Positions 1-56,086 of a DNA stretch of 56,086 bases are shown in pieces. Numbering within the stretch: the first letter of the stretch is position 1; each line of letters opens with the position of its first letter. The position numbers and the translations under genes were made by a program. This stretch comes from Deltaproteobacteria bacterium (GTDB lineage: Bacteria > Desulfobacterota > Desulfobulbia > Desulfobulbales > SURF-16). The stretch is taken from positions 1-56,086 of the forward strand of contig JAOZOY010000004.1 in NCBI GenBank assembly GCA_029933005.1. The letters run 5' to 3'. The notes under the pieces were generated by a model. The model was given only the letters and a program-made list of their open reading frames with translations. It was not told where the DNA came from and made no database searches.

Positions 1-54
1 CCATCAGCCATCAGCCATCAGCCATCAGCCATCAGCCATCAGCCATCAGCCATC
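1..54. repeat. CCATCAG heptamer tandem array
   Basis: About seven and a half direct copies of the 7-mer CCATCAG run from the window edge into the stop codon of the neighbouring minus-strand dihydrouridine synthase gene. The array is probably longer to the left. The unit is too short and has no spacers, so it is not CRISPR. A diverged relative (ATCAGCCATCATCC) sits at the end of asnS near 1260-1274. Such heptamers are prone to replication slippage. Confidence 0.95.
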
Positions 55-1012
55 ACCTGATCCATTCCTCCTCTGAAAAAATTTGCTTCACGATTTCATT
101 ATATTTTTGCAGGGATTTGGTTTTTTGAATTTTTTTCAAAATTTTTCTGCTGTTTGTAAAGGATTGTGAGAGATAGAACCATAATCCTTTCATTCTTCCA
201 AGAATATGGCTTGGCCCGAACAGGATTTTTTGATACCGGCTAAAAATGTCATCGTGAAAAAGCCGGATAAGTTCCCGTTTGTCTCTCTGCAGGGGAATTT
301 TTTTGATCCGGGCCGGTAGAAACGGGTCAGCCAGGGCCGCTCTGCCGATCATCCAGCCTTCCACTTTTTTGAAACGATCCTTAAGTTGCAGAAAAACACC
401 TTCATCCGTGATGTCTCCGTTATAAATTACCGGATGACGGGATTGTTCAAGGCATTGGCCAAATGTTTTAAGATCCACCTTCCCTTTATACATCTGTTTG
501 CCTGTTCGGGGATGAATGATGAGTTCAGTCAGGGGGAAATTATTGAAGATGGGCAATAGTTGCAGAATTTCGTCCGCCTGAAAGCGGCCCAGTCTGGTCT
601 TGATGGATAAGTCTACAGGCAGTTTTTTGATTTTTTCCAGAAATGAGGCAATTCGATTCGGATACGGCAGCAGTCCCGAGCCTCTTTTTTTGTTGGCCAC
701 CATGGGATATGGACAGCCCAGATTCCAGTTGATCTGTTTGTGCCCCTGGTCAATTAAAGCTTGAGCCAGGGTGATAAAGTGATCGGGATCTTTGCTCAGG
801 ATCTGGGGGATAATTGGCAGCGCCCTGTTTTTCTCCGTTTCAAGATCCCGCAGATGACCGGGCTTGATGCGGTTGCCTTGCTGGGTGGAGACAAAGGGTG
901 CCATGGCCAGATCAAATCCGCTGAAATAACGGACGAAGGTGTTTCGGTAAAGAGCATCGGTTATGCCGCGGATCGGCGCCAGGTACAATGTTACATTGTG
1001 GTCTTGATTCAT
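53..1012 (-). CDS. tRNA-dihydrouridine synthase (DusC-like)
   Basis: This flavoenzyme of the Dus family reduces uridine to 5,6-dihydrouridine in tRNA in the cytoplasm, using FMN and NADPH. The 319-residue product starts with the family's FMN-binding signature LAPIRGITD (residues 11-19). It carries the active-site motif NLGCPYP with catalytic Cys100, then SIKTRLG near 135-141, IIHPRTG, and the C-terminal phosphate-binding stretch MIGRAALADP. The length and the position of the cysteine resemble DusC (U16-specific in E. coli) more than DusA or DusB, but subclass is inference. The stop codon abuts the CCATCAG tandem array. The next gene, asnS, lies 254 bp away on the same strand with a C-rich hairpin repeat between, so they are probably separate units. 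Confidence 0.95.
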   Translation of the reverse strand: MNQDHNVTLYLAPIRGITDALYRNTFVRYFSGFDLAMAPFVSTQQGNRIKPGHLRDLETEKNRALPIIPQILSKDPDHFITLAQALIDQGHKQINWNLGCPYPMVANKKRGSGLLPYPNRIASFLEKIKKLPVDLSIKTRLGRFQADEILQLLPIFNNFPLTELIIHPRTGKQMYKGKVDLKTFGQCLEQSRHPVIYNGDITDEGVFLQLKDRFKKVEGWMIGRAALADPFLPARIKKIPLQRDKRELIRLFHDDIFSRYQKILFGPSHILGRMKGLWFYLSQSFTNSRKILKKIQKTKSLQKYNEIVKQIFSEEEWIR

Positions 1013-1266
1013 TGCTGCTCACCTGCCACTCGTGCCATTAATCTAAAAAAATCTCTGGAAAAGTCCCCCTTTGAGAAAAGAGGATTTAGGGGGATTTTTC
1101 AGCCCGGACACAAATCCTCCCCACAGCCCCCCTTTGAAAAAGGGGAGCGCGGTTTAGAGTTTAAGTTAATAACATTGGTGAACAATCTATGGTTCCCAAA
1201 GTAGAATTACAAATATTGTCAAAAAACGATAGCGCTTGGCTTACAATCTGATTTTTTTATCAGCCA
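1013..1266. repeat. C-rich hairpin repeat spacer
   Basis: The 254-bp spacer between the dus gene and asnS contains two hairpins, each with a C-run facing a G-run. One lies at about 1065-1100 (TCCCCCT/AGGGGGA followed by T residues) and one at 1127-1145. They are followed by TTTAAGTTAATAACATTGG. Related hairpin-plus-flank copies occur at 5966-6030 and 34081-34138, so this is an interspersed repeat that may also stop transcription. No gene is evident here. Confidence 0.7.
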
Positions 1267-2646
1267 TCATCCACCCCCCGGTGTTCGCGGAAAGGGGATG
1301 ACATCTCGGATGTTGGCCATGCCGGTAATAAACTGGATCATCCGTTCAAAGCCCAGGCCAAAACCGGAATGAGGGGTGGTGCCGTAACGGCGCAGATCAA
1401 GATACCACTCGTAATCGTCAGGGTTGACACCGGTTTCCTGCATGCGGCTTTTTAGAATATCCAGACGTTCCTCCCGCTGACTTCCGCCGATAATTTCACC
1501 GATACCGGGCATGAGAATATCCATGGCCGCCACGGTTTTTTCATCATCATTCACCCGCATGTAAAAAGGTTTGATGGTTTTCGGATAATTATTCACAATG
1601 ACCGGCCGTTTGTATATTTTTTCGGTGAGATATCGTTCATGCTCGGACTGCAGATCAACACCCCATGTCACCGGGTAAGTAAATTGTTGATCCGACTGGC
1701 AAAGTTGATCCACTGCCTCTGTATAGTCGATTCTGGTAAAATTGTTTTCAAGAACTGAGTTCAGTCTGTCATAGAGGTTTTTGTCGATAAAGCGGGCAAA
1801 AAGATCAAGATCTTCTCGACAGTTCGTCAATCCATGGGAGATCAGATGCTTAATTAACTCTTCAGCCAAGTCCATGTCATCGTTCAGGTCAAAAAAAGCC
1901 ATTTCCGGTTCCAGCATCCAGAATTCGGCCAGATGACGACTGGTATGAGAATTTTCGGCCCGGAATGTGGGGCCAAAGGTGTAGACCCGGCCAAGGGCCA
2001 GAGCATAGGCCTCTGCTTCAAGCTGGCCGCTGACTGTCAGTGAGGCGGGGCAGCCGAAAAAATCCCGGTTGAAATCAATCTTGCCGTTCTGTCGGGGTAG
2101 TTTGTCAAGATTCAGTGAGGTAACACTGAACATCTCACCAGCCCCCTCACAGTCACTGGTGGTAATCACCGGCGTGTGGATTTGGAAGAAATCACGTTCC
2201 TGGAAAAAACAGTAGACCGCATGGGACAGGCTGCTGCGAATCCTTGCCATGGCGCCAAGGCTGTTGGTGCGGGGACGAAGATGATTGATTTCACGCAAGA
2301 ATTCAAATGAATGTCTTTTCTTTTGTAATGGATAGGTTTCTGCTGCGGCCGTACCGTAAATCTCTATTTCATCGGCAACCAGTTCCATCTCCTGTTCTTT
2401 TGCAGGCGAGTGGACAAGCTTGCCCAGCACCCGCAAGGAACTGCCTGTGGTCAGTGCGCGGATTTCATCATAATTTTGAAGTTTTTCTTCGGCAATAATC
2501 TGCAGACCGGTAAGACAGGAACCGTCGTTGATATCAAGAAATGACATTCGGGCCGAATCCCGTTTTGTCCTGAGCCAGCCCCGAACTTCAATTATTTGCT
2601 TAACGGGCTTATTGTCCAAGATGTGAACAATGAGTTGATATTTCAT
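1267..2646 (-). CDS. asnS: asparaginyl-tRNA synthetase
   Basis: Class IIb aminoacyl-tRNA synthetase that charges tRNA-Asn with asparagine using ATP. The 459-residue product has an N-terminal OB-fold anticodon-binding domain (residues about 18-110, IEVRGWLRTKRDSARMSF). The class II catalytic domain follows, with motif 2 in TFGPTFRAENSHTSRH and EFWMLEPEMAF, a sequence typical of AsnRS rather than AspRS, and motif 3 in GFGLGFERMIQFITG. Length is close to the usual ~465 residues. The extreme C-terminus ends RTPGGG, where relatives usually have a few more residues; the stop lies beside a CCATCAG-like microrepeat, suggesting slight trimming of the tail. It is transcribed away from the isochorismatase-fold gene. 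A housekeeping gene with no sign of damage. Confidence 0.97.
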   Translation of the reverse strand: MKYQLIVHILDNKPVKQIIEVRGWLRTKRDSARMSFLDINDGSCLTGLQIIAEEKLQNYDEIRALTTGSSLRVLGKLVHSPAKEQEMELVADEIEIYGTAAAETYPLQKKRHSFEFLREINHLRPRTNSLGAMARIRSSLSHAVYCFFQERDFFQIHTPVITTSDCEGAGEMFSVTSLNLDKLPRQNGKIDFNRDFFGCPASLTVSGQLEAEAYALALGRVYTFGPTFRAENSHTSRHLAEFWMLEPEMAFFDLNDDMDLAEELIKHLISHGLTNCREDLDLFARFIDKNLYDRLNSVLENNFTRIDYTEAVDQLCQSDQQFTYPVTWGVDLQSEHERYLTEKIYKRPVIVNNYPKTIKPFYMRVNDDEKTVAAMDILMPGIGEIIGGSQREERLDILKSRMQETGVNPDDYEWYLDLRRYGTTPHSGFGLGFERMIQFITGMANIRDVIPFPRTPGGG

Positions 2647-2800
2647 TTTTTTGTTGTGATTTTGTAATAATAGATTTTTGATTAAAGATCGGCAAAAGGC
2701 CCTTTGCTCCTTCAGCCTTCAGTTTTTTACCTTAAGCATACTGGAAATTAGCCATGAACTCGATAAAATTGCACGAAAAAAATAAGGAGGATTATTGAAA

Positions 2801-3358
2801 ATGAATCAAAATGACATGTTGAAACCGGAGCATTGCGGTCTGCTGATTGTTGATATCCAGGATCGGATGATGCGGGTGATCAGCGGCCGGGATGAGGTGG
2901 TTAGGAATACAGTGCTGATGATGAAAACTGCTCATGTGCTGAAAATTCCCGTGGTGGCAACCACACAGTATGTCAAAAGGATAGGCGAATTATTGCCGGG
3001 AATTACCGCCGAGCTTGGTGATGCAATCCCACTTGATAAACTTGAATTCGGTTGTTTTGAAAATGAGGTTGTGTTGGCGGAACTGAAATCATACAAAGAT
3101 GTTGATACCTGGGTTTGCTGCGGCGTAGAAACCCATATCTGCATGTATCAGACAGTGCTGGGGGGCATCCGCGAGGGCTACCGGATGTGGATTCCGGCAG
3201 ACGCAGTATCTTCCCGCACAGAAAAAAATTATTACACCGGCCTGGATCGAATCAGGCAGATTGGCGGCGTGGTCGCAAACACGGAATTAATCATTTACGA
3301 GTTGCTCCATAAGGCCGGCACGCCTGAATTTAAGAGTCTTCTGCCTTTTTTGAAGTAG
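2801..3358 (+). CDS. isochorismatase-family cysteine hydrolase
   Basis: Cytoplasmic alpha/beta hydrolase of the isochorismatase/nicotinamidase superfamily. The catalytic triad is visible: Asp18 in LLIVDIQDR, Lys80 in PLDKLEFGCF and nucleophile Cys114 in GVETHICMYQTVLGG; the cis-peptide region precedes the cysteine as expected. The 185-residue length is normal for single-domain members (YcaC/hydrolase type). I chose ATG 2801 because the ribosome-binding site AAGGAGG at 2784-2790 is 10 nt upstream; a TTG two codons earlier (2795) is possible but only 4 nt from it. The gene is alone, with asnS divergent on the left and repeats on the right, so the substrate cannot be inferred from context. Confidence 0.9.
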   Translation: MNQNDMLKPEHCGLLIVDIQDRMMRVISGRDEVVRNTVLMMKTAHVLKIPVVATTQYVKRIGELLPGITAELGDAIPLDKLEFGCFENEVVLAELKSYKDVDTWVCCGVETHICMYQTVLGGIREGYRMWIPADAVSSRTEKNYYTGLDRIRQIGGVVANTELIIYELLHKAGTPEFKSLLPFLK

Positions 3359-3444
3359 AAAGTTTCCATACGCGCTGAATTCAGATCTATATAACTCAAT
3401 TTTCCGACTTGGCATAAACCGTTGTTGTTTCGCGATTATTATAG

Positions 3445-3574
3445 CGCAGGTTGGGTTGATGTTATTTCATGCTGCCAAGTTTGTTGGGTTTGAGATGCTG
3501 GGAAATCAGTAAATAGCCTGTATTTACTCAAACCCAACAATTCCGGCGGGTATTAAAATTTAACCCAACCTACG
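3445..3574. repeat. MITE-like inverted repeat A (130 bp)
   Basis: Two nested inverted repeats define the element. The outer arms CGCAGGTTGGGTT (3445-3457) and AACCCAACCTACG (3562-3574) match at 12 of 13 positions. The inner arms TTGTTGGGTTTGAG (3481-3494) and CTCAAACCCAACAA (3527-3540) are a perfect 14-bp pair. No coding capacity. It resembles the widespread 'AACCCAACCTACG' intergenic repeats of proteobacteria. Confidence 0.8.
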
Positions 3575-3716
3575 AAAAAACATCATTAAATCCATACAAT
3601 ACATTAACCTGGAAAGTTGAGTATATAAATTTAATCATTCGGTTAGCCTGAATGCCCGCATTTGTTGGAAATCGATCCATAATTTGGACAGCGTGCTACG
3701 TCATTCCGGCATGTTG

Positions 3717-3938
3717 TTAGTCCTGCCCTTTACCCATAAGTCATAATACAGGAGTCATCGCCGCTATTGTCATCTCCGAGTGCTTTTATCAGGGATCCAT
3801 TAGGGTTAAAATCTTCTGGATCCCCGATAACTACATTCGGGGATGAGGTACCAAGAGGACCAATTTATGCAAAATAACGTATAAACAGGCATTAATGTTT
3901 CCTTGTGTACTTAAATTTGTGGGTAAAGGGCAGTGTTA
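3717..3938. repeat. MITE-like inverted repeat B (~220 bp)
   Basis: Perfect 14-bp terminal inverted repeats CTGCCCTTTACCCA (3723-3736) and TGGGTAAAGGGCAG (3920-3933) bound a 211-bp segment. Weaker matching extends outward (GTTA...TAAC). The interior has no open frame worth calling. The structure suggests a small non-autonomous element mobilised in trans. Confidence 0.75.
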
Positions 3939-4102
3939 ACCGGAATCCAGAGGAATTATCCATACGTTGACGAGGTCTGAAATTTGAAGCTGAGCGAATG
4001 TTTGCCCTTCCTTTAATAAATATTGAAGAAAATTTGAAATCTACCGATCTGTTGTCTTAGAGAATATTTTTACAATTTGATCAAAAAGGCAGGTTTTGAA
4101 AT

Positions 4103-4927
4103 ATGGCTGATATTCCCACATGCTTTGATTCCCCCCGTATCGTTCCTGAACCCCAGCAAGTCTCGCCTGACAGGAAGAGTCATGAGTTTCATGGCGGACA
4201 CAAGGTGTATTATGATGATGTCTTCGAGCGGATGAGGATGCCACGCGCTCCTTATTGGTCTGTTGCCTGGTCTGATCTGATGATGACCATGTTTATTCTT
4301 TTTGTCGTCCTGTTTGTCTATCAGTCATCTCATCCTGAGTTTTTCAATCAAGAGAAAAAGATTTATGTGACCGGGACTGAATTGGAAGTCGCTCAGTCGG
4401 CCGGTTTTCCTGGGCCGGTCGAGGATTTATCCGGCAGGGCGGTGCCCAATATTGCCAAATTTTATGATTTAAGCAGGCAAATTCTGAAAGAGGAAGAGCT
4501 TGAGAATTTTGCCTCGGTGGATCTTGTTCCTGATCAAACCGTGAAAATTGTCCTCACCGGTGATCTGCTTTTTGATACGGGTCGGGCGGAATTAAAGCCT
4601 GCGGCCAGGAAATCTTTACAAAAGATGATCCCCTTGCTGGATCAGGCTGATTATTTGATTAATGTTGCCGGTCACACAGACAATCTGCCGATTCAGACGG
4701 CTGAGTTTTCCTCTAATTGGGAACTGTCATTGATGCGGGCCAATCAGGTGGCCCATTTTCTTATGAATGAAAGCGGTTTGCCCCAGGATCGTTTTTCAGT
4801 CAGCGGTCATTCCTCCTTTAAGCCGGTACGTTCCAATGAGACAGCTGTAAACCGCGCTGCCAACCGCAGGGTTGAGATTATTATCAGTAGAGCAGGCCAG
4901 AAGGTGGCCGGGAGGTTGATCAGATGA
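4103..4927 (+). CDS. MotB-like stator subunit with OmpA peptidoglycan-binding domain
   Basis: The 274-residue protein has a ~50-residue cytoplasmic N-terminus, one membrane segment (about residues 53-73), a short linker and an OmpA/MotB C-terminal domain (about 148-265) with GHTDNLPI and NRAANRRVEI, which binds peptidoglycan. Asp58 in WSDLMMTMF sits where the proton-carrying aspartate of MotB lies at the start of the helix, so this looks like the ion-channel and cell-wall-anchoring half of a rotary stator. The cytoplasmic tail is longer than in typical MotB and rich in Pro, His and charged residues. The stop overlaps the start of the MotA-like gene by 4 bp (ATGA), so the two are translationally coupled, in the reverse of the usual motA-motB order. 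No flagellar genes are nearby. Confidence 0.88.
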   Translation: MADIPTCFDSPRIVPEPQQVSPDRKSHEFHGGHKVYYDDVFERMRMPRAPYWSVAWSDLMMTMFILFVVLFVYQSSHPEFFNQEKKIYVTGTELEVAQSAGFPGPVEDLSGRAVPNIAKFYDLSRQILKEEELENFASVDLVPDQTVKIVLTGDLLFDTGRAELKPAARKSLQKMIPLLDQADYLINVAGHTDNLPIQTAEFSSNWELSLMRANQVAHFLMNESGLPQDRFSVSGHSSFKPVRSNETAVNRAANRRVEIIISRAGQKVAGRLIR

Positions 4928-5853
4928 AATTGATGCGTGATTCTTATCAAATGCTTAATGAGAGAAACATGATCGGCTTTATTTGTGCTGTTTCTTTTTT
5001 TATGCTTGGTTTTGCAATTCATGGCAATTTGGGGCTTTATTTTAATCTGTCCGGCCTGCTGATCGTCTTGGGTGGCAGCTTTGGCGCCACTTTGCTGACC
5101 TACCGGCTGGATCGGCTGCGCATTGTTTATACCGTTTTGATTGCGTCTTATCGCCGGCAACCAAAACAGCCCGAGGAGATTGTCGAAATTCTTGTAGATT
5201 TATCAGTCAAATCAAAGTATCAGGGCCTTCTTTCTCTGCAGCAGGATGAAGAGGAAACCTCTTTTCTTTTTCTTCGCCGTTCCCTTGGCCTGCTGGTTGA
5301 TGGTTACCAGGGAGAATCGATTCGCGATATTTTGAACACGGAGATGTATTTTTTTAAAATGCGTCGTGAAGACTGTGAACGAGTGCTGCGCACTATGGCA
5401 GAGTTCTTTCCGGCCTTCGGTCTTGTGGGCAGCGTGGTCGGGTTGATCAGCATGCTGACGGGGATAGGAGGTGACAGCTCTTCTCTTTTAATGACGGTTC
5501 CCGTCGCTTTGACCTCGACATTGTATGGCGTCGTTTTTGCAAATTTCTTCTTTATTCCCTTTGCTGGAAATTTGCGCGAAAAGACTGACCAGGAGCTTTT
5601 GCTCCAAAAAATCATTATGGAAGGCGTTATTGCCATTGAACGGGAAATGGATCCTAGAAAGCTTGAGCAGAAACTTAAGTCTTTCCTGACCCCTTCTTCC
5701 CGCCAGGTGAAACTGGTTTCTCTTGAAAAGATTCAGGAACGTTTTCATATCCAGCCGCAAAATGTTTTGAGGCAAAAAACTGAAAGAGAAGAAATCGTGG
5801 ACCAGAAAAAAAAGAATTTGAGAAAAGAATTCACAAATATGGTGAATGTGTAA
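4924..5853 (+). CDS. MotA/TolQ/ExbB-type proton channel (MotA-like)
   Basis: Inner-membrane partner of the preceding MotB-like protein. The 309 residues show four membrane segments in the MotA pattern: two near the N-terminus (about 15-33 and 38-60), a cytoplasmic domain with many charged residues, and two more at about 159-177 (FGLVGSVVGLISMLTGIG) and 188-210 (VPVALTSTLYGVVFANFFF), followed by a charged tail of about 90 residues. The conserved proline before TM4 and the GxVGTxxGMI-like GSVVGLISML agree with the MotA/ExbB fold. Length and the large loop between TM2 and TM3 favour MotA over ExbB/TolQ. The start ATG overlaps the upstream stop. A C-rich hairpin follows at 5969-5985. With no flagellar genes here it could power gliding or another envelope machine. 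Confidence 0.88.
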   Translation: MKLMRDSYQMLNERNMIGFICAVSFFMLGFAIHGNLGLYFNLSGLLIVLGGSFGATLLTYRLDRLRIVYTVLIASYRRQPKQPEEIVEILVDLSVKSKYQGLLSLQQDEEETSFLFLRRSLGLLVDGYQGESIRDILNTEMYFFKMRREDCERVLRTMAEFFPAFGLVGSVVGLISMLTGIGGDSSSLLMTVPVALTSTLYGVVFANFFFIPFAGNLREKTDQELLLQKIIMEGVIAIEREMDPRKLEQKLKSFLTPSSRQVKLVSLEKIQERFHIQPQNVLRQKTEREEIVDQKKKNLRKEFTNMVNV

Positions 5854-5965
5854 TAAAATATTTTTGGTAGTTTGGCCAATTTGATGATTTGCCTGAATAG
5901 TTGTTATTTTTGTTGAATGTGAATTTTCTTTCGTAACTTATTAATAAATGTTGGCATATCGACAA

Positions 5966-6030
5966 CCTCCCCTTTGATAAAGGGGGGACTTTTTCGGAGA
6001 AGTCCTCAAGTTAATGACATTGGGTTGTCA
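5966..6030 (+). terminator. C-rich hairpin repeat, probable terminator of the stator operon
   Basis: Stem CCCCTTT (5969-5975) and AAAGGGG (5979-5985) with a short loop, followed a few bases later by a T-run. The 3' flank GGAGAAGTCCTCAAGTTAAT and following bases are nearly the same as those after the hairpin at 34081, so this belongs to an interspersed repeat family as well as being placed to end the motB-motA transcript. Confidence 0.55.
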
Positions 6031-6086
6031 CCACTTATTGATAAATTACGTTTTTTTGCGGTTAGGCAAAACATGAGGAAAAAAAT

Positions 6087-6488
6087 ATGAGCGGGATTGA
6101 GTGGATAGAGCAAAACGAAACGGAAGACACGGCTTATCTTCGGCATTTTTTTCGTCTTCCTGTTGATGAGTCGACAAAGATCAAAGTCAGTATCGACGGC
6201 CGGGAGTACCCGGTTGTCAATCTTGCCTATTCCGGCGTGGGGATCAGACTCCTGCAACGTGATGTTTTCACTGTTGATGATTTTCTCAGTCAGATCGAAC
6301 TCGAAATTGAGGACAAATGTCTATCTTCACGGGGCAGAGTTATTCATGTCTCCCTGGATGATGCCGAAAGCTGGCTGTGCGGTGTTGAGTTCGTTGAACT
6401 TGATAAAGAAGGCCAGGCGATTTTAAGAGATTATGTTGATCATTGTCGCGAAGCTTTATTTGCCGGTCGGGATTCTAAGATCCAATAG
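6087..6488 (+). CDS. PilZ-domain cyclic di-GMP-binding protein
   Basis: A 133-residue single-domain PilZ protein. The cyclic di-GMP signature is visible as RHFFR (R19-R23, the RxxxR motif) and, after a short spacer, NLAYSG (residues 45-50). That matches the second motif D/N-x-S-x-x-G except for Ala in place of Ser47. The remainder (beta-barrel strands, WLCGVEFVEL) fits the fold. It lies 233 bp downstream of the stator pair with a hairpin between, and has its own GAGG ribosome site (6074-6077). Context suggests a YcgR-like brake or a regulator of the stator or of the nearby pili; this link is inference. No second domain is present. Confidence 0.87.
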   Translation: MSGIEWIEQNETEDTAYLRHFFRLPVDESTKIKVSIDGREYPVVNLAYSGVGIRLLQRDVFTVDDFLSQIELEIEDKCLSSRGRVIHVSLDDAESWLCGVEFVELDKEGQAILRDYVDHCREALFAGRDSKIQ

Positions 6489-7043
6489 TCGGTACGTTGA
6501 TGTTCAGATATCGTGATTAAATGAAGTTTGAAATTTTGGGAAGTTCATCTTTATTTTTTTACTTTCAGCGCCACCACTAGAAAAAGATAAATTTTTTTTA
6601 TAATACGAATTCTACCTGTTATCCTGCCCCGTTTTTGTCTTTTTTCAGACAAGAAAATTCGGTTACTCCTATATTTGCTTATCCATGCTATTATTCTCTT
6701 TGTTTTCTTGGTTAGATTAATTTTTCTTTTTATTTCCTGGAGATATGCAGTTCGGGCCAGCTCTTCGTGAACGGCATGTTTTCTTAATTTTCAGTGCAGT
6801 CATCTTCTTTGTTTCAAATCTTTCTAAATCGATTTTAGTATAAAAAAATTATAGATCAGAATAGAGGTATTTGTTTTGTCTTTTATGGCTATGTTGTCCT
6901 TAACTAGGTAGTATTACAGTTTATTGTGAAGCGGCTGCTCGCCTTTGTCGAGTAATTTGTTTTCGTTTTTTTGTGACACTGTCTTGTTAAATAATTTTAT
7001 AGCAATGGTGGGGCAGGGGGGTAGGCAAATTAAAAATAGAATT

Positions 7044-7426
7044 AATATTACAGCGACATTTTTCGGGAGCATTACGCGTATGTTCCAGAAATATATGTTG
7101 CGGTAAAAGATGCTTTTTTAAACCCCAATCGTGTCACCGTTAACATGAAATATTTGTTAAATTCCATAACAAGATACATTAAATTCGTGGTTAATCTGGC
7201 TACAAAGCACTGATTTTCAGGGCTGGGATACGCGCGTAGTGCTCCCCATTTTTCCGTCATTCCCGAAAATCCTTATTCGAAGATAAGCTTTGACTTCGAT
7301 CCAGGATTTTCGGAGTAATACAAAGGCAACATCACTGGATCGGAGTCTACCCTTACCTCCGGCTAAAAACATGCCGGAATGACGGTTTAGCTGGTGTGTT
7401 TGTAGAAAATGTCGCTGTAGTATTAA
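7044..7426. repeat. MITE-like element C (~383 bp) with nested inverted repeat
   Basis: Terminal inverted repeats AATATTACAGCGACATTTTT (7044-7063) and AAAATGTCGCTGTAGTATT (7407-7425) match at 18 of 19 positions. Inside lies a second pair, CCGTCATTCC (7254-7263) and GGAATGACGG (7376-7385), and a third, CCGAAAATCC (7263-7272) and GGATTTTCGG (7304-7313). The interior also carries GGAGTCTACCCTTACCT (7342-7358), the core of another repeat family. The arrangement suggests insertion of one small element into another. Confidence 0.75.
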
Positions 7427-7493
7427 GGAATAAGGAGATAAAAAAATAATATTTCATCTCTTCCCTCTGATTTGATATGATATTTTGTAAGAG

Positions 7494-7690
7494 TTCACCA
7501 GCACTCTTGGAGTCTTCGCTTACCTCTTCGCCCGTTTAGGAGTCTACGCTTACCTGGCCTCCTCACATAGAGGAGCTATAGTTCGAAGCTCCAAATGAAG
7601 GAATTTAAGGCATTGGTAAACTTTTACAGCCCTGAGTTGACCAATGTTTATAGCCCCCGGTGAACTGATTACGATATTTTTAGTCTTTAG
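7494..7690 (+). repeat. GGAGTCTACGCTTACCT interspersed repeat, copy 1
   Basis: Contains two copies of the core, GGAGTCTTCGCTTACCT (7509-7525) and GGAGTCTACGCTTACCT (7539-7555), then GTTCGAAGCTCCAAATGAA, GGTAAACTTTTACAG and GGTGAACTGATTACG. The same blocks recur at 24230-24300, 25970-26092, 28985-29130, 32545-32680, 38310-38470 and 38681-38696. Confidence 0.75.
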
Positions 7691-7845
7691 GGTCTATTTA
7701 CTTCGTTGTTTTTAATTGTTCAAAAATGGCATAGTCTCTTTTGGGGAGGTTTACTGTAAGATTCAATAATTACGGTTCATAACATACAAATATTTAACTT
7801 AGTTGTGGCGCAAAATGTGCATTAGCTCCAGGTGAAAGAAAAAAT

Positions 7846-8421
7846 ATGCGACAGATAAATAAAAAAAATAACGCTAAGGCTAAAATGTTTGCTCAGGGAA
7901 AAGCTGGATTTTCCCTGGTTGAATTGATGGTTGTAATTGGCATTTTGGCCATTGTAGCGGCTATCGCGACACCAAATTTTATTTCTTGGAAGCCCAGATA
8001 TCATCTCAAGTCTGCTGCGAGAGATTTATTTTCCAATCTGCAGAGAGCACGATTGCAGGCTGTAAAGGAAAATATCCCTATTAGTGTGATGGTTGATAAT
8101 AGCGTAACTCCGGGATTTTATTATTTCGATATCGATGGGAATGGCGCCTACACTGCCGGGGAATTTCGGGTTATGTTCGCAAGCTATGGAAGTGGAGTTG
8201 ATTTTGGCACAGGCAATGCCACTAATAATTGGAATAATGCAAGTTGTACCCAGGCAACTGGTATAACATTTTCAAATCAAGGTACAGCTAACAACGGTAG
8301 TATTTATCTTGAAAATAAAAATAACGATATTTGTTATGCGGTGACTGTTCAAACATCTGGATCAGTCAAGTTGCGACAGTTTTCAGGAATAATCCCGTTT
8401 AGCGTAAATAACTGGAAGTGA
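7846..8421 (+). CDS. fimT: FimT/FimU-type minor pilin (GspH family)
   Basis: First gene of the minor-pilin operon. The 191-residue product has a 21-residue positively charged leader ending Gly21, then FSLVELMVVIGILAIVAAIATPNF with Glu at +5 of the mature protein, the prepilin peptidase signature and the hydrophobic N-terminal helix. The segment LKSAARDLFSNLQRARLQAVKEN is characteristic of FimT/FimU/GspH. The C-terminal globular part (DIDGNGAYTAGEF, paired cysteines) is variable. It would sit in the priming tip complex of a type IVa pilus with PilV, PilW, PilX and PilY1. Its TGA overlaps the start of pilW. A shorter start at the internal Met14 is possible. Confidence 0.88.
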   Translation: MRQINKKNNAKAKMFAQGKAGFSLVELMVVIGILAIVAAIATPNFISWKPRYHLKSAARDLFSNLQRARLQAVKENIPISVMVDNSVTPGFYYFDIDGNGAYTAGEFRVMFASYGSGVDFGTGNATNNWNNASCTQATGITFSNQGTANNGSIYLENKNNDICYAVTVQTSGSVKLRQFSGIIPFSVNNWK

Positions 8422-9095
8422 TGAAAATAGTGAATAACCAAAAAGGATTTACCCTTATTGAAGTAATGATCTCTCTGCTTATTTCAGGGATTGTCATGAT
8501 CTCAATTTATTCCGTATTTCAGTCTCAGCAAGATAGTTATGTTGCCCAGGATCAGGTTGCCGAAATGCAGCAGAATATTCGGGCCGGGGTGGATATGATG
8601 CTGCGAGAAATCAGGATGGCTGGATATGATCCTGATGATTTAGGTACTGCCGGAATTACTATTGCAACCCCTACTAGTGTTACATTTACCCTGGTTGCCG
8701 ATGATGATGGTGTGGATAATAATAGTGATGGCAAAATTGATGAGTCCGGAGAATTGAAGACAATTCAATATGATCTTTATGATGCTTATGGCGACGGTGA
8801 CACTGATCTTGGCAGGCAGATTGGCGCAACAGCAACAAGCAAGAGGCCATTGGCTGAGAATATTGATAATTTAGAATTTCGTTATCTGGATTCCAGCGGG
8901 AACCCAACAGCTGTTTTGAATAATATCAGAAGTATACAGCTATCAATTCTTGCCAGAGCCGACCGGCCGGATCGTAAGATATTGAATACGCTATCAAATA
9001 CAGCAAAATCAGGGGCCGTCTGGGGACCATACAACGATAACTTTCGCCGCCGTATTTCAACAACAACAGTCAAATGCCGTAATTTGGGATTATGA
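8421..9095 (+). CDS. pilW: PilW-type minor pilin
   Basis: Minor pilin of the type IVa tip complex. The ATG at 8421 overlaps the fimT stop (TGATG); an in-frame GTG three bases earlier is the alternative. The 9-residue leader MKIVNNQKG precedes FTLIEVMISLLISGIVMISIYSVF, giving Glu at +5. Downstream VAEMQQNIRAGVDMMLREIRMAGYDP is the typical PilW/GspJ amphipathic helix. Residues about 93-112 carry an acidic stretch (DDDGVDNNSDGKIDESGE) that closely resembles the Asp/Asn/Gly calcium-type repeats in PilV and PilY1 of the same operon. Length (224) is shorter than many PilW proteins. Overlaps pilV by 4 bp. Confidence 0.85.
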   Translation: MKIVNNQKGFTLIEVMISLLISGIVMISIYSVFQSQQDSYVAQDQVAEMQQNIRAGVDMMLREIRMAGYDPDDLGTAGITIATPTSVTFTLVADDDGVDNNSDGKIDESGELKTIQYDLYDAYGDGDTDLGRQIGATATSKRPLAENIDNLEFRYLDSSGNPTAVLNNIRSIQLSILARADRPDRKILNTLSNTAKSGAVWGPYNDNFRRRISTTTVKCRNLGL

Positions 9096-9658
9096 TGATA
9101 AACTTATACAGTATGCAGAACCAGTCGGGTTTTACCCTTTTGGAGGTATTAATTGCCGTGGCGATCCTGACTATCGGTATTTTGTCAGTCAACGCCATGC
9201 AGGTCACATCTATTAATGGCAATTCTTCAGCAAATAACATGACGAAATCTACTAATTTGGCGTCAGACTATTTGGAGAAGATGTTGAATATGCCATTTGA
9301 TTCCGGAACCAATGGGACAGATGATGATGGTGATGGTGCGACTGATGAACCTGATGAGAAGTTTGATGATGGGACAGGAGCAAATAACGGCAGCGCTGGA
9401 CTCGATGATAATGGGCTTGATGATGATAATGATGGTGCGATTGATGAAGCTGGTGAGCTTTTTGCGAACAGGTATAAACCGTTTGTTATAGGAAGTACTG
9501 ATGGTTTTGTCCCATCATCTGATGGCAAATATAATGTTTTCTGGAATGTTGCTGATAATTATCCTCAGAACAATATGAAAACCATAAGAGTATTTGTTCA
9601 AAATAATAGTGCGACAGTAAAAACGGTATCATTTACCAATTGCAAAATTAATTTTTAA
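9092..9658 (+). CDS. pilV: PilV-type minor pilin with acidic Ca-type repeats
   Basis: The 188-residue product has leader MMINLYSMQNQSG, then FTLLEVLIAVAILTIGILSVNAMQ with Glu at +5, and the PilV/GspI-like segment ATNLASDYLEKMLNMPF (here STNLASDYLEKML). Residues about 75-125 hold two acidic repeats, DDDGDGATDEPDE and DDDNDGAIDEAGE, of the same kind as those in PilW and PilY1. Starts at ATG 9092 within the pilW stop; a second ATG at 9095 is equally possible. Would take part in the priming complex at the pilus tip and help recruit PilY1. Confidence 0.85.
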   Translation: MMINLYSMQNQSGFTLLEVLIAVAILTIGILSVNAMQVTSINGNSSANNMTKSTNLASDYLEKMLNMPFDSGTNGTDDDGDGATDEPDEKFDDGTGANNGSAGLDDNGLDDDNDGAIDEAGELFANRYKPFVIGSTDGFVPSSDGKYNVFWNVADNYPQNNMKTIRVFVQNNSATVKTVSFTNCKINF

Positions 9659-9671
9659 AAATGGTGGCACC

Positions 9672-10181
9672 GTGCAAATTTTAAATACTGCAAACAATGA
9701 GAACGGCTTTGTTTTGGTTGCCTCATTAATGATTCTTATGATTTTAGTGGTGCTCGGTATTGCCGCTATCAACACAACTACAATTGAACAGCAGATTGCC
9801 GGAAACGAAAAAGTCGCCAAGGATAATTTTTACAATGCAGAAGCTGCTGCCCAGGAAGGAGCTCAGCGTTTGGAAAACGAGAATGATTCGGATAACCTCA
9901 GGGCTAAGCGTAGCAGTTTTAAATGGTTATTCAGTGGAACGGACGAGGATGGTTTCCTTGATGACCCTGCTGAGTGGCAGGCAATTATTAATGATTTGCT
10001 TTCCGGTTTGAATAATTCTGCTATATCATTAGTTGCTATAGACAAAGGAGTGGTCAAGGGTAAAAAGTCCTCGTCTCTGAAAATAACTTCCAGTTCTCTT
10101 TATGAGTATCATCTGCTCGGTCGAGCTACTAAAAATAATGGTCAGAAAATTATAGAAATTGGCTATAAAAAGAGGTTTTAA
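9672..10181 (+). CDS. pilX: PilX-type minor pilin
   Basis: The 169-residue product starts at GTG 9672, with leader MQILNTANNENG followed by FVLVASLMILMILVVLGIAAINTTTIEQQIAGNEK. The +5 residue is Ala rather than Glu, as is usual for PilX/GspK-like proteins that cap the tip. The conserved helix KDNFYNAEAAAQEGAQRLEN matches the PilX N-terminal domain. It lies 13 bp after pilV and 12 bp before pilY1, clearly in the same operon. The ribosome site GGTGG is weak and only a few bases from the GTG. Confidence 0.85.
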   Translation: MQILNTANNENGFVLVASLMILMILVVLGIAAINTTTIEQQIAGNEKVAKDNFYNAEAAAQEGAQRLENENDSDNLRAKRSSFKWLFSGTDEDGFLDDPAEWQAIINDLLSGLNNSAISLVAIDKGVVKGKKSSSLKITSSSLYEYHLLGRATKNNGQKIIEIGYKKRF

Positions 10182-10193
10182 GGGGTAAGAATA

Positions 10194-13100
10194 ATGAAGA
10201 CCGCACAAAATAATTGTTTGTACGGGTATAAGGAAAAATGGGGTCAAAATTTTTTCAATTCCCCACTTATAGCCATTAGCCTTTGTTTCCTGTTTGTAGT
10301 CAATTCTTCGAGTTATGTTTACGCGGAAGAATTCAGTAATGATCCCATGGAAACTAAAATTCAGGCCGCTCCGGCTAATATCATGTTCGTTCTCGACAAT
10401 TCCGGCAGTATGGACTGGGAGTTTATGACTCCAGAAAATGATGGGGAATTTCACGATGAACGTTATGTTTTTGACATTTCAGACAATCAATATAGTGATA
10501 TATTAACCGGAAGTAAGCTTCTCGAATGGAAATCCCAGTGGGCTGGTTACAACAAAATTTATTATAATCCGGCGACAACCTATCATCCCTGGCCACGCTG
10601 GGAAGAGATGGACAGTACCAAGGCTGCTGACGGAACAACAATAAGTGCAGGCGGCACTTTACCTCCCCACGAGGCAGATATTAAAGAACCGAGATCCAAC
10701 CCAGTCGGCAATACTCCGACCTTAAGTATCCTTGATACATTTTATGCCAATGTACCGGTCAATAATTTTACTATTGTGGATGATGATGATGGCTCTCCGG
10801 CCTTTACCTCCACCGGAAGCTGGAATGAATCTATTATGACTCCTGAATGGAATGGTTACTCAAAGTACACAAGTACGGATGGGGACAGGGTAGTTTTCAC
10901 GCCGGATATACCGGAAACCGATGCTTATAATATCTATGCTTGGTGGAACTGTTTTGATGATCGAGATCGAAACGCGCTAGTCGAGATTGACGCCGACGAT
11001 GACGGCGTCATTGACGCCTCAGAGAGAAAAGATCAGCGTTCGACCAGCAATAACATCCCGGAAACTGGCGTGTGCGGCGAGTGGCTGCCTCTTTTTGGCG
11101 GCGTTAGTTTCGTGTTTTCCCAGGGACACCATGGCACGGTAACCATTATCAGGGATAGTCCGGATGGCAGTTCCACCGTTGCTGATGCCATTGCCTTTGT
11201 CGTGGCAGGAACAATCATGACGGAATCAGCCGTTGATATCAAAAATGCTCATTATTATATGGTTAATGATATAGATAATGATGGGGAGGCTGAGGCAGGT
11301 GAGGTCTATCTCGTTAATTTTATCTGGAATGATGCAGATTCCGACTCAGAAGTTGATGATGGAGAAATAAGCCGAAATTACTATCTGGTTTCTTTCAGCA
11401 GCAGCACAAGTAATCATGAAGTCGTGCAGTATCTGTTGCCTGTGAACTCTGACGTTGCAGACCAAGGCAATGATGATATTCCTGATACTATTCAACCAGT
11501 AAAGACTAATGAAGACGGTTCGAAATCCTATTTGACCGATATGGAAGATCTGCAGAATTTTGTCAACTGGTTTTCTTTTTACAGGCGGCGTGAGTTGACG
11601 GCCAAGGCTGCAATTGCAAGAACTATTGATGATCTTGAATGGGTTAATGTTGGTTATTATACACTGCACAGCACCGGCGGTGCCCGCCAGACTGTTTTGC
11701 CTGTCAAGGTAGATGCCACTAATGAAGTTATTGTAGATAACCAGGACAGTGGTTTTACAAAAAGCAGTTCATGGTATGAGTCTGGTTCCCAACCAGAATA
11801 TAATGGCAGTTCAGTCTATACCGGCAGTTCCGGAAAATGGGCAAAATGGACTCCAAATATTTCGGCAACAGGAATGTTCGAAGTTTTTGCCTGGTGGAAT
11901 TGTTATTATAATCGTGACCAAAAGGCAAAATTCACCATTAGTCACGCGGGCGGTACAACGGTAAAATATTTAAACCAGAGAGCATCTTCCAATCACACTG
12001 TAACAACCAAAAATGACTGTGAGGATGCCAGTGGTTCGGGTTGCTGCGGCTACTGGGTCAGTCTTGGTTCCTATACTTTTAACCAGGGAAATACCGGCTA
12101 TGTCCAGGTGGAACGTCATGCATCCAGCACCGGCAGTTCCACCGATGCGGATGCGGTTAAATTTGTAGGGGGTGGTTCTGTAAACGTCGATGAGACTGAT
12201 ACTCTGCTCGACACATTGTACTCCATTGATTCCAATGGCGGCACTCCGCTTCGTCAATCTTTGCGTGATGTGGGGCGCTACTTTGACCAGGATGACGGAT
12301 ATACCGGCAATCTTGGCACCTCACCGTATGAGAGTGAGGCTGATGGTGGCGCCTGTCAGCAGGCCTTTGCAATTGCCATGACAGATGGGTACTGGAATGG
12401 CAGCAGTCCCGGTGTTGGTCATCAGGATCAAGGCGAAGGCGCGCCCTATCAGGATAATGTCGCAGATACCTTGGCGGATGTGGCCTGGAAATTTTACGAT
12501 GCTGATCTGGCTGATAGTCTGCCCAATGATATGCCGACTAATAATTATGATAAAAATAAAACTCAGCACATGGTCACTTTTTCAGTATCATTCGGGTTAA
12601 GCGGCTTGATTGATACTAATGATATTGATGATGATGGCAGCGTTGATGATCCTGGATATGTAGATGACCCTTATTTTCTGAATCCTGACACCCCAACGCC
12701 GATCTGGCCTGATCCGACAAATAGTTGCTACTCCTGTCCAAAAAAAATAGATGATTTGTGGCATGCTTCTGTGAATGGCCGGGGCCGTTTCTTCCAGGCT
12801 GATGATCCTGACACACTTGTCTCTTCATTGAAGGAGTTGTTTAAGGATATCAGTTCAAGAACAGCGTCTGGCGCTTCGGTGTCTGTCAATGGTGATGAGT
12901 TGAGTACTGGACTGGTTTTATACCAGTCAAGTTACACGGCCGGGTTATGGACAGGTAATGTGACTGCGTACCCCATCGATCCCGTTTCCGGAGAAGTAAA
13001 AAAACAGGAAGATGATATCCTCTGGCAGGCCAGGGAGCAATTGCAGAATCAGGACTGGCAGTATGGACGTCGTATTATTACCTCTGACCTGAACGGTTCG

Positions 13101-15461
13101 GGCATCGCGTTTCGTTACTCCGCCGCCGGTTTGTCAACTACGCAGAAAGATTGTCTGGATAATAATGCTGATGTGGTTAGATATTTGCGCGGTAAAGAGA
13201 TAACCGGTTTCAGGAGTAGAACCAAGAAACTTGGCGATATTGTTCACTCCGCTCCTTTGTTAGTAAATTCAACTATTTATACCGGTGGGAATGACGGCAT
13301 GCTGCATGCCTTCAACGCCGATACTGGCGAAGAACGTTTTGCCTATGTTCCTCTTCATGTTTTCAGTTATCTGTATGACTTGACCAAAACTGATTACAGC
13401 CACCGTTTTTATGTAGATGCCACTCCTTATGCCAAGGAATTGGTATTTTTTGCTGGTGATTTTACTGATGACGGCCTGGATAATGATGGTGATGGCGTCA
13501 TTGATGAAGCCGATGAAGATTACTCGGATTCAGTTGATAATGACGGAGATGGCTCAACAGACGAGAAGTTTGAGAAGAAACAAATGACATTGTTGGTCGG
13601 CGCTTTGAAAAAGGGCGGTCGTGGCATTTATGCCCTTGATATCAGTTCAGCAGATACTGTTGATGAAAACACAACAGAGGCAAGTCTTGTCAACATGGTT
13701 AAATGGGAATATCCTCCAGCTCCTGCCGGCATGATATTTGAGTATGCCGGCGACCAGACCAGTGACGGCGTGGATAATGACGGCGATGGCGTAACTGATG
13801 AGGCTGATGAAGATTACAGTGACGGCTATGATAATGACGGAGACGGGGACACTGATGAGGAGGGTGAAAAATGGCTTAATTTCGGTGATGATGACATGGG
13901 ATATACTTTCAGCGATCCTTTTATAGTTCGGTCTTATAAATCTTTCAATGAAGCCTCAAGTTCTGATCATCCCTGGGTAGTCATTTTCGGTAACGGCTAT
14001 GAAAGTAGAAATGGTCATGCCGTCCTTTATATAGTTGATGCTCTGGATGGTACGTTAATAAGAAAAATTGATACCGGGGTTGGTGGCAATAATGGCTTAT
14101 CCACTCCAGCTATAGTCGATGTGGATAACGATGATCGGGCTGATTACGTTTATGCCGGGGATCTTTTGGGCAATATGTGGAAATTTGATATTACTGCCCA
14201 TGATCCGGATAACTGGGGCGTGGCGTATGGGACGGATATTGGGAATCCAACTGGGAAGCAACGTATTGATTATGTGGATACGGATGGAGGTATTCCGGCA
14301 AACCATGATGACCCTCGGCCTCTGTTCTCGGCAGCCGGCCAGCCGATTACATCAACGCCGGATGTTATGTATCACTGTGAATATGAAAAAAATGGATTTA
14401 TGATCATATTTGGAACAGGTAAGTTTCTTGGCGAGGATGACCGCTCTGATACAAGTCAGCAGACAATCTTCGGCATCTGGGATTTTGCCAATATGGTAGA
14501 TGCTGATTCCGATGGTCGGGATAATGATCATGATGGTGTCATTGATGAGGGTACTGACGGACTTGACAATGATAGTGATGGTCATGTTGATGAAGATGAT
14601 GAAGGAGAAGAAAAACTGGATTCCGGCGCTTATCTTGGAAGCTGGAGTAGAGCCACAAATACTATTGACAATCTCAACGGTGTTGAGCTGCTGGAACAGG
14701 CAGAAATTGACTGGCGTTATCTTAATGGCTCGTATCTGCGAACCTTAAGCGATTACAGTCCCCAGTGGTATTTACAATGTGCTGATGGAGTTGATAATGA
14801 TGGTGATGGCTATATTGATGATGAGGATGATGGGAACGATGGTCATGGTACTCCTGAAAAGTGTGTTCCTGTCTCACCTTCAGCATACTTCAGCGATGGT
14901 GAAGATAATGACGGTGACGGTGACGTAGATGAAACAGGGGAAAATATTGGTCATGCCGGCTGGTTTTTTGATCTGCCTTACATGGTAGATGCCAGTTCTG
15001 ATGGAATTGATAATGATGGTGACGGTGACACCGATGAAGCTGGTGAAGAAAAACGAGCCGGTGAACGGGTTATCAAGGATGTGCTCATCCGTGACGGCAG
15101 GGCGATTGTCATCACCTTTATACCTGAAGATTCTCCTTGTACTGGCGGCGGTTATTCCATTATTCATGAAATGGACGCCTGTGACGGCAGCAGGTTAAGC
15201 AGCCCGGTGTTTGATATTAATAATGATGGTGTGATCGACGATCGTGACTTGATTCCAATAATAGATGAATTTGGAAATACGATTTATGTACCGCCTACGG
15301 GCAAGATGTTTGATGGAATTTTGCATACTCCTGTTATTGTCGGTGATCCCGATGAAACGCGTAACAGGGAAATGAAGATTTTCAGTAGTTCCGCCGGGAC
15401 AACAGAAGTTGTATGGGAAAAAAAAGAGAAGGTCGGTTTTTATTACTGGCGGGAACATTAA
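10194..15461 (+). CDS. pilY1: PilY1-type pilus tip adhesin with extra Ca-type repeats and two CBD-like inserts
   Basis: Secreted tip protein of 1755 residues, larger than typical PilY1 (~1160 in Pseudomonas). A signal peptide (about 1-45) is followed by a VWA-like domain with MIDAS DNSGSM (residue ~68) that resumes at ~455 and ~680. Two segments, ~193-338 and ~510-659, resemble each other and the golvesin/Xly carbohydrate-binding-like domain (SGFTKSSSWYESG, WTPNI, FAWWNCY, YWVSLGSYTFN, DADAVKFV). They split the VWA domain. The C-terminal PilY1 beta-propeller begins near 1010 (KLGDIVHSAPLLV) and keeps the known PilY1 Ca site in VDVDNDDRADYVYAGD. Nine further DNDGDG-type acidic repeats (for example DNDGDGVIDEADED) lie between ~1092 and ~1620, mostly in pairs. 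Last large gene of the minor-pilin operon. Domain limits are estimates. Confidence 0.9.
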   Translation: MKTAQNNCLYGYKEKWGQNFFNSPLIAISLCFLFVVNSSSYVYAEEFSNDPMETKIQAAPANIMFVLDNSGSMDWEFMTPENDGEFHDERYVFDISDNQYSDILTGSKLLEWKSQWAGYNKIYYNPATTYHPWPRWEEMDSTKAADGTTISAGGTLPPHEADIKEPRSNPVGNTPTLSILDTFYANVPVNNFTIVDDDDGSPAFTSTGSWNESIMTPEWNGYSKYTSTDGDRVVFTPDIPETDAYNIYAWWNCFDDRDRNALVEIDADDDGVIDASERKDQRSTSNNIPETGVCGEWLPLFGGVSFVFSQGHHGTVTIIRDSPDGSSTVADAIAFVVAGTIMTESAVDIKNAHYYMVNDIDNDGEAEAGEVYLVNFIWNDADSDSEVDDGEISRNYYLVSFSSSTSNHEVVQYLLPVNSDVADQGNDDIPDTIQPVKTNEDGSKSYLTDMEDLQNFVNWFSFYRRRELTAKAAIARTIDDLEWVNVGYYTLHSTGGARQTVLPVKVDATNEVIVDNQDSGFTKSSSWYESGSQPEYNGSSVYTGSSGKWAKWTPNISATGMFEVFAWWNCYYNRDQKAKFTISHAGGTTVKYLNQRASSNHTVTTKNDCEDASGSGCCGYWVSLGSYTFNQGNTGYVQVERHASSTGSSTDADAVKFVGGGSVNVDETDTLLDTLYSIDSNGGTPLRQSLRDVGRYFDQDDGYTGNLGTSPYESEADGGACQQAFAIAMTDGYWNGSSPGVGHQDQGEGAPYQDNVADTLADVAWKFYDADLADSLPNDMPTNNYDKNKTQHMVTFSVSFGLSGLIDTNDIDDDGSVDDPGYVDDPYFLNPDTPTPIWPDPTNSCYSCPKKIDDLWHASVNGRGRFFQADDPDTLVSSLKELFKDISSRTASGASVSVNGDELSTGLVLYQSSYTAGLWTGNVTAYPIDPVSGEVKKQEDDILWQAREQLQNQDWQYGRRIITSDLNGSGIAFRYSAAGLSTTQKDCLDNNADVVRYLRGKEITGFRSRTKKLGDIVHSAPLLVNSTIYTGGNDGMLHAFNADTGEERFAYVPLHVFSYLYDLTKTDYSHRFYVDATPYAKELVFFAGDFTDDGLDNDGDGVIDEADEDYSDSVDNDGDGSTDEKFEKKQMTLLVGALKKGGRGIYALDISSADTVDENTTEASLVNMVKWEYPPAPAGMIFEYAGDQTSDGVDNDGDGVTDEADEDYSDGYDNDGDGDTDEEGEKWLNFGDDDMGYTFSDPFIVRSYKSFNEASSSDHPWVVIFGNGYESRNGHAVLYIVDALDGTLIRKIDTGVGGNNGLSTPAIVDVDNDDRADYVYAGDLLGNMWKFDITAHDPDNWGVAYGTDIGNPTGKQRIDYVDTDGGIPANHDDPRPLFSAAGQPITSTPDVMYHCEYEKNGFMIIFGTGKFLGEDDRSDTSQQTIFGIWDFANMVDADSDGRDNDHDGVIDEGTDGLDNDSDGHVDEDDEGEEKLDSGAYLGSWSRATNTIDNLNGVELLEQAEIDWRYLNGSYLRTLSDYSPQWYLQCADGVDNDGDGYIDDEDDGNDGHGTPEKCVPVSPSAYFSDGEDNDGDGDVDETGENIGHAGWFFDLPYMVDASSDGIDNDGDGDTDEAGEEKRAGERVIKDVLIRDGRAIVITFIPEDSPCTGGGYSIIHEMDACDGSRLSSPVFDINNDGVIDDRDLIPIIDEFGNTIYVPPTGKMFDGILHTPVIVGDPDETRNREMKIFSSSAGTTEVVWEKKEKVGFYYWREH

Positions 15462-15550
15462 AGGATTTTGGTCGCGATACAAGGGTTCGTTCAAAAAATT
15501 ACTATACATTTTGAGTGAGCCCGAAGGTGGAACCAAAGAGGTATCAGAAT

Positions 15551-15988
15551 ATGTTAGTACAACAGAAAAAAAAATATTGGCTGCTGTTGGGTGTAATTGT
15601 TTGGTGCGGGTTCAGTTGTGTATTTCGCGTTGACTGTATTGACGTTGATAGTGCCATTGCCGGTGAGCTTCAACCTTTACATTCTGGTTACCCAGAAGTT
15701 TTTGATGTCTCTGGTGTCATTGATTATATTACTGATGAAAATATAGTAATTAATGATTCTTCTTATGTGTTTTCTTCTTCAGTCAGGTTTTATGACTCTC
15801 GTGGAGTGACTGGTAAAGTAAATTTTCAGGTAGGGTCAATGGTTGGCGTACTGCTTAATGATAATCGTATCATTCATACGGTCTGGCTCATCAAAAAAGA
15901 TGAAAAGCGGAAGAAAAAAGAACAAGTCAAGTTGGAACCTAAATCATCTGGCCCCGTATATTATGAAGATGGTGTATGGACAAACTGA
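15551..15988 (+). CDS. small exported protein of the pilY1 operon, function unknown
   Basis: A 145-residue protein starting at ATG 15551, with AAAGAGG about 10 nt upstream; a longer start at 15515 is possible. It has a basic N-terminus and a hydrophobic segment (KKYWLLLGVIVWCGFSCVF), i.e. a signal peptide or anchor. The following domain of about 75 residues (VSGVIDYITDENIVINDSSYVF...VRFYDS) looks beta-rich, and the tail is very basic (KKDEKRKKKEQVK). I do not recognise the family. Its position 89 bp after pilY1 on the same strand suggests a role in pilus tip assembly or export, by context only. Confidence 0.65.
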   Translation: MLVQQKKKYWLLLGVIVWCGFSCVFRVDCIDVDSAIAGELQPLHSGYPEVFDVSGVIDYITDENIVINDSSYVFSSSVRFYDSRGVTGKVNFQVGSMVGVLLNDNRIIHTVWLIKKDEKRKKKEQVKLEPKSSGPVYYEDGVWTN

Positions 15989-16105
15989 TAAAGGATATCC
16001 TTTTGGAATCCCGTCATTTGTCAAAACAGAATGTCAACCGACTCCGAAAGCTATTGTAACAAATCATAAAGCAGATCATCTGTTCGATTTGTCAATAGTT
16101 CTATA

Positions 16106-16857
16106 TTACGAGAATTCCAGCTGAGTTGTCATGGTTGACTGAAGTCCCCGGATTACTTCTTCAATCACAAAGCTTTCAAATGAAAAACCAGTCACTGGAT
16201 GAAGAAGAAGCCTGTCCAGATCGGTAATTTTCAGAAAATAATGCAACAACCCCTGGTCCCGGAATAATCCTTTTCTTGCCTTCTGCACTTTCTTGAGTGG
16301 ATTTTGGTAAAAAGAGACAGGAAAGCCGCCTTTAAGCCAGACGTACAGACTCTGCCCGGTCTGCAGGGATGGCCGCAGCTTAAGAAAATCCCTGGGACGG
16401 GCAGTCTTGTCACTAATCATCTCATAGATGACTGGAAGGGGGAGATCATAAAATTCATTTTGTTTGAAAGGCCACAATTCCACCGTGGCGATCCGGCCGG
16501 CCAGGCTTTCACTGATTCCCCTGACGACCTCGGGAGAGCTTGAACCTGTCAACAGAAATCTGCCTTTCTGTTTCCTTTCGGCATCAATAACACCTCTGAG
16601 CGTTTTGAACAGATCCGGATACTGCTGAGCCTCATCAATAATCATTTTTCCCGGATTAATGGCAAAAAAAAGTGGTGGGATCGCTGCTGATCAGTTGATA
16701 GTCGTCCGGGCTTTTAAGATCATAGTATTTCCAGTCATCCCGTAACCCGCAGACTATCGTTGACTTGCCACACTGCCTTGGGCCAATAACTGCAACCGCC
16801 GGAAACGTCTCAAGCAGACGGTTGATTTTTTCTTTAATAGTTCATTTTTTTGTCCAT
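16106..16857 (-). pseudogene. frameshifted AAA_14/DUF4143 ATPase
   Basis: Conceptual translation from ATG 16857 gives MDKKMNY, then a frame change to IKEKINRLLETFPAVAVIGP and RQCGKST (P-loop). The frame holds through YYDLKSPDDYQLISSDPTTFF and breaks again at an 8-A run (16664-16671). It then continues as MIIDEAQQYPDLFKTLRG (Walker B), FLLTGSSSP (sensor) and the start of the DUF4143 domain. Translation stops at TAA 16106-16108, in the middle of what relatives write as FSYYRT. So there are two frameshifts and a premature stop. The longest intact piece is 16106-16645. The homopolymer break alone could be a sequencing error, but the others are not in homopolymers. Intact relatives are stand-alone ATPases of uncertain function. 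Confidence 0.8.
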
Positions 16858-17198
16858 GATATTAAGATGTTATTCATAAATATCATGGGTGTCAGCGCTG
16901 AGCTGGTTGTTTTTTTCACAAGCAGAAGAGAATTGATTTCCAAATGCCCCCCTTTTTGATTTTTGTGACAAAAAATGTAACGAAGTGACGTTTTTTGTCA
17001 CTGAGTAATGATGTATTTGCCAAAAAATGATTGCTCAGTGTTGGCATTATTCCATCTAAAGATGTTTAAACATGAAGGACTAAAAGAAATAATGAGAAAT
17101 ATTCTTTTGAGTTTCTCTGGCTAATTTATTGAAATAGTTCATTTGTTTAACATGGAGAGTTTTACGGATAAAAAAAATATTTTTAAAATCGTTGTGTC
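16858..17198. other. spacer upstream of the pilA promoter
   Basis: AT-rich spacer without a gene. It contains one strong palindrome, GTGACAAAAAATGT (16965-16978) facing ACGTTTTTTGTCAC (16988-17001), with 13 of 14 positions paired. Its place, about 200 bp upstream of the sigma-54-type promoter, is where activator sites can lie, but it could equally be a terminator-like hairpin or a small repeat. Confidence 0.5.
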
Positions 17199-17214
17199 TG
17201 GCATCCACTCTGCA
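17199..17214 (+). promoter_or_regulatory. probable sigma-54 promoter of pilA
   Basis: The sequence TGGCATCCACTCTGCA has GG (-24) and GC (-12) elements separated by exactly 10 bp, matching the consensus TGGCAC-N5-TTGC(A/T) at the key positions (TGGCA and TGCA). The predicted start would lie near 17225, about 70 bp before the pilA ATG. Sigma-54 control by PilSR-type activators is well known for pilA in Pseudomonas and Myxococcus. Confidence 0.7.
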
Positions 17215-17295
17215 TTCCCAAAAGACAAAATAGTAAATCGGCATGTTTATTAAGAGGCATGTTAAAGCAAAATAACTAAAACTGGAGGGAATTTT

Positions 17296-17952
17296 ATGAA
17301 AATTCACAAGAATGAAAAAGGTTTTACCCTGGTGGAGTTAATGATTGTTGTGGCGATTATTGGTATTCTGGCAGCCATCGCTATTCCACAGTTTGCTGCA
17401 TATCGGACTCGTTCGATCAACGCTACGGCTAAATCCATCGCCCATAATGCCAAGGGATCCCAAGCCGATCTTAATTCCGAGCTTGGCTGTTTCGGCCATT
17501 CCGAGGCAGCAGCAGCCAACTTGACTGCTAATGATGCAGGTGCTGGTGTGGCAGATTCCGGGTTAACGCCTGCTTTGGCAGCCCCGGCATCTGCGACAGT
17601 AGCTGGCGCTCGCCTTGCCGGAACTAATGCTGTAACAACAAAAGTATTTGCTGTCCCTTTTGGGATAGGTGCTAATATGGTGACCCAGATTGTCAATAGT
17701 GCTATAACGGCTGGTAGTTGTGCGTCCGGTGGTTGCTCTTATATCATCCATGCCAAGGCCACCAATGGTGACACTGCCTATGCCATGGATTCCGATGTCG
17801 AGAGTCTCCTCTATAGCGTCAGTAACCCGACCTGGACAACAGCAGGCGCTGGTCTTCAAGCCACTGCGGTTGCAGCTGTCGACTCTTTAGATGATCTGAA
17901 CGGTGTGAATGGTGGCGGTCTTCCGACAAATAACTGGGCATCTGCTTTCTAA
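17296..17952 (+). CDS. pilA: type IV major pilin PilA
   Basis: Major pilin candidate of the T4a-type pilus. Leader MKIHKNEKG is cut before FTLVELMIVVAIIGILAAIAIPQFAAYR, with Glu at +5 and the canonical hydrophobic assembly helix. At 218 residues it is longer than short Geobacter-type pilins. The C-terminal globular domain is rich in Ala and Gly, has Cys pairs (GSCASGGCSYI and an earlier CFGHS) and ends WASAF. It has a strong GGAGGG ribosome site just upstream (17283-17288) and a sigma-54-type promoter. A hairpin terminator follows at 17990, consistent with strong monocistronic expression and weaker read-through into the exporter genes. Confidence 0.93.
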   Translation: MKIHKNEKGFTLVELMIVVAIIGILAAIAIPQFAAYRTRSINATAKSIAHNAKGSQADLNSELGCFGHSEAAAANLTANDAGAGVADSGLTPALAAPASATVAGARLAGTNAVTTKVFAVPFGIGANMVTQIVNSAITAGSCASGGCSYIIHAKATNGDTAYAMDSDVESLLYSVSNPTWTTAGAGLQATAVAAVDSLDDLNGVNGGGLPTNNWASAF

Positions 17953-17989
17953 GAAAAATGATTATCAGGTAAAGTAATATTGGACACTG

Positions 17990-18026
17990 ATCCCTGTGGA
18001 GATTTTAACTTCACAGGGATTTTTTA
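17990..18026 (+). terminator. rho-independent terminator after pilA
   Basis: Stem ATCCCTGTG (17990-17998) and CACAGGGAT (18012-18020) is followed directly by TTTTTAT. It sits 38 bp after the pilA stop and 20 bp before the ABC gene, so it may allow partial read-through. Confidence 0.85.
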
Positions 18027-18039
18027 TAGGCCCGTATAA

Positions 18040-18783
18040 ATGCACGTAATGATTGAACTGAAAGATGTAGTCAAGGACTTCGGAACCGGTCGAACCTGCC
18101 GGAGGGTACTTTATGATCTCTCCTTGACGGTAAGAGCAGGTGAGGTGTTCGGATTTCTCGGGCCGAATGGGGCCGGCAAGTCCACGGCCATTAAGATATT
18201 GCTGGGTTTCCTGCGGGCCGACCGGGGGACACTGGCTGTCAAGGGAAGGAAGATCGGTCAGGATGAATACCGGCAGGCAATTGGTTACCTGCCTGAATTG
18301 CCCTTTTTCTACGGTCATCTCACGGCCCGGGAGACTCTGATGTTTTCCGGCCGTTTAAGCGGTCGGAAGAAAAAAATCGTCAGAACAAGAATCCCGGAAC
18401 TCCTTGAGCGCATGGATCTTACTTCTGCCGTTGACCAGCGGGTGGGCAGTTTTTCAAAGGGCATGAAGCAGCGGCTTGGCATGGCCAATGCCTTGATCCA
18501 TGATCCTGATGTCCTTATACTGGATGAACCGATGAGCGGTCTCGATCCCCTTGGCAGGCACCTGATGAAGGATCTTATTTTTGATTTGAAATCTCAAGGA
18601 AAAACGATTTTTTTCAGCTCCCATATTTTGAGTGATATTGAAGAGCTTTGTGACCATATTGGTCTCATTCATCATGGGCATCTTCTTTACGAGGGAGATT
18701 TACCAACCTTTCTTCAAGGAGGGGATATTGAAACACGTTTTGTAAACACGATAAAAGAATGGGATGAGCTCCATGTTGAATAA
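18040..18783 (+). CDS. ABC transporter ATP-binding protein (PilH-like)
   Basis: A 247-residue ABC ATPase with Walker A GPNGAGKST (residues 41-49), signature SFSKGMKQRLGMA, Walker B VLILDEPMSGLDP and the switch His in FSSHILSD. The architecture is that of ABC-2 type exporters. Its place immediately after pilA, with a permease and a membrane-anchored protein following, matches pilH in the Myxococcus xanthus pilA-pilG-pilH-pilI group, an exporter needed for pilus assembly; this identity is inferred from position and family. Start ATG 18040 has no clear ribosome site; ATG 18049 is an alternative. Overlaps the permease by 20 bp. Confidence 0.87.
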   Translation: MHVMIELKDVVKDFGTGRTCRRVLYDLSLTVRAGEVFGFLGPNGAGKSTAIKILLGFLRADRGTLAVKGRKIGQDEYRQAIGYLPELPFFYGHLTARETLMFSGRLSGRKKKIVRTRIPELLERMDLTSAVDQRVGSFSKGMKQRLGMANALIHDPDVLILDEPMSGLDPLGRHLMKDLIFDLKSQGKTIFFSSHILSDIEELCDHIGLIHHGHLLYEGDLPTFLQGGDIETRFVNTIKEWDELHVE

Positions 18784-19669
18784 CCTTCAGGCAACAGGCG
18801 GATCAAAACAAGGTATGAAAGTCAAGGGCACGGAAGGAACGGTTTATACTATAGATTTTTATGAAAAGCTCTGGTTGTTGGCTCACTCCACTTTTATAGA
18901 AGGTGTGCGCCACCGCGCTCTCTGGGCTATCGTGGTTCTTTCGATTCTGCTGACTATGACCAATATATTTGTGGCGGAACTTTTTTCCTGGGATCTTGGT
19001 AAAGTTTCAGTTGAATTTGGTCTCTCAGCCATTGCTTTTACAGGCCTGCTGTTGATATTTTTTCTTGGCATGAAATTGTTGGCCGATGACCTTGAGAAAC
19101 AGCACATTCATATGATCATGGCCAGACCTGTAAAGGGCTGGCACTATATTGTCGGCAAGTTTTTCGGGTTTACCTTTATTCTTCTGCTTGCCAGTGGCAT
19201 TATTTCTATCGGCACAGCCCTGTCGATGCAATATCTGATCTGGCAATTTCCAGCCTATATACCCCCGAATTTTTCTTGGCTCACCTATCTGATGGCCATA
19301 ACCTGCCAGTTGATGTTGTTGCTTATGGTATTAGCAGTAAGTTTTTTGTGTTATAGTTTTGCCAGTCAGCCGTTTGTGGCTCTACTCTTATCTGTCTCCT
19401 CTTATCTCGTGGGCCAAAATATGGAGTTGCTCAGGCGAGTAGTGAGAGAAAACGCTTACGCCGGAGTCGTCGCAGGGCAGGAATGGCTTGTTCTGGCTCT
19501 TTCCTGGATATTTCCCAACCTGTCACTTTTTGATAAAAAATACGTTGCGGCCTATGGCCTGCCCTTCAGTGGTCAGGAGTTTTTTCTTCTTTTTCTTTAT
19601 TGTGTTTCCTACTGTGCTATCGTGCTTTTTTTCACAGCGTTGCTTTTTAACAGGAAAGAGTTGTTATGA
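18764..19669 (+). CDS. ABC-2 type permease (PilI-like)
   Basis: Inner-membrane permease partner of the preceding ATPase, 301 residues with about six membrane segments. These include HRALWAIVVLSILLTMTNIF, SAIAFTGLLLIFFLGMKLL and FTFILLLASGIISIG, plus a C-terminal helix before NRKELL. The motif MIMARPVKGWHYIVGKF is the cytoplasmic coupling region seen in ABC-2 membrane proteins. ATG 18764 overlaps the ATPase gene; 18773 and 18815 are possible later starts. Likely the equivalent of PilI of the M. xanthus pilus exporter. The end overlaps the next gene by 4 bp, so the three exporter genes are translationally coupled. Confidence 0.85.
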   Translation: MSSMLNNLQATGGSKQGMKVKGTEGTVYTIDFYEKLWLLAHSTFIEGVRHRALWAIVVLSILLTMTNIFVAELFSWDLGKVSVEFGLSAIAFTGLLLIFFLGMKLLADDLEKQHIHMIMARPVKGWHYIVGKFFGFTFILLLASGIISIGTALSMQYLIWQFPAYIPPNFSWLTYLMAITCQLMLLLMVLAVSFLCYSFASQPFVALLLSVSSYLVGQNMELLRRVVRENAYAGVVAGQEWLVLALSWIFPNLSLFDKKYVAAYGLPFSGQEFFLLFLYCVSYCAIVLFFTALLFNRKELL

Positions 19670-20562
19670 AATGTCGTGTGCGGGTTGCAGGCATCGTTAT
19701 ATTGTCAATTTTTTTGTTTTCTGCTTATTTTATAAGCTATAATGCTTTGTTCATTAAAAAAAAAGAAGTCGCCTCAGAAGCCATGGATAAGGCGGGTGGG
19801 GTTCTTGTCAGCCTACCACCAACAGTTCTTCGATTTCTTGCCGGTGAGTTCAAAGGGCTCGTGGCCGATTACCTGGTTTTGGAGGCTGGAGCCCAGATGG
19901 GAACCTATGTCAGAAGAACGGTAGATGGAAAATATGAGGTTATAGACAAAGAGCTGGACTGGCATGAGATCCATCAGCTTTTTGTCGCCAGCCAGGTTCT
20001 GGATCCATCTTTTCAGCAGACCTATTTGCTGGCCCAAGGTTCTTTGCCTTGGGAGGCAGGTCTTGTTAATGAGACACAAAAGATACTGCAGACAGCAGCG
20101 CTCAATCGGCCTTGGGATTGGCAACCCTTGCAATTGAAGGGCTTTAACTATTATTTTTTCTTAAAAAATTTTGGTGAGGCAGGAAAAATTTTCCTGGAGG
20201 CTGCTAAAATTCCCAATGCTCCATCATACCTGGCCATTCTCGGTGCCCGTCTTGCCTTGCAGGGAGGGGAGACGGAAGCCGCAATTTTTCTTTTGCAATC
20301 AATGTTGCAGGGAAAGTCGGAAGATGATCCTGGGTATGAAGATATTGTACAGCGACTTAATGCTTTGAAAGGTACGTTGGTTCTGACTAAAGCTGCCAAG
20401 CAGTACGAAAATCATTATGACCACCCCCCCCCTTCAGTCTCTCATCTCGTCACCTCGGGCTTCTTGTCGAAATTGCCGAAAAATCCGTATAATGTTGCTT
20501 ATTGTATTGACACTGCCGGCACGGTTCATTTTGATAAGCCTAATTGCAGAGATGCGAATTAA
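19666..20562 (+). CDS. membrane-anchored helical-repeat protein of the pilus exporter (PilG position)
   Basis: A 298-residue protein with one N-terminal membrane anchor (about residues 8-25) and a periplasmic region. The middle (about 110-235) is helical and TPR-like (LDPSFQQTYLLAQGSLPWEA, AGKIFLEAAKIPNAPSYLA, GGETEAAIFLLQSML). The C-terminal ~60 residues (HPPPSVSHLVTSGFLSKLPK...YCIDTAGTVHF) look like the terminal domain found in tetratricopeptide secretion proteins. It overlaps the permease gene by 4 bp. In M. xanthus the accessory protein of this ABC system is PilG; I assign the role by gene order and topology, not by sequence identity. Confidence 0.7.
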   Translation: MKCRVRVAGIVILSIFLFSAYFISYNALFIKKKEVASEAMDKAGGVLVSLPPTVLRFLAGEFKGLVADYLVLEAGAQMGTYVRRTVDGKYEVIDKELDWHEIHQLFVASQVLDPSFQQTYLLAQGSLPWEAGLVNETQKILQTAALNRPWDWQPLQLKGFNYYFFLKNFGEAGKIFLEAAKIPNAPSYLAILGARLALQGGETEAAIFLLQSMLQGKSEDDPGYEDIVQRLNALKGTLVLTKAAKQYENHYDHPPPSVSHLVTSGFLSKLPKNPYNVAYCIDTAGTVHFDKPNCRDAN

Positions 20563-20589
20563 CAGGTTATCCTGTTGTCAATAAATTTT

Positions 20590-20640
20590 AATTCAATTCC
20601 GGGACACAATTCCACAATTCCGGGGAAACCATACTTAACA
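20590..20640. repeat. AATTCCGGGGACAC-type repeat fragment
   Basis: The sequences TTCCGGGACACAATTCC and AATTCCGGGGAAACCATAC occur in tandem here. The motif resembles intergenic repeats often found next to REP-associated tyrosine transposase genes. No such transposase gene is present in the window, so this is a remnant. Confidence 0.4.
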
Positions 20641-20950
20641 CTTGTTAAGTGTAAGGGCCAATGACACTTGTTTTACGGTTGCAGGCTGATTTGCGACAAA
20701 ATGGGAATTCACCCCCTCAATTTTACGTAACACCTCGCACCATTTTTTTGTAGTAGCCGGTCCGACAAGGTCGATCAAACGAATAATTTTTTCTCACAGA
20801 ATGCTATGAAATTCTGCGATATGCTTTTTTGCTTCTTCAGTGACGCTTAGTAAAATCTTTCGCCGGTCTCTATCTCTGTACGCTCTCTGTAACCACCCGC
20901 AGTAGACCATATAAATAGTGCCTGAACGGGAACCAACTTTGCAGACCTTC
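20635..20950 (-). pseudogene. decayed MarR-like regulator
   Basis: Minus-strand translation gives VCKVGSRSGTIYMVYCGWLQ, then RAYRDRDRRKILLSVTEEAK, resembling a MarR wing (the usual form is DRR..LL.LTEEG). After EFHSIL comes TGA (20794-20796) where CGA would give Arg. The same frame resumes as EKIIRLIDLVGPATTKKWCE and VLRKIEG, typical of the dimerisation helix. Upstream the frame breaks up with several stops. So it is a fragment of a winged-helix regulator with at least one nonsense change. The family call is moderate because only the second half is readable. Confidence 0.45.
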
Positions 20951-21044
20951 TGTCACTAAAAGTTGGATACCCTTTAAAAAGTTATCAATCCAAAAAATAA
21001 CAATCGCCGCCGGCAAAAGAAAATTTATTGCCATTTTCTTGCAC

Positions 21045-22000
21045 TGTAGGCGGACTACTCCCTTGGGCGAACAAGAAGTAGCCGTCGTTACGCCGCTTTT
21101 TTAAGTTTTTCTTCTCTCTCTAACTCTTCAAGCTGTTTCTTGCGAATCTTAACACCAAGTTGCTGGATATTGCGCGCCAACACTGCAAGAGACACATAAC
21201 GTCTAAAACCATCAATCCCATGGTCAGGACAGCGATCAAGGCCATGGACCTCCAACGCATGTATTGCTGATTCAACAGCCGAATGCTGATGACGGGCCTT
21301 GATAAAAGAGGGGAAATATTCTCGTTCCTTGTCCCTTTTGGACAGCTTGCCTTTCCTGGGGAGGATTACAAAATCAAGCAACTATCGCAGGCCCTTTTGA
21401 TTGGCCGGAGAATGAAAGCCTTTATTAAAGCTGCAGGCGTTGAGAGAGGGAAAGTTGTTTTGGGCTTGCCCAACCATTGAGATTGCAATCTGGTCATCTG
21501 TTTCATGTTGCATCACATGATGATGAAGAATGAAACCATGTTGATCCTCAAGAACACTCATTTTGAGCCTAAGTTCCACGGGCACGCCGGCTTTCCCCTT
21601 GCTGATCCATTCGGTATATTCTTCAAAAATCAAGAACACTTTTTCTTTATGAGGAATCTTTCCTTCCTGAATCGTAAATACTTTGTTGCAAAGTTCCGGG
21701 GTGGTGTAGATGTGCTGGAGTCCAAGCAGCAAGGAAGGTATGTCATCACGAGATTTGAGGTTAATTTTGATTTTGTGAACAGGAATTTCACCCAGTTTAT
21801 ATTGTGGATTCGTTACTTGTCTCATGGTATTATCGTTGGCGAAGATTTTGATTATCAGCCCATATGGCTCGTTCAGCAAAACTACTCGAATTGCCAAAAA
21901 TAATAATATATTCAACAGGATATTGCAATATTGCTGGTCATGACGAAATGTGCGGAGATTAAAGTAACTGAAAATTTTCGCGACGCAATAGTCCGCCAAC
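21045..22000 (-). mobile_element. ISNCY-like insertion-sequence remnant
   Basis: The outer ends carry GGCGGACTA (21049-21057) and its inverted copy TAGTCCGCC (21989-21997), likely the terminal inverted repeats. Between them is one damaged minus-strand transposase. At about 955 bp the element is far shorter than a full ISNCY element, in line with an internal deletion. The region around it (MarR and helicase remnants) is also decayed. Confidence 0.65.
21088..21999 (-). pseudogene. ISNCY-family transposase, internally deleted and with a nonsense codon
   Basis: The readable N-terminal part has RQVTNPQYKLGEIPVHKIKI and SRDDIPSLLLGLQHIYTTPE, as in ISNCY transposases. It joins directly to IPHKEKVFLIFEEYTEWISK and GKAGVPVELRLKMSVLEDQ, which lie far downstream in intact relatives, so the central catalytic region (GRPGMDLWKILVLG type in full-length proteins) is missing. 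A TAG at 21382-21384 replaces the Glu codon expected in GLREMLDF. The same frame then continues through FVILPRKGKLSKRDKEREY and HQHSAVESAIHALEVHGLDR to the stop at 21088. Cannot be active. Confidence 0.8.
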
Positions 22001-22112
22001 TTTTTGTAATCACGCTATTTAATTGTTTTCGTTCAAGCGCTAATATAGTTAGTTTTTTTTAAATCCTGGAAGCCGCAAGAGCTTCAAGCTCTGACTGTAA
22101 AAGGAGAAGTAA

Positions 22113-23426
22113 ATGGCAAATTACGCAATTTTAATCGGGGTAAGCCACTACTATGATCAGCAGATCAAAGATCTGCCGCATTCTGTCCACTCCATAAAAC
22201 AGCTCTATAATACACTAATAGAAAAAGGGAGTTTTGAACCAACGAATATTCTTGTCCTAACTGAAAATGAGAATGGGCTCGATCCGTTAAGGATGCCTTT
22301 TAAATATACTGTTATCTCTACTTTGCTGAATATATATCGCAGATGGCCGATTAAAAAGGATGATTTCCTTCTTTTCTACTTCATGGGCCATGGTTACGGT
22401 TCAGTAAAAGGTGATCAGATTCTAACCATGGATACTTGCTTTCAATATCTTAGAGAGACAGCACTGTCCACAGGAGCACTAACCAAACTTATCAGACCGA
22501 TTCGGGCTCAGCGTAAATTACTAGTCTTTGATTCTTGCAGAAATGAAGTTGAAGGAACCCAAGGCACCCAGGAGGGGCTTGGCAAAAAGCGTATTGATGA
22601 ATTTATAACGCTCTATGCATGCATGCCGGGAGAACAGGCTTATATCCCTAGAAAAGACAAATTGCCGCTTCTTACCAGTGCATTTATTAAGGCCGTGAAA
22701 GACAGTAGATGTCTCAGCATACGTGATATGTATAATTTCGTATGCGATAGTGTTCAAGCCAAATCGTATGAGATTGCTGTCAGGCAGACGCCTGAACTCG
22801 CCGCGGGTGGAAAGGAATTGGGCAAAGTTGCTTTTTTATCAAGAATCCTTAGAACTGCAGCTGATGTAAATGTGGAAGCCGGCTTTGAAAATCAAATAAT
22901 CGAGGTAAACCAATCACTCCATTATCTCTATAAGGAGAAATATCCACATTATGCACCAAGTTACACACCATTTATGAACGCAGCTCGAAAATTGAAAGAC
23001 TGGCAACAGAAAATTGATCAGAGGGTGTTCAGAAAAGTTGCATTTTCTCTTCTGGAGAAAGGTGAAGACGCTGATATATACACTGTCTCCTATATGCTCC
23101 GATGGGGATCCGACGCCATCCTGTTCAAACCGTTAACAGAATGTTTGGCAAGTCGAAAATACAGGGGAACAGTGATCTGGCAGGCAATGGATGCTCTAGA
23201 GGTCATTTTACGAAATGAACAGACTTTAAAATGGTTGACCGTTGACGAACAACTCAAAGAAAGTCTTGTTACCTCATTGAGAAGAAGTGCTGAAGAACAC
23301 CCGACTAGAAAAGGTACCGCTTTTGCCTCCAGTGTAGTTTGGGGTAAAATTCTTCAGATTTGTAAACGCGTTGATTTACCTGCAAAAATAGTTTTTCCAA
23401 AACAGGCACTTGCCCAGTTGCGATAA
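22113..23426 (+). CDS. caspase-like (peptidase C14) protease
   Basis: A 437-residue cytoplasmic protein with an N-terminal caspase-hemoglobinase fold. YAILIGVSHY is strand 1 (residues 4-13), His93 in FYFMGHGYGS and Cys142 in LLVFDSCRNE form the catalytic dyad, and TLYACMPGEQAY follows. A p10-like region with LLTSAFIKAVK completes the domain by ~240. The remaining ~200 residues are helical and unrecognised, with no membrane segment or signal. A good ribosome site (AAAGGAG) precedes ATG 22113. Bacterial orthocaspases cleave after Arg/Lys and are linked to cell death or defence in some systems. It is the only intact gene in a stretch of decayed ones, so recent arrival or maintained selection is possible. 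Confidence 0.87.
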   Translation: MANYAILIGVSHYYDQQIKDLPHSVHSIKQLYNTLIEKGSFEPTNILVLTENENGLDPLRMPFKYTVISTLLNIYRRWPIKKDDFLLFYFMGHGYGSVKGDQILTMDTCFQYLRETALSTGALTKLIRPIRAQRKLLVFDSCRNEVEGTQGTQEGLGKKRIDEFITLYACMPGEQAYIPRKDKLPLLTSAFIKAVKDSRCLSIRDMYNFVCDSVQAKSYEIAVRQTPELAAGGKELGKVAFLSRILRTAADVNVEAGFENQIIEVNQSLHYLYKEKYPHYAPSYTPFMNAARKLKDWQQKIDQRVFRKVAFSLLEKGEDADIYTVSYMLRWGSDAILFKPLTECLASRKYRGTVIWQAMDALEVILRNEQTLKWLTVDEQLKESLVTSLRRSAEEHPTRKGTAFASSVVWGKILQICKRVDLPAKIVFPKQALAQLR

Positions 23427-23585
23427 AGCTAACTTACCAGAAATATCTAACCGCGAAGAAAGTGAAGATATTTTCTAAAAGCTTTACCCAAGCTGTCTGG
23501 AAGTGTGTTGACTTTAGCAGGTAGAGAAATGTGGTAAATTTAAAAATATAATTGAATGTAATAAATGCATATTGCATCAAGGAAA

Positions 23586-23982
23586 AACCTGTGTTACTCG
23601 ACAACAAAAAAACAGGAAAAGTAGGAGACAAGCTCAAAGAAGATATAGAAACCTCATATATGTAAGCGAGGACAAAACAGTTAAATACAATTTTATTCAT
23701 GCCAAGAAGATCTTGGATATCCTCAAAAGAGAATGCATCTGGCAGGATATTCCTGACCAAGATGGCATAAACATCTTTAACAGGGAAACAGCCGGCGCAA
23801 AAAATATGGATAAATATCGTACTATGCTGGAAACAGCTATCTCTTCCATAGAGGGGAAGGAGGAGGAAAAAGGGGTTGAAAGTCTGTTCAGCCGAGGTGG
23901 TACGGTTTTCTCCAGGGAGACTTTCCAGGGGATTGAGGATTTTGCAGTGATAAGTTATCTCATCATTACCAGGGCGGCTTGA
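23586..23982 (+). pseudogene. helicase-type remnant (C-terminal fragment)
   Basis: From about 23667 the frame reads VSEDKTVKYNFIHAKKILDI, then FNRETAGAKNMDKYRTMLE, KEEEKGVESLFSRGGTV and GIEDFAVISYLII. This pattern is found at the C-terminus of large SNF2/PLD-type ATP-dependent helicases (usually FNRET..G.DM..Y..LL..A and GL.DFELI.FLV). Just upstream, in another frame (23586-23663), KPVLLDNKKTGKVGDKLKED resembles the N-terminus of the same kind of protein and ends at TAA. The whole ATPase core is absent. I read it as a helicase gene collapsed by a large internal deletion plus a frameshift. Confidence 0.5.
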
Positions 23983-24193
23983 TGGTCGATTTTTATGAAA
24001 AACTGGAGACAGTGATCTCCGGGAAGATCGACCAAATCTGTTTTATTATTTTCATTTTAACCAAGCAAACGGAGATTTTTATCCGACAGGAAGTGAATTC
24101 CGTCAAAAGATTATATTTCTATACGACTTCTTCGTCAGGATGGGAGTTACCGTTCACCGGGGTCTACAAGATTACGAAAACCACGATCTGTAA
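23982..24193 (+). pseudogene. frameshifted protein fragment, family unknown
   Basis: Reading from ATG 23982 gives MVDFYEKLETVISGKIDQI. After one frame change near 24040 (in a T-rich run) it continues FYYFHFNQANGDFYPTGSEF, RQKIIFLYDFFVRMGVTVHR and GLQDYENHDL, ending at TAA 24191-24193. The second part has protein-like composition, whereas the unshifted frame there does not. I do not recognise the family. It directly follows the helicase remnant and may belong to the same lost operon. Confidence 0.4.
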
Positions 24194-24576
24194 TCGTTAG
24201 CCAGTGTCACAGATTTGTTTGTTTAAGCTTTGGCGCTATAACCCCTCGCGACAAGGCTCAAACGGGTGAAGATGAGGTGCTGGTGAACGATTACCCAGGA
24301 ATTATTCAGGCAGGAAGAATTGACCGGGTATTTGAAGAACACGCTGGAGACCCGCAAATCCGTCTTTCAGCAACAGGCTGGAAAATTGAAGTGGTTCTCT
24401 TTTGGGAAGGACGTTACAAGTCAAGCCCGATTAATGAAAGCACATATTTTTTTCCTGCCGAATGCTTTTCAATGACATATTTGTGGGGTATAAGAAGCTT
24501 TACGGAATTGTTTTTTGTCGGAATTGGACGCAATATGATTGCGAAATTGTAAATTAATAACATTTCAGGAGAAATT
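24194..24576. other. 383-bp spacer with a repeat copy
   Basis: Contains a partial copy of the GGAGTCTACGCTTACCT repeat family at about 24230-24300 (GGGTGAAGATGAGGTGCTGG and GGTGAACGATTAC). An open frame of 91 codons at 24277-24552 starts inside that repeat and matches nothing I know, so I do not call it. The last ~20 bp hold the CAGGAGA ribosome site of the next gene. Confidence 0.55.
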
Positions 24577-25905
24577 ATGCGCAGAATTTACACTATAGGA
24601 GTCTTGGCGTTTTTGACTCTCATTTGTGCCATTTGGGGATTGATGGGTAGTAAGGAAAATTCAATTTTACAAAATGATCTGCAAACTCTGGAGAGAAAAT
24701 TTGAAAAATTACAGGTCATCAGTAACCAAAACCAGGAAGCTCTGGATCAATCAAGCCAGGATCTGTTACGTTTGAAAAAGAATAGGGAATCTCTTGCTAC
24801 TGAAATTTCTATCCAGAAAAAGGATTTTGAAAAACTCAATGCTGAGGTAGCCTCTTTGACTGGGGCATTAAATAGCAGCGAAGAGCAGGTCACCCTGCTT
24901 AGTGGGCAGCTCCAAAAAATGATGAAAGCCCGAGACGGGTTTGAACAACAGTTGAATGACCGGACTGCTGAATTTAGTCAATGCCGGCAACGGTTGACGG
25001 ATGTTGAGGAAAGGGAAACAGTATTAGGGAAAGAGATTGCCTCGCTTACAGCGGCTTTGGAAAGCAATAAAGAAGAGGTGAAGCGCCTCAATTCCGAACT
25101 TGCGAAAGTAATTGAGGAGCGAGATCAGTTGAAAAACAGCTTGAATGCCAAAATTGCTGATTTTGATAAAATGCAACAGCAATTTCAAGTAATTCAGACT
25201 GGGCTTGAGCGATCAAATCAAGAGTTGGACCAAGTCCGTTCAAATGAGAAATCTTTTGCCGCGGAAAATGTTTTACTAAAAAATAAAATTGTGAAAGTCG
25301 ATGCCGAGGTTGCCAGGCTTACCAGAGAAAATGCGGAAAAAATAAAATTGGTGGAAAGACTCAAGATTCGCCTCTCAAAACAGACTGAAGCCAAAACCAG
25401 TATACAAGAACAGCTGTACACCTCGACGACAGATTTTATGCAGTTGCAGGAGCAACTGAAAAAGATTCAGGAAGAACTGGCAATCCTTCGTAATGAAAGC
25501 AGTGCAACTATCACTGCCATGCAGGTCGATCTGGATAATAAAAATAAAAAAAATGTCGAGATTGAGGAGACACTGAACCGGTGTTGGTCAACCGAGAAAA
25601 AGTTACGTACCATCTTGGAAACGAGTAATAATAAGGTGAGCGAAATTCAGGGCGACCTGCGCAAGGCGAATCTGAAAGTCAAGGAGTTACAGACAAAAGT
25701 TGCACAAAAAGAAGATGAGCTTGGGGAAAGGCGTAAAGATTTGCTGGATTCCGAGATCAATAGAAAAGTCCTTATTTCACAAATAAGCGCTCAAAATAAG
25801 GCATTGAAGGAATTAAATAAAACACGTGCTGACATGGAAAAGGAGCTTGCCGCTAAGTTTAAGTTAATAACTGATCTGGAAAGCCTTTTGAAGAACCAGG
25901 AATGA
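24577..25905 (+). CDS. membrane-anchored coiled-coil protein (paralogue 1)
   Basis: A 442-residue protein with a short basic N-terminus, one membrane segment (about residues 4-22, IGVLAFLTLICAIWGLMG) and then ~410 residues of almost unbroken heptad-repeat coiled coil rich in Glu, Lys, Gln and Leu. No other domain. The topology could be periplasmic or cytoplasmic. It is a clear paralogue of the protein at 37078-38265: both share an IWG..G.KE.S junction after the membrane helix, and near the C-terminus ISAQNKALKELNKTRADMEK here against ISAQNDALDNLNKTRSALEK there. Good ribosome site CAGGAGA. A strong palindromic terminator follows. Function unknown; the form suggests a scaffold or tether across the envelope. 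Confidence 0.8.
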   Translation: MRRIYTIGVLAFLTLICAIWGLMGSKENSILQNDLQTLERKFEKLQVISNQNQEALDQSSQDLLRLKKNRESLATEISIQKKDFEKLNAEVASLTGALNSSEEQVTLLSGQLQKMMKARDGFEQQLNDRTAEFSQCRQRLTDVEERETVLGKEIASLTAALESNKEEVKRLNSELAKVIEERDQLKNSLNAKIADFDKMQQQFQVIQTGLERSNQELDQVRSNEKSFAAENVLLKNKIVKVDAEVARLTRENAEKIKLVERLKIRLSKQTEAKTSIQEQLYTSTTDFMQLQEQLKKIQEELAILRNESSATITAMQVDLDNKNKKNVEIEETLNRCWSTEKKLRTILETSNNKVSEIQGDLRKANLKVKELQTKVAQKEDELGERRKDLLDSEINRKVLISQISAQNKALKELNKTRADMEKELAAKFKLITDLESLLKNQE

Positions 25906-25928
25906 TGAGAGAGGTTGTTCTTGAAGAG

Positions 25929-25972
25929 AGAGTCCACAGATAAAAATAATCTGTGGACTCTGATTGTTTATT
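25929..25972 (+). terminator. strong palindromic terminator
   Basis: Perfect 13-bp stem AGAGTCCACAGAT (25929-25941) and ATCTGTGGACTCT (25949-25961) with a 7-nt loop, followed by a T-rich stretch (GATTGTTTATT). It lies 23 bp after the coiled-coil gene stop. Confidence 0.8.
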
Positions 25973-26092
25973 CGGAGTTTTCGTTTACCTGGGCCTGCGT
26001 TGCAATACTGGTGCTATGGTAAGCAGGGCAAAAAAATGGGCGAAGATGTAAGCGCAGACTCCGTGAGGTGCTGGTGAACGCTTACTGGGATT
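25970..26092. repeat. GGAGTCTACGCTTACCT interspersed repeat, copy 3
   Basis: Contains GGAGTTTTCGTTTACCT (25974-25990) on the plus strand, the inverted core GTAAGCGCAGACTCC (26048-26062) preceded by GGGCGAAGAT, and GGTGAACGCTTAC (26073-26085). The copy lies directly against the kinase stop codon. The two core copies face each other, so the unit could fold. Confidence 0.7.
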
Positions 26093-28387
26093 TTATTCGC
26101 TGATGTGATCGTCTTCGGGTAATGATAATTTATCTGAAAATAGAGTGTCTCGGAAATCTTGTACCAAAGCCGCTGCTTTTTTCCTCGAACGCCAGGCTTT
26201 AACCGTTTTCTTGAATTTGTCGCCATACTCACTCATAAATTCATCCAGTGAATTTTTAAGATGTTTCAAGGTTGCGGTCAATGCAGACTTTTCTTCTTCA
26301 AGCCTTTTTATCTGTGCATTCAGTTCGGACTCCAGAGTGTTTTTTGCTTGTTCCATGGCCCTTAGATCTGCTTGATCCTGTTTGATAATATCAGTTTTTT
26401 CAGATTGAAGTTTTTTCTGGTTATTCAGCGATTGTTGTAATGTTGCTTCAGTATTTTGCAAGATCTGGGTTAATTCACTAAATTCCTTACTCTTTTTTTG
26501 GAATTCACTTTCCATGTTATCTAAATGTTCTTTGGTCGAACCTACTTCCTTGAAAATTTCACTGCGATCGGCATTGTGACCAAATACATTTTTGTAGTCA
26601 TCCAGTTGTTGGGAAAGCGCTACCAGTTTATTTTCTAAAACATTATTGACCTTGAGAGCGGAAAATTGGCTCATGATTTGAGAATAGTCCTGTAGCAATC
26701 GAACCGTGGCCAAAGCTGAATTATTCGAGTGATCGGCATTATAATAACCGAGTGAGGTGTCTCCCCGGACTACACATTTCAGCACCAGCTTAAACATATC
26801 CACCAGTCCCAGGTCCCTGAAAGCTGCATAAATATCCTGGAAATCACGTTCATCCATGAGTTCTCCAGGTGTTCTGCCACCCACTATCATCCGCTTGGAA
26901 CGATTGGAGAAGATACGTAATCCGGCGGTTTTGATCCTGTCGCCGACAAAGGTTTCAACCATAACAATTCCAATGGCAAAAATATCTGACGGGATACCTT
27001 GCTGGAAATGAATGTAAAGAATATCGTCAAATTCCCATGTCCCATTGTTGCTGTTTTGAAAAAAATCATCAATGGATACCTTCATCAGGGTATAATGATC
27101 AGTATCCGGTTTGTAAATGTCATCGCTGCTGAGCAGGACTTGATTCTCCTGTACTTCTTTGACAATAAATCCCCAGATGGAATTGTAGAGAATATCACCG
27201 GCTACAAAATAGTTATCCAGACTGTACATGGATGTAGATTCCGTACTCCGAACTTCACCTTTTTCATCACTTAATTCGCTCAGCCAGTTATCTTCATTTG
27301 TGAATTCTTCAAATTCCCATATCGGTTCAAGGAGCAGCTGTCCTTCCTTGTATGTAACATTGTAACGTTCAAAGGGCAGTCGTTCGGCCATGAACATGGT
27401 TTCGGGAGCGGCATAAATAACACGATTATTGGCTTCCTTGATGGGCAGGCCATAAGAAATCTGGTCCGGTCCCTGCATGTCATCCTTGACTACCCGGCCC
27501 AGATCAATCAGTATCGATTGTAATTCATAGAGATAACGGGTGGAGACGCCCTGTTGCCGTAACTCGTGCATCAGCTCCATGTCTTGTTTTGAAGAAAGTC
27601 TGAACATGATATTGTCAGGACAGATATCACCATGAACAATGCCTGACAGGTGGATTTGTTTCAACGCCTTTAGTAATTCCAGGACGAGATCCAGTCTTTC
27701 ATCAATCGGCAAATTTTGCTGCATCAATAAACGGCTTAGCGTGGTCTGGTATTTTTTCATGACCATGAGACGCTGACCATTTATAATTTGTACATTTAAA
27801 AATTGCGGGTCGCCGTTGTCACGAATTGCCTGACGAAAGGAATGACGCAGACGGTAAAGTTTGAGATTCCATTGAAAATCTTCCAGATTGTTGGCGGGCT
27901 TGTTTTCTATATACTTGTTTAATTTCTTGAAAGCGTGAGCGGCTTTATCGCCTGCCGCTTCCGGCGGAAGTAATTTGATGTCATAGGCATTGGTGCCGAC
28001 CGATGAACTCAATACCACCAACTGATCATTATTTAACAGCTCATCATCCAGATATTCCAGCAGATAGGGGTCATTAGCCAGAGATTTGGTTTTAAGAACC
28101 TCGCGGTCAAAGAATCTTTCCCGTGTTTCCGTTTCCGCAAGTGGCGCCGTTCCCTTGTAAGTATGAACAAATTTAACAGCTACTTTTCCACCTGTCTTCC
28201 TATCCACGCCATCCAGAACAAGAGCGCTGGCCCCAATGCCAAGGCGTGGTATACTGTTCTTGTCAGGATCAATGGGGAAAAAATATCGGTGGGTAGGAAT
28301 GGAAATATCCTTGAATGGATTATAATTCTGGAATCCGATTTCCGTATTCAGTTCCTGTTGTTTTGGCTCATTATTCACAAGTTTCAT
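26093..28387 (-). CDS. atypical Ser/Thr protein kinase with C-terminal coiled coil
   Basis: A 764-residue cytoplasmic protein. The kinase N-lobe shows the glycine loop GIGASALVLDG (residues ~50-60) and the ATP-anchoring Lys in KVAVKFV (Lys72). The C-lobe has the catalytic loop HGDICPDN (~249-256, where HRDLKPEN is usual), the metal-binding DLG (~294) and APE (~327). The helix-F motif SDIFAIG comes only at ~470, so about 140 residues are inserted between APE and helix F where 15-20 are normal. A second insertion of ~100 residues lies between the N-lobe and the catalytic loop. Residues ~610-740 form a coiled coil. There is no membrane segment. GGAG precedes the start. It follows a small tail-anchored protein gene 66 bp upstream, probably co-transcribed. 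Substrates unknown. Confidence 0.85.
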   Translation of the reverse strand: MKLVNNEPKQQELNTEIGFQNYNPFKDISIPTHRYFFPIDPDKNSIPRLGIGASALVLDGVDRKTGGKVAVKFVHTYKGTAPLAETETRERFFDREVLKTKSLANDPYLLEYLDDELLNNDQLVVLSSSVGTNAYDIKLLPPEAAGDKAAHAFKKLNKYIENKPANNLEDFQWNLKLYRLRHSFRQAIRDNGDPQFLNVQIINGQRLMVMKKYQTTLSRLLMQQNLPIDERLDLVLELLKALKQIHLSGIVHGDICPDNIMFRLSSKQDMELMHELRQQGVSTRYLYELQSILIDLGRVVKDDMQGPDQISYGLPIKEANNRVIYAAPETMFMAERLPFERYNVTYKEGQLLLEPIWEFEEFTNEDNWLSELSDEKGEVRSTESTSMYSLDNYFVAGDILYNSIWGFIVKEVQENQVLLSSDDIYKPDTDHYTLMKVSIDDFFQNSNNGTWEFDDILYIHFQQGIPSDIFAIGIVMVETFVGDRIKTAGLRIFSNRSKRMIVGGRTPGELMDERDFQDIYAAFRDLGLVDMFKLVLKCVVRGDTSLGYYNADHSNNSALATVRLLQDYSQIMSQFSALKVNNVLENKLVALSQQLDDYKNVFGHNADRSEIFKEVGSTKEHLDNMESEFQKKSKEFSELTQILQNTEATLQQSLNNQKKLQSEKTDIIKQDQADLRAMEQAKNTLESELNAQIKRLEEEKSALTATLKHLKNSLDEFMSEYGDKFKKTVKAWRSRKKAAALVQDFRDTLFSDKLSLPEDDHISE

Positions 28388-28453
28388 TTTTTATGCTCCA
28401 CAAGACAAAATATTCATACGATTATTATGTCAAATGTGATTTTGTTAATCTTC

Positions 28454-28888
28454 TTAAAGAAGACTGATAATTCCCAAAAAAAGACCTGATGCACCAAGAG
28501 CAAGGCTAGTAAGTCCCAACCATGTTGTTGAACGGACTGATATTTGCGGGTGTTGACGACAGGCATTGATTTTGTCCCAGAAAAAGTTTGTGGGTGTAAT
28601 TTCAATCTCATACTGGTTTTGGGGTTTAAGATTATTTAAATAGGATCGATACCACGAATTCATGACAATGGACTGTTCAGGATGCTTAATTTCCAATCCA
28701 CCTGGATGTTGCCTTTCGAAATTTTTGAGAAAGTCATAATCCATTGGCTTGGCCTCGCAAAAAATATTCTTCTCGCATGACTTAAGTCTGATTTTAACAA
28801 TAGAATTTTGAGGGATTCCAGATTGTTTTATCCAGACCCATCCTTCTTGCGCTTGTTCTTTTGGTGCGTCATAAATTGTATATTGCAT
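28454..28888 (-). CDS. small tail-anchored protein in the kinase operon
   Basis: A 144-residue protein with a soluble domain of about 120 residues and a single C-terminal membrane segment (LGLTSLALGASGLFLGIISLL), i.e. tail-anchored with the domain in the cytoplasm. The domain reads as beta-rich: IPQNSIVKIRLKSCEKNIFC, EAKPMDYDFL, SIVMNSWYRSYLNNL and QYEIEITP. I do not recognise a named family. It lies just upstream of the kinase on the same strand with no terminator between, so it could localise the kinase to the membrane or be its substrate. A hairpin with a U-run sits in its leader. Confidence 0.65.
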   Translation of the reverse strand: MQYTIYDAPKEQAQEGWVWIKQSGIPQNSIVKIRLKSCEKNIFCEAKPMDYDFLKNFERQHPGGLEIKHPEQSIVMNSWYRSYLNNLKPQNQYEIEITPTNFFWDKINACRQHPQISVRSTTWLGLTSLALGASGLFLGIISLL

Positions 28889-28914
28889 AATCTCTGTTTT
28901 TTGTTTGAGATGAT

Positions 28915-28947
28915 AAAAAAGTGCTTTTTTTCTGGATGAAAAGCACT
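28915..28947 (-). promoter_or_regulatory. terminator-like hairpin in the leader of the kinase operon
   Basis: Read on the minus strand, stem AGTGCTTTT (28947-28939) and AAAAGCACT (28928-28920) is followed by six U residues (28919-28915). This has the shape of an intrinsic terminator, yet it lies only 27 bp upstream of the start of the tail-anchored protein gene on the same strand. It is either an attenuator or the end of a short upstream transcript. Confidence 0.5.
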
Positions 28948-29297
28948 ATAGCCAGGATGATCCATGTATCCAATAACAGGGTGAAATAGCTAACGTTTTT
29001 TCTATCCCGTACTGCCGGTAAGCGAGGACAACGAGATGGCTGTGAGGTCTGTACCGGTGTTGCTTGAGCGATGCCGATGATACCCCGCAGAGGGCATAAA
29101 CTCCGCAAATGTGGCACCTTATGAACAATTACTGATCTATGACAGAGCCTCTAAAATAAATTTTATGAATAATGGACACCATTTGAAATGTCAACACCAA
29201 TGTTTGTCGCTCTCATGAAAACTATCGATCCAGACAGATACTGCTTGATAATTAATTGATTTATTGTGAACAAATTTTCTAGTTTATTTTTTTTGCG

Positions 29298-29440
29298 AAG
29301 TAACGGCCATCCCGACGAACCGGCACAACCGATAAGCGAATGAAATAAGACATCGAGAAATGAAAGTTAATCTCTCGCAGAGACACGGAGAAATACTCTG
29401 TGAACTCTGTGCCTCTGTGAGAGACTTTCATATAAATTAA
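29298..29440 (+). repeat. AGAGACACGGAG interspersed repeat, copy 1
   Basis: This stretch runs from AGTAACGGCCATCCCGACGA through GATAAGCGAATGAAATAAGA and TCTCGCAGAGACACGGAGAA to GTGCCTCTGTGAGAGACTTT. About 95 bp of it recurs in inverted orientation at 49039-49133 with few differences. The AGAGACACRGAG...GTGCCTCTGYGA part recurs at 51766-51826. Confidence 0.8.
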
Positions 29441-29844
29441 TAAAGATGATGGATTAAATGAATTAGTGCAGCATATGGAAGGAGAATTTAAATCGGATTG
29501 TGGTGATTATTTTACAGTTGATCCCATAGGATTTGTACAATGAAAACTTCAATAGTGATAAATATTAATGAGTTAAAGATGATGGTTTTGCTAAAAAATA
29601 TTTTTTGCCACTTTTTCATTCCCGCGAAGGCAGGAATCTGGTCATTTGGCAATTTTTGAGCTGTAACCTTATATAACAATTTGAGATGTTATCTGATATC
29701 GGCGTATTCAGCTAAAACCTGACTTGGATGGTATTGTCAAATCGAGTTTAATCTATTAGAGTTAATTTGTTGTAACTGTTGAGTAAATGCCAACGTCATC
29801 CCCTTTGTGTTGTATGTCTTTTGTTCCTGAGTTATTACATAAAA

Positions 29845-31491
29845 ATGGAAAAATCACACAACATTGCCCAGACCCTGGCAGACGTAGCCGCTCGTGCGCC
29901 GGAACGGACAGCCTTGATCTGCAGATCATTGACCGGTTACCGGAAATGGACGTTTGCGGAGTTTGCCGATTATGCTGCTGGATATGGCCGGGCACTGGTG
30001 GACAAAGGGGTTGAAAAGGGTGCCCGGGTCATACTCATGGTCAAACCTTCCATGGAGTTTGTCTGCCTGACTTTTGCCCTTTTCAGGATCGGTGCCGTGG
30101 TGATCCTTATTGATCCGGGCATGGGCTATAAAAATCTGCTGAAATGTATCGGCGCGGTCAGACCCCAGGTCTTTATCGGCATCCCGAAAGCCCATCTGTT
30201 TAGAAAATTTTTCCCTGCTCCCTTTAAAACGGTCAACCGTTCTTTTTGCATCGGTCCGTCATTTGGTCTTTTCGGCAGCCGTCTTTTGCCGCAAAGGCCG
30301 ATTGTATCTTCTTCATGTGTGATTTCGGAAGCCGATGATCCCGCTGCCATTATTTTTACCACCGGCAGCACCGGTCCGCCCAAGGGTGTTTGTTACAGCC
30401 ATGGTATTTTCCATGCCCAACTGCGGTTGATCAGGGATTATTATCAAATTGGCCCAACGGACATAGATCTGCCCGCCTTTCCCTTGTTTGCCCTTTTTTC
30501 AACTGCCCTGGGGGCCTGCGCCGTGATTCCGGATATGAATCCCGCCCAACCGGCCAAGGTCGATCCGAAAAAATTTATCAGGACCATTGTTGACCAGCGC
30601 GTGACCTATTCCTTTGGTTCACCGGCCATCTGGAACGTGGTCAGCCGCTACTGTCTTGATCAACAGCAGAAATTGCCCGTCAAAAAGATCCTGATGGCCG
30701 GCGCACCGGTTTCCGGCGAGTTAATTGAGCGGCTTAAAAAGATTATGCCCGAGGATGGAGAAATTCATACGCCTTACGGCGCCACTGAGTCTTTACCTAT
30801 CGCCTCTATAACCGGCACTGAGATCCTGGCTGAAACCTGGAACCTGACCCGCAAGGGGAAGGGCACCTGTGTCGGCAGACCCTTGCCGGGAATTGATATT
30901 CGGATTATTCATACCAGTGATGATCCAATTCAGCTCTGGGATGACCGGCTGGAAATGGAACTCGGTCTGATTGGTGAAATTGTTGTTAAAGGCCCGGTGG
31001 TCACAAGGAGCTATGCGGATAACGAACGGGAAAATCGTTTTGCCAAAATTGAGGACAGAAACGGCTTCTGGCACCGGGTAGGCGATGTAGGCTATTTTGA
31101 TGGTCGGAGCCGCCTCTGGTTTTGCGGCCGCAAGGGACATCGGGTCAAAACTGTTGACGGGACAATGTATACGATCTGCTGCGAGGCGATTTTTAATGAA
31201 CATCCCCAGGTGTACAGATCGGCCCTGGTGGGGATCGGTGAACCGGGCAGCCAGGTTCCGGTGATCATTGTCGAGCCTTTTGCCAGGATTCATGATGAGG
31301 GAAAATTGCTTGCCGAGCTGCGGACATTGGGCTTGCAAAACAGTCTGACCGCAGGAATTGATCATTTTCTTATTCATCCTGCCTTCCCGGTTGATATTCG
31401 TCATAATGCCAAAATCTTCCGGGAGAAATTGGCCGTATGGGCGGCTGAACAGGAGACAGAAGACAGGAGACAGGAATCGGGAGACGGATGA
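29845..31491 (+). CDS. oleC: OleC-type AMP-dependent acyl ligase / beta-lactone synthetase
   Basis: Adenylate-forming enzyme of 548 residues. The ATP-binding motif is IIFTTGSTGPPKGVCYSHG; the adenylation motif is HTPYGATESLPIAS; a C-terminal domain with FCGRKGHRVKT and VDIRHNAKIFREKLA follows. The overall sequence is of the OleC type, which converts a 2-alkyl-3-hydroxyacid to a beta-lactone in long-chain olefin synthesis. I chose ATG 29845 (MEKSHNIAQTLADVAARAP) because the 22 extra residues of the TTG start at 29779 are unlike the family; there is no clear ribosome site. The last ~14 residues (EQETEDRRQESGDG) are encoded by an AGACAGRAG microrepeat that seems to have been added to the end. 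Overlaps oleD by 4 bp. OleA and OleB are not in the window. Confidence 0.85.
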   Translation: MEKSHNIAQTLADVAARAPERTALICRSLTGYRKWTFAEFADYAAGYGRALVDKGVEKGARVILMVKPSMEFVCLTFALFRIGAVVILIDPGMGYKNLLKCIGAVRPQVFIGIPKAHLFRKFFPAPFKTVNRSFCIGPSFGLFGSRLLPQRPIVSSSCVISEADDPAAIIFTTGSTGPPKGVCYSHGIFHAQLRLIRDYYQIGPTDIDLPAFPLFALFSTALGACAVIPDMNPAQPAKVDPKKFIRTIVDQRVTYSFGSPAIWNVVSRYCLDQQQKLPVKKILMAGAPVSGELIERLKKIMPEDGEIHTPYGATESLPIASITGTEILAETWNLTRKGKGTCVGRPLPGIDIRIIHTSDDPIQLWDDRLEMELGLIGEIVVKGPVVTRSYADNERENRFAKIEDRNGFWHRVGDVGYFDGRSRLWFCGRKGHRVKTVDGTMYTICCEAIFNEHPQVYRSALVGIGEPGSQVPVIIVEPFARIHDEGKLLAELRTLGLQNSLTAGIDHFLIHPAFPVDIRHNAKIFREKLAVWAAEQETEDRRQESGDG

Positions 31492-31506
31492 CGGAAGAGA
31501 CAGGAA
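31448..31506 (+). repeat. GACAGAAGACAGGA microrepeat at the oleC/oleD junction
   Basis: Degenerate tandem units of the AGACAGRAG type span the end of oleC and the first codons of oleD. They are probably slippage-prone and account for the low-complexity tail of OleC and the six residues before the internal ATG of OleD. Confidence 0.6.
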
Positions 31507-32510
31507 TGAAGAAAGTCATTGTAACCGGCGGCGGTGGTTTTGTTGGCAAAGCTATTGTCCGCTTGCTGCTGAACCGGGATATCATGGTCACAGTTGTCGG
31601 CCGCAATACCTATCCTGATGTGCTGAAAATGGGGGCGGATGTTGCAGTGGGTGATATCCGGAACCGGGATTTTCTGGTATCCGCATGTGAAAATGCGGAT
31701 ACGATTTTTCATGTGGCTGCAAAAGCCGGTATTTGGGGCAGTTGGAAGGATTATTACTCGGTCAATGTTACGGGCACGGAAAATGTCCTGGCCGCCTGCC
31801 GGGCCAATCGCATTGGTCATCTGGTCTATACCAGCACACCCAGCGTCGTGTTTGCCGGAGATGATCTTTGTGGAGTTGGTGAAGAGACCCCATACGTGGA
31901 AAATTTTCTTTGCCATTATGCCCATACAAAAGTGCTGGCCGAAAAGATGGTACTGGCTGCCAACTGCGCTGAGCTGAAAACAACAGCCTTGCGGCCCCAT
32001 CTGGTTTGGGGGCCGGGAGACACGAATTTGATCCCTCGCCTTGTGGAACGGGGCCGCAAGGGGCAATTGAAAATTGTCGGCGATGGCACGAATATGGTGG
32101 ATATCTCTTATATTGAAAATGTCGCCTCCGCCCATGTCCTGGCGGCAGACAGCCTTCATGGAGACGGCAGTGCGGCAGGTCATGCCTATTTTATCTCCCA
32201 GGATGATCCGGTGAATCTCTGGGGGTGGATCAATGATCTCTATTTTCGCCTGGAGATAGCGCCGGTGAAAAAAAGGATTGGTTTCAAAAAGGCCTATTTT
32301 GTCGGAACTGTTCTTGAAAAAATTTATTCCTGGCTTAAGATAAGAGATGAACCCCGCATGACGCGTTTTCTGGCTGAACAGCTGGCCAGATCCCACTGGT
32401 TTTCCATTCAGAATGCCAGGGATGATTTTGGCTATACTCCTGTCGTTTCCACGGAAACAGGCATGGAGAGGCTGCTGAAATGGGTTAGAGATTCCGGATT
32501 GCTGGCCTGA
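31488..32510 (+). CDS. oleD: OleD-type NAD(P)-dependent reductase/epimerase family protein
   Basis: Extended short-chain dehydrogenase of 340 residues. The Rossmann motif TGGGGFVGKA is near the N-terminus, FHVAAKAGIWG follows strand 4, and Tyr/Lys of the catalytic YxxxK appear in HYAHTKVLAE. ALRPHLVWGPGD is typical of OleD/3-beta-hydroxysteroid-dehydrogenase-like proteins. In olefin synthesis OleD reduces the 2-alkyl-3-ketoacid made by OleA to the hydroxyacid, which OleC then lactonises. ATG 31488 overlaps the oleC stop (ATGA); ATG 31506 (MKKVIVTGG) is a plausible alternative since the residues between lie in a microrepeat. A copy of the interspersed repeat follows. Confidence 0.86.
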   Translation: MTEETGMKKVIVTGGGGFVGKAIVRLLLNRDIMVTVVGRNTYPDVLKMGADVAVGDIRNRDFLVSACENADTIFHVAAKAGIWGSWKDYYSVNVTGTENVLAACRANRIGHLVYTSTPSVVFAGDDLCGVGEETPYVENFLCHYAHTKVLAEKMVLAANCAELKTTALRPHLVWGPGDTNLIPRLVERGRKGQLKIVGDGTNMVDISYIENVASAHVLAADSLHGDGSAAGHAYFISQDDPVNLWGWINDLYFRLEIAPVKKRIGFKKAYFVGTVLEKIYSWLKIRDEPRMTRFLAEQLARSHWFSIQNARDDFGYTPVVSTETGMERLLKWVRDSGLLA

Positions 32511-32544
32511 CGAAAAAAATACCTGCACCCCATCTGTGCACGAT

Positions 32545-32680
32545 CAGGCCGACTCACATAGGTTTACTATAGTTCGACGGCCTGCTTGCACACAGCTGGG
32601 GCACTGGTGAATTTTTACAGTACGGAGTTTTCCATAGATTTTAGCCGTGGTGAACAATTACGGCTTGATAACCTTGAACC
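32545..32680 (+). repeat. GGAGTCTACGCTTACCT-family repeat, diverged copy
   Basis: Has CTCACATAGGTTTACTATAG and GTTCGACGGCC (compare CTCACATAGAGG and TATAGTTCGAAGC in the copy at 7494), GGTGAATTTTTACAG, CGGAGTTTTCC and GGTGAACAATTACGG. Fills the gap between oleD and the CutA-TPR gene. Confidence 0.55.
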
Positions 32681-32722
32681 GTGAATTTCTGAATCTCGGT
32701 ACTGACATAAAGGAATCATGAA

Positions 32723-34051
32723 GTGAAATCTTTTGACGGAACGGAAAATGATCATAAAATGCTAATCGGCTGGACGATGACAAAGGACTATGAGGAGGCG
32801 GAAGAACTTGCCGGGGAGTGTGTTCGTCAAGGGCTGGCCGATACCGCCCAAGTGGAAGGTCCGCTCCGTTCTTTCCATATGAATAATGAAAAACTGGTCA
32901 GTATTGAAGAATACCGCTTGACCTTGCATTTTTTTCCCTTCCGTGCCGAACAGATCGGCTTGTGGATTAAAAAAAATCATTCTCAAGATATGCCGCAATG
33001 GTTGACGGTAGCCGTACGACACTTTCCGGATGAAAGTTCATGTCATGGTCAGGAAAGTAGGCGCATAACGGCGAATGAGGTTGTTGAACTGTCAAGGAGA
33101 GGGTCGGAATTATTAAAAAAACAAAATTATTCTGAGGCGGAAAAAGTTTTTTTTGAGGCACTGAAAAAGGAACCTGGGAATTCTTTCATCCTGGTGGGGT
33201 TAGGTGATCTGTTTCGGGAAACAAAACAGTTTACCAGGGCACTTCACTACTACCAGAAAAATTTGGAAATTGATACGGGAAACACCTTTGCGCTACGGGG
33301 GATCGGAGATACGTATCGCGGCCTGAACAAGCCGGAAAAATCTATTTTCTACTGGCAAAGATATTTGGAGCAGAAAAGCGGTGATATTCATGTTATGACC
33401 CGCCTGGCGGATTCTTATGTAAAAAAAAGGAATTTCAGTACAGCGGAAGATCTCTATCTGCAGGCTCTGGCCTTGGATCAGAATGATAAATATGTTTTAC
33501 GGGGAATAGGAAATCTCTATTATAAGAAACGTGATTTTCAACAGGCCTTAACGTATTTCAAGAAGTTTTTGGAGTTAGATGACCGTTATGTCGCCGTTCT
33601 GACCATGACCGGAAATATTTATCGCCGTCGCGGAGAGTTTGACCAGGCAGTTTCATATTATGAAAAATGTCTCAAGCTGGAGCCGAAAAATACTTTTGCT
33701 CTCTATGGAATGGGTGATACCCTGCGCGGAATGAAGAATTATCATGGCGCCATTGAATGTTGGAAAAAAATCCTGGAAAAAGAGCCGGCCAACCAGAATC
33801 TCCTGTCCCGGGTGGGTGATGCCCTGGTTCTGCTGGACCGGCTGGATGAGGCGATTTCTTGTTATAAGAGAAGTCTCGATATCAGTAATGAAACATTTGC
33901 TCTTCTTGGCCTTGCCCGGACTTATTGTATGCAGAAAAAATATGTGGAAGCGGAAGGTTATTGCCGGAAAATTTTGGAGAGGCAACCTGAGAATGTTCGT
34001 GCCAGAGACGAATTGGAAAAGATTAGTAGGCTGATGGATGATGGCTGCTAG
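32723..34051 (+). CDS. CutA1-like domain fused to tetratricopeptide repeats
   Basis: A 442-residue protein with an unusual architecture. Residues ~13-103 read as a CutA1 domain: LIGWTMTKDYEEAEELAGEC (the ferredoxin-like start, with the residue pattern of DEEEAEKIA), GLADTAQVEGPLRSFHMNNE (position of the SxYxW region), then RAEQIGLWIKKNHSQDMPQW (pattern L..LI...H.Y..P.I). From ~115 to ~435 there are about nine TPR units (for example NTFALRGIGDTYRGLNKPEK). No signal or membrane segment. It starts at GTG 32723 with AAGGA 8 nt upstream; ATG 32759 would still keep most of the CutA part. CutA1 trimers are linked to metal tolerance or signalling, and TPRs bind proteins. The fusion's role is unknown. 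A terminator follows. Confidence 0.8.
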   Translation: MKSFDGTENDHKMLIGWTMTKDYEEAEELAGECVRQGLADTAQVEGPLRSFHMNNEKLVSIEEYRLTLHFFPFRAEQIGLWIKKNHSQDMPQWLTVAVRHFPDESSCHGQESRRITANEVVELSRRGSELLKKQNYSEAEKVFFEALKKEPGNSFILVGLGDLFRETKQFTRALHYYQKNLEIDTGNTFALRGIGDTYRGLNKPEKSIFYWQRYLEQKSGDIHVMTRLADSYVKKRNFSTAEDLYLQALALDQNDKYVLRGIGNLYYKKRDFQQALTYFKKFLELDDRYVAVLTMTGNIYRRRGEFDQAVSYYEKCLKLEPKNTFALYGMGDTLRGMKNYHGAIECWKKILEKEPANQNLLSRVGDALVLLDRLDEAISCYKRSLDISNETFALLGLARTYCMQKKYVEAEGYCRKILERQPENVRARDELEKISRLMDDGC

Positions 34052-34080
34052 TTCATGGTTCATGGCTGCCCCCCCTAAAT

Positions 34081-34104
34081 TCCCCTTTTTTAAGGGGATT
34101 TTTT
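34081..34104 (+). terminator. rho-independent terminator after the CutA-TPR gene
   Basis: Stem TCCCCTT (34081-34087) and AAGGGGA (34092-34098) with a T loop, followed by six T. The 3' flank CGGAGAAGTTTTTAAGTTAA matches the flank after the hairpin at 5969, so it is also a member of the C-rich hairpin repeat family. Confidence 0.8.
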
Positions 34105-34185
34105 CGGAGAAGTTTTTAAGTTAATGGCATTGGGTTGCAGGGTGTTGTGTGCTGTCATGAATGAACAGATTTCTTGGAGAAAGTT

Positions 34186-34836
34186 ATGAAAATTCTTGGT
34201 GTGTCAGGTTCACCAATTAAAGACAGCAACACGGATCGGGCTCTTAAGGTTGCCTTGGAGGCAACCTGCATGAAAACGGAATTTATTAAATTGAGTGATT
34301 ATGATGTTGGGCCGTGTAACGCCTGTCTTGGATGCATAAAAACAAATAGATGTGTGCAAAAAGATGATGGCAAGTTATTGACTGAAAAGGCCTTTAAGGC
34401 AAACGGTCTGATCATTGCCGGCTTTACGCCTTATTCTACTCTTGACAGCCGCACCAAGGCTTTTATGGAACGGCTTTATGCCTTGAGACACCGTCACGCC
34501 CTGATGGCCGGAAAACCTGGCGCGGCCATTGTTACATGCGCAATTCCGCCTGATCATCCAAGTATGCCGCCGGCCTGTGAAAATGGCATAAGGGCCATTC
34601 AAAATTATATGATGGAAGAAGGCATGGATTTTGTGGGCGGCGTGTCGATTTTAGGCAATGTTCCCTGCGTGAAATGCGGTGAGAACGGGCAATGTCAGGC
34701 TTCCGGATTGAGAATGATTTTCGGCAAGGATGCCACCCCGGAAAGTGTGGGAATGAATCAATTTGAAGATGATCCTGAAATTGTTGCGGCATTGAAAAAA
34801 ATAGGGCGGGATATTGCTGATAAGATGTATGTTTGA
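34186..34836 (+). CDS. iron-sulfur flavoprotein (NADPH-dependent FMN reductase family)
   Basis: Flavodoxin-fold protein of 216 residues. The N-terminal FMN phosphate-binding loop is GVSGSPIKDSNTDRAL. Then comes a compact cysteine motif CNACLGCIKTNRC (Cys44, 47, 50, 56; CX2CX2CX5C), which binds a [4Fe-4S] cluster in archaeal Isf proteins. GFTPYSTLDSRTKAFMER is the usual second FMN loop. A second Cys group, CVKCGENGQC, lies near residue 164. Such proteins shuttle electrons in anaerobes. I chose ATG 34186, with GGAG 6 nt upstream, over TTG 34174. It stands alone between the repeat-flanked CutA-TPR gene and the convergent Nudix gene. Confidence 0.85.
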   Translation: MKILGVSGSPIKDSNTDRALKVALEATCMKTEFIKLSDYDVGPCNACLGCIKTNRCVQKDDGKLLTEKAFKANGLIIAGFTPYSTLDSRTKAFMERLYALRHRHALMAGKPGAAIVTCAIPPDHPSMPPACENGIRAIQNYMMEEGMDFVGGVSILGNVPCVKCGENGQCQASGLRMIFGKDATPESVGMNQFEDDPEIVAALKKIGRDIADKMYV

Positions 34837-34890
34837 TGGTAATTGTTAAGGTTGGATGCTGAATAGTTACATTTGAAGCTTCAATTACTT

Positions 34891-35463
34891 TCATGAATCC
34901 GGCATCAGGTTATCTGCCAGGACACGGTTGAGAACATCAATCCCATCGGGACAGAAAGGGTGTTTTTGAGCCATATCCGAAATATTTTTCGGTTTCATGA
35001 ATTCTCCGCTTTCCACCTCTTCCTTCTGAAGCTGCATGGGCCCGTCATGGGTACAGGAGAAAATTCGTCCCCAAACCCGGTTTTTCCCGTCATCGTGAAA
35101 GTGATCGAAAAGATGTGTCAGCTCTTTACACTGCACACCAAGTTCTTCCGCTAACTCCCGTTTTGCGGATAATTCATAGCTCTCTCCGGCAAGGACGACC
35201 CCACCGGCGGCAATCTCATAATGACCTGGGTAGATATCTTTGGATTTGGTTCGTTTCTGGACAAACAGTTCGCCGTGACTGTTAAAGACAAGGATGTAGG
35301 TGGCCCGGTGAATCAGGTTCCGGGCTCTCATTTCAGCACGTGTAACCTGGTCAATTTCCTTGTTTTCACGATCGACAATGGTGATGATTTCCTGACCACT
35401 ATTCATATTTTCCACTTTTTTGCCACCCTGATAGCGATGATCACCTGGATCATGTTTGTCCAT
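34891..35463 (-). CDS. Nudix hydrolase (YfcD-like)
   Basis: A 190-residue Nudix protein. The Nudix box is GGVVLAGESYELSAKRELAE followed by ELGV, with the catalytic REx2EE pattern intact. The N-terminal strand IITIVDRENKEIDQVTRAEM and HRATYILVFNSHGELFVQKR are typical of the YfcD/isopentenyl-diphosphate-isomerase-like branch, whose members hydrolyse nucleoside-diphosphate-linked compounds; the substrate is not predictable. ATG 35463 has only a weak ribosome site; ATG 35406 (MNSGQEI) would give a length closer to the family. Convergent with the flavoprotein gene and 63 bp from the beta-barrel gene, which reads the same way. Confidence 0.88.
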   Translation of the reverse strand: MDKHDPGDHRYQGGKKVENMNSGQEIITIVDRENKEIDQVTRAEMRARNLIHRATYILVFNSHGELFVQKRTKSKDIYPGHYEIAAGGVVLAGESYELSAKRELAEELGVQCKELTHLFDHFHDDGKNRVWGRIFSCTHDGPMQLQKEEVESGEFMKPKNISDMAQKHPFCPDGIDVLNRVLADNLMPDS

Positions 35464-35526
35464 ACAGGCACATCTCTCTGATTTAACGAAGAAAGATAGT
35501 CTTTTTGTCAGTGTTCTTGCCAGGAC

Positions 35527-36828
35527 CTATCTCAATTCATAATTGCCTCTCAGCCTTAAGAGTATCAAGCTGTTTCGGTATTCATCTTGCTCATCAGAAG
35601 AGTTTCTCTCCCGCTGAGTCAACTCAATTGCACCCGTGAGCCAGGATAATATCTGATAGGACGTGCCTACTGATACCTCCCAGGTTTCATCTCTGGTTCC
35701 CTCTTCCTGCTCACCCTTTTCGTAAAAATACGAAGTTGACCCATAGAGTTCAGTTCTTGAGGCTATGCTGTAAGTGGAGGAAAGGGAAACACCCCTGGTC
35801 TCTGTAAAACCATCGGCATTTTCACCGGAATAATCTAATCTGTAGCCCCCTTCACCACTGAGAGTTACGGAGCCTCTGGAAAAACTACGGACCAGATCAA
35901 GGCCATATATTGTTCCCGTACTTGACTTGCCGTCCTTGGGGTCATGGAAGTAGGATCCTAAAGAGCCGTTTAGAGAGTAGGCTGGGTTGAAAGTATGCTC
36001 AAAACCAGCAGATACACTGTGAACATTGTAATCATCGTAATCACCTCCATCCTCTTCCTCTTGGGACGAGGCTTTGGAGGAAAACAACAGCAGTCCATAA
36101 TCCAGGTGCAGTAGAGTATGTTGAGACCAACGCCACCGATAGCCGATGTTAAAATCATTTGATTCCTCGGACGGGTCATCGTCTTTATAGTCTATACGAT
36201 TCCAGGAATAACCAAGAGCGAGGCCATGGGAATGACTGAGCCAGTATTCAAGCCCCAAGCTGGGGCCATATTGAACATCATCTGCAATATCCGAATCAGT
36301 ATTTTGTAAACGGTTGTCATAATACGAGACGGTCACACTGTCCGCTGCGCCGAATTGATAAGTAAAGCCCGTATCCACAGTGTTTCTGGAATACTCATTC
36401 CTGGTCCGTCGTACCCCGGTATATTCCGGATCATCTTCCAACGGTTCCTCAGATCTGTAATATGTGTCCATGATGTGCCAGGACAGGTTTCGGCTGAGTT
36501 GTTGATCCCAACTTAATTCACCCTCGTGTCCGATATAGTTATGATCACTATGACGGTTATAGTTGTTCAATGACATCCTATAAGTAGCCGCAAAGGTCCT
36601 GGTTGCGGTGACCTCTTCCACCCTTAATTCAGGGAAAAATCTGGTTATGAAATCAGAGGACTCGTGGTCAGGATCCAAGTCTATGTTACTGTCATAGCTT
36701 TCCTCAAGCGTAAGTGCTGGTAGAAAGTGCCACTCCGCCCATGAAGTCGCAGAAAATAAGACTGCCACAACAACTAAAAAGAAAATTCGTCTGGAAAATC
36801 GGAAAGAATAAAAATTGAATAAATTCAT
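35527..36828 (-). CDS. outer-membrane beta-barrel protein
   Basis: A 433-residue protein with a signal peptide (about residues 1-31, ending TSWAEWHF) and then continuous short amphipathic strands separated by acidic turns (LTLEESYDSNIDLDP, GLALGYSWNRIDYKDDD, LLRLRGNYELR). The composition (aromatics at strand ends, Asp/Glu-rich loops) and length fit an uncharacterised outer-membrane barrel of about 16-18 strands, such as the BBP2/porin-like group. No plug or periplasmic domain. The C-terminus ends in Arg rather than Phe, which is unusual for a BAM substrate. It lies upstream of the Nudix gene. Its role (transport or adhesion) is unknown. Confidence 0.75.
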   Translation of the reverse strand: MNLFNFYSFRFSRRIFFLVVVAVLFSATSWAEWHFLPALTLEESYDSNIDLDPDHESSDFITRFFPELRVEEVTATRTFAATYRMSLNNYNRHSDHNYIGHEGELSWDQQLSRNLSWHIMDTYYRSEEPLEDDPEYTGVRRTRNEYSRNTVDTGFTYQFGAADSVTVSYYDNRLQNTDSDIADDVQYGPSLGLEYWLSHSHGLALGYSWNRIDYKDDDPSEESNDFNIGYRWRWSQHTLLHLDYGLLLFSSKASSQEEEDGGDYDDYNVHSVSAGFEHTFNPAYSLNGSLGSYFHDPKDGKSSTGTIYGLDLVRSFSRGSVTLSGEGGYRLDYSGENADGFTETRGVSLSSTYSIASRTELYGSTSYFYEKGEQEEGTRDETWEVSVGTSYQILSWLTGAIELTQRERNSSDEQDEYRNSLILLRLRGNYELR

Positions 36829-36998
36829 ATCAAAAGTTTCTCTTCTGTTGTTTGCATTTAAACGAATTTATGAGGAAGGATCAATATAGAGGAAGGATCA
36901 TTTTTTTAGTCACGTAACAACGTGCCTGGCCATTGGGCGTGTTGTTTTCACCGTGGTTATGTCATTAATTCACGGCCTGGTTATTCGGTTCGCAAAGG

Positions 36999-37042
36999 AA
37001 AAAAAGGGCGGGTTACGGGCTGGGATAGATCCCAGCCCGTAA
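36999..37042 (-). terminator. probable terminator of coiled-coil paralogue 2
   Basis: Perfect 14-bp inverted repeat TTACGGGCTGGGAT (37013-37026) and ATCCCAGCCCGTAA (37029-37042). On the minus strand it is followed after 6 bases by a seven-T run (37005-36999). It lies 35 bp beyond the stop of the minus-strand coiled-coil gene. Confidence 0.6.
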
Positions 37043-37077
37043 TGTGATATTTAAAAGAACACGATCTGACTTTAAAT

Positions 37078-38265
37078 TTACTCTTTCACACGGTTTTCAA
37101 GATCGGCGATTGACCGATACTTACTAGCCAGTTCTTTTTCCAGAGCACTGCGGGTTTTGTTAAGATTATCAAGCGCATCATTCTGGGCACTGATTTTTGA
37201 AAGGAGAACATTCATGTTAACCTTGGTACGTTTTAACTCATTATCGGCTTTGGCCAAGGCCTGGCTTTTTACCTCAAGAGAGCTCTCCAGGTTTTTGATT
37301 TGTAATTCCGATTTACGCATCGAGGCTTGAAATTCACTGATTTTGTTGCTGCATTCATCCATGAAGGAACGGAGTTTTTTTTCTGTGGCGTATGCTTCGT
37401 CCAGATCCTTAACTGTTTTGTCAATTTCTTGAGTTTTGTCTTCCAAAGCACCCTGTAAAGCAGTAATTTTTTCACTGGATTGATTCTTGAGAGTCTCAAT
37501 CTCTTTCTGGATGTTTTGTGACAGCTGCTGCTGCTGATTCAATTCCTCGGTTTTGCTTTTCAACTCATTCCGTAGTTGATCCGCTTCTTCGGTTAGAGCC
37601 GTCAGTTGACTGCTAAGGGCAACCACTTGCTCTTGACAGTTGGTTGATTCCTTGGTCAACCGTTCAACCTTGGATTGAAGCTTCAGGTTGGCAACTTTCT
37701 GTGAAGAAAGTTCGGGACCCCAAGATTTTTCTTTGGCAGCAGCCGTGGCCAGTTGTTGCTCTTTTTCAGCCAGGGCGGACTGCAAGTCAGCGATTTCCTT
37801 GCTAGCTTGCTCCTGTAGCGTGCTCATTTTTGTCTGGAGATCCTGCAACTGAACCTGCTGTTGATCCAACTTGTCAGTCAGGCTGTTCCGGGCATCCAGC
37901 ATCTGGTCCCGTTCTTCCGTCAGTGTTGTCACGACAATATTGAGATCGTCAATCTGTTTTTTACTCTCATTTAATTCTTTGGTCAGTGAGGCAATACTGT
38001 CTTCCATTTTTTTGACGGTGTTTTGCTGTGAACTGAGTTTTTCATTAAGGGATGTTTTTGTTTTTTCCAGGAGAGTCAGATTATTGCCTGACTGATCCAA
38101 GGCTGCCTGCTTCTGGTCGCTGGCAAGTTTTATTTCTTCCAATTCAGAGTTAATCGCCTCCATTTGTTTTTTTAGAACAGAACTTTCCTTGTTGCCAATT
38201 GCTCCCCAGATGATAGTGATAAAAAGTAAAGACGCCAGAACCGCAATGATTGAATTTTTGTTCAT
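37078..38265 (-). CDS. membrane-anchored coiled-coil protein (paralogue 2)
   Basis: A 395-residue protein with an N-terminal membrane segment (IIAVLASLLFITIIWGAIG, residues ~6-24) followed by ~365 residues of coiled coil (Gln, Glu, Lys and Leu-rich heptads). It matches the protein at 24577-25905 in topology, in the residues after the anchor (GNKESSVLKK against GSKENSILQN), in the start of the coil (SDQKQAALDQSG against SNQNQEALDQSS) and at the C-terminus (ELASKYRSIADLEN against ELAAKFKLITDLES). Even the leader is alike (CTGAGAAAAATTATG against CAGGAGAAATTATG). The two are about 11 kb apart in opposite orientation, pointing outward from the kinase, ole and TPR genes. Function unknown. Confidence 0.8.
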   Translation of the reverse strand: MNKNSIIAVLASLLFITIIWGAIGNKESSVLKKQMEAINSELEEIKLASDQKQAALDQSGNNLTLLEKTKTSLNEKLSSQQNTVKKMEDSIASLTKELNESKKQIDDLNIVVTTLTEERDQMLDARNSLTDKLDQQQVQLQDLQTKMSTLQEQASKEIADLQSALAEKEQQLATAAAKEKSWGPELSSQKVANLKLQSKVERLTKESTNCQEQVVALSSQLTALTEEADQLRNELKSKTEELNQQQQLSQNIQKEIETLKNQSSEKITALQGALEDKTQEIDKTVKDLDEAYATEKKLRSFMDECSNKISEFQASMRKSELQIKNLESSLEVKSQALAKADNELKRTKVNMNVLLSKISAQNDALDNLNKTRSALEKELASKYRSIADLENRVKE

Positions 38266-38309
38266 AATTTTTCTCAGGTTGTAGGATAATTAATGCAATT
38301 TCAGAGGTA

Positions 38310-38470
38310 ACTATGTCAGAAGCACCCCATCTTCGCCCATTTCGGAGTTTACGCTTACTTAGCCTTTTTCGAATAACACCAGTGCAGAGTCTACGCGTTG
38401 CTCCGCTTCCTGTTCGAAGCCCCAAATGAACAAGAGGAGTCTCGCGTCATTCGCTTACCTTGAGTACTCC
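38310..38470 (+). repeat. GGAGTCTACGCTTACCT interspersed repeat, copy near 38.4 kb
   Basis: CATCTTCGCCCATTTCGGAG and TTTACGCTTACTT match the copy at 7525-7555 (CTCTTCGCCCGTTTAGGAG, TCTACGCTTACCT), and GTTCGAAGCCCCAAATGAA matches GTTCGAAGCTCCAAATGAA at 7580. The second half has GGAGTCTCGCGTCATTCGCT, a core with an insertion. An isolated core lies at 38681-38696. Confidence 0.75.
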
Positions 38471-38888
38471 TGATGGTTACATTTTGAGATTTGTAAAAAC
38501 TTTTTATATGCACCTGAACAGTTACTTTTTGAGTTGTTCCAAAAAGTTTTAAAAGTAAGCCCTATTCATTTAAAAGGATCTTTTGAAAATAGCTTCAGAT
38601 TTTAAGGCGTAACCACAACATATTTTAAGCCGATTTACAATCATGAAGTCCTTGACGTTGTTTAACTTGCCTGCGGTCTCGGAGACTACGCTTACCGGTT
38701 CAATTAGATTGACTTAATCTATGTCACATTTGGACCTTAATTATGCGAATTTATTTTTGTACGGATCCTAATTTAAAAAAATACAGAAAGTAAAGAGTTG
38801 TGTCAAGATGAGAATTAAAATTTCGGATGTTAAAATCTTGCTACCAGCCAGCATTTTATGTTAGGTTCTTAAAAGTTTGAGATTATCC

Positions 38889-38922
38889 ATAGCCAAGAGG
38901 CTATTTATAAATAGCTTTTTTT
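38889..38922 (+). promoter_or_regulatory. overlapping hairpins ending in a U-run (attenuator-like)
   Basis: Hairpin 1: ATAGCC (38889-38894) and GGCTAT (38899-38904). Hairpin 2: the palindrome GCTATTTATAAATAGC (38900-38915) followed by seven T. They share bases, so only one can form at a time. No plus-strand gene lies upstream to need a terminator; the next plus-strand gene begins at 39106. Confidence 0.5.
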
Positions 38923-39105
38923 CATTAGTATTTTTTCTTTCACCGTCTTTCTGACGGGCATGATTCTCTTTAAATATTCAGGGAGGCGGCAAGAACTTAC
39001 AGGGTGTTTGTCCGCTGTGATTTAAAAAATAACGACCAGGCGATCCTGCCGTCGGAAACAATTTTAAAGGATGTCATAAAAGAAAATAGAAAAGGGAGGA
39101 TTGTT

Positions 39106-40164
39106 ATGCAAATTGATTTTCATCACGCCACGACTTATGTTGCCGCCCGTCTGGCCGGTATCCCGAAGAAAAAAGCGGATATTGTCGCCCATGCCGCCCA
39201 ATATGTAGATGATGCCACATACGGCGGTACTATTTATTTTCACAATAGGGCGCTTTATCACCGGATCAGTTCGGCCCACCCCATGCTTGATAAGCGAAAT
39301 TTCAAAGCGCTTGCCAACCATCATGTTTGGATTCCTTTCCATTTCCTGCCCGGCAACGGCGGACTTGAACAGAGAAAAAATCCGGAAGGGAAATTTATTG
39401 AGAAAATTGTCTGCGCTCCTGACAGTCCCATTGCCCGGGATATGGTCAGGCAGGCCATTGTCGATCAGGATCGGCTCTATGGCCTGCACAGGCTGGGCGT
39501 GGCCATGCATGTCTATGCCGACACTTGGGCTCATCAGAATTTTGCCGGAGTACTGCATAATATTAATGAGGTTGAGGATGCCGCGGAGACCGGGACGTCA
39601 GGGGTTTTTGACTCTTCCCTGGGCGACATAATCCGGGGCATCGCCGATGATGTTATCCCGCCGCTTGGCCATGGCCGTGCCACGGTTTTTCCTGATATGC
39701 CGTTTCTTTCCTGGCGGTATGAAAACGGCGAGGGAAAAAAAATCAAGCGGAACAACACGGATGATTTCTGCGTGGCTGCCAATAAACTCTGCATGGCAAT
39801 GCAGCGTTTTATTGCAGGAGACCCGGACACGGATGTCAGCGGCATCCCTTCGGCGGACATGAATAAAATTCAGGATCTGTTCAGCAACACAACTCTAGAA
39901 AAGGGCGAGGAGCGTCATCAGGTCTGGATTAAGGCCATTGAAGAAGATCCCTTCAGCTTTGGTTCTGAAAAAATTTCATATGATGCCAAGGGAAAGAAGT
40001 CATGGAAGAAAGAGGCCCTTGACAGCAGTTATGATCTGCATCTGTATAAATACAGAAAGGCCTTTCTCAAGAGTAACTGGAAACTTTTTCATGACGCTGT
40101 TCTGGCTCACCGTCATTATGTGGTGCATGATCTGTTGCCTGGATACGGGATCTGCGCGGCGTAG
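39106..40164 (+). CDS. DUF6765-like protein with histidine-rich helical fold
   Basis: A 352-residue cytoplasmic protein. ATG 39106 has a strong GGGAGG ribosome site (39094-39099). Conserved-looking His/Asp groups occur at MQIDFHHATTYVAARLAG (N-terminus), DIVAHAAQYVDDAT, LANHHVWIPFHFLPG and RLGVAMHVYADTWAHQNF, then HRHYVVHDLL near the end. The pattern resembles the DUF6765 family and, loosely, the metal-site layout of zinc-dependent phospholipase C/S1-P1 folds; this likeness is my inference. No signal peptide. It stands alone downstream of an attenuator-like hairpin and upstream of the mshA-like gene, which has its own leader. Confidence 0.65.
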   Translation: MQIDFHHATTYVAARLAGIPKKKADIVAHAAQYVDDATYGGTIYFHNRALYHRISSAHPMLDKRNFKALANHHVWIPFHFLPGNGGLEQRKNPEGKFIEKIVCAPDSPIARDMVRQAIVDQDRLYGLHRLGVAMHVYADTWAHQNFAGVLHNINEVEDAAETGTSGVFDSSLGDIIRGIADDVIPPLGHGRATVFPDMPFLSWRYENGEGKKIKRNNTDDFCVAANKLCMAMQRFIAGDPDTDVSGIPSADMNKIQDLFSNTTLEKGEERHQVWIKAIEEDPFSFGSEKISYDAKGKKSWKKEALDSSYDLHLYKYRKAFLKSNWKLFHDAVLAHRHYVVHDLLPGYGICAA

Positions 40165-40357
40165 GCGCTTGGCACTGTCCGGGTCAAACTCTTTGGGGCT
40201 GGTTAGAAGGTAGGATCAGCCTTGTTTGGAGGCGATTTTTTTATCCGAGTTTTTATAACATTTATTTGAATCTCGATTTTGTAAATGATAAACTGTAATA
40301 GTTTAAGAAAAAATCGGTTGTTATTTGTATTCAAATTTGTGTAGATGAGGGAAAAAT

Positions 40358-40828
40358 ATGCAGAAGCAATCACCAAAAGAAAGTCCTTTTTTGATAAACG
40401 AGAAAGGTTTTACCCTGATTGAGCTGATTCTTGTCATCGTGATTCTCGGGATCCTGGCTGTTACTGCAATACCGAAATACGCCGACATGCAGATCGAGGC
40501 CAAGGAAGCGGCGGCCAACGGGGTATATGGTGCCTGTCAGGGGGCTGCATCAATCAACTTTGCTGCTGGTCTGACTGGAGCAACTCAGCCGGCCGGAGGA
40601 AATATTCTTGGGCCAAAAGAATTGTTGGAAGCCTTGGACGGCACACCGGAAGGCTGGGTTCCGGATGGTACTACTACAGCAGCTCATTGCGGTGCATCAA
40701 CAAGCGGTTGTATCTGTCTGGATGAAGATTCCAGCGGAGACTGTACTGCTGCCGCGGATAATTTTATTATTCAGGTTACAACAGTTGAAAGTGCTACGGA
40801 AAAAGCCGTGCTGACAAAAACGTGGTAA
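40358..40828 (+). CDS. mshA: MSHA-type major pilin (MshA-like)
   Basis: A 156-residue prepilin with an unusually long 17-residue leader (MQKQSPKESPFLINEKG), then FTLIELILVIVILGILAVTAIPKYADMQ with Glu at +5. The segment EAKEAAANGVYGACQGAASI is typical of MshA, and the C-terminal domain has a Cys group (HCGASTSGCICLDEDSSGDC) for disulfides. GAGGGA precedes the ATG. It is convergent with mshG, 18 bp away, whereas in Vibrio mshA lies inside the operon on the same strand, so its expression can be controlled separately. It could also be a minor MSHA pilin; the call as major rests on being the separate pilin gene beside the locus. Confidence 0.78.
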   Translation: MQKQSPKESPFLINEKGFTLIELILVIVILGILAVTAIPKYADMQIEAKEAAANGVYGACQGAASINFAAGLTGATQPAGGNILGPKELLEALDGTPEGWVPDGTTTAAHCGASTSGCICLDEDSSGDCTAAADNFIIQVTTVESATEKAVLTKTW

Positions 40829-40846
40829 AAGCTTTTCGATATTTTA

Positions 40847-42085
40847 TCATCCTCTGGCCACATTCATCATGTCCCACATGGGCATGAAGATGGCCAGGGC
40901 GATGAATCCCACCATAACTCCCATGAGGAGAAGTAGTATCGGTTCGATCAGAGTCGAGAGATTTTTGATGGTATAGTCTGTTTCTACCTCGTAATAGTCG
41001 GCCACCTTGCCCATCATGGTGTCAAGTTGGCCGGATTCTTCTCCCACCGTAACCATCTGGATCACCATTGCCGGAAAGAGGGAATGCTGTGACATGGCGT
41101 GATTTAGGTCGGTTCCCTTTTCAACTTCACGTCTTACCTCATCCAGCATTGAGACAAGAACCCGATTTTCCAGAGCTGCGGTTGAAAGTTCCAGGCTGCG
41201 GATGATGTTGATGCCGCTTTCAGTCAACACGGAAAAGACGCGGCAGAACCTTGACATGTAAATTTTAATCGATAGTTCGCCAAGAACCGGTATTTTCAGG
41301 TGGAGTCGATCCCGTGTCATGACAAAATCAGGATAATTGAGGCCAAAGTGATAGAGCAGGATCAGGCCGACTATGACGAGCAGAATAAGAAAAAAATGAT
41401 TGGAGAAAAAACCGCTGATGTTAATCAGGATCCAGGTCGGAAGAGGGAGTTCAACCCGGGAATTTTTAAAGAGAACGATGAATTTGGGAACCACAAAGGT
41501 CATCAGAAAAAAAACAGCGCAAGTTATAGCTCCAATCACTATTTTAGGGTAGCGGGTTGCCATTTTGATCCGTTCCCGGATACTTTTTTCATTTTCATAT
41601 AAAAGGGCAAGATAGTTAAAAGATCGATCCAGGTTTCCTGTTTCCTCACCGATGCGGACAATATTTCGGAAGAGGGGGCTGAAAACTTGCGGATATCGGC
41701 CAAATGATTCACTCAGACTGGCACCCTTCTCAATTTTGACGCTGATCTCTTTTAAGATCTCTTTTAAACGAGGCTGCTGGATCTGCATGGCGATCACGGT
41801 TAAAGATTGGAGCAGATTCACACCGGCCCTGATCAGGGTGGCAGTCTGCCGGCAAAAGAGAATAAGGTCGTCAAGCCGTACTTTTTTAAATTTGTCCAGC
41901 CAGACGGTTTTTCCGACCGGCCGGCTGCCGACTTTATCAGCCTGATCTGCGGAAATTTCAATTGAGATTGGACTCAAATGATTCTGCAGCAGCCATTCTT
42001 CCACCTCCGGAATGGATCTGGCAGAATGGGTTCCCGAGGTAATGACACCGGCCTGGTTCACGGCCTTGAAACGAAAAACAGGCAT
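40847..42085 (-). CDS. mshG: MSHA inner-membrane platform protein MshG (GspF/PilC family)
   Basis: Polytopic platform protein, 412 residues, with two repeated T2SSF domains: LDDLILFCRQTATLIRAGVN (start of the first) and SRFCRVFSVLTESGINIIRS (start of the second). Membrane segments are about 175-195, 220-245 and 380-402 (LIEPILLLLMGVMVGFIALA). It holds the assembly ATPase MshE at the cytoplasmic face. The MPVFRFKAVNQAG start is typical of the family. Start and mshE stop share one base. Last gene of the minus-strand msh operon. Confidence 0.93.
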   Translation of the reverse strand: MPVFRFKAVNQAGVITSGTHSARSIPEVEEWLLQNHLSPISIEISADQADKVGSRPVGKTVWLDKFKKVRLDDLILFCRQTATLIRAGVNLLQSLTVIAMQIQQPRLKEILKEISVKIEKGASLSESFGRYPQVFSPLFRNIVRIGEETGNLDRSFNYLALLYENEKSIRERIKMATRYPKIVIGAITCAVFFLMTFVVPKFIVLFKNSRVELPLPTWILINISGFFSNHFFLILLVIVGLILLYHFGLNYPDFVMTRDRLHLKIPVLGELSIKIYMSRFCRVFSVLTESGINIIRSLELSTAALENRVLVSMLDEVRREVEKGTDLNHAMSQHSLFPAMVIQMVTVGEESGQLDTMMGKVADYYEVETDYTIKNLSTLIEPILLLLMGVMVGFIALAIFMPMWDMMNVARG

Positions 42086-43731
42086 TACGACACCATGGTA
42101 TTCAGGGTAATGCGGAGAACTTCGTCCAGAGAAGTTATCCCGCTGATGACTTTTTTCAGGCCGGAATCACGCAGGGACATCATCCCTTCTTTACGGCCCT
42201 GACGATAAAGTTCATGGCTTGATCCCTTTTTCATGATCAGCGACTCGATTTCCGTTGAAATGGTTAAAACCTCATAGATAGCCAGCCGGCCTCGATAGCC
42301 GCTGAACTCGCATTTAGGACAGCCTGTCGGTCGGAAAAAAAATTGTTTTTCATTATGGTCAAGGCCGAGTTCCAGCATAACATTGTCCTCAGGCTGAAAA
42401 GATTCTCGGCATGAACAGAGTTTTCTGATCAACCTCTGGGCCAGAACCAGACCAACAGAAGAGGCGATGAGAAAGGGGGGGATGGACATGTCGATCAGAC
42501 GCGCCACCGCTCCGCTGGCATCGTTGGTATGGAGTGTCGACAGGACAAGATGGCCGGTCAATGCAGCCTGGATGGCAATTTCAGCCGTTTCCACATCACG
42601 AATTTCACCGATCATAACTACATCCGGATCTTGGCGCAGGATGGAGCGCAGGGCCGAGACAAAAGTCAGATTCGCCTTGGGGTTAACCTGGACCTGGTTG
42701 ATTCCTTTTAATTCATACTCGACTGGGTCTTCAACCGTGACAATATTTTTTTCAACGGAATTAATCTGATTCAGAGCTGCGTACAGAGTGGTTGTCTTGC
42801 CACTTCCGGTGGGGCCGGTGACCAGAATAATTTCATGGGGCTGCTTCAGATGATTTTCAAATATTTTCTGCTGTTCAGGCTCAAAGCCAAGATCATGAAG
42901 ACCTATTTTTACCTTTGATTTATCCAGAAGGCGCAAAACCACTTTTTCGCCATTGTTCAGGGGAAGAGTGGAGACGCGGATGTCAAACTCCCGACCCGAT
43001 ATCGGGATTTCAAAACGACCATCCTGAGGCTTGCGCCGTTCTCCGATATCAAGTTGAGACATGATTTTAATACGGGACACCAGACTTGGAAGCATCTCCA
43101 TGGGAAAATTACGCATATGTTTAAGCAAACCGTCAACCCGAATGCGGATTCGGACCTTTTCCGACCCCGGTTCAAGGTGGATATCACTGGCCTCTTCCCT
43201 GGCGGCCCTGAGCAGAATGTCGTTTATTATATTGACCGCTTCGGATTCATCATTTTCTATTTTATCCCCTGGAGCGAGCAGAGATTCATCTTGGGCGGGA
43301 TAGTATGTCTCAATCGCTGAAACGATTCCAGATTCCATCGCCACGCATATGACAATTTTGTCATGGATATGATGTCTCAGTTCGTCGAAGGCAAAGATAT
43401 TGAGGGGATCGGTAAAGGCAACCAGAACTTCCCCCGGCCGTCGGCCGATGGCGATGAGTTTGAATTTCCTCGCCAGGGTTTCCGGGATCAGCGGCACGAT
43501 CTGGGGATCAACCACGATACGCTTAAAATCGGCAAAGGGCAGGTCAAGCTGTTTGGCTAGAGTCTTGGCAACAGCACGGTCATTGACATAACCGAGTTCA
43601 AGCAGAGATTTTCCCAGCTTGATTTCTCTTTCCCGGCTGTAATTCAAGGCCTGCTGCAACTGAGTCTGGTTGATCAGCCCGCCTTCAACCAGGATGTCTC
43701 CGAAACGTTTTTTTGTTATGATTTCAGCCAT
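42085..43731 (-). CDS. mshE: MSHA assembly ATPase MshE with cyclic di-GMP-binding MshEN domain
   Basis: Hexameric pilus-extension ATPase of 548 residues. The N-terminal MshEN domain shows the two 24-residue cyclic di-GMP motifs, RFGDILVEGGLINQTQLQQA and KLGKSLLELGYVNDRAVAKT, separated by the 5-residue linker REREI. The catalytic core has Walker A GPTGSGKTTTLYA, the Asp box EDPVEYEL, Walker B DPDVVMIGEIRD and the His box TGHLVLSTLHTNDA. A zinc-binding tetracysteine region (CSCRE and CPKCEFSGYRG) follows. So MSHA extension is predicted to respond to cyclic di-GMP, as shown for Vibrio MshE. Overlaps mshG by one base; 71 bp with a TTGGTC microrepeat separates it from mshM. Confidence 0.95.
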   Translation of the reverse strand: MAEIITKKRFGDILVEGGLINQTQLQQALNYSREREIKLGKSLLELGYVNDRAVAKTLAKQLDLPFADFKRIVVDPQIVPLIPETLARKFKLIAIGRRPGEVLVAFTDPLNIFAFDELRHHIHDKIVICVAMESGIVSAIETYYPAQDESLLAPGDKIENDESEAVNIINDILLRAAREEASDIHLEPGSEKVRIRIRVDGLLKHMRNFPMEMLPSLVSRIKIMSQLDIGERRKPQDGRFEIPISGREFDIRVSTLPLNNGEKVVLRLLDKSKVKIGLHDLGFEPEQQKIFENHLKQPHEIILVTGPTGSGKTTTLYAALNQINSVEKNIVTVEDPVEYELKGINQVQVNPKANLTFVSALRSILRQDPDVVMIGEIRDVETAEIAIQAALTGHLVLSTLHTNDASGAVARLIDMSIPPFLIASSVGLVLAQRLIRKLCSCRESFQPEDNVMLELGLDHNEKQFFFRPTGCPKCEFSGYRGRLAIYEVLTISTEIESLIMKKGSSHELYRQGRKEGMMSLRDSGLKKVISGITSLDEVLRITLNTMVS

Positions 43732-43732
43732 G

Positions 43733-43790
43733 ATTGGTCTTGTTGGTCTTATTAGTCCTGTTGGTCAAGTTGGTCTCGTGGGTCTGCGTG
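43733..43790. repeat. degenerate TTGGTC(T)TG tandem microrepeat
   Basis: About six or seven imperfect units of TTGGTCTTG (TTGGTCTTGTTGGTCTTATT and onward) fill most of the 71-bp gap between mshE and mshM. Like the arrays at 1 and 31448 it sits exactly at a gene boundary and may arise by slippage. Confidence 0.7.
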
Positions 43791-43802
43791 GTTAGCTGGA
43801 AA

Positions 43803-44696
43803 TCATATCAGCATCATAATAAGGAAAAAAAACAATATTCCTCCGGTACTGTAGCTGAGCATCGGAAAAAAGTTTTTTTGTCTTTCAGGGATCATGCCGA
43901 GGGACTGGGCCGCGGTTTGAATTGATTTTTTGTCAAAAGAAAATTTTTTGTCGCTGTACATCACCAGCAGGGTGCGGCTCATAAGTTTGTTTATCAGCCT
44001 CGGCACACCGCCGGTGTAACGGTTTATCAGCCTGGTTAATTTTTTATCCAGGCGCAGATCGGTACGTTCGGCCGTGGTGAGACGGAAATGGATGTATTCT
44101 CCTACCTCCTTAACAGAGAGAGGGTGAAGTGTTTCCGTGATAGTGATGCGTTGTTTGAGCTGGCGCAGGCTAGTATGACTGATCTTGTCGGCAAGTTCCG
44201 GCTGGCCCACAAGAATAATCTGCAGCCATTTATATTTGTCGGTTTCAAAATTTGACAGAAGACGGAGCTGCTCAATACTTTTCGTGGGCAACCCCTGGGC
44301 CTCATCAATGATGACCACCAGTTTCTTCCCATCTTTTGCCAGGGTGAAAAGATGGTCGTTCAGGCTGTGGAGGAGCAGATCCAGAGAGGTACCGCCGTCA
44401 ATCTCATGCCCCACGTCACGCAGAATTGCCAGAACCAGTTCTTTAGGTGAAAGTTGTGGTGAGATGAGCATGGCTGTCTCATAATCCTTGAAAAGCCGTG
44501 TCGTGAGATAGCGGAGCAGCATGGTCTTGCCGGTACCCACTTCACCGGTCACCACGATAAACCCTTCTCCCTGTTCCAGTCCGTAGCGAATGACCGTGGC
44601 AATGGAGCATTGACCCGAGGATGGAAAGTAAAAATCCCGGTCAGGTGTCAGCCGAAAGGGCTCTTCCCTGAATCTGAAAAAATCAAGAAAGTTCAT
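43803..44696 (-). CDS. mshM: MSHA AAA-family ATPase MshM (ExeA-like)
   Basis: A 297-residue AAA ATPase of the ExeA/MshM group. Start MNFLDFFRFREEPFRLTPDR is typical. Walker A is TGEVGTGKTMLL, Walker B VVIIDEAQGLP, sensor QIILVGQPEL, then a winged-helix-like region RLINRYTGGVPRLINKL. A C-terminal membrane segment (MLSYSTGGILFFFLIMMLI) ends the protein without the periplasmic peptidoglycan-binding domain of ExeA. It likely helps the secretin MshL pass or assemble across the envelope. Overlaps the end of mshL by 4 bp. Confidence 0.9.
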   Translation of the reverse strand: MNFLDFFRFREEPFRLTPDRDFYFPSSGQCSIATVIRYGLEQGEGFIVVTGEVGTGKTMLLRYLTTRLFKDYETAMLISPQLSPKELVLAILRDVGHEIDGGTSLDLLLHSLNDHLFTLAKDGKKLVVIIDEAQGLPTKSIEQLRLLSNFETDKYKWLQIILVGQPELADKISHTSLRQLKQRITITETLHPLSVKEVGEYIHFRLTTAERTDLRLDKKLTRLINRYTGGVPRLINKLMSRTLLVMYSDKKFSFDKKSIQTAAQSLGMIPERQKNFFPMLSYSTGGILFFFLIMMLI

Positions 44697-46096
44697 TTTT
44701 CTGCCTCGTCGGGGATGTTGGAATCGTTTTTTCGCAGATTCAGGGGACGTTCATAGGAGGATGAAAATGAGTGAAGTCCTGTTTTTTCAGCTTCATACCG
44801 GAAATAGCTGTCAGCCTCCGTGCTGTATTGCCTTGCCCGGTTCATTGTAACGATGGTCGGGGTTAGAAAGATCATTAATTCATAATTGCCGCCTTTTTTG
44901 TCTCGGCTCTTAAAGAGCCAGCCCAGCAATGGAATATCCTTCAGTAGCGGAATGCCGCTGATTTGTTCCATGTTTTTGTTGCCCTTAATGCCGCCGATCA
45001 CCACGGTAACATTATTTTCCAGATAGAGGCTGGTTGTGATTTCCTGGCGGTTGATGAGCGGCTCTTCGCCCACTTTATTCGTTTCATCCACATTGTCATT
45101 GGTGACATTGACATCAAGGATGATTAGATCATTCTGCAGTATTTTTGGGGTGACCTTGAGGCTCAGATTGGCCTCCCGAAAGGAGGTGTTTATGTAGTCG
45201 CCCGACTGGGAGGTGTAGGGAACCTCCTGTCCCTGCTTGATTTCAGCCTCCTTGCCGTCAAGGACAAGAACACTGGGAGCAGATAGAATCTCCAGTTCAT
45301 TGTCTTCCTGCAGGGCCTGAATTTCATAGTTAAGGTTTATATTGTCCTTGATGATTCCCAGGGTAAGATTGGTCGTAGTGCCGGCAAGGGAGAGATCGGA
45401 GTTGAAGGTGACAGGGTTGGTTTTTTTGGCTAAAGCCTCTGCGTCGCGGGCGTTCATATAATTCCATTTAACGCCGAGCTGCTGTTTGGCTGCGTCTGAG
45501 ACGGCCACGATGCGTGCTTCGATGTGGAGCTGGGGAATGGGAGTATCCAGTTCCTTGATCATTTCGCTGATCAGTTGGATATTTTCTTGCCTGTCCCTGA
45601 TCAGCAGGCAGTTATTCCGGCTGGTGACGGTAATTGTCCCCAGTTCGCTTTTAAGCGGTAGAAGTTGATTAAGGTGCTGGTCAGCCTGGCCGAAGTCGGT
45701 GCAGATTTTCTCGGTTGTCAGATCCTTTTGTTCCTCCTTGAAATCCATTTCTTTTTGGACGGAAATAACGTTGTTTTTTTCACTGAAATGAAGTTTCTGG
45801 GTATCGATAATAAGCTGGAATACATCATGGAGGCTGACCTGTTCCATATCAAAGCTGATTGTGTTATCAATATTGTCAGCAACAAAAATGTTGATGCCGC
45901 TCTGGCGGCCCATGGCCCGCAGCAAGGTTGAAACCTTAATGTTCTCACAGCGCATGCTGGCCGGATATTCCCTGAGCCGGTCCACCAGGTCCGCCCTGGA
46001 GAAGGTCGGCAGGAGCAGTGACAGAAAGAGCAGGGCACACAGGGTTTTGGTCTGTTTGACTGAAAAGAGTCGTATTATTGGCTGGATGAATGTCAT
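44693..46096 (-). CDS. mshL: MSHA outer-membrane secretin MshL
   Basis: Secretin of 467 residues. A signal peptide (about 1-36, ending FSRADLV) precedes an STN domain (VSTLLRAMGRQSGINIFVAD), an N1-type domain (LLIRDRQENIQLISEMIKEL) and the C-terminal secretin barrel with EVPYTSQSGDY, LSLKVTPKIL, VVIGGIKGNKN, GIPLLKDIPLLGWLFKSRDK and LMIFLTPTIV. It forms the outer-membrane gate for the MSHA pilus. No lipobox is evident, so it may rely on a pilotin or on MshM/MshK. The start overlaps the mshK stop by 4 bp (ATGA). Confidence 0.94.
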   Translation of the reverse strand: MTFIQPIIRLFSVKQTKTLCALLFLSLLLPTFSRADLVDRLREYPASMRCENIKVSTLLRAMGRQSGINIFVADNIDNTISFDMEQVSLHDVFQLIIDTQKLHFSEKNNVISVQKEMDFKEEQKDLTTEKICTDFGQADQHLNQLLPLKSELGTITVTSRNNCLLIRDRQENIQLISEMIKELDTPIPQLHIEARIVAVSDAAKQQLGVKWNYMNARDAEALAKKTNPVTFNSDLSLAGTTTNLTLGIIKDNINLNYEIQALQEDNELEILSAPSVLVLDGKEAEIKQGQEVPYTSQSGDYINTSFREANLSLKVTPKILQNDLIILDVNVTNDNVDETNKVGEEPLINRQEITTSLYLENNVTVVIGGIKGNKNMEQISGIPLLKDIPLLGWLFKSRDKKGGNYELMIFLTPTIVTMNRARQYSTEADSYFRYEAEKTGLHSFSSSYERPLNLRKNDSNIPDEAEK

Positions 46097-46548
46097 TGAT
46101 TTGTCCTGTGGGTTGCCGGACGGTTCCTCATGTCTCCACCGTCAATGACAAGGGGAGAGAGGAAGAGGGTATGAAAAACACCATCATGTTCAAGAAGAAT
46201 TTCCTTTTTGTGGATTTCAATCACCCTGGCATCCTGAATCCGATCGCCGGCAGTGACTATTCGATTATTAATGACTGCAAACGGGTTTTTCCTGTGCCAA
46301 ATGATCCCCTGAAGAGCAAGTCCGGCAAAATAATCGATTTTTTTCTCCTGGATCTGTTTAAAGTTATTGATCTGTTTTTCGCTCCAGTTAAAGGGGTTGC
46401 GCTTCGGCCCGGGCTGAGCAGCCATTGCTGTAATGATTTTTTCCGGACGGATACGCAGGACAACAGGCAGATCGTCCGTAGCGTCGGCGGCCCACGCTAT
46501 GGTTATCTGAAAGATCAGGATTGCGATGAATATCAGTTTAGGAGACAT
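46093..46548 (-). CDS. mshK: MshK-like periplasmic biogenesis protein
   Basis: A 151-residue exported protein with signal peptide MSPKLIFIAILIFQITIAWA. It has a GspC/PilP-like beta domain: LALQGIIWHRKNPFAVINNR and IVTAGDRIQDARVIEIHKKE fit the 'L.G...-.P.A.I....V..G..I....V..I....V' pattern. It would link the inner-membrane proteins (MshJ and PilN-like) to the secretin. Translationally coupled to mshL. Identification rests on position between mshJ and mshL and on this pattern. Confidence 0.82.
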   Translation of the reverse strand: MSPKLIFIAILIFQITIAWAADATDDLPVVLRIRPEKIITAMAAQPGPKRNPFNWSEKQINNFKQIQEKKIDYFAGLALQGIIWHRKNPFAVINNRIVTAGDRIQDARVIEIHKKEILLEHDGVFHTLFLSPLVIDGGDMRNRPATHRTNQ

Positions 46549-46638
46549 AGCTTTTTAATGAAGAATGCCAAGAGGATAAAGAATGAAGAGAAGGTACGGA
46601 ATGAGTCATTCGTACATGTTTCTATCTTCTCTACTTCT
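46549..46638. other. 90-bp gap within the msh operon with a small palindrome
   Basis: GTACGGAATGA-G-TCATTCGTAC (46594-46614) forms a near-perfect inverted repeat that could be a protein-binding site or mRNA hairpin between mshJ and mshK. It has no U-run, so it is not an obvious terminator. Confidence 0.4.
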
Positions 46639-47325
46639 TTATTTTTTTACTTCCTCTACTTTCTTTGTTTTCAGCGTCATCCGGCTGACAACAATACTGA
46701 AATGGATCGGAGCGACCTGAAAAGGTTCCGCGTCAGCCGGCCTTTCAATCGTCAATTCAGTTATCAAACCGACCTCCGGTTGATTTTCAAGATATTGTAG
46801 ATAATTGAACAATTTCAAAAAAGAACCCTTCCCCTCAATTGTCGTCGGATAAAGCATGAAGCCGTCCTTGCTTCTTTTTTCCTGCAGGCTTACTTGTGCC
46901 AGTGAATTTTCAATATTGACCGGCGCGTCCGTGTTAAGTGTGAATATGATCCTGTTAAAACGATCGCTGTCACCCTTTGTCAGCCAGTTTTCATGCAGCA
47001 GCGTCCTTTTCAGGAGTAAAATATCAATTTTATCGGCCAGATCACGGTTCTCCTGTGTTAACTGTTTTTCTCTTGCCGCCATCATACGGTTCATTTCATC
47101 AGGTATGGAACCTGCTAATTCTTGGAACTGGAGGATCTTCTGCTGCAACAGTTTTTCTTTTGGTTCGATTAAGAGGGTAACACCGGCCCACAGCAGCGTG
47201 ACACAGGCCAAAAATACTAAAAAAAACTGCCTGGCCTGGATGAGCGCCTCGGGATCATTTCGTAGCAGGAAATAGACCTGTTTCACTTTCGGTATGAATA
47301 GATCGTTCAACTTCTGCAAATTCAT
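46639..47325 (-). CDS. mshJ: MshJ (PilO/GspM-like) inner-membrane protein
   Basis: A 228-residue bitopic protein. A short cytoplasmic N-terminus and one membrane segment (about residues 30-50, FFLVFLACVTLLWAGVTLLI) are followed by a coiled coil (LLQQKILQFQELAGSIPDEM). The C-terminal ferredoxin-like domain (VQVSLQEKRSKDGFMLYPTT region, GSFLKLFNYLQYLENQPEVG) is shared with PilO/GspM. It forms the alignment complex with the PilN-like and MshI proteins. Overlaps the upstream PilN-like gene by 4 bp. Confidence 0.86.
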   Translation of the reverse strand: MNLQKLNDLFIPKVKQVYFLLRNDPEALIQARQFFLVFLACVTLLWAGVTLLIEPKEKLLQQKILQFQELAGSIPDEMNRMMAAREKQLTQENRDLADKIDILLLKRTLLHENWLTKGDSDRFNRIIFTLNTDAPVNIENSLAQVSLQEKRSKDGFMLYPTTIEGKGSFLKLFNYLQYLENQPEVGLITELTIERPADAEPFQVAPIHFSIVVSRMTLKTKKVEEVKK

Positions 47326-47879
47326 TGTAAGTCAAAGGCAATGTCGAAAGTAAAGGGCTCAGGAGCATTTCCTTCAACCCGGTCAAGATCCTGTAATTCA
47401 ATATGTCGAAAAAGAGGATCTTTTTTCAATGTACGCACCAGCAGGGGAAGATCCTTGTAACGCAGTGCGGAACCATGGATTATCCCGGATTTTTCCATAA
47501 AACTCATTCTGCTGCATTTTACTGATTGCGGCAGAGAAGAGGAAATACTGCTCAGAATTTTGGAATACGATATTTTTTCAAGGCCCATATTTTCCAGACC
47601 ACTCACCTGGTTCAGGATTTCCGTATATTCCTTTTTTTTGCTGATGTTTACACTGTTCAGACTGCTAACCCGTTCCTGCAGCTTTTCACTTTCAGCGACC
47701 CGTTGCAGCATGGATTCAATTTCCGAATCGTTTTTTTTTACCTGATAGTTGAGATATTGAATCCGGCTAAAAAGAAAAACACAAATGACTGCGATAAAGA
47801 CTCCCAGAATCACAGGTGTCTTCTTTTTTATCTTTTCCGCCAGGGGAATTTGCGGAACCAGATTGAGCCGTTTCAGCAT
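47322..47879 (-). CDS. PilN-like inner-membrane protein of the MSHA system (MshI2)
   Basis: A 185-residue bitopic protein that starts MLKRLNLVPQIPLAEKIKKK, the typical PilN N-terminus (NLLP/NLVP) that binds the PilM-like actin-fold partner. The membrane segment (PVILGVFIAVICVFLFSRI) is followed by a coiled coil and a small ferredoxin-like domain. I chose ATG 47879, directly after the mshI stop (TAAGATG on the minus strand), instead of the longer start at 47912, because NLVP starts there. In Vibrio the corresponding function is the second MshI-type gene. Overlaps mshJ by 4 bp. Confidence 0.84.
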   Translation of the reverse strand: MLKRLNLVPQIPLAEKIKKKTPVILGVFIAVICVFLFSRIQYLNYQVKKNDSEIESMLQRVAESEKLQERVSSLNSVNISKKKEYTEILNQVSGLENMGLEKISYSKILSSISSSLPQSVKCSRMSFMEKSGIIHGSALRYKDLPLLVRTLKKDPLFRHIELQDLDRVEGNAPEPFTFDIAFDLQ

Positions 47880-47880
47880 C

Positions 47881-48996
47881 TTATCGTGTCCTCGCACCCA
47901 TACCGATGACATGGAAAAGAGGTGGACATTTCAAAAGCTGTGTGGGGTTGCACAAAGGTTCTACACGAATATCCAGAGAATTTTGGACGACCTCGCTGAA
48001 TTTGTCCCATATAATTTCAGCGCCGGCAATTTTAATGGTTTTTATCGGATCTCCTTTTAAAACCGACGTGTAATAATCTCTGGTACGCATGACTTCCAGA
48101 GTAATCTGCTGGATATAATTATCCCAGTCACCTTCATCCGTTTCGGTTTCAAGGGGGGAAAAGGGAGTTGATGCCACAGGAGTTATTTCGTCGCTTGTTT
48201 CAAGCTCAAGGGATTCTTCGTAGTCCGTCGGTTGCAGCAGGTTGAAGTCGGAAAGGATGGAGTTTTCATCTTCATTTTCAAGAATAATTCCCGGCCGGTT
48301 TTTTGGGCTTTCCATGTTTTGCTTGTTCTGGTCGACAATGGAGAAATCGGAATTCTTCAGTGCGGTTTGAAAAGCGGACTCCGGCTGCTTGATCTTCAAG
48401 GTGCGCGTCAGGGAGATTATCCGGTTTTCATAAACGCCGAATGTCACGGAATCATACCAGATAAGGGCGGACATGAGGGTGTCGGTTTCCGGCAATAGGT
48501 GTTCCTGTCCCAGGTAAGCAAAGGCTGTAAAAATAGCAGGTTCCAGAAATTTGAGTTCGAGATGATGCCGGTTCAGTTCTTTTTTTGTTTTTTCAAAGGT
48601 TTCCAGAGGATAAAGATAAACGCCAATGAGTAAACTATCCTTTTGATGCTGGACGATCTGCCAGTCGTAGATATAGTCGGACAGGGGTTGATCAAGGTTT
48701 TTAGCAAGGTGGTAGGGCAGTGTTTTTCCCACGGTTTCATCCGGAATTCTGGGTATGCTCAGTGAAAGGGTTTTAAAGCTTTCCAGGGGTGGGACCAGGG
48801 AGACTTCTCCTTTTATACCCGGTGTGGCGGCCAGGAGACGGGGCAGGGTCACCTCATCTTCAAGTCCGCTGTCGGTCATGGCCAGGATTTCCAGAGAGGG
48901 TGGCTGTCCCACGGATCGACGAACTGTGGTCAGGTACGTGGCATGGGCGTCGCCGATAAGCCCATAGCGATTCTTTTTTCTAAATCTGCCGAACAT
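47881..48996 (-). CDS. mshI: MshI (PilM-like) cytoplasmic actin-fold protein
   Basis: A 371-residue protein at the PilM position, just upstream of the PilN-like gene. It has the layout of MshI: an N-terminal RFRKKNRYGLIGDAHATYLT strand, VSLVPPLESFKTLSLSIPRI, KTLPYHLAKNLDQPLSDYIY and DWQIVQHQKDSLLIGVYLYP, then the second lobe. An acidic linker (about residues 230-300) is longer than usual. No membrane segment. Expected to form the cytoplasmic ring that connects to the PilN-like protein. A 127-bp gap with a repeat copy separates it from the upstream TPR gene. Confidence 0.82.
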   Translation of the reverse strand: MFGRFRKKNRYGLIGDAHATYLTTVRRSVGQPPSLEILAMTDSGLEDEVTLPRLLAATPGIKGEVSLVPPLESFKTLSLSIPRIPDETVGKTLPYHLAKNLDQPLSDYIYDWQIVQHQKDSLLIGVYLYPLETFEKTKKELNRHHLELKFLEPAIFTAFAYLGQEHLLPETDTLMSALIWYDSVTFGVYENRIISLTRTLKIKQPESAFQTALKNSDFSIVDQNKQNMESPKNRPGIILENEDENSILSDFNLLQPTDYEESLELETSDEITPVASTPFSPLETETDEGDWDNYIQQITLEVMRTRDYYTSVLKGDPIKTIKIAGAEIIWDKFSEVVQNSLDIRVEPLCNPTQLLKCPPLFHVIGMGARTR

Positions 48997-49038
48997 AAGA
49001 GATATCTATTAAATCAGGCTGTTTGGTTATTTTTTATA

Positions 49039-49133
49039 TGAAAGTCTCTGTGAGAGATTAACATTCATTTCTTGATGTCTCATTGATTCGCTTATCTGTT
49101 GTGTCGGTTCGCCGGGATGGCCGTTATTGTTCC
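49039..49133 (-). repeat. AGAGACACGGAG interspersed repeat, copy 2 (inverted)
   Basis: The reverse complement reads AATAACGGCCATCCCGGCGA through GATAAGCGAATCAATGAGAC and TTAATCTCTCACAGAGACTT, nearly the same as 29298-29385. It overlaps the final codon of the mshN-like gene, so the repeat supplies its stop. Confidence 0.85.
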
Positions 49134-49744
49134 TCAAAGTCAGGCAAAGAGACTTCAAGAGTCATGGTGGTGTGCAGGATCCCTTTTTTTGAGGCGATGA
49201 TCATATTTTCCCGGAGCACTGGGTGTTCAGGATCAATTTCGCGGGCCTTTGTGAAAAAACGATTGGCCGGTCCAGTCAGACCCAGTTCACTTAAGGCAAC
49301 CGCCAGGTTGATAACCGGTTCAACACTTTGGGGTTGAATTTTTCTGGCCTTATCAAAATAATAAATGGACTGCCAGTATCGATTTTTTGTCAGGAAGCGG
49401 GTTCCCTGATTGTTTAAATCGACCATCTGCTGATAAGCTGTCCGAGTTTCTGGTTCGGGCGAAAGAAGTGTATTGTCTTCAGCAACTACGGTCAATTCGG
49501 TCGGGGTCCTGTCCTGCTCGTTTTTCGCCTCCACGGGTTTTTTAACCTGGATGATTAAGGCCGATTGATTGCGCGTGGTATAGAATGAAACAACCAGTAC
49601 CACGGCAACGGTTAGGAGGAGAAAAGGCAGAAATTTATGCCACTGTTTTGTTTTGTTCTCCATCCCGTTAGCTGAAATGCTCGGTCCAGCCGGGGCCGGT
49701 TCAATCCGCTGGATTTTTTCCAGTGTTTCAAAAAGTTTACTCAC
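49124..49744 (-). CDS. mshN: MshN-like membrane-anchored TPR protein
   Basis: A 206-residue protein with a cytoplasmic start (MSKLFETLEKIQRIEPAPAG), one membrane segment (FLPFLLLTVAVVLVVSFYTT, about residues 38-57), a linker and two to three TPR-like units (YQQMVDLNNQGTRFLTKNRY, SIYYFDKARKIQPQSVEPVI, GPANRFFTKAREIDPEHPVL). MshN in Vibrio is a longer TPR protein at the same point in the operon; this one is short. The last residues (LPDFEEQ) and the stop lie at the edge of an interspersed repeat, which may have trimmed it. Confidence 0.72.
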   Translation of the reverse strand: MSKLFETLEKIQRIEPAPAGPSISANGMENKTKQWHKFLPFLLLTVAVVLVVSFYTTRNQSALIIQVKKPVEAKNEQDRTPTELTVVAEDNTLLSPEPETRTAYQQMVDLNNQGTRFLTKNRYWQSIYYFDKARKIQPQSVEPVINLAVALSELGLTGPANRFFTKAREIDPEHPVLRENMIIASKKGILHTTMTLEVSLPDFEEQ

Positions 49745-49913
49745 GGTTTTTAGCGCCTTACTCCTGAAAGTCTGTCATAAAAAAATAATAAACTGGAAGT
49801 AGCTTTTGAGACAAGGATGAGCGCCCACGACAAGGCACTTACACCTGCCAAGCGACTACTGAAAAGAGTTCTGAAAAATGTGATGTTTTTTCCGCTTTAG
49901 TGGGGTTAGAAAT

Positions 49914-50513
49914 TTAAAAGTCAGAGGGTCGGACATCACCCGCATCAACGTTATCGGTATAGGCCCGATCATCATTAACATAAAATATCGCCTCAACACT
50001 GCGGCCGTTTGCATCCCGTTCGTTGCCCGGATAATAAGCCCAGCCGCTTGCCTCGTTTCCCTTCCTGGGGTGTGAAGTGGCGTCATTCAGTGCCATGCCG
50101 GTGACCGCCGCCTGATTGTTTGACATGGAGTTTGTCATGTCCGGCAGATTACAAAAGGGAAGGGCCTGATTCTGGATCAGTGAATAATGTTCACCTCGAA
50201 CCAGCCGGAGATGGCGGATGGATTCCGGCCGGGTGGAAAGCCGCAGCTCATTGAACTGGACTTCTTCGAGTGTGGGCCAGTCCGGATTGTCTCCGGTGAT
50301 GCCGGTATTAATGCCCGAGGACAGGATTTTGGCGTGAGCCAGCTCAATGCCGCCCCGGATTGCCGCAAGTTGCCCTTTAACCGCTGCGATTTTCGCCTCT
50401 TTCACGATATCAAGATAATGAGGAATGGCCACGCCGGATATGATGCCGATAATGATGATGACGATCACCAGTTCAAGAAGGGTAAAGCCATGCTGTTTTC
50501 GAGGGTGGGACAT
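49914..50513 (-). CDS. mshB: MshB-like minor prepilin
   Basis: A 199-residue prepilin. Leader MSHPRKQHG, then FTLLELVIVIIIIGIISGVAIPHYLD with Glu at +5, and VKEAKIAAVKGQLAAIRGGI as in MshA/MshB proteins. The C-terminal part (SSGINTGITGDNPDWPTLEE, ASGWAYYPGNERDANGRSVE, FYVNDD) resembles GspG/MshB globular domains. An AAAGG ribosome site precedes it. It lies 93 bp after mshP and 169 bp before the mshN-like gene. It could instead be the major pilin of this operon. Confidence 0.78.
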   Translation of the reverse strand: MSHPRKQHGFTLLELVIVIIIIGIISGVAIPHYLDIVKEAKIAAVKGQLAAIRGGIELAHAKILSSGINTGITGDNPDWPTLEEVQFNELRLSTRPESIRHLRLVRGEHYSLIQNQALPFCNLPDMTNSMSNNQAAVTGMALNDATSHPRKGNEASGWAYYPGNERDANGRSVEAIFYVNDDRAYTDNVDAGDVRPSDF

Positions 50514-50606
50514 GGGAGATGCCTTTTATGATTTATTATCGAATATCAAATGGTTGTAAAATTATGGTATGAAATTTTCCGGCCTGTTGTCCAGCAAAAA
50601 ATAACA

Positions 50607-50978
50607 TCATTTTATATATTTAACCTCCATCTCCCTGACAATCTGATTTTGGAAGGCTTTGGCCCTGATATATGAAGGGTTCCCGAGAGACTGCAGACTT
50701 GATGAAACTTCACTGACGGAAAAATTTTGAACAACCGGATAACCTGTCCAGCCGGACCAGTTGCCGCCCCCGTCATGTTCAAGCATCCGTAGCCTGATAC
50801 CGGATTCCGTACTGTACAAAGCCTGAGCCCAGAGATAGTCTTCGGCGGAGGAAACAGATGTGGTCTGGGTGTAGCGGGCGATGAGGAGACCGAAAAGAGC
50901 CAGGATAACAATGACAAAAATGGCACCAAGCAGTCCGATCCCCCTTTCGTTTATGATATGGGTTTGCTCAGGGTACAT
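50607..50978 (-). CDS. mshP: MshP-like minor pilin component
   Basis: A 123-residue protein with MYPEQTHIINERG followed by IGLLGAIFVIVILALFGLLI and YLWAQALYSTESGIRLRMLE, the MshP/PilX-like pattern (AxxAxxSGxR). The residue at +5 is Gly rather than Glu, as in tip components of the GspK/PilX kind. It overlaps mshO by 11 bp. Confidence 0.82.
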   Translation of the reverse strand: MYPEQTHIINERGIGLLGAIFVIVILALFGLLIARYTQTTSVSSAEDYLWAQALYSTESGIRLRMLEHDGGGNWSGWTGYPVVQNFSVSEVSSSLQSLGNPSYIRAKAFQNQIVREMEVKYIK

Positions 50979-51738
50979 TGCGGATATGAATTTCTTTGTG
51001 AAAGTTGATGGATTCGCCTTTGACGGAAATGGTGAAATGGATTGACAGTCTGGCGTTGCTGTTGGATGTTCCGGCCTGAAAGTTGAAATAGTCCAGTGAT
51101 TCGGTTGGAAAAATGTTTTTGATCAGCGGTTTGGGATTGGCAAAGGCCCCAATTCCATTGGCGTCCACATCAGCCGTCAGCCGGTAAAGGACATTACCGG
51201 AAATTTGGTATTGCACACATTTATCACGAACCGCGAAGAATCTTTTAAATGGTGATGAGGCACTGATATTTGCGTCAAGTGTCATTGGATTGATATTATT
51301 TGAAGTGACGGTATAGAGGCGGGAGCCGCCGGAAAAGGTTTTCCAGCCGGTATTATAGATCGACACCAGGGAATTCCGGGAAAGGCCGGCGGTCTGGTCT
51401 GTTATCGAATTGGTCCCACAGGGATCATCCTCGGTATATTCACCAAAGATAGTACGCATGGCAATTTCATCAATCAGACCAAAGCTGACTGTTGTCCCTC
51501 CTGCTGAAACATTAATGGCGTTTGGAACGGCAAGGTGGATTTCCTGTTCCATTCTCACCAGTCCGGTTTTCCCTTCCTCGTAGATCCGTGTTCTGTTTTC
51601 AATGGATGAAAAACCTTTGAACGCCTGATTGATAAACTCAGCGCCTGCAACACCAATGATCCCCAGCAGGATAATGACAATGATCATTTCCATGAGGGTA
51701 AAGCCAGTTTCGTTATTGCGGTTACAAGATTTCGTCAT
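50968..51738 (-). CDS. mshO: MshO-like minor prepilin
   Basis: A 256-residue prepilin. Leader MTKSCNRNNETG, then FTLMEMIIVIILLGIIGVAGAEFIN with Glu at +5, and TRIYEEGKTGLVRMEQEIHL, the PilW/MshO-type helix. The rest is a beta-rich globular domain (AVPNAINVSAGGTTVSFG, GGSRLYTVTSNNINP, VQYQISGNVLYRLTADVDA). Between mshD (113 bp, containing a repeat) and mshP (overlapping). Confidence 0.87.
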   Translation of the reverse strand: MTKSCNRNNETGFTLMEMIIVIILLGIIGVAGAEFINQAFKGFSSIENRTRIYEEGKTGLVRMEQEIHLAVPNAINVSAGGTTVSFGLIDEIAMRTIFGEYTEDDPCGTNSITDQTAGLSRNSLVSIYNTGWKTFSGGSRLYTVTSNNINPMTLDANISASSPFKRFFAVRDKCVQYQISGNVLYRLTADVDANGIGAFANPKPLIKNIFPTESLDYFNFQAGTSNSNARLSIHFTISVKGESINFHKEIHIRNVP

Positions 51739-51765
51739 GTTTTAATAAGACTTTTGCCGAGCAGT

Positions 51766-51826
51766 AGAGACACAGAGAAAAAAACAAAAAATTTTGTGCC
51801 TCTGCGAACTCTGAGAGAAAAAATCA
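51766..51826. repeat. AGAGACACAGAG repeat, partial copy 3
   Basis: AGAGACACAGAG and TTGTGCCTCTGCGAACTCTG here match the distal part of the copy at 29298-29440. It fills the mshD-mshO gap. Confidence 0.65.
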
Positions 51827-51851
51827 TATATTTTTATGCCAGATTTTGGCT

Positions 51852-52463
51852 TTAAAAATTGCATGAAACCGCTACAAAATTGAATGTTTCATTAAGGGGC
51901 GAGGTGACGGTCACCACGATTCTCTTGGTGTCGGTGGATGACGACTGGGTCGTCGCCCCGGCTGGATTGGCAGCCTCGATGGGGTTGCTGTCACTGGGAA
52001 TATACTTAACCGTGACGGATCTCGTGTAGCCGGTCATGGTGAAGGAGTTATTTTCCAGATCTTTAAATGTATCGGTTTCCGTGGGCAAATTGTTATAGTC
52101 ATCCACATCGTCCCAGTTGGAACGGTCAGTTGTTAATTCTCCTGAATTCAGGCCGATATTACCGGCCTGGTGCGAGCAGTTGTCAATACTGGCCCGACCG
52201 GCATTGCTTTCATGGCTGCAAATCGGTCTGCCGCCGTTGGGGGTCTCTTCATCCCATTTTTTTGACAGAATTTCATCCATCATGGCCTGGCCCAGGGAAA
52301 TGGCCCGCTGGCGCAGCATGGGATCGGGACTGCGGCTGATGGATTGAAAAAAGGGAACCAGGATCAATGAGGTAGAACCGAGAATAACAATGGTCATGAT
52401 TAACTCAAGCAGAGTGAAGCCGCCTGAAAATTGATTTTTATTCCACATAACCTGTATCCCCAT
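51852..52463 (-). CDS. mshD: MshD-like minor prepilin
   Basis: A 203-residue prepilin. Leader MGIQVMWNKNQFSGG, then FTLLELIMTIVILGSTSLILVPFFQ with Glu at +5, followed by RQRAISLGQAMMDEILSKKW, the characteristic PilV/MshD helix. The C-terminal part holds Cys pairs and ends TVTSPLNETFNFVAVSCNF. ATG 52463 overlaps mshC by 26 bp; ATG 52448 would give a 10-residue leader and 11-bp overlap. Confidence 0.87.
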   Translation of the reverse strand: MGIQVMWNKNQFSGGFTLLELIMTIVILGSTSLILVPFFQSISRSPDPMLRQRAISLGQAMMDEILSKKWDEETPNGGRPICSHESNAGRASIDNCSHQAGNIGLNSGELTTDRSNWDDVDDYNNLPTETDTFKDLENNSFTMTGYTRSVTVKYIPSDSNPIEAANPAGATTQSSSTDTKRIVVTVTSPLNETFNFVAVSCNF

Positions 52464-52914
52464 AAATGGTCACGGTGGAGCCGCTGGACTCAGTGATGGT
52501 GAAGATGGTGTCGTCCAGGGGAGCCAGGCTGTCATTAAACGGTGTGCCAAGACCGTTGAACCAGATGTTTCCCGATGTAATGGTAATTTCCGCGTCATCA
52601 AGGAGAGAACGCCCGCAGAAGTCATGGACGCAGTCCGCGGCGGAACAATCCGTACAGTCCGTAGCCCGCCGTTGAACAGTATATTTGTTGCCGGTAACAG
52701 TGATCCCCCAGGCGGTTGCGACACCGGTAAATTCTCGGGTTATGGCCAGATGCTGCGCATAACGGACAGCTCGCTTGAATTCTCCCACCGCCGCAGCCTC
52801 CTTCATGGAGCCGGGCCATTTGACCGCAACAGAGACAGAGAGGATCCCCAGCAACAGGATCACCATGACGAGTTCAATAAGGGTAAATCCGTCATATTCA
52901 AGGCTCGAGATCAT
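52438..52914 (-). CDS. mshC: MshC-like minor prepilin
   Basis: A 158-residue prepilin. Leader MISSLEYDG, then FTLIELVMVILLLGILSVSVAVKWPG with Glu at +5, and GEFKRAVRYAQHLAITREFT, the GspH/MshC helix. Three Cys in DCTDCSAADCVHDFCGRSLL suggest disulfides. Overlaps mshQ by 4 bp at its start and mshD at its end, so it is translationally coupled on both sides. Confidence 0.87.
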   Translation of the reverse strand: MISSLEYDGFTLIELVMVILLLGILSVSVAVKWPGSMKEAAAVGEFKRAVRYAQHLAITREFTGVATAWGITVTGNKYTVQRRATDCTDCSAADCVHDFCGRSLLDDAEITITSGNIWFNGLGTPFNDSLAPLDDTIFTITESSGSTVTIYGDTGYVE

Positions 52915-55900
52915 CTTGAAATTTCCTGCCAGTTGATGATCCGGTCATTTCCCCGGTAGATACCGAAGGTGGCGGTGGCTGTCGAGTCATTATCATGATT
53001 GCCGTCATTGTCCCAGTCGTACTGGAGCCAGGCCGCGTCGGATTCTTCACTTGCCGTCACATTAACAATACCATCATTACCGGTTCCCGGTGCTTTAAGA
53101 AAGAGATTGAAATCCCCAAGCAGCGGTGGTTCCAGGAATTGTTCAGCTGCAAGTCCCGCGGCCGCACAGCCTTCACCGCTGTCTCCGGGGCTGCCGCTGT
53201 CCTGAACGCAGGTTTCGCCGGAGGTCAGGTTCCCGCTATAACCGTCAAAAGAAAGTGTTACCTGGGAACAGCTGTCAGCAATATGGGTGACAAAGTTCGT
53301 GCCATCAAAATATTGCACGGATAAAGGCAGGAAGAGATCTTCGGTCTCGGGACCAAAATTGTTTTGCAGCCGCAGCCGGCCCCAGTAAAGATTTGTGTCG
53401 CTGACAGATATCGTGTAGCCGTCACATGTACCGTCGGAATCGGAATCGTAACAGACATTGTCAGCGTCGGTGAGATCAGGCGCGGTGAGGTTGAGATCCA
53501 CCAGGGCCGCAAACTGCGTTTCCGGAGACGTTGGTTTTGTATAGATCAATCTGTCACCGCTTACCGTCAACGTGCCGTTGCCGTCAAGATCATTGTGATT
53601 GGCGAGAGTTGCATTGCCGCCGTCCTTGCTCAGGCTCAGTGTGGCAGCGGTTGTTGCCTGGTTGCTGTACGTCCGGTTTGCCAGGGCGCCTCCAAGCTTC
53701 CAGAAATCGGAGGCGTAATTCAAGGTGCTGACGCCGGCAGTATTGAGAGCGGTTACGGTAAAAATCGGCTCCGTGTCAAAACCAAATTCCTGGCCGAGGT
53801 AGGTGAAATTGCCGGCCGGGCAACTATCAGAAAACTGCGGACTATTGGCGCTGACGGTGAGTTCCGCCGGATAAAATCGGCCGATATTTGCGCTGGTTGA
53901 AGCCGGGATCGCAACAGCGGCCAGGCCGAGATAGGATGGCGGGTCGGTTGTAAAGGTAAAGACGCCGACCTCGCTGATGGATTGCGTCATGGTATGTTCG
54001 CCATTATCTCCGGCCGCCATGTTAAAGGAAGGAACAGTAAGGCTGCCGCTGCTGCCTCCGACCGGTGCTACCAGGTTTTGTATAACTGTTATACCTGCAA
54101 GTTCAAAGTTAGGAGTAACACTGTTGTCGCAGAAATCCGTATCAGCCTCACTGTCCGCTTCCCAGCACATTGCCTTGACTTTAAGGTTAAATGTCTGGCC
54201 TGCCTGAGTAAATTTTGAACATGTTGCATCCCCTGAAGCGCAATCACTATTGGCATCATCCGAGTAAACACAGAGGCCCGCAGGTCGAACTACAAAGGTA
54301 TCACTACCGGTCATTTCAAGGCCTGCCTCATCGCCTGTGCCTGAAAATGAGGCGTCCATCTGCAACCTGCCAGCATCTGGATACGATATGATAAAATTTG
54401 ATTCGCCGCTCTCGTCAAAAGTGAGACTGATTGATGTGCCGGGGGAAGAGCCGGAAATAGATGTACTGTTCACCGTGATTGATTTCATGCCGCTGCCGGG
54501 ATTGATATATGTGGACTGAAAATTAATATCTTCAGTATGATTGGCAAAGGCCGGAATACATTTTTGGCTGTCGTCGTCTTTCTTTACCGCCTTGATGGTA
54601 ACAGCAGAAGAAGTCTTGCAAGCCACTTGGGTCGGTATGTTAAAAACAAAACCGGCCTCATGGAAGGGGAGCACACAGTTTCCTGAAATACCGTTATTGA
54701 AACAGGTAACAGAGGCACTGGGATTAGCGGAACTTATGGCCAGGGTCATAGTTCCGACAGTGGCGTGGCGCAGTTCATAGGCTGCCGAACCGGTAAAGGT
54801 TTTGTCTTCTCCTCCCACCCAACCCACAGGGGAAAGAGTGACATCCGTAAAATCTGTGGTAAGTAAAGAACAGTCAGCATTTGCGCAGGCTTTTATTATA
54901 ATGCTTTCAGGTTCACAGGTGAGGGCTGAACCGTCATGATGAATTTCATAGTGGTCCACTGCTGAACAGGAAGGACAAATATGGCCAGTATCATTAAAAA
55001 TATCATTGATCTGTGAAGCTGATAAAGCGGAAGAATAGATTCGTAATTCGTCTATTTCTCCCTGGTAGCCCCCCCAGCCATGAGGACTGCCGCCTATAAA
55101 TGTATCAAGATCTCGATTTGCCAGTGTAAAAGGGGTGGGAAGATCGCTTCGTGTCGATTCCAGTAGACCATCAACGTAAAAATAGAGCGTGTGATCTCCG
55201 TCAAAAACAGCAGCTATATGATGCCAGGTATTATCGTTCCAGCCGCTTCCATTTGATATGCCGATCGTATATGTATTATTGAAATCGCCGCTATTATCTC
55301 TTGTAAAATAGGCGGATATAGATGTGCTGTTTGATGTCATATAAAGGCCCCAGTCATATTTTCTGTTTCCTGAGCTTCCAATTTTTGTCAAGAGGAATTT
55401 TCCGCTTTGTACAACTGATGTTCTAAACCAGAGCATCATGGTTTGCGCATTCTGTTCAGAGTATAATCTATCCTCTATTTTGACATAATCAATTGCTGCA
55501 AATTGGCTGTTGTTACATATTGTCCCGCCGGCAACGGTCTTGGCTGTGTTAATGATCGAACCATTATGAGCATTGCCGCTGGAGTCTGTTACCTCTCCGG
55601 CGGTACCGTTCCATATGCACTCGTCGAAACGGTATTCGGTCATCGGATCAGGCAATAGACATGAAGAAGAAGCGGATTCCGTCAGCTCGAATTCCCGGGC
55701 GCCTACATAGCTGCCGTCACCGTAATTGCTTAAAAGGTGAATGCGAAAGAGCTTGCCGCCGGTATCTTTAAAATCAAATTTCTGCCAGTCATTGTTTTTT
55801 GCTGCCTTAAAAACGTATTGCGGCCCAATGGGATTGCCATAGATCTCAAATTCCTTTGCCCCGATATAGCTGCCGTCACCATGATTATTAATGGTATGAA

Positions 55901-56086
55901 GTCTGACTCCGGCGATATCATTAAGGGGAGCGTCAAGAGCCCATGTATCCCATCCGTTTTGCTTTGTGGCGGTAAACGTATAACTTGGTCCAAGAGAAGT
56001 TCCGAGCACCTCCAGTTCCTTTGCGCCGATGTAGCTGCCGTCACCATGATTATTAATGGTATGAAGTCTGACTCCGGCGATATCAT
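52911..56086 (-). CDS. mshQ: MshQ-like adhesin, 5' end beyond the window
   Basis: Exported giant protein. The frame is still open at the right edge of the window, so the N-terminus and signal peptide are missing; at least 1058 residues are visible. Order seen: three copies of a ~58-residue repeat (core GVRLHTINNHGDGSYIGAKE), a LamG/concanavalin-like domain (QTMMLWFRTSVVQSGKFLLT, WHHIAAVFDGDHTLYFYVDG, GEIDELRIYSSALSASQIND), then the MshQ/DUF6701 region (GNCVLPFHEAGFVFNIPTQV, CSKFTQAGQTFNLKVKAMCW, YTISVSDTNLYWGRLRLQN) to the C-terminus DRIINWQEISR. It would be the tip or surface adhesin of the MSHA pilus, the functional match of PilY1. First gene seen of the minus-strand operon. Confidence 0.9.
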   Translation of the reverse strand, partial: DIAGVRLHTINNHGDGSYIGAKELEVLGTSLGPSYTFTATKQNGWDTWALDAPLNDIAGVRLHTINNHGDGSYIGAKEFEIYGNPIGPQYVFKAAKNNDWQKFDFKDTGGKLFRIHLLSNYGDGSYVGAREFELTESASSSCLLPDPMTEYRFDECIWNGTAGEVTDSSGNAHNGSIINTAKTVAGGTICNNSQFAAIDYVKIEDRLYSEQNAQTMMLWFRTSVVQSGKFLLTKIGSSGNRKYDWGLYMTSNSTSISAYFTRDNSGDFNNTYTIGISNGSGWNDNTWHHIAAVFDGDHTLYFYVDGLLESTRSDLPTPFTLANRDLDTFIGGSPHGWGGYQGEIDELRIYSSALSASQINDIFNDTGHICPSCSAVDHYEIHHDGSALTCEPESIIIKACANADCSLLTTDFTDVTLSPVGWVGGEDKTFTGSAAYELRHATVGTMTLAISSANPSASVTCFNNGISGNCVLPFHEAGFVFNIPTQVACKTSSAVTIKAVKKDDDSQKCIPAFANHTEDINFQSTYINPGSGMKSITVNSTSISGSSPGTSISLTFDESGESNFIISYPDAGRLQMDASFSGTGDEAGLEMTGSDTFVVRPAGLCVYSDDANSDCASGDATCSKFTQAGQTFNLKVKAMCWEADSEADTDFCDNSVTPNFELAGITVIQNLVAPVGGSSGSLTVPSFNMAAGDNGEHTMTQSISEVGVFTFTTDPPSYLGLAAVAIPASTSANIGRFYPAELTVSANSPQFSDSCPAGNFTYLGQEFGFDTEPIFTVTALNTAGVSTLNYASDFWKLGGALANRTYSNQATTAATLSLSKDGGNATLANHNDLDGNGTLTVSGDRLIYTKPTSPETQFAALVDLNLTAPDLTDADNVCYDSDSDGTCDGYTISVSDTNLYWGRLRLQNNFGPETEDLFLPLSVQYFDGTNFVTHIADSCSQVTLSFDGYSGNLTSGETCVQDSGSPGDSGEGCAAAGLAAEQFLEPPLLGDFNLFLKAPGTGNDGIVNVTASEESDAAWLQYDWDNDGNHDNDSTATATFGIYRGNDRIINWQEISR
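55690..56086 (-). repeat. 177-bp tandem coding repeats in mshQ
   Basis: The stretch at about 55850-55920 recurs at about 56027-56086 with only a few differences over 60 bp, a 177-bp period. A more diverged copy is at ~55690-55745. The near-identity of two neighbouring units suggests recent duplication. The array may continue past the window end. Confidence 0.85.

Follow-up and report, generated by a model that had tools for sequence, protein, structure and literature searches.

PilY1 is the adhesin and mechanosensor of the type IV pilus tip, and its one calcium site has known effects on stability and function. In the crystal structure of the Pseudomonas aeruginosa protein (3HX6) the propeller carries this one site. 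With calcium present, P. aeruginosa PilY1 needs more force to unfold its later intermediates and less to unfold the first two (PMC11891296), and the stability of M. xanthus PilY1.1 requires calcium binding (PMC8833165). Myxobacterial and plant-pathogen PilY1s are described as containing none, one or combinations of the types designated calcium motifs 1–3, and repeat arrays are not mentioned for them (PMC13190605 and works it cites).

The PilY1 described here adds nine putative sites to the one seen in 3HX6. It is encoded in a 56,086-nucleotide contig from a Desulfobulbales genome (JAOZOY010000004.1), analyzed at full length and referred to below as the window; genome-wide counts were taken from the 3.07 Mb draft assembly of 164 contigs. 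Both the protein, a PilY1, and the type of loop it carries are known. Text searches of open papers, a body that excludes most subscription journals, yielded no account of repeats of this kind in PilY1 and no role for them.

Tip operon and identity of PilY1

The PilY1 gene (10194–15461, plus strand) encodes 1755 amino acids comprising a VWA-type N-terminus, Golvesin_C stretches and a C-terminal PilY1 beta-propeller. Directly upstream, and also on the plus strand, are genes for a FimU/GspH-like minor pilin (7846–8421), PilW (8418–9095), PilV (9092–9658) and PilX (9672–10181). An earlier annotation made from the letters of the DNA (hereafter the sequence-only reading) had named the protein a PilY1 with a propeller, and this identification is borne out. 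The protein matches PF05567 with 136 bits against a gathering score of 28.1 (E = 2e-39) and the sequence of 3HX6 with E = 3.5e-43, and a Foldseek search using the predicted fold returned 3hx6 (E = 5e-29, TM 0.73 by target length). The propeller fold, the 1-3-5-7-9 calcium site, the VWA-type N-terminus and the position after FimU-PilW-PilV-PilX are all shared with PilY1/PilC proteins (PF05567, 3HX6). As the sequence-only reading also held, the conserved propeller calcium site, D-x-[DN]-x-D-x-x-x-D, has been kept: it reads DVDNDDRAD at residue 1309 (14118–14144, plus strand) and aligns with D851–D859 of P. aeruginosa PilY1.

The Golvesin_C domains are a difference from the 3HX6 system. Matches to this family (PF25275) fall in the N-terminal half of the protein, the best stretch being residues 512–602, and a further Golvesin-like fragment is found elsewhere (G000:C151). 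The sequence DNSGS at residue 68 is a VWA MIDAS-type site. A PilZ-domain protein is encoded upstream of the operon (6087–6485), and about 1.3 kb without a long open reading frame separates its gene from that of the FimU-like pilin. The nearest relative at the tip locus is L031 (matched also as G010).

Positions and statistics of the motif copies

The motif consensus is D-G-x-D-N-D-x-D-G-x-[IVT]-D-E-x-x-[ED]. Nucleotide coordinates below take the Asp at position −2 as the start of a motif, slot numbers give the residue at loop position 1, and all copies lie on the plus strand. Nine motifs, all in frame, are present in the PilY1 open reading frame, as the sequence-only reading had reported; their measured starts differ by 2–12 nt from its approximate positions. 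That reading had placed most copies in tandem pairs. Pairing applies to two strict 19-residue tandems, pair A (slots 1096 and 1115; 13470–13517 and 13527–13574) and pair B (slots 1194 and 1213; 13764–13811 and 13821–13868), and to one overlapping pair 15 residues apart (slots 1443 and 1458; 14511–14558 and 14556–14603) in which one Asp is common to both motifs and position 4 of the first is His. The remaining copies, at slots 1534 (14784–14831), 1571 (14895–14942) and 1606 (15000–15047), are single. D1, [DN]3, D5, G6 and an acidic residue at position 9 are present in all nine.

The motif is also found in two of the neighboring pilins, in three copies that the sequence-only reading had overlooked. 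PilW has a single copy (8706–8753) inserted at the turn between FTLV and LKTIQYDL, and PilV has two (9311–9358 and 9410–9457) in the loop joining helix alpha1 to the beta-sheet. PilX lacks the motif, and the FimU-like pilin contains one EF-like DIDGNGAYTAGE loop (8128–8163) that is not of the extended type. The array had been presented as a trait of this PilY1 alone, a framing that must be given up in view of the PilW and PilV copies and of the eight-member PilY1 clade described below.

The strict pattern D[DN]D.DG..D[DE] is matched nine times in PilY1, compared with an expectation of 0.0025 from whole-protein shuffles, 0.004 from shuffles of the C-terminal part and 0.02 when the acidic inserts alone were shuffled. 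With a looser pattern, 14 matches were obtained in the whole 3.07 Mb genome, 12 of them in the tip operon (PilW, PilV and PilY1), and the reversed-pattern control gave none. The shuffles and the genome-wide reversed control rule out chance or composition as the source of the motif. The genome of the relative G010 has seven strict sites, all on one contig stretch, in open reading frames for PilV and PilY1. A tandem array at the DNA level was likewise rejected: Tandem Repeats Finder reported just a 17-base fragment in the motif region, and the copies are synonymously diverged.

Relation to known calcium loops and repeat families

The motif core has the same ligand spacing as the crystallographic PilY1 calcium site and the Dx[DN]xDG loops of other folds (PMC3123361). 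Placement at blade edges is shared with the “calcium blades” of the same report. Beyond such loops, the motif adds D−2, N2, E10 and an acidic residue at position 13, and it occurs in many insert copies, some of them paired. A canonical EF-hand has a 12-residue loop ending in E12 between two helices; here, G or D predominates at position 12 and the acidic residue comes at 13. No helices flanking the inserts were predicted by AF2, at low confidence. The last ligand is thus uncertain, because the conserved acid is at 13 and not at 12 as in the EF-hand.

No named repeat family scored above its cut-off. The DGxDNDxDGxxDE core is common to PF11617 (Cu-binding_MopE), for which the inserts score 11.4–15.8 bits against a cut-off of 27. 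NF033662, the acidic double-disulfide repeat of NCBIfam, has a like acidic core; pair B scores 36.9 bits and the whole protein 19.9, against a cut-off of 41. Thrombospondin type 3 repeats (TSP_3) were not among the matches up to E = 10 in a Pfam search of the inserts, and a sequence search of the PDB with a motif pair gave just weak matches to centrin and calmodulin, with E values of 0.025 or worse.

That PF11617 and NF033662 are the nearest named models raises the possibility that the loops bind a mineral surface or another metal, for example copper (the metal of MopE), some transition metal or calcium carbonate, and so make the tip a mineral or metal adhesin. We consider this very unlikely. 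The motif copies contain neither the Cys of PF11617 nor the disulfide Cys of NF033662, the all-oxygen ligands favor calcium, and the MopE copper site, which is built from two His residues plus a kynurenine (PMC3423442), is unlike the motif.

Placement in the propeller and spread among relatives

By alignment with 3HX6, the insertions carrying the motifs come after residues 1088, 1152 and 1434 of the query and are flanked by propeller segments that are conserved; the alignment-derived positions in 3HX6 are between residues ∼742–745, 766–782 and 970–1038. In the AF2 model, the inserts separate confident beta-strands.

In an alignment of 37 related PilY1 sequences, motifs occupy ten slots (1025, 1096, 1115, 1194, 1213, 1443, 1458, 1534, 1571 and 1606, in the numbering of the window protein). 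These are homologous turn positions, and the eight PilY1s that make up one Desulfobulbales clade fill them in differing combinations. Among relatives, five are motif-free (L137, L138, L032, L141 and L146); in these, the segments corresponding to slots 1096–1115, 1194–1213 and 1443–1458 are 2–10 residues long, compared with 49, 56 and 45 residues here, and the C-terminal slot segments are 4–22 residues compared with 20–36. Motif counts are nine for this PilY1 and for L184, seven for L188, six for L031 (by regex) and L186, five for L185, four for L187 and two for L201. The L185 PilY1 is divided between two open frames (1433 and 227 amino acids), which may stem from a frameshift, an assembly error or a broken gene. 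When the inserts were left out of tree building, every PilY1 with at least four motifs fell, together with L201, into one eight-row clade (support 99/95). Another clade, which consists of very long PilY1s (L189–L195 and L135, with open frames of about 2.6–2.9 thousand amino acids), mostly has slot 1606 alone. Motif-bearing PilY1s of relatives thus rule out uniqueness to this genome. The sequence-only reading had called for a comparison with the PilY1s of relatives, which places the repeats at homologous positions in one clade of eight; they are not common to all PilY1s of the lineage. Calcium-motif content varies among these PilY1s, as it does among the myxobacterial and plant-pathogen proteins (PMC13190605). 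PilY1 clade members with 0, 1, 2, 4, 6 and 9 loops amount to a natural experiment on calcium at the pilus tip.

A search of 258 genomes of the order with the extended pattern gave 89 sites; by a count of the listed matches, 51 are without Cys at position 4 and 38 have it. The Cys-less sites are concentrated in type IV pilus tip proteins, 48 of the 51 being in PilY1 or minor pilins; the other three are in an Asp-rich low-complexity frame (G058), an 888-residue frame (G029) and a partial unclassified frame (G580). A second tally, 52 of 56, was set aside as an estimate because it owes something to loci retrieved for their PilY1. Cys-bearing versions of the PF11617-like core occur in other proteins of related genomes; for all 12 Cys-type sites whose open reading frame was read, the protein was neither PilY1 nor a minor pilin. 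The 16-residue consensus can be used to flag tip proteins in unannotated genomes of the order. Note that the relation between PilY1 motif number and motifs in the adjacent pilins (Fisher p = 0.024) reflects one phylogenetically independent contrast, and no association is claimed.

A PilW-like pilin of another lineage (L036, 6000–6848) has several tandem DxNxDG-type loops, which suggests that calcium-type loops were gained independently in this tip pilin.

Constraint and codon history

Constraint was assessed by comparing this PilY1 with that of L031 (82% identical; 1744 aligned residues with 327 amino-acid differences). At positions −2, 1, 2, 3, 5, 9 and 13 of the nine motifs, none of the 63 codons carries an amino-acid change and 14 carry synonymous ones, whereas at positions −1, 0, 4, 7, 8, 11, 12 and 14 there are 31 amino-acid changes in 72 codons. 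Two L031 copies have Ser in place of G6, and position 10 changed once. The presumed ligand positions are under strong constraint, that is, purifying selection. A profile of 61 copies, which derive from related PilY1s and hence are not independent, has D−2 in 57, [IVT]8 in 58 and an acidic residue at 13 in 55, none of which was demanded by the search regex.

These values bear on the possibility that the inserts are acidic low-complexity spacers, disordered charged loops in which length and charge matter and metal ligation does not. The inserts are indeed 32–48% acidic, and AF2 assigns them low confidence: most propeller inserts have pLDDT values of about 28–47 (7 aligned sequences), and the PilV insert 33–48 (6 aligned sequences). 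A charge spacer, however, needs no such register as that of D−2, [IVT]8 and acidic 13 over the 61 copies, and the presumed ligand positions are invariant between this protein and L031 while their neighbors change, so that we regard this reading as quite unlikely.

The sequence-only reading had noted varied synonymous codons among the repeats, in agreement with the counts: where copies have identical residues, 385 codons are shared and 352.5 are expected from usage, a slight excess. Of 36 residues, 29 are the same in pairs A and B, the linker EADEDYSD among them, and 16 of the codons compared between the pairs are identical, against 14.8 expected. Because codon sharing is near the random level, the PilY1 copies are old. 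The two PilV copies, with 12 of 12 identical-residue codons shared versus 6.4 expected, look recently duplicated. If the motif were chiefly a DNA module that spread by recombination or slippage and brought the cell little benefit, the likeness of pairs A and B and the PilV duplication would be accounted for. The age of the PilY1 pairs and the purifying selection on presumed ligand residues speak against such a module, and we hold it to be most improbable. Since two neighboring tip proteins and some relatives carry the loop, the array is real, selected and specific to the lineage, an elaboration of a protein type already known.

Proposed function

We propose, with a probability of about 0.6, that the motifs are Dx[DN]xDG-type calcium loops, inserted at blade-edge turns in PilY1 and at a turn or loop in the two pilins PilW and PilV, and that they persist chiefly as structural clamps. 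Judged from sequence likeness, the core D1-N2-D3-x4-D5-G6-x7-x8-D9 would bind one Ca2+ in the manner of P. aeruginosa PilY1, residues 1, 3, 5 and 9 contributing their side chains and residue 7 its carbonyl, and the conserved D−2, E10 and acidic 13 may help to close the site. Loops of about 20–60 residues stand in place of turns of 2–22 residues, and bound calcium would give them order and stiffness. The tip complex could then offer long ordered loops for adhesion and would be less subject to unfolding and proteolysis during retraction. We infer calcium binding, loop order and a mechanical role for the inserts from these likenesses. The low pLDDT of the inserts, obtained from the 7- and 6-sequence alignments, does not support ordered loops, and the G6 to Ser replacements and the differing slot occupancy also count against clamps. 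No single extra site looks essential, because occupancy varies between relatives.

In an alternative that we regard as unlikely, low-affinity sites would act jointly as a calcium switch, altering tip stiffness, adhesion or retraction with external calcium; this is the calcium-responsive tip of the sequence-only reading. An extension/retraction switch has been proposed for the site in P. aeruginosa PilY1 (PMC13190605), and many alike sites could yield a graded response. Affinity or cooperativity, however, is not indicated by the sequence, slot occupancy differs among relatives, and the sites would stay permanently filled if calcium in the habitat is millimolar. Permanently filled structural sites fit the data as well as or better than a switch. 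A further reading, which we put forward as speculation and consider rather unlikely, is that the entire tip complex (PilY1, PilV and PilW) of some Desulfobulbales acquired a Cys-less calcium-loop module, near-restricted to tip proteins, that would make assembly or adhesion cooperatively dependent on at least 10 calcium ions.

Other features of the window

A second pilus-type (MSHA-like) cluster (40847–56009, minus strand) encodes an MshEN ATPase, a secretin, N-methyl pilins and a DUF6701 plus laminin-G protein; the motif does not occur in it. A caspase-like Peptidase_C14 protein is encoded at 22113–23426. At the contig start (nt 1–55), the heptamer CCATCAG is repeated in 7.9 perfect copies.

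Follow-up and report, generated by a model that had tools for sequence, protein, structure and literature searches.

The window, by which we mean the whole 56,086-nucleotide stretch of DNA analysed, encodes a protein in which a CutA1 domain is followed by nine TPRs, and since 33 genomes carry this arrangement in a single open frame, it is no assembly error. We consider with moderate confidence that the window protein binds a partner through its TPRs and keeps the CutA part as an oligomerising scaffold, and that fusions with an intact CutA1 domain also do the CutA job. The features of the gene are listed in Table 1.

Table 1. Features of the CutA-TPR fusion gene and its start region, in window positions.
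Feature	Position	Strand	Evidence
CutA-TPR fusion gene of 442 aa, read from a GTG	32723..34051	+	Pfam matches; open in one frame in 33/257 genomes
AAGGA motif resembling a ribosome-binding site (putative function), 8 bases 5' of the GTG	32710..32714	+	
Alternative ATG start (residue 13), in line with where most relatives begin	32759..32761	+	
Diverged CutA1 domain, ferredoxin-like fold	32759..33031	+	Pfam, AlphaFold2, Foldseek, residue counts
Linker, low model confidence	33032..33061	+	Full-length model
Nine TPR hairpins, with conservation on the concave side	33062..33982	+	Model, entropy, invariant-position counts
C-terminal capping helix	33995..34042	+	Full-length model

A CutA1 domain joined to nine TPR hairpins

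PF03091 (CutA1) matched residues 17-100 of the window protein in a Pfam search with 36.9 bits (E 3.1e-9), and residues 1-116 searched alone scored 38.7 bits; the curated gathering cut-off of Pfam for this family is 22.4 bits, and a match above it was found in all 33 of the fusion genomes. A PDB search with the single window sequence returned weak matches only, the best two being designed CutA-fold cages, and a search with a profile built from the N-terminal parts of 24 fusions returned natural CutA1 proteins, the best of which was 6gdu (Synechococcus CutA) at 4.8e-16. Since fold comparison with the model of the whole protein gave almost solely TPR proteins, the CutA part was judged from an AlphaFold2 model of the domain alone, built from two sequences (mean pLDDT 71). 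This model has the ferredoxin-like order strand-helix-strand-strand-helix-strand, with the central two strands long and the last strand short, and its C-terminal quarter (residues 77-104) has pLDDT under 50. The 50 Foldseek matches listed for it were CutA1 proteins or designed protein cages throughout, several of the latter being named as CutA-fold designs, with E values from 1e-5 to 3e-4 and TM scores by query length of 0.57-0.72.

An earlier note on this DNA had assigned residues 13-103 to CutA1, and this identity is borne out by both the match to the N-terminus and the ferredoxin-like fold. Its description of a CutA1 pattern followed from start to end was overstated, because the window domain is diverged: it keeps nine of 18 hallmarks (positions common to 85% or more of 51 stand-alone rows) and lacks the C-terminal YxxW element, which in intact relatives is present as a helix near the position of the linker. 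The equivalog model NF041095 (dival_cat_tol_CutA) was absent from the 25 listed of 42 matches to the window protein; an intact fusion (L012) fell below its cut-off of 120 bits, at 71.8 bits, as did the stand-alone CutA of the window's own genome, at 98 bits.

The regular 34-residue TPRs, nine in number, that the earlier note had described after the CutA1 domain were recovered as tandem hairpins. TPR_1 matched the window protein with 164.7 bits over 8 stretches, Pfam giving eight or nine TPR stretches after CutA1, and the full-length model contains nine hairpins and a capping helix over residues 102-428 from the ATG, mostly with pLDDT over 80. The full-length alignment (A1) held 23 of the 25 fusions, L017 (cut by a contig end) and L024 (a near-copy of L023) being left out; a second alignment (A2) held 24 of the 25. 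For repeats 1-8 of 23 proteins, mean entropy was 0.67 at the concave positions, which we take to be repeat positions 2, 5, 9, 12, 13, 33 and 34, as compared with 0.70 in the core and 1.32 at other positions, and the concave-versus-other difference was reached in 0 of 20,000 shuffles. Conserved concave residues include D150, R153, N175, R180, D184, R187, N286, R289, R290, N311, D320, R323 and D354 (ATG numbering).

The near relative L033 carries the identical AAAGGAATCATGAAGTGAA at the AAGGA motif upstream of the fusion GTG. Overlapping this GTG, at 32718-32726, lies a two-codon frame (ATG AAG TGA) that is also identical in L033; it could be left over from a start site or serve translational coupling. 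No signal peptide was seen by eye, and the fusion protein is probably cytosolic.

Distribution and descent of the fusion

How widely the fusion occurs, a question that the earlier note had raised, was answered by surveys that found it conserved and recurrent within one taxonomic order. It is present in one open frame in 25 of 58 relatives, with 334-517 codons from stop to stop (the frame of 334 being cut by a contig end), and the profile of the fused N-terminal part matched 33 of the 257 class-sample genomes over 145 positions with 191-249 bits, all of them in the window's own order. A phylum-wide sample of 395 genomes, which holds few genomes of that order, contained three fusions (201-249 bits), all in the window's family, the next best match to the profile being a stand-alone protein at 102.6 bits. 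A contig search gave one near relative (L033, 90% identical) and one distant TPR match, and plasmids gave no match to the whole fusion protein at E 1e-20. When neighbouring open reading frames were clustered for 20 fusion loci, 8 TPR-only loci (which extend only about 1.5 kb each side) and the window, none was common to more than 6 of the 29, and no conserved neighbour indicating a pathway was found among these loci.

Within the window, the region just upstream of the fusion gene (29848-32510) encodes an AMP-binding enzyme and then a 3-beta-HSD type dehydrogenase, a pair that resembles oleC-oleD of olefin synthesis. Further upstream, a 764-residue open reading frame (26096-28387) has a weak protein kinase match (36.9 bits, cut-off 31.7).

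The fused CutA has replaced the stand-alone gene in most fusion genomes. A CutA1 match was found in 225 of the 257 class-sample genomes, and a non-fused CutA in 3 of the 33 fusion genomes versus 192 of the 224 others (Fisher p 1.2e-18, with relatedness ignored). The fused domain is well preserved (84-100 bits, PF03091) in 29 of the 33 fusion genomes, and in these no stand-alone CutA was found; a second PF03091 match, in G251, came from a 78-codon fragment located at the end of a contig, and this fragment scored 109 bits against the fused profile. Diverged fused domains (38-49 bits, PF03091) are those of G000 and G001, from the window's genus, and of G002 and G010 (another genus, which groups with the window's). 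Three of these four genomes (G000, G001 and G002) have a stand-alone CutA of 113-116 bits, and none was found in G010, whose genome is 82% complete.

A tree was built from 79 CutA domains (101 columns), comprising 28 of the 33 fusions and 51 stand-alone rows, 25 from the order and 26 of the 57 from phylum loci; hallmarks were counted on the same rows. All 28 fused domains formed one clade with support of 100/100, many other forks of the tree being unresolved, and CutA1 was most likely fused to the front of the TPR superhelix once. Family f91 has the stand-alone proteins closest to this clade, and they joined it only weakly (59/90). The stand-alone CutAs of the window's genus and G002 formed a group of their own (99/89), separate from the fused clade, and are therefore no recent duplicates of the fused domain. 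They also fell outside the group that contains most stand-alone copies of the order, and it is possible that the stand-alone CutA of the window's lineage was acquired from elsewhere.

The TPR module was also found without CutA, in G029, G033, G043 and G065, four more members of the class (328-459 bits), and in five genomes elsewhere in the phylum (221-285 bits, 277 genomes). The near TPR-only orthologs keep 82 of 84 invariant concave cells, and the far relatives keep 83/140 invariant cells at concave positions, 90/115 in the core and 74/115 at other positions, so that among far relatives the concave face is no better preserved than the rest. A TPR tree of 27 fusions and 9 TPR-only rows did not recover the fusion as one clade, and a single clade was not rejected (p-AU 0.10). 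Taken together, the module without CutA, the conservation in near orthologs and the TPR tree suggest that the groove, together with its partner, is most likely older than the fusion and that CutA was added later, perhaps with loss of the CutA part again in some TPR lineages. One of the TPR-only orthologs (L166, contig 449) belongs to a genome, G033, that is 99% complete and has no CutA1 match at all.

Two further observations concern CutA genes outside the fusion. At 14 of 27 phylum loci (L068-L094, L068 included, picked by similarity to the fused domain), a hisG motif follows shortly after the stand-alone cutA; none of the 30 other phylum loci and none of the 25 order loci shows this adjacency. 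The two genes downstream of cutA at L068 are hisI and hisG (Pfam), and the other 13 loci have similar reading frames; only hisG was counted because the hisI motif search itself gave none. A link between CutA and histidine synthesis is possible. Other CutA genes (L183 and L196 to L201) are also surrounded by long open frames; read by eye, most of these frames look like unrelated upstream frame, and no TPRs were seen in them. The CutA genes of L196 and L197 lie inside longer open frames; the upstream part of the L197 frame looks like a Mut7-C type nuclease domain, so that L197 may hold either a further CutA fusion or a pair of overlapping genes.

Possible roles of the fused CutA1 domain

Five residues, G4, W5, F58, W69 and W81 (ATG numbering), were present in 28/28 fused domains and in 0/51 stand-alone rows. 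Hallmarks are kept in 393 of 432 cells by the 24 intact fused domains, as compared with 36 of 72 by the four diverged domains, and all four of the latter keep all five fusion-only residues (29 of 32 cells over all eight fusion-enriched positions). This retention is less telling than the loss of hallmarks, since the positions were picked from intact rows; the link between hallmark loss and a stand-alone CutA, for its part, is not a replicated one, because it represents one phylogenetic event or at most two. Comparison of the window with L033 gave a dN of 0.050 and a dS of 0.287 for the CutA part and a dN of 0.045 and a dS of 0.241 for the TPR part, so that dN/dS was about 0.18 in both (from small counts). 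The diverged domain is therefore still under purifying selection.

We propose that the concave groove of the older nine-TPR superhelix would hold an extended segment of a conserved protein partner, and that the fused CutA1 domain, a predicted trimer by homology to CutA1, would present three such TPR arms. The trimerised CutA part would then provide higher affinity and gather three partners in one place. The ordinary CutA job, too, would in most lineages fall to the fused CutA, because the stand-alone gene has been replaced and the search for other copies gave none; in the window's lineage this job was probably handed to the stand-alone copy of separate descent. Here the fused CutA is most likely purely an oligomerising and positioning scaffold, since a stand-alone CutA is present, half of the hallmarks are lost and the fusion-specific residues are kept.

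Alternatively, the fused CutA could be a PII-like sensor, in which a small molecule bound between subunits alters the grip of the three TPR arms on their partner and the fusion-only tryptophans form or couple the binding site. We regard this as rather unlikely: the window's lineage has lost residues typical of CutA, the Tyr of the HPYE motif and those of the C-terminal YxxW, and still keeps the protein, and we are aware of no physiological ligand that is established for CutA. However, the exclusiveness of the five residues to fused domains would fit such a site, a structure of Synechococcus CutA is titled as having Bis-Tris bound (6gdv), and a small-molecule carrying or signalling role for CutA is proposed in the title of one reference. 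We also hold as doubtful a natural three-armed hub with a division of labour, the CutA trimer acting as control unit, the TPR arms as its built-in effector and a CutA ligand as the switch for binding by the groove; the window's lineage would then be a separation-of-function case, its scaffold retained and its sensor handed to the stand-alone copy.

It is improbable, in our judgement, that the window's fused CutA is a decaying relic with no present role on an ordinary TPR protein. The missing hallmarks and YxxW element, and the existence of TPR-only orthologs, would agree with decay, but the CutA part has a dN/dS like that of the TPR part, the fusion-only residues were retained in all of the diverged rows, and the window domain still models as a CutA fold.

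The earlier note had proposed a new scaffold, perhaps a metal- or nucleotide-sensing one. The combination of CutA core and TPR arm is real, recurrent and under purifying selection, whereas metal sensing is not supported: the residues that we take to be the metal (copper) ligands of E. coli CutA (C16, H83 and E90) are not conserved in the fused domains. The C16 position is Thr in 28 of 28 (Cys in 0), the H83 position is His in 4 of 28, and the E90 position is Glu in 5 of 28. A scaffold for metal sensing or tolerance is thus very unlikely: although the Pfam description names CutA1 for divalent-cation tolerance, a Synechococcus cutA deletion mutant had no heavy-metal phenotype (PMC7694984), and recent work is said in a 2021 paper (PMC8469502) to speak for CutA1 as a carrier of small molecules or a signalling protein.

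Comparison with known systems

Both domains are known, and no paper describing a natural CutA-TPR fusion was found among the titles and abstract openings listed by searches of the open-licence literature. CutA is widespread but disputed in its function, and in about thirty genomes the only copy found is permanently tied to a TPR groove, so that the partner of this groove would point directly to the CutA pathway. The window's lineage, with both a diverged fused copy and a stand-alone CutA, offers a built-in comparison of the scaffold role with the ordinary CutA role.

The fusion shares the PF03091 match and the ferredoxin-like fold with stand-alone CutA1 proteins (E. coli 1naq, P. horikoshii 1uku), and its intact members share the hallmark cells counted above; it differs from them by its nine TPRs, its G/W/F/W/W signature and, in the window copy, the loss of half of the hallmarks. 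The best structural match of the TPR part was the TPR superhelix of O-GlcNAc transferase (6eou, 1w3b; Z 30.1 over 320 residues, rmsd 3.2), which likewise has conserved Asn/Asp on its concave face, but the fusion has no transferase domain and the likeness may reflect merely a long regular TPR superhelix. The DUF34/NIF3 proteins also join a CutA-like domain to another domain, in their case a PII-like/CutA1-like insert (PMC8469502), but this domain is inserted inside another fold and is not joined to TPRs. Designed cages (8ump, T33-ml35) combine CutA-fold and TPR-fold modules in one assembly, as does the fusion, but these are artificial and are made of two separate chains, unlike the natural protein, in which a single chain carries both.
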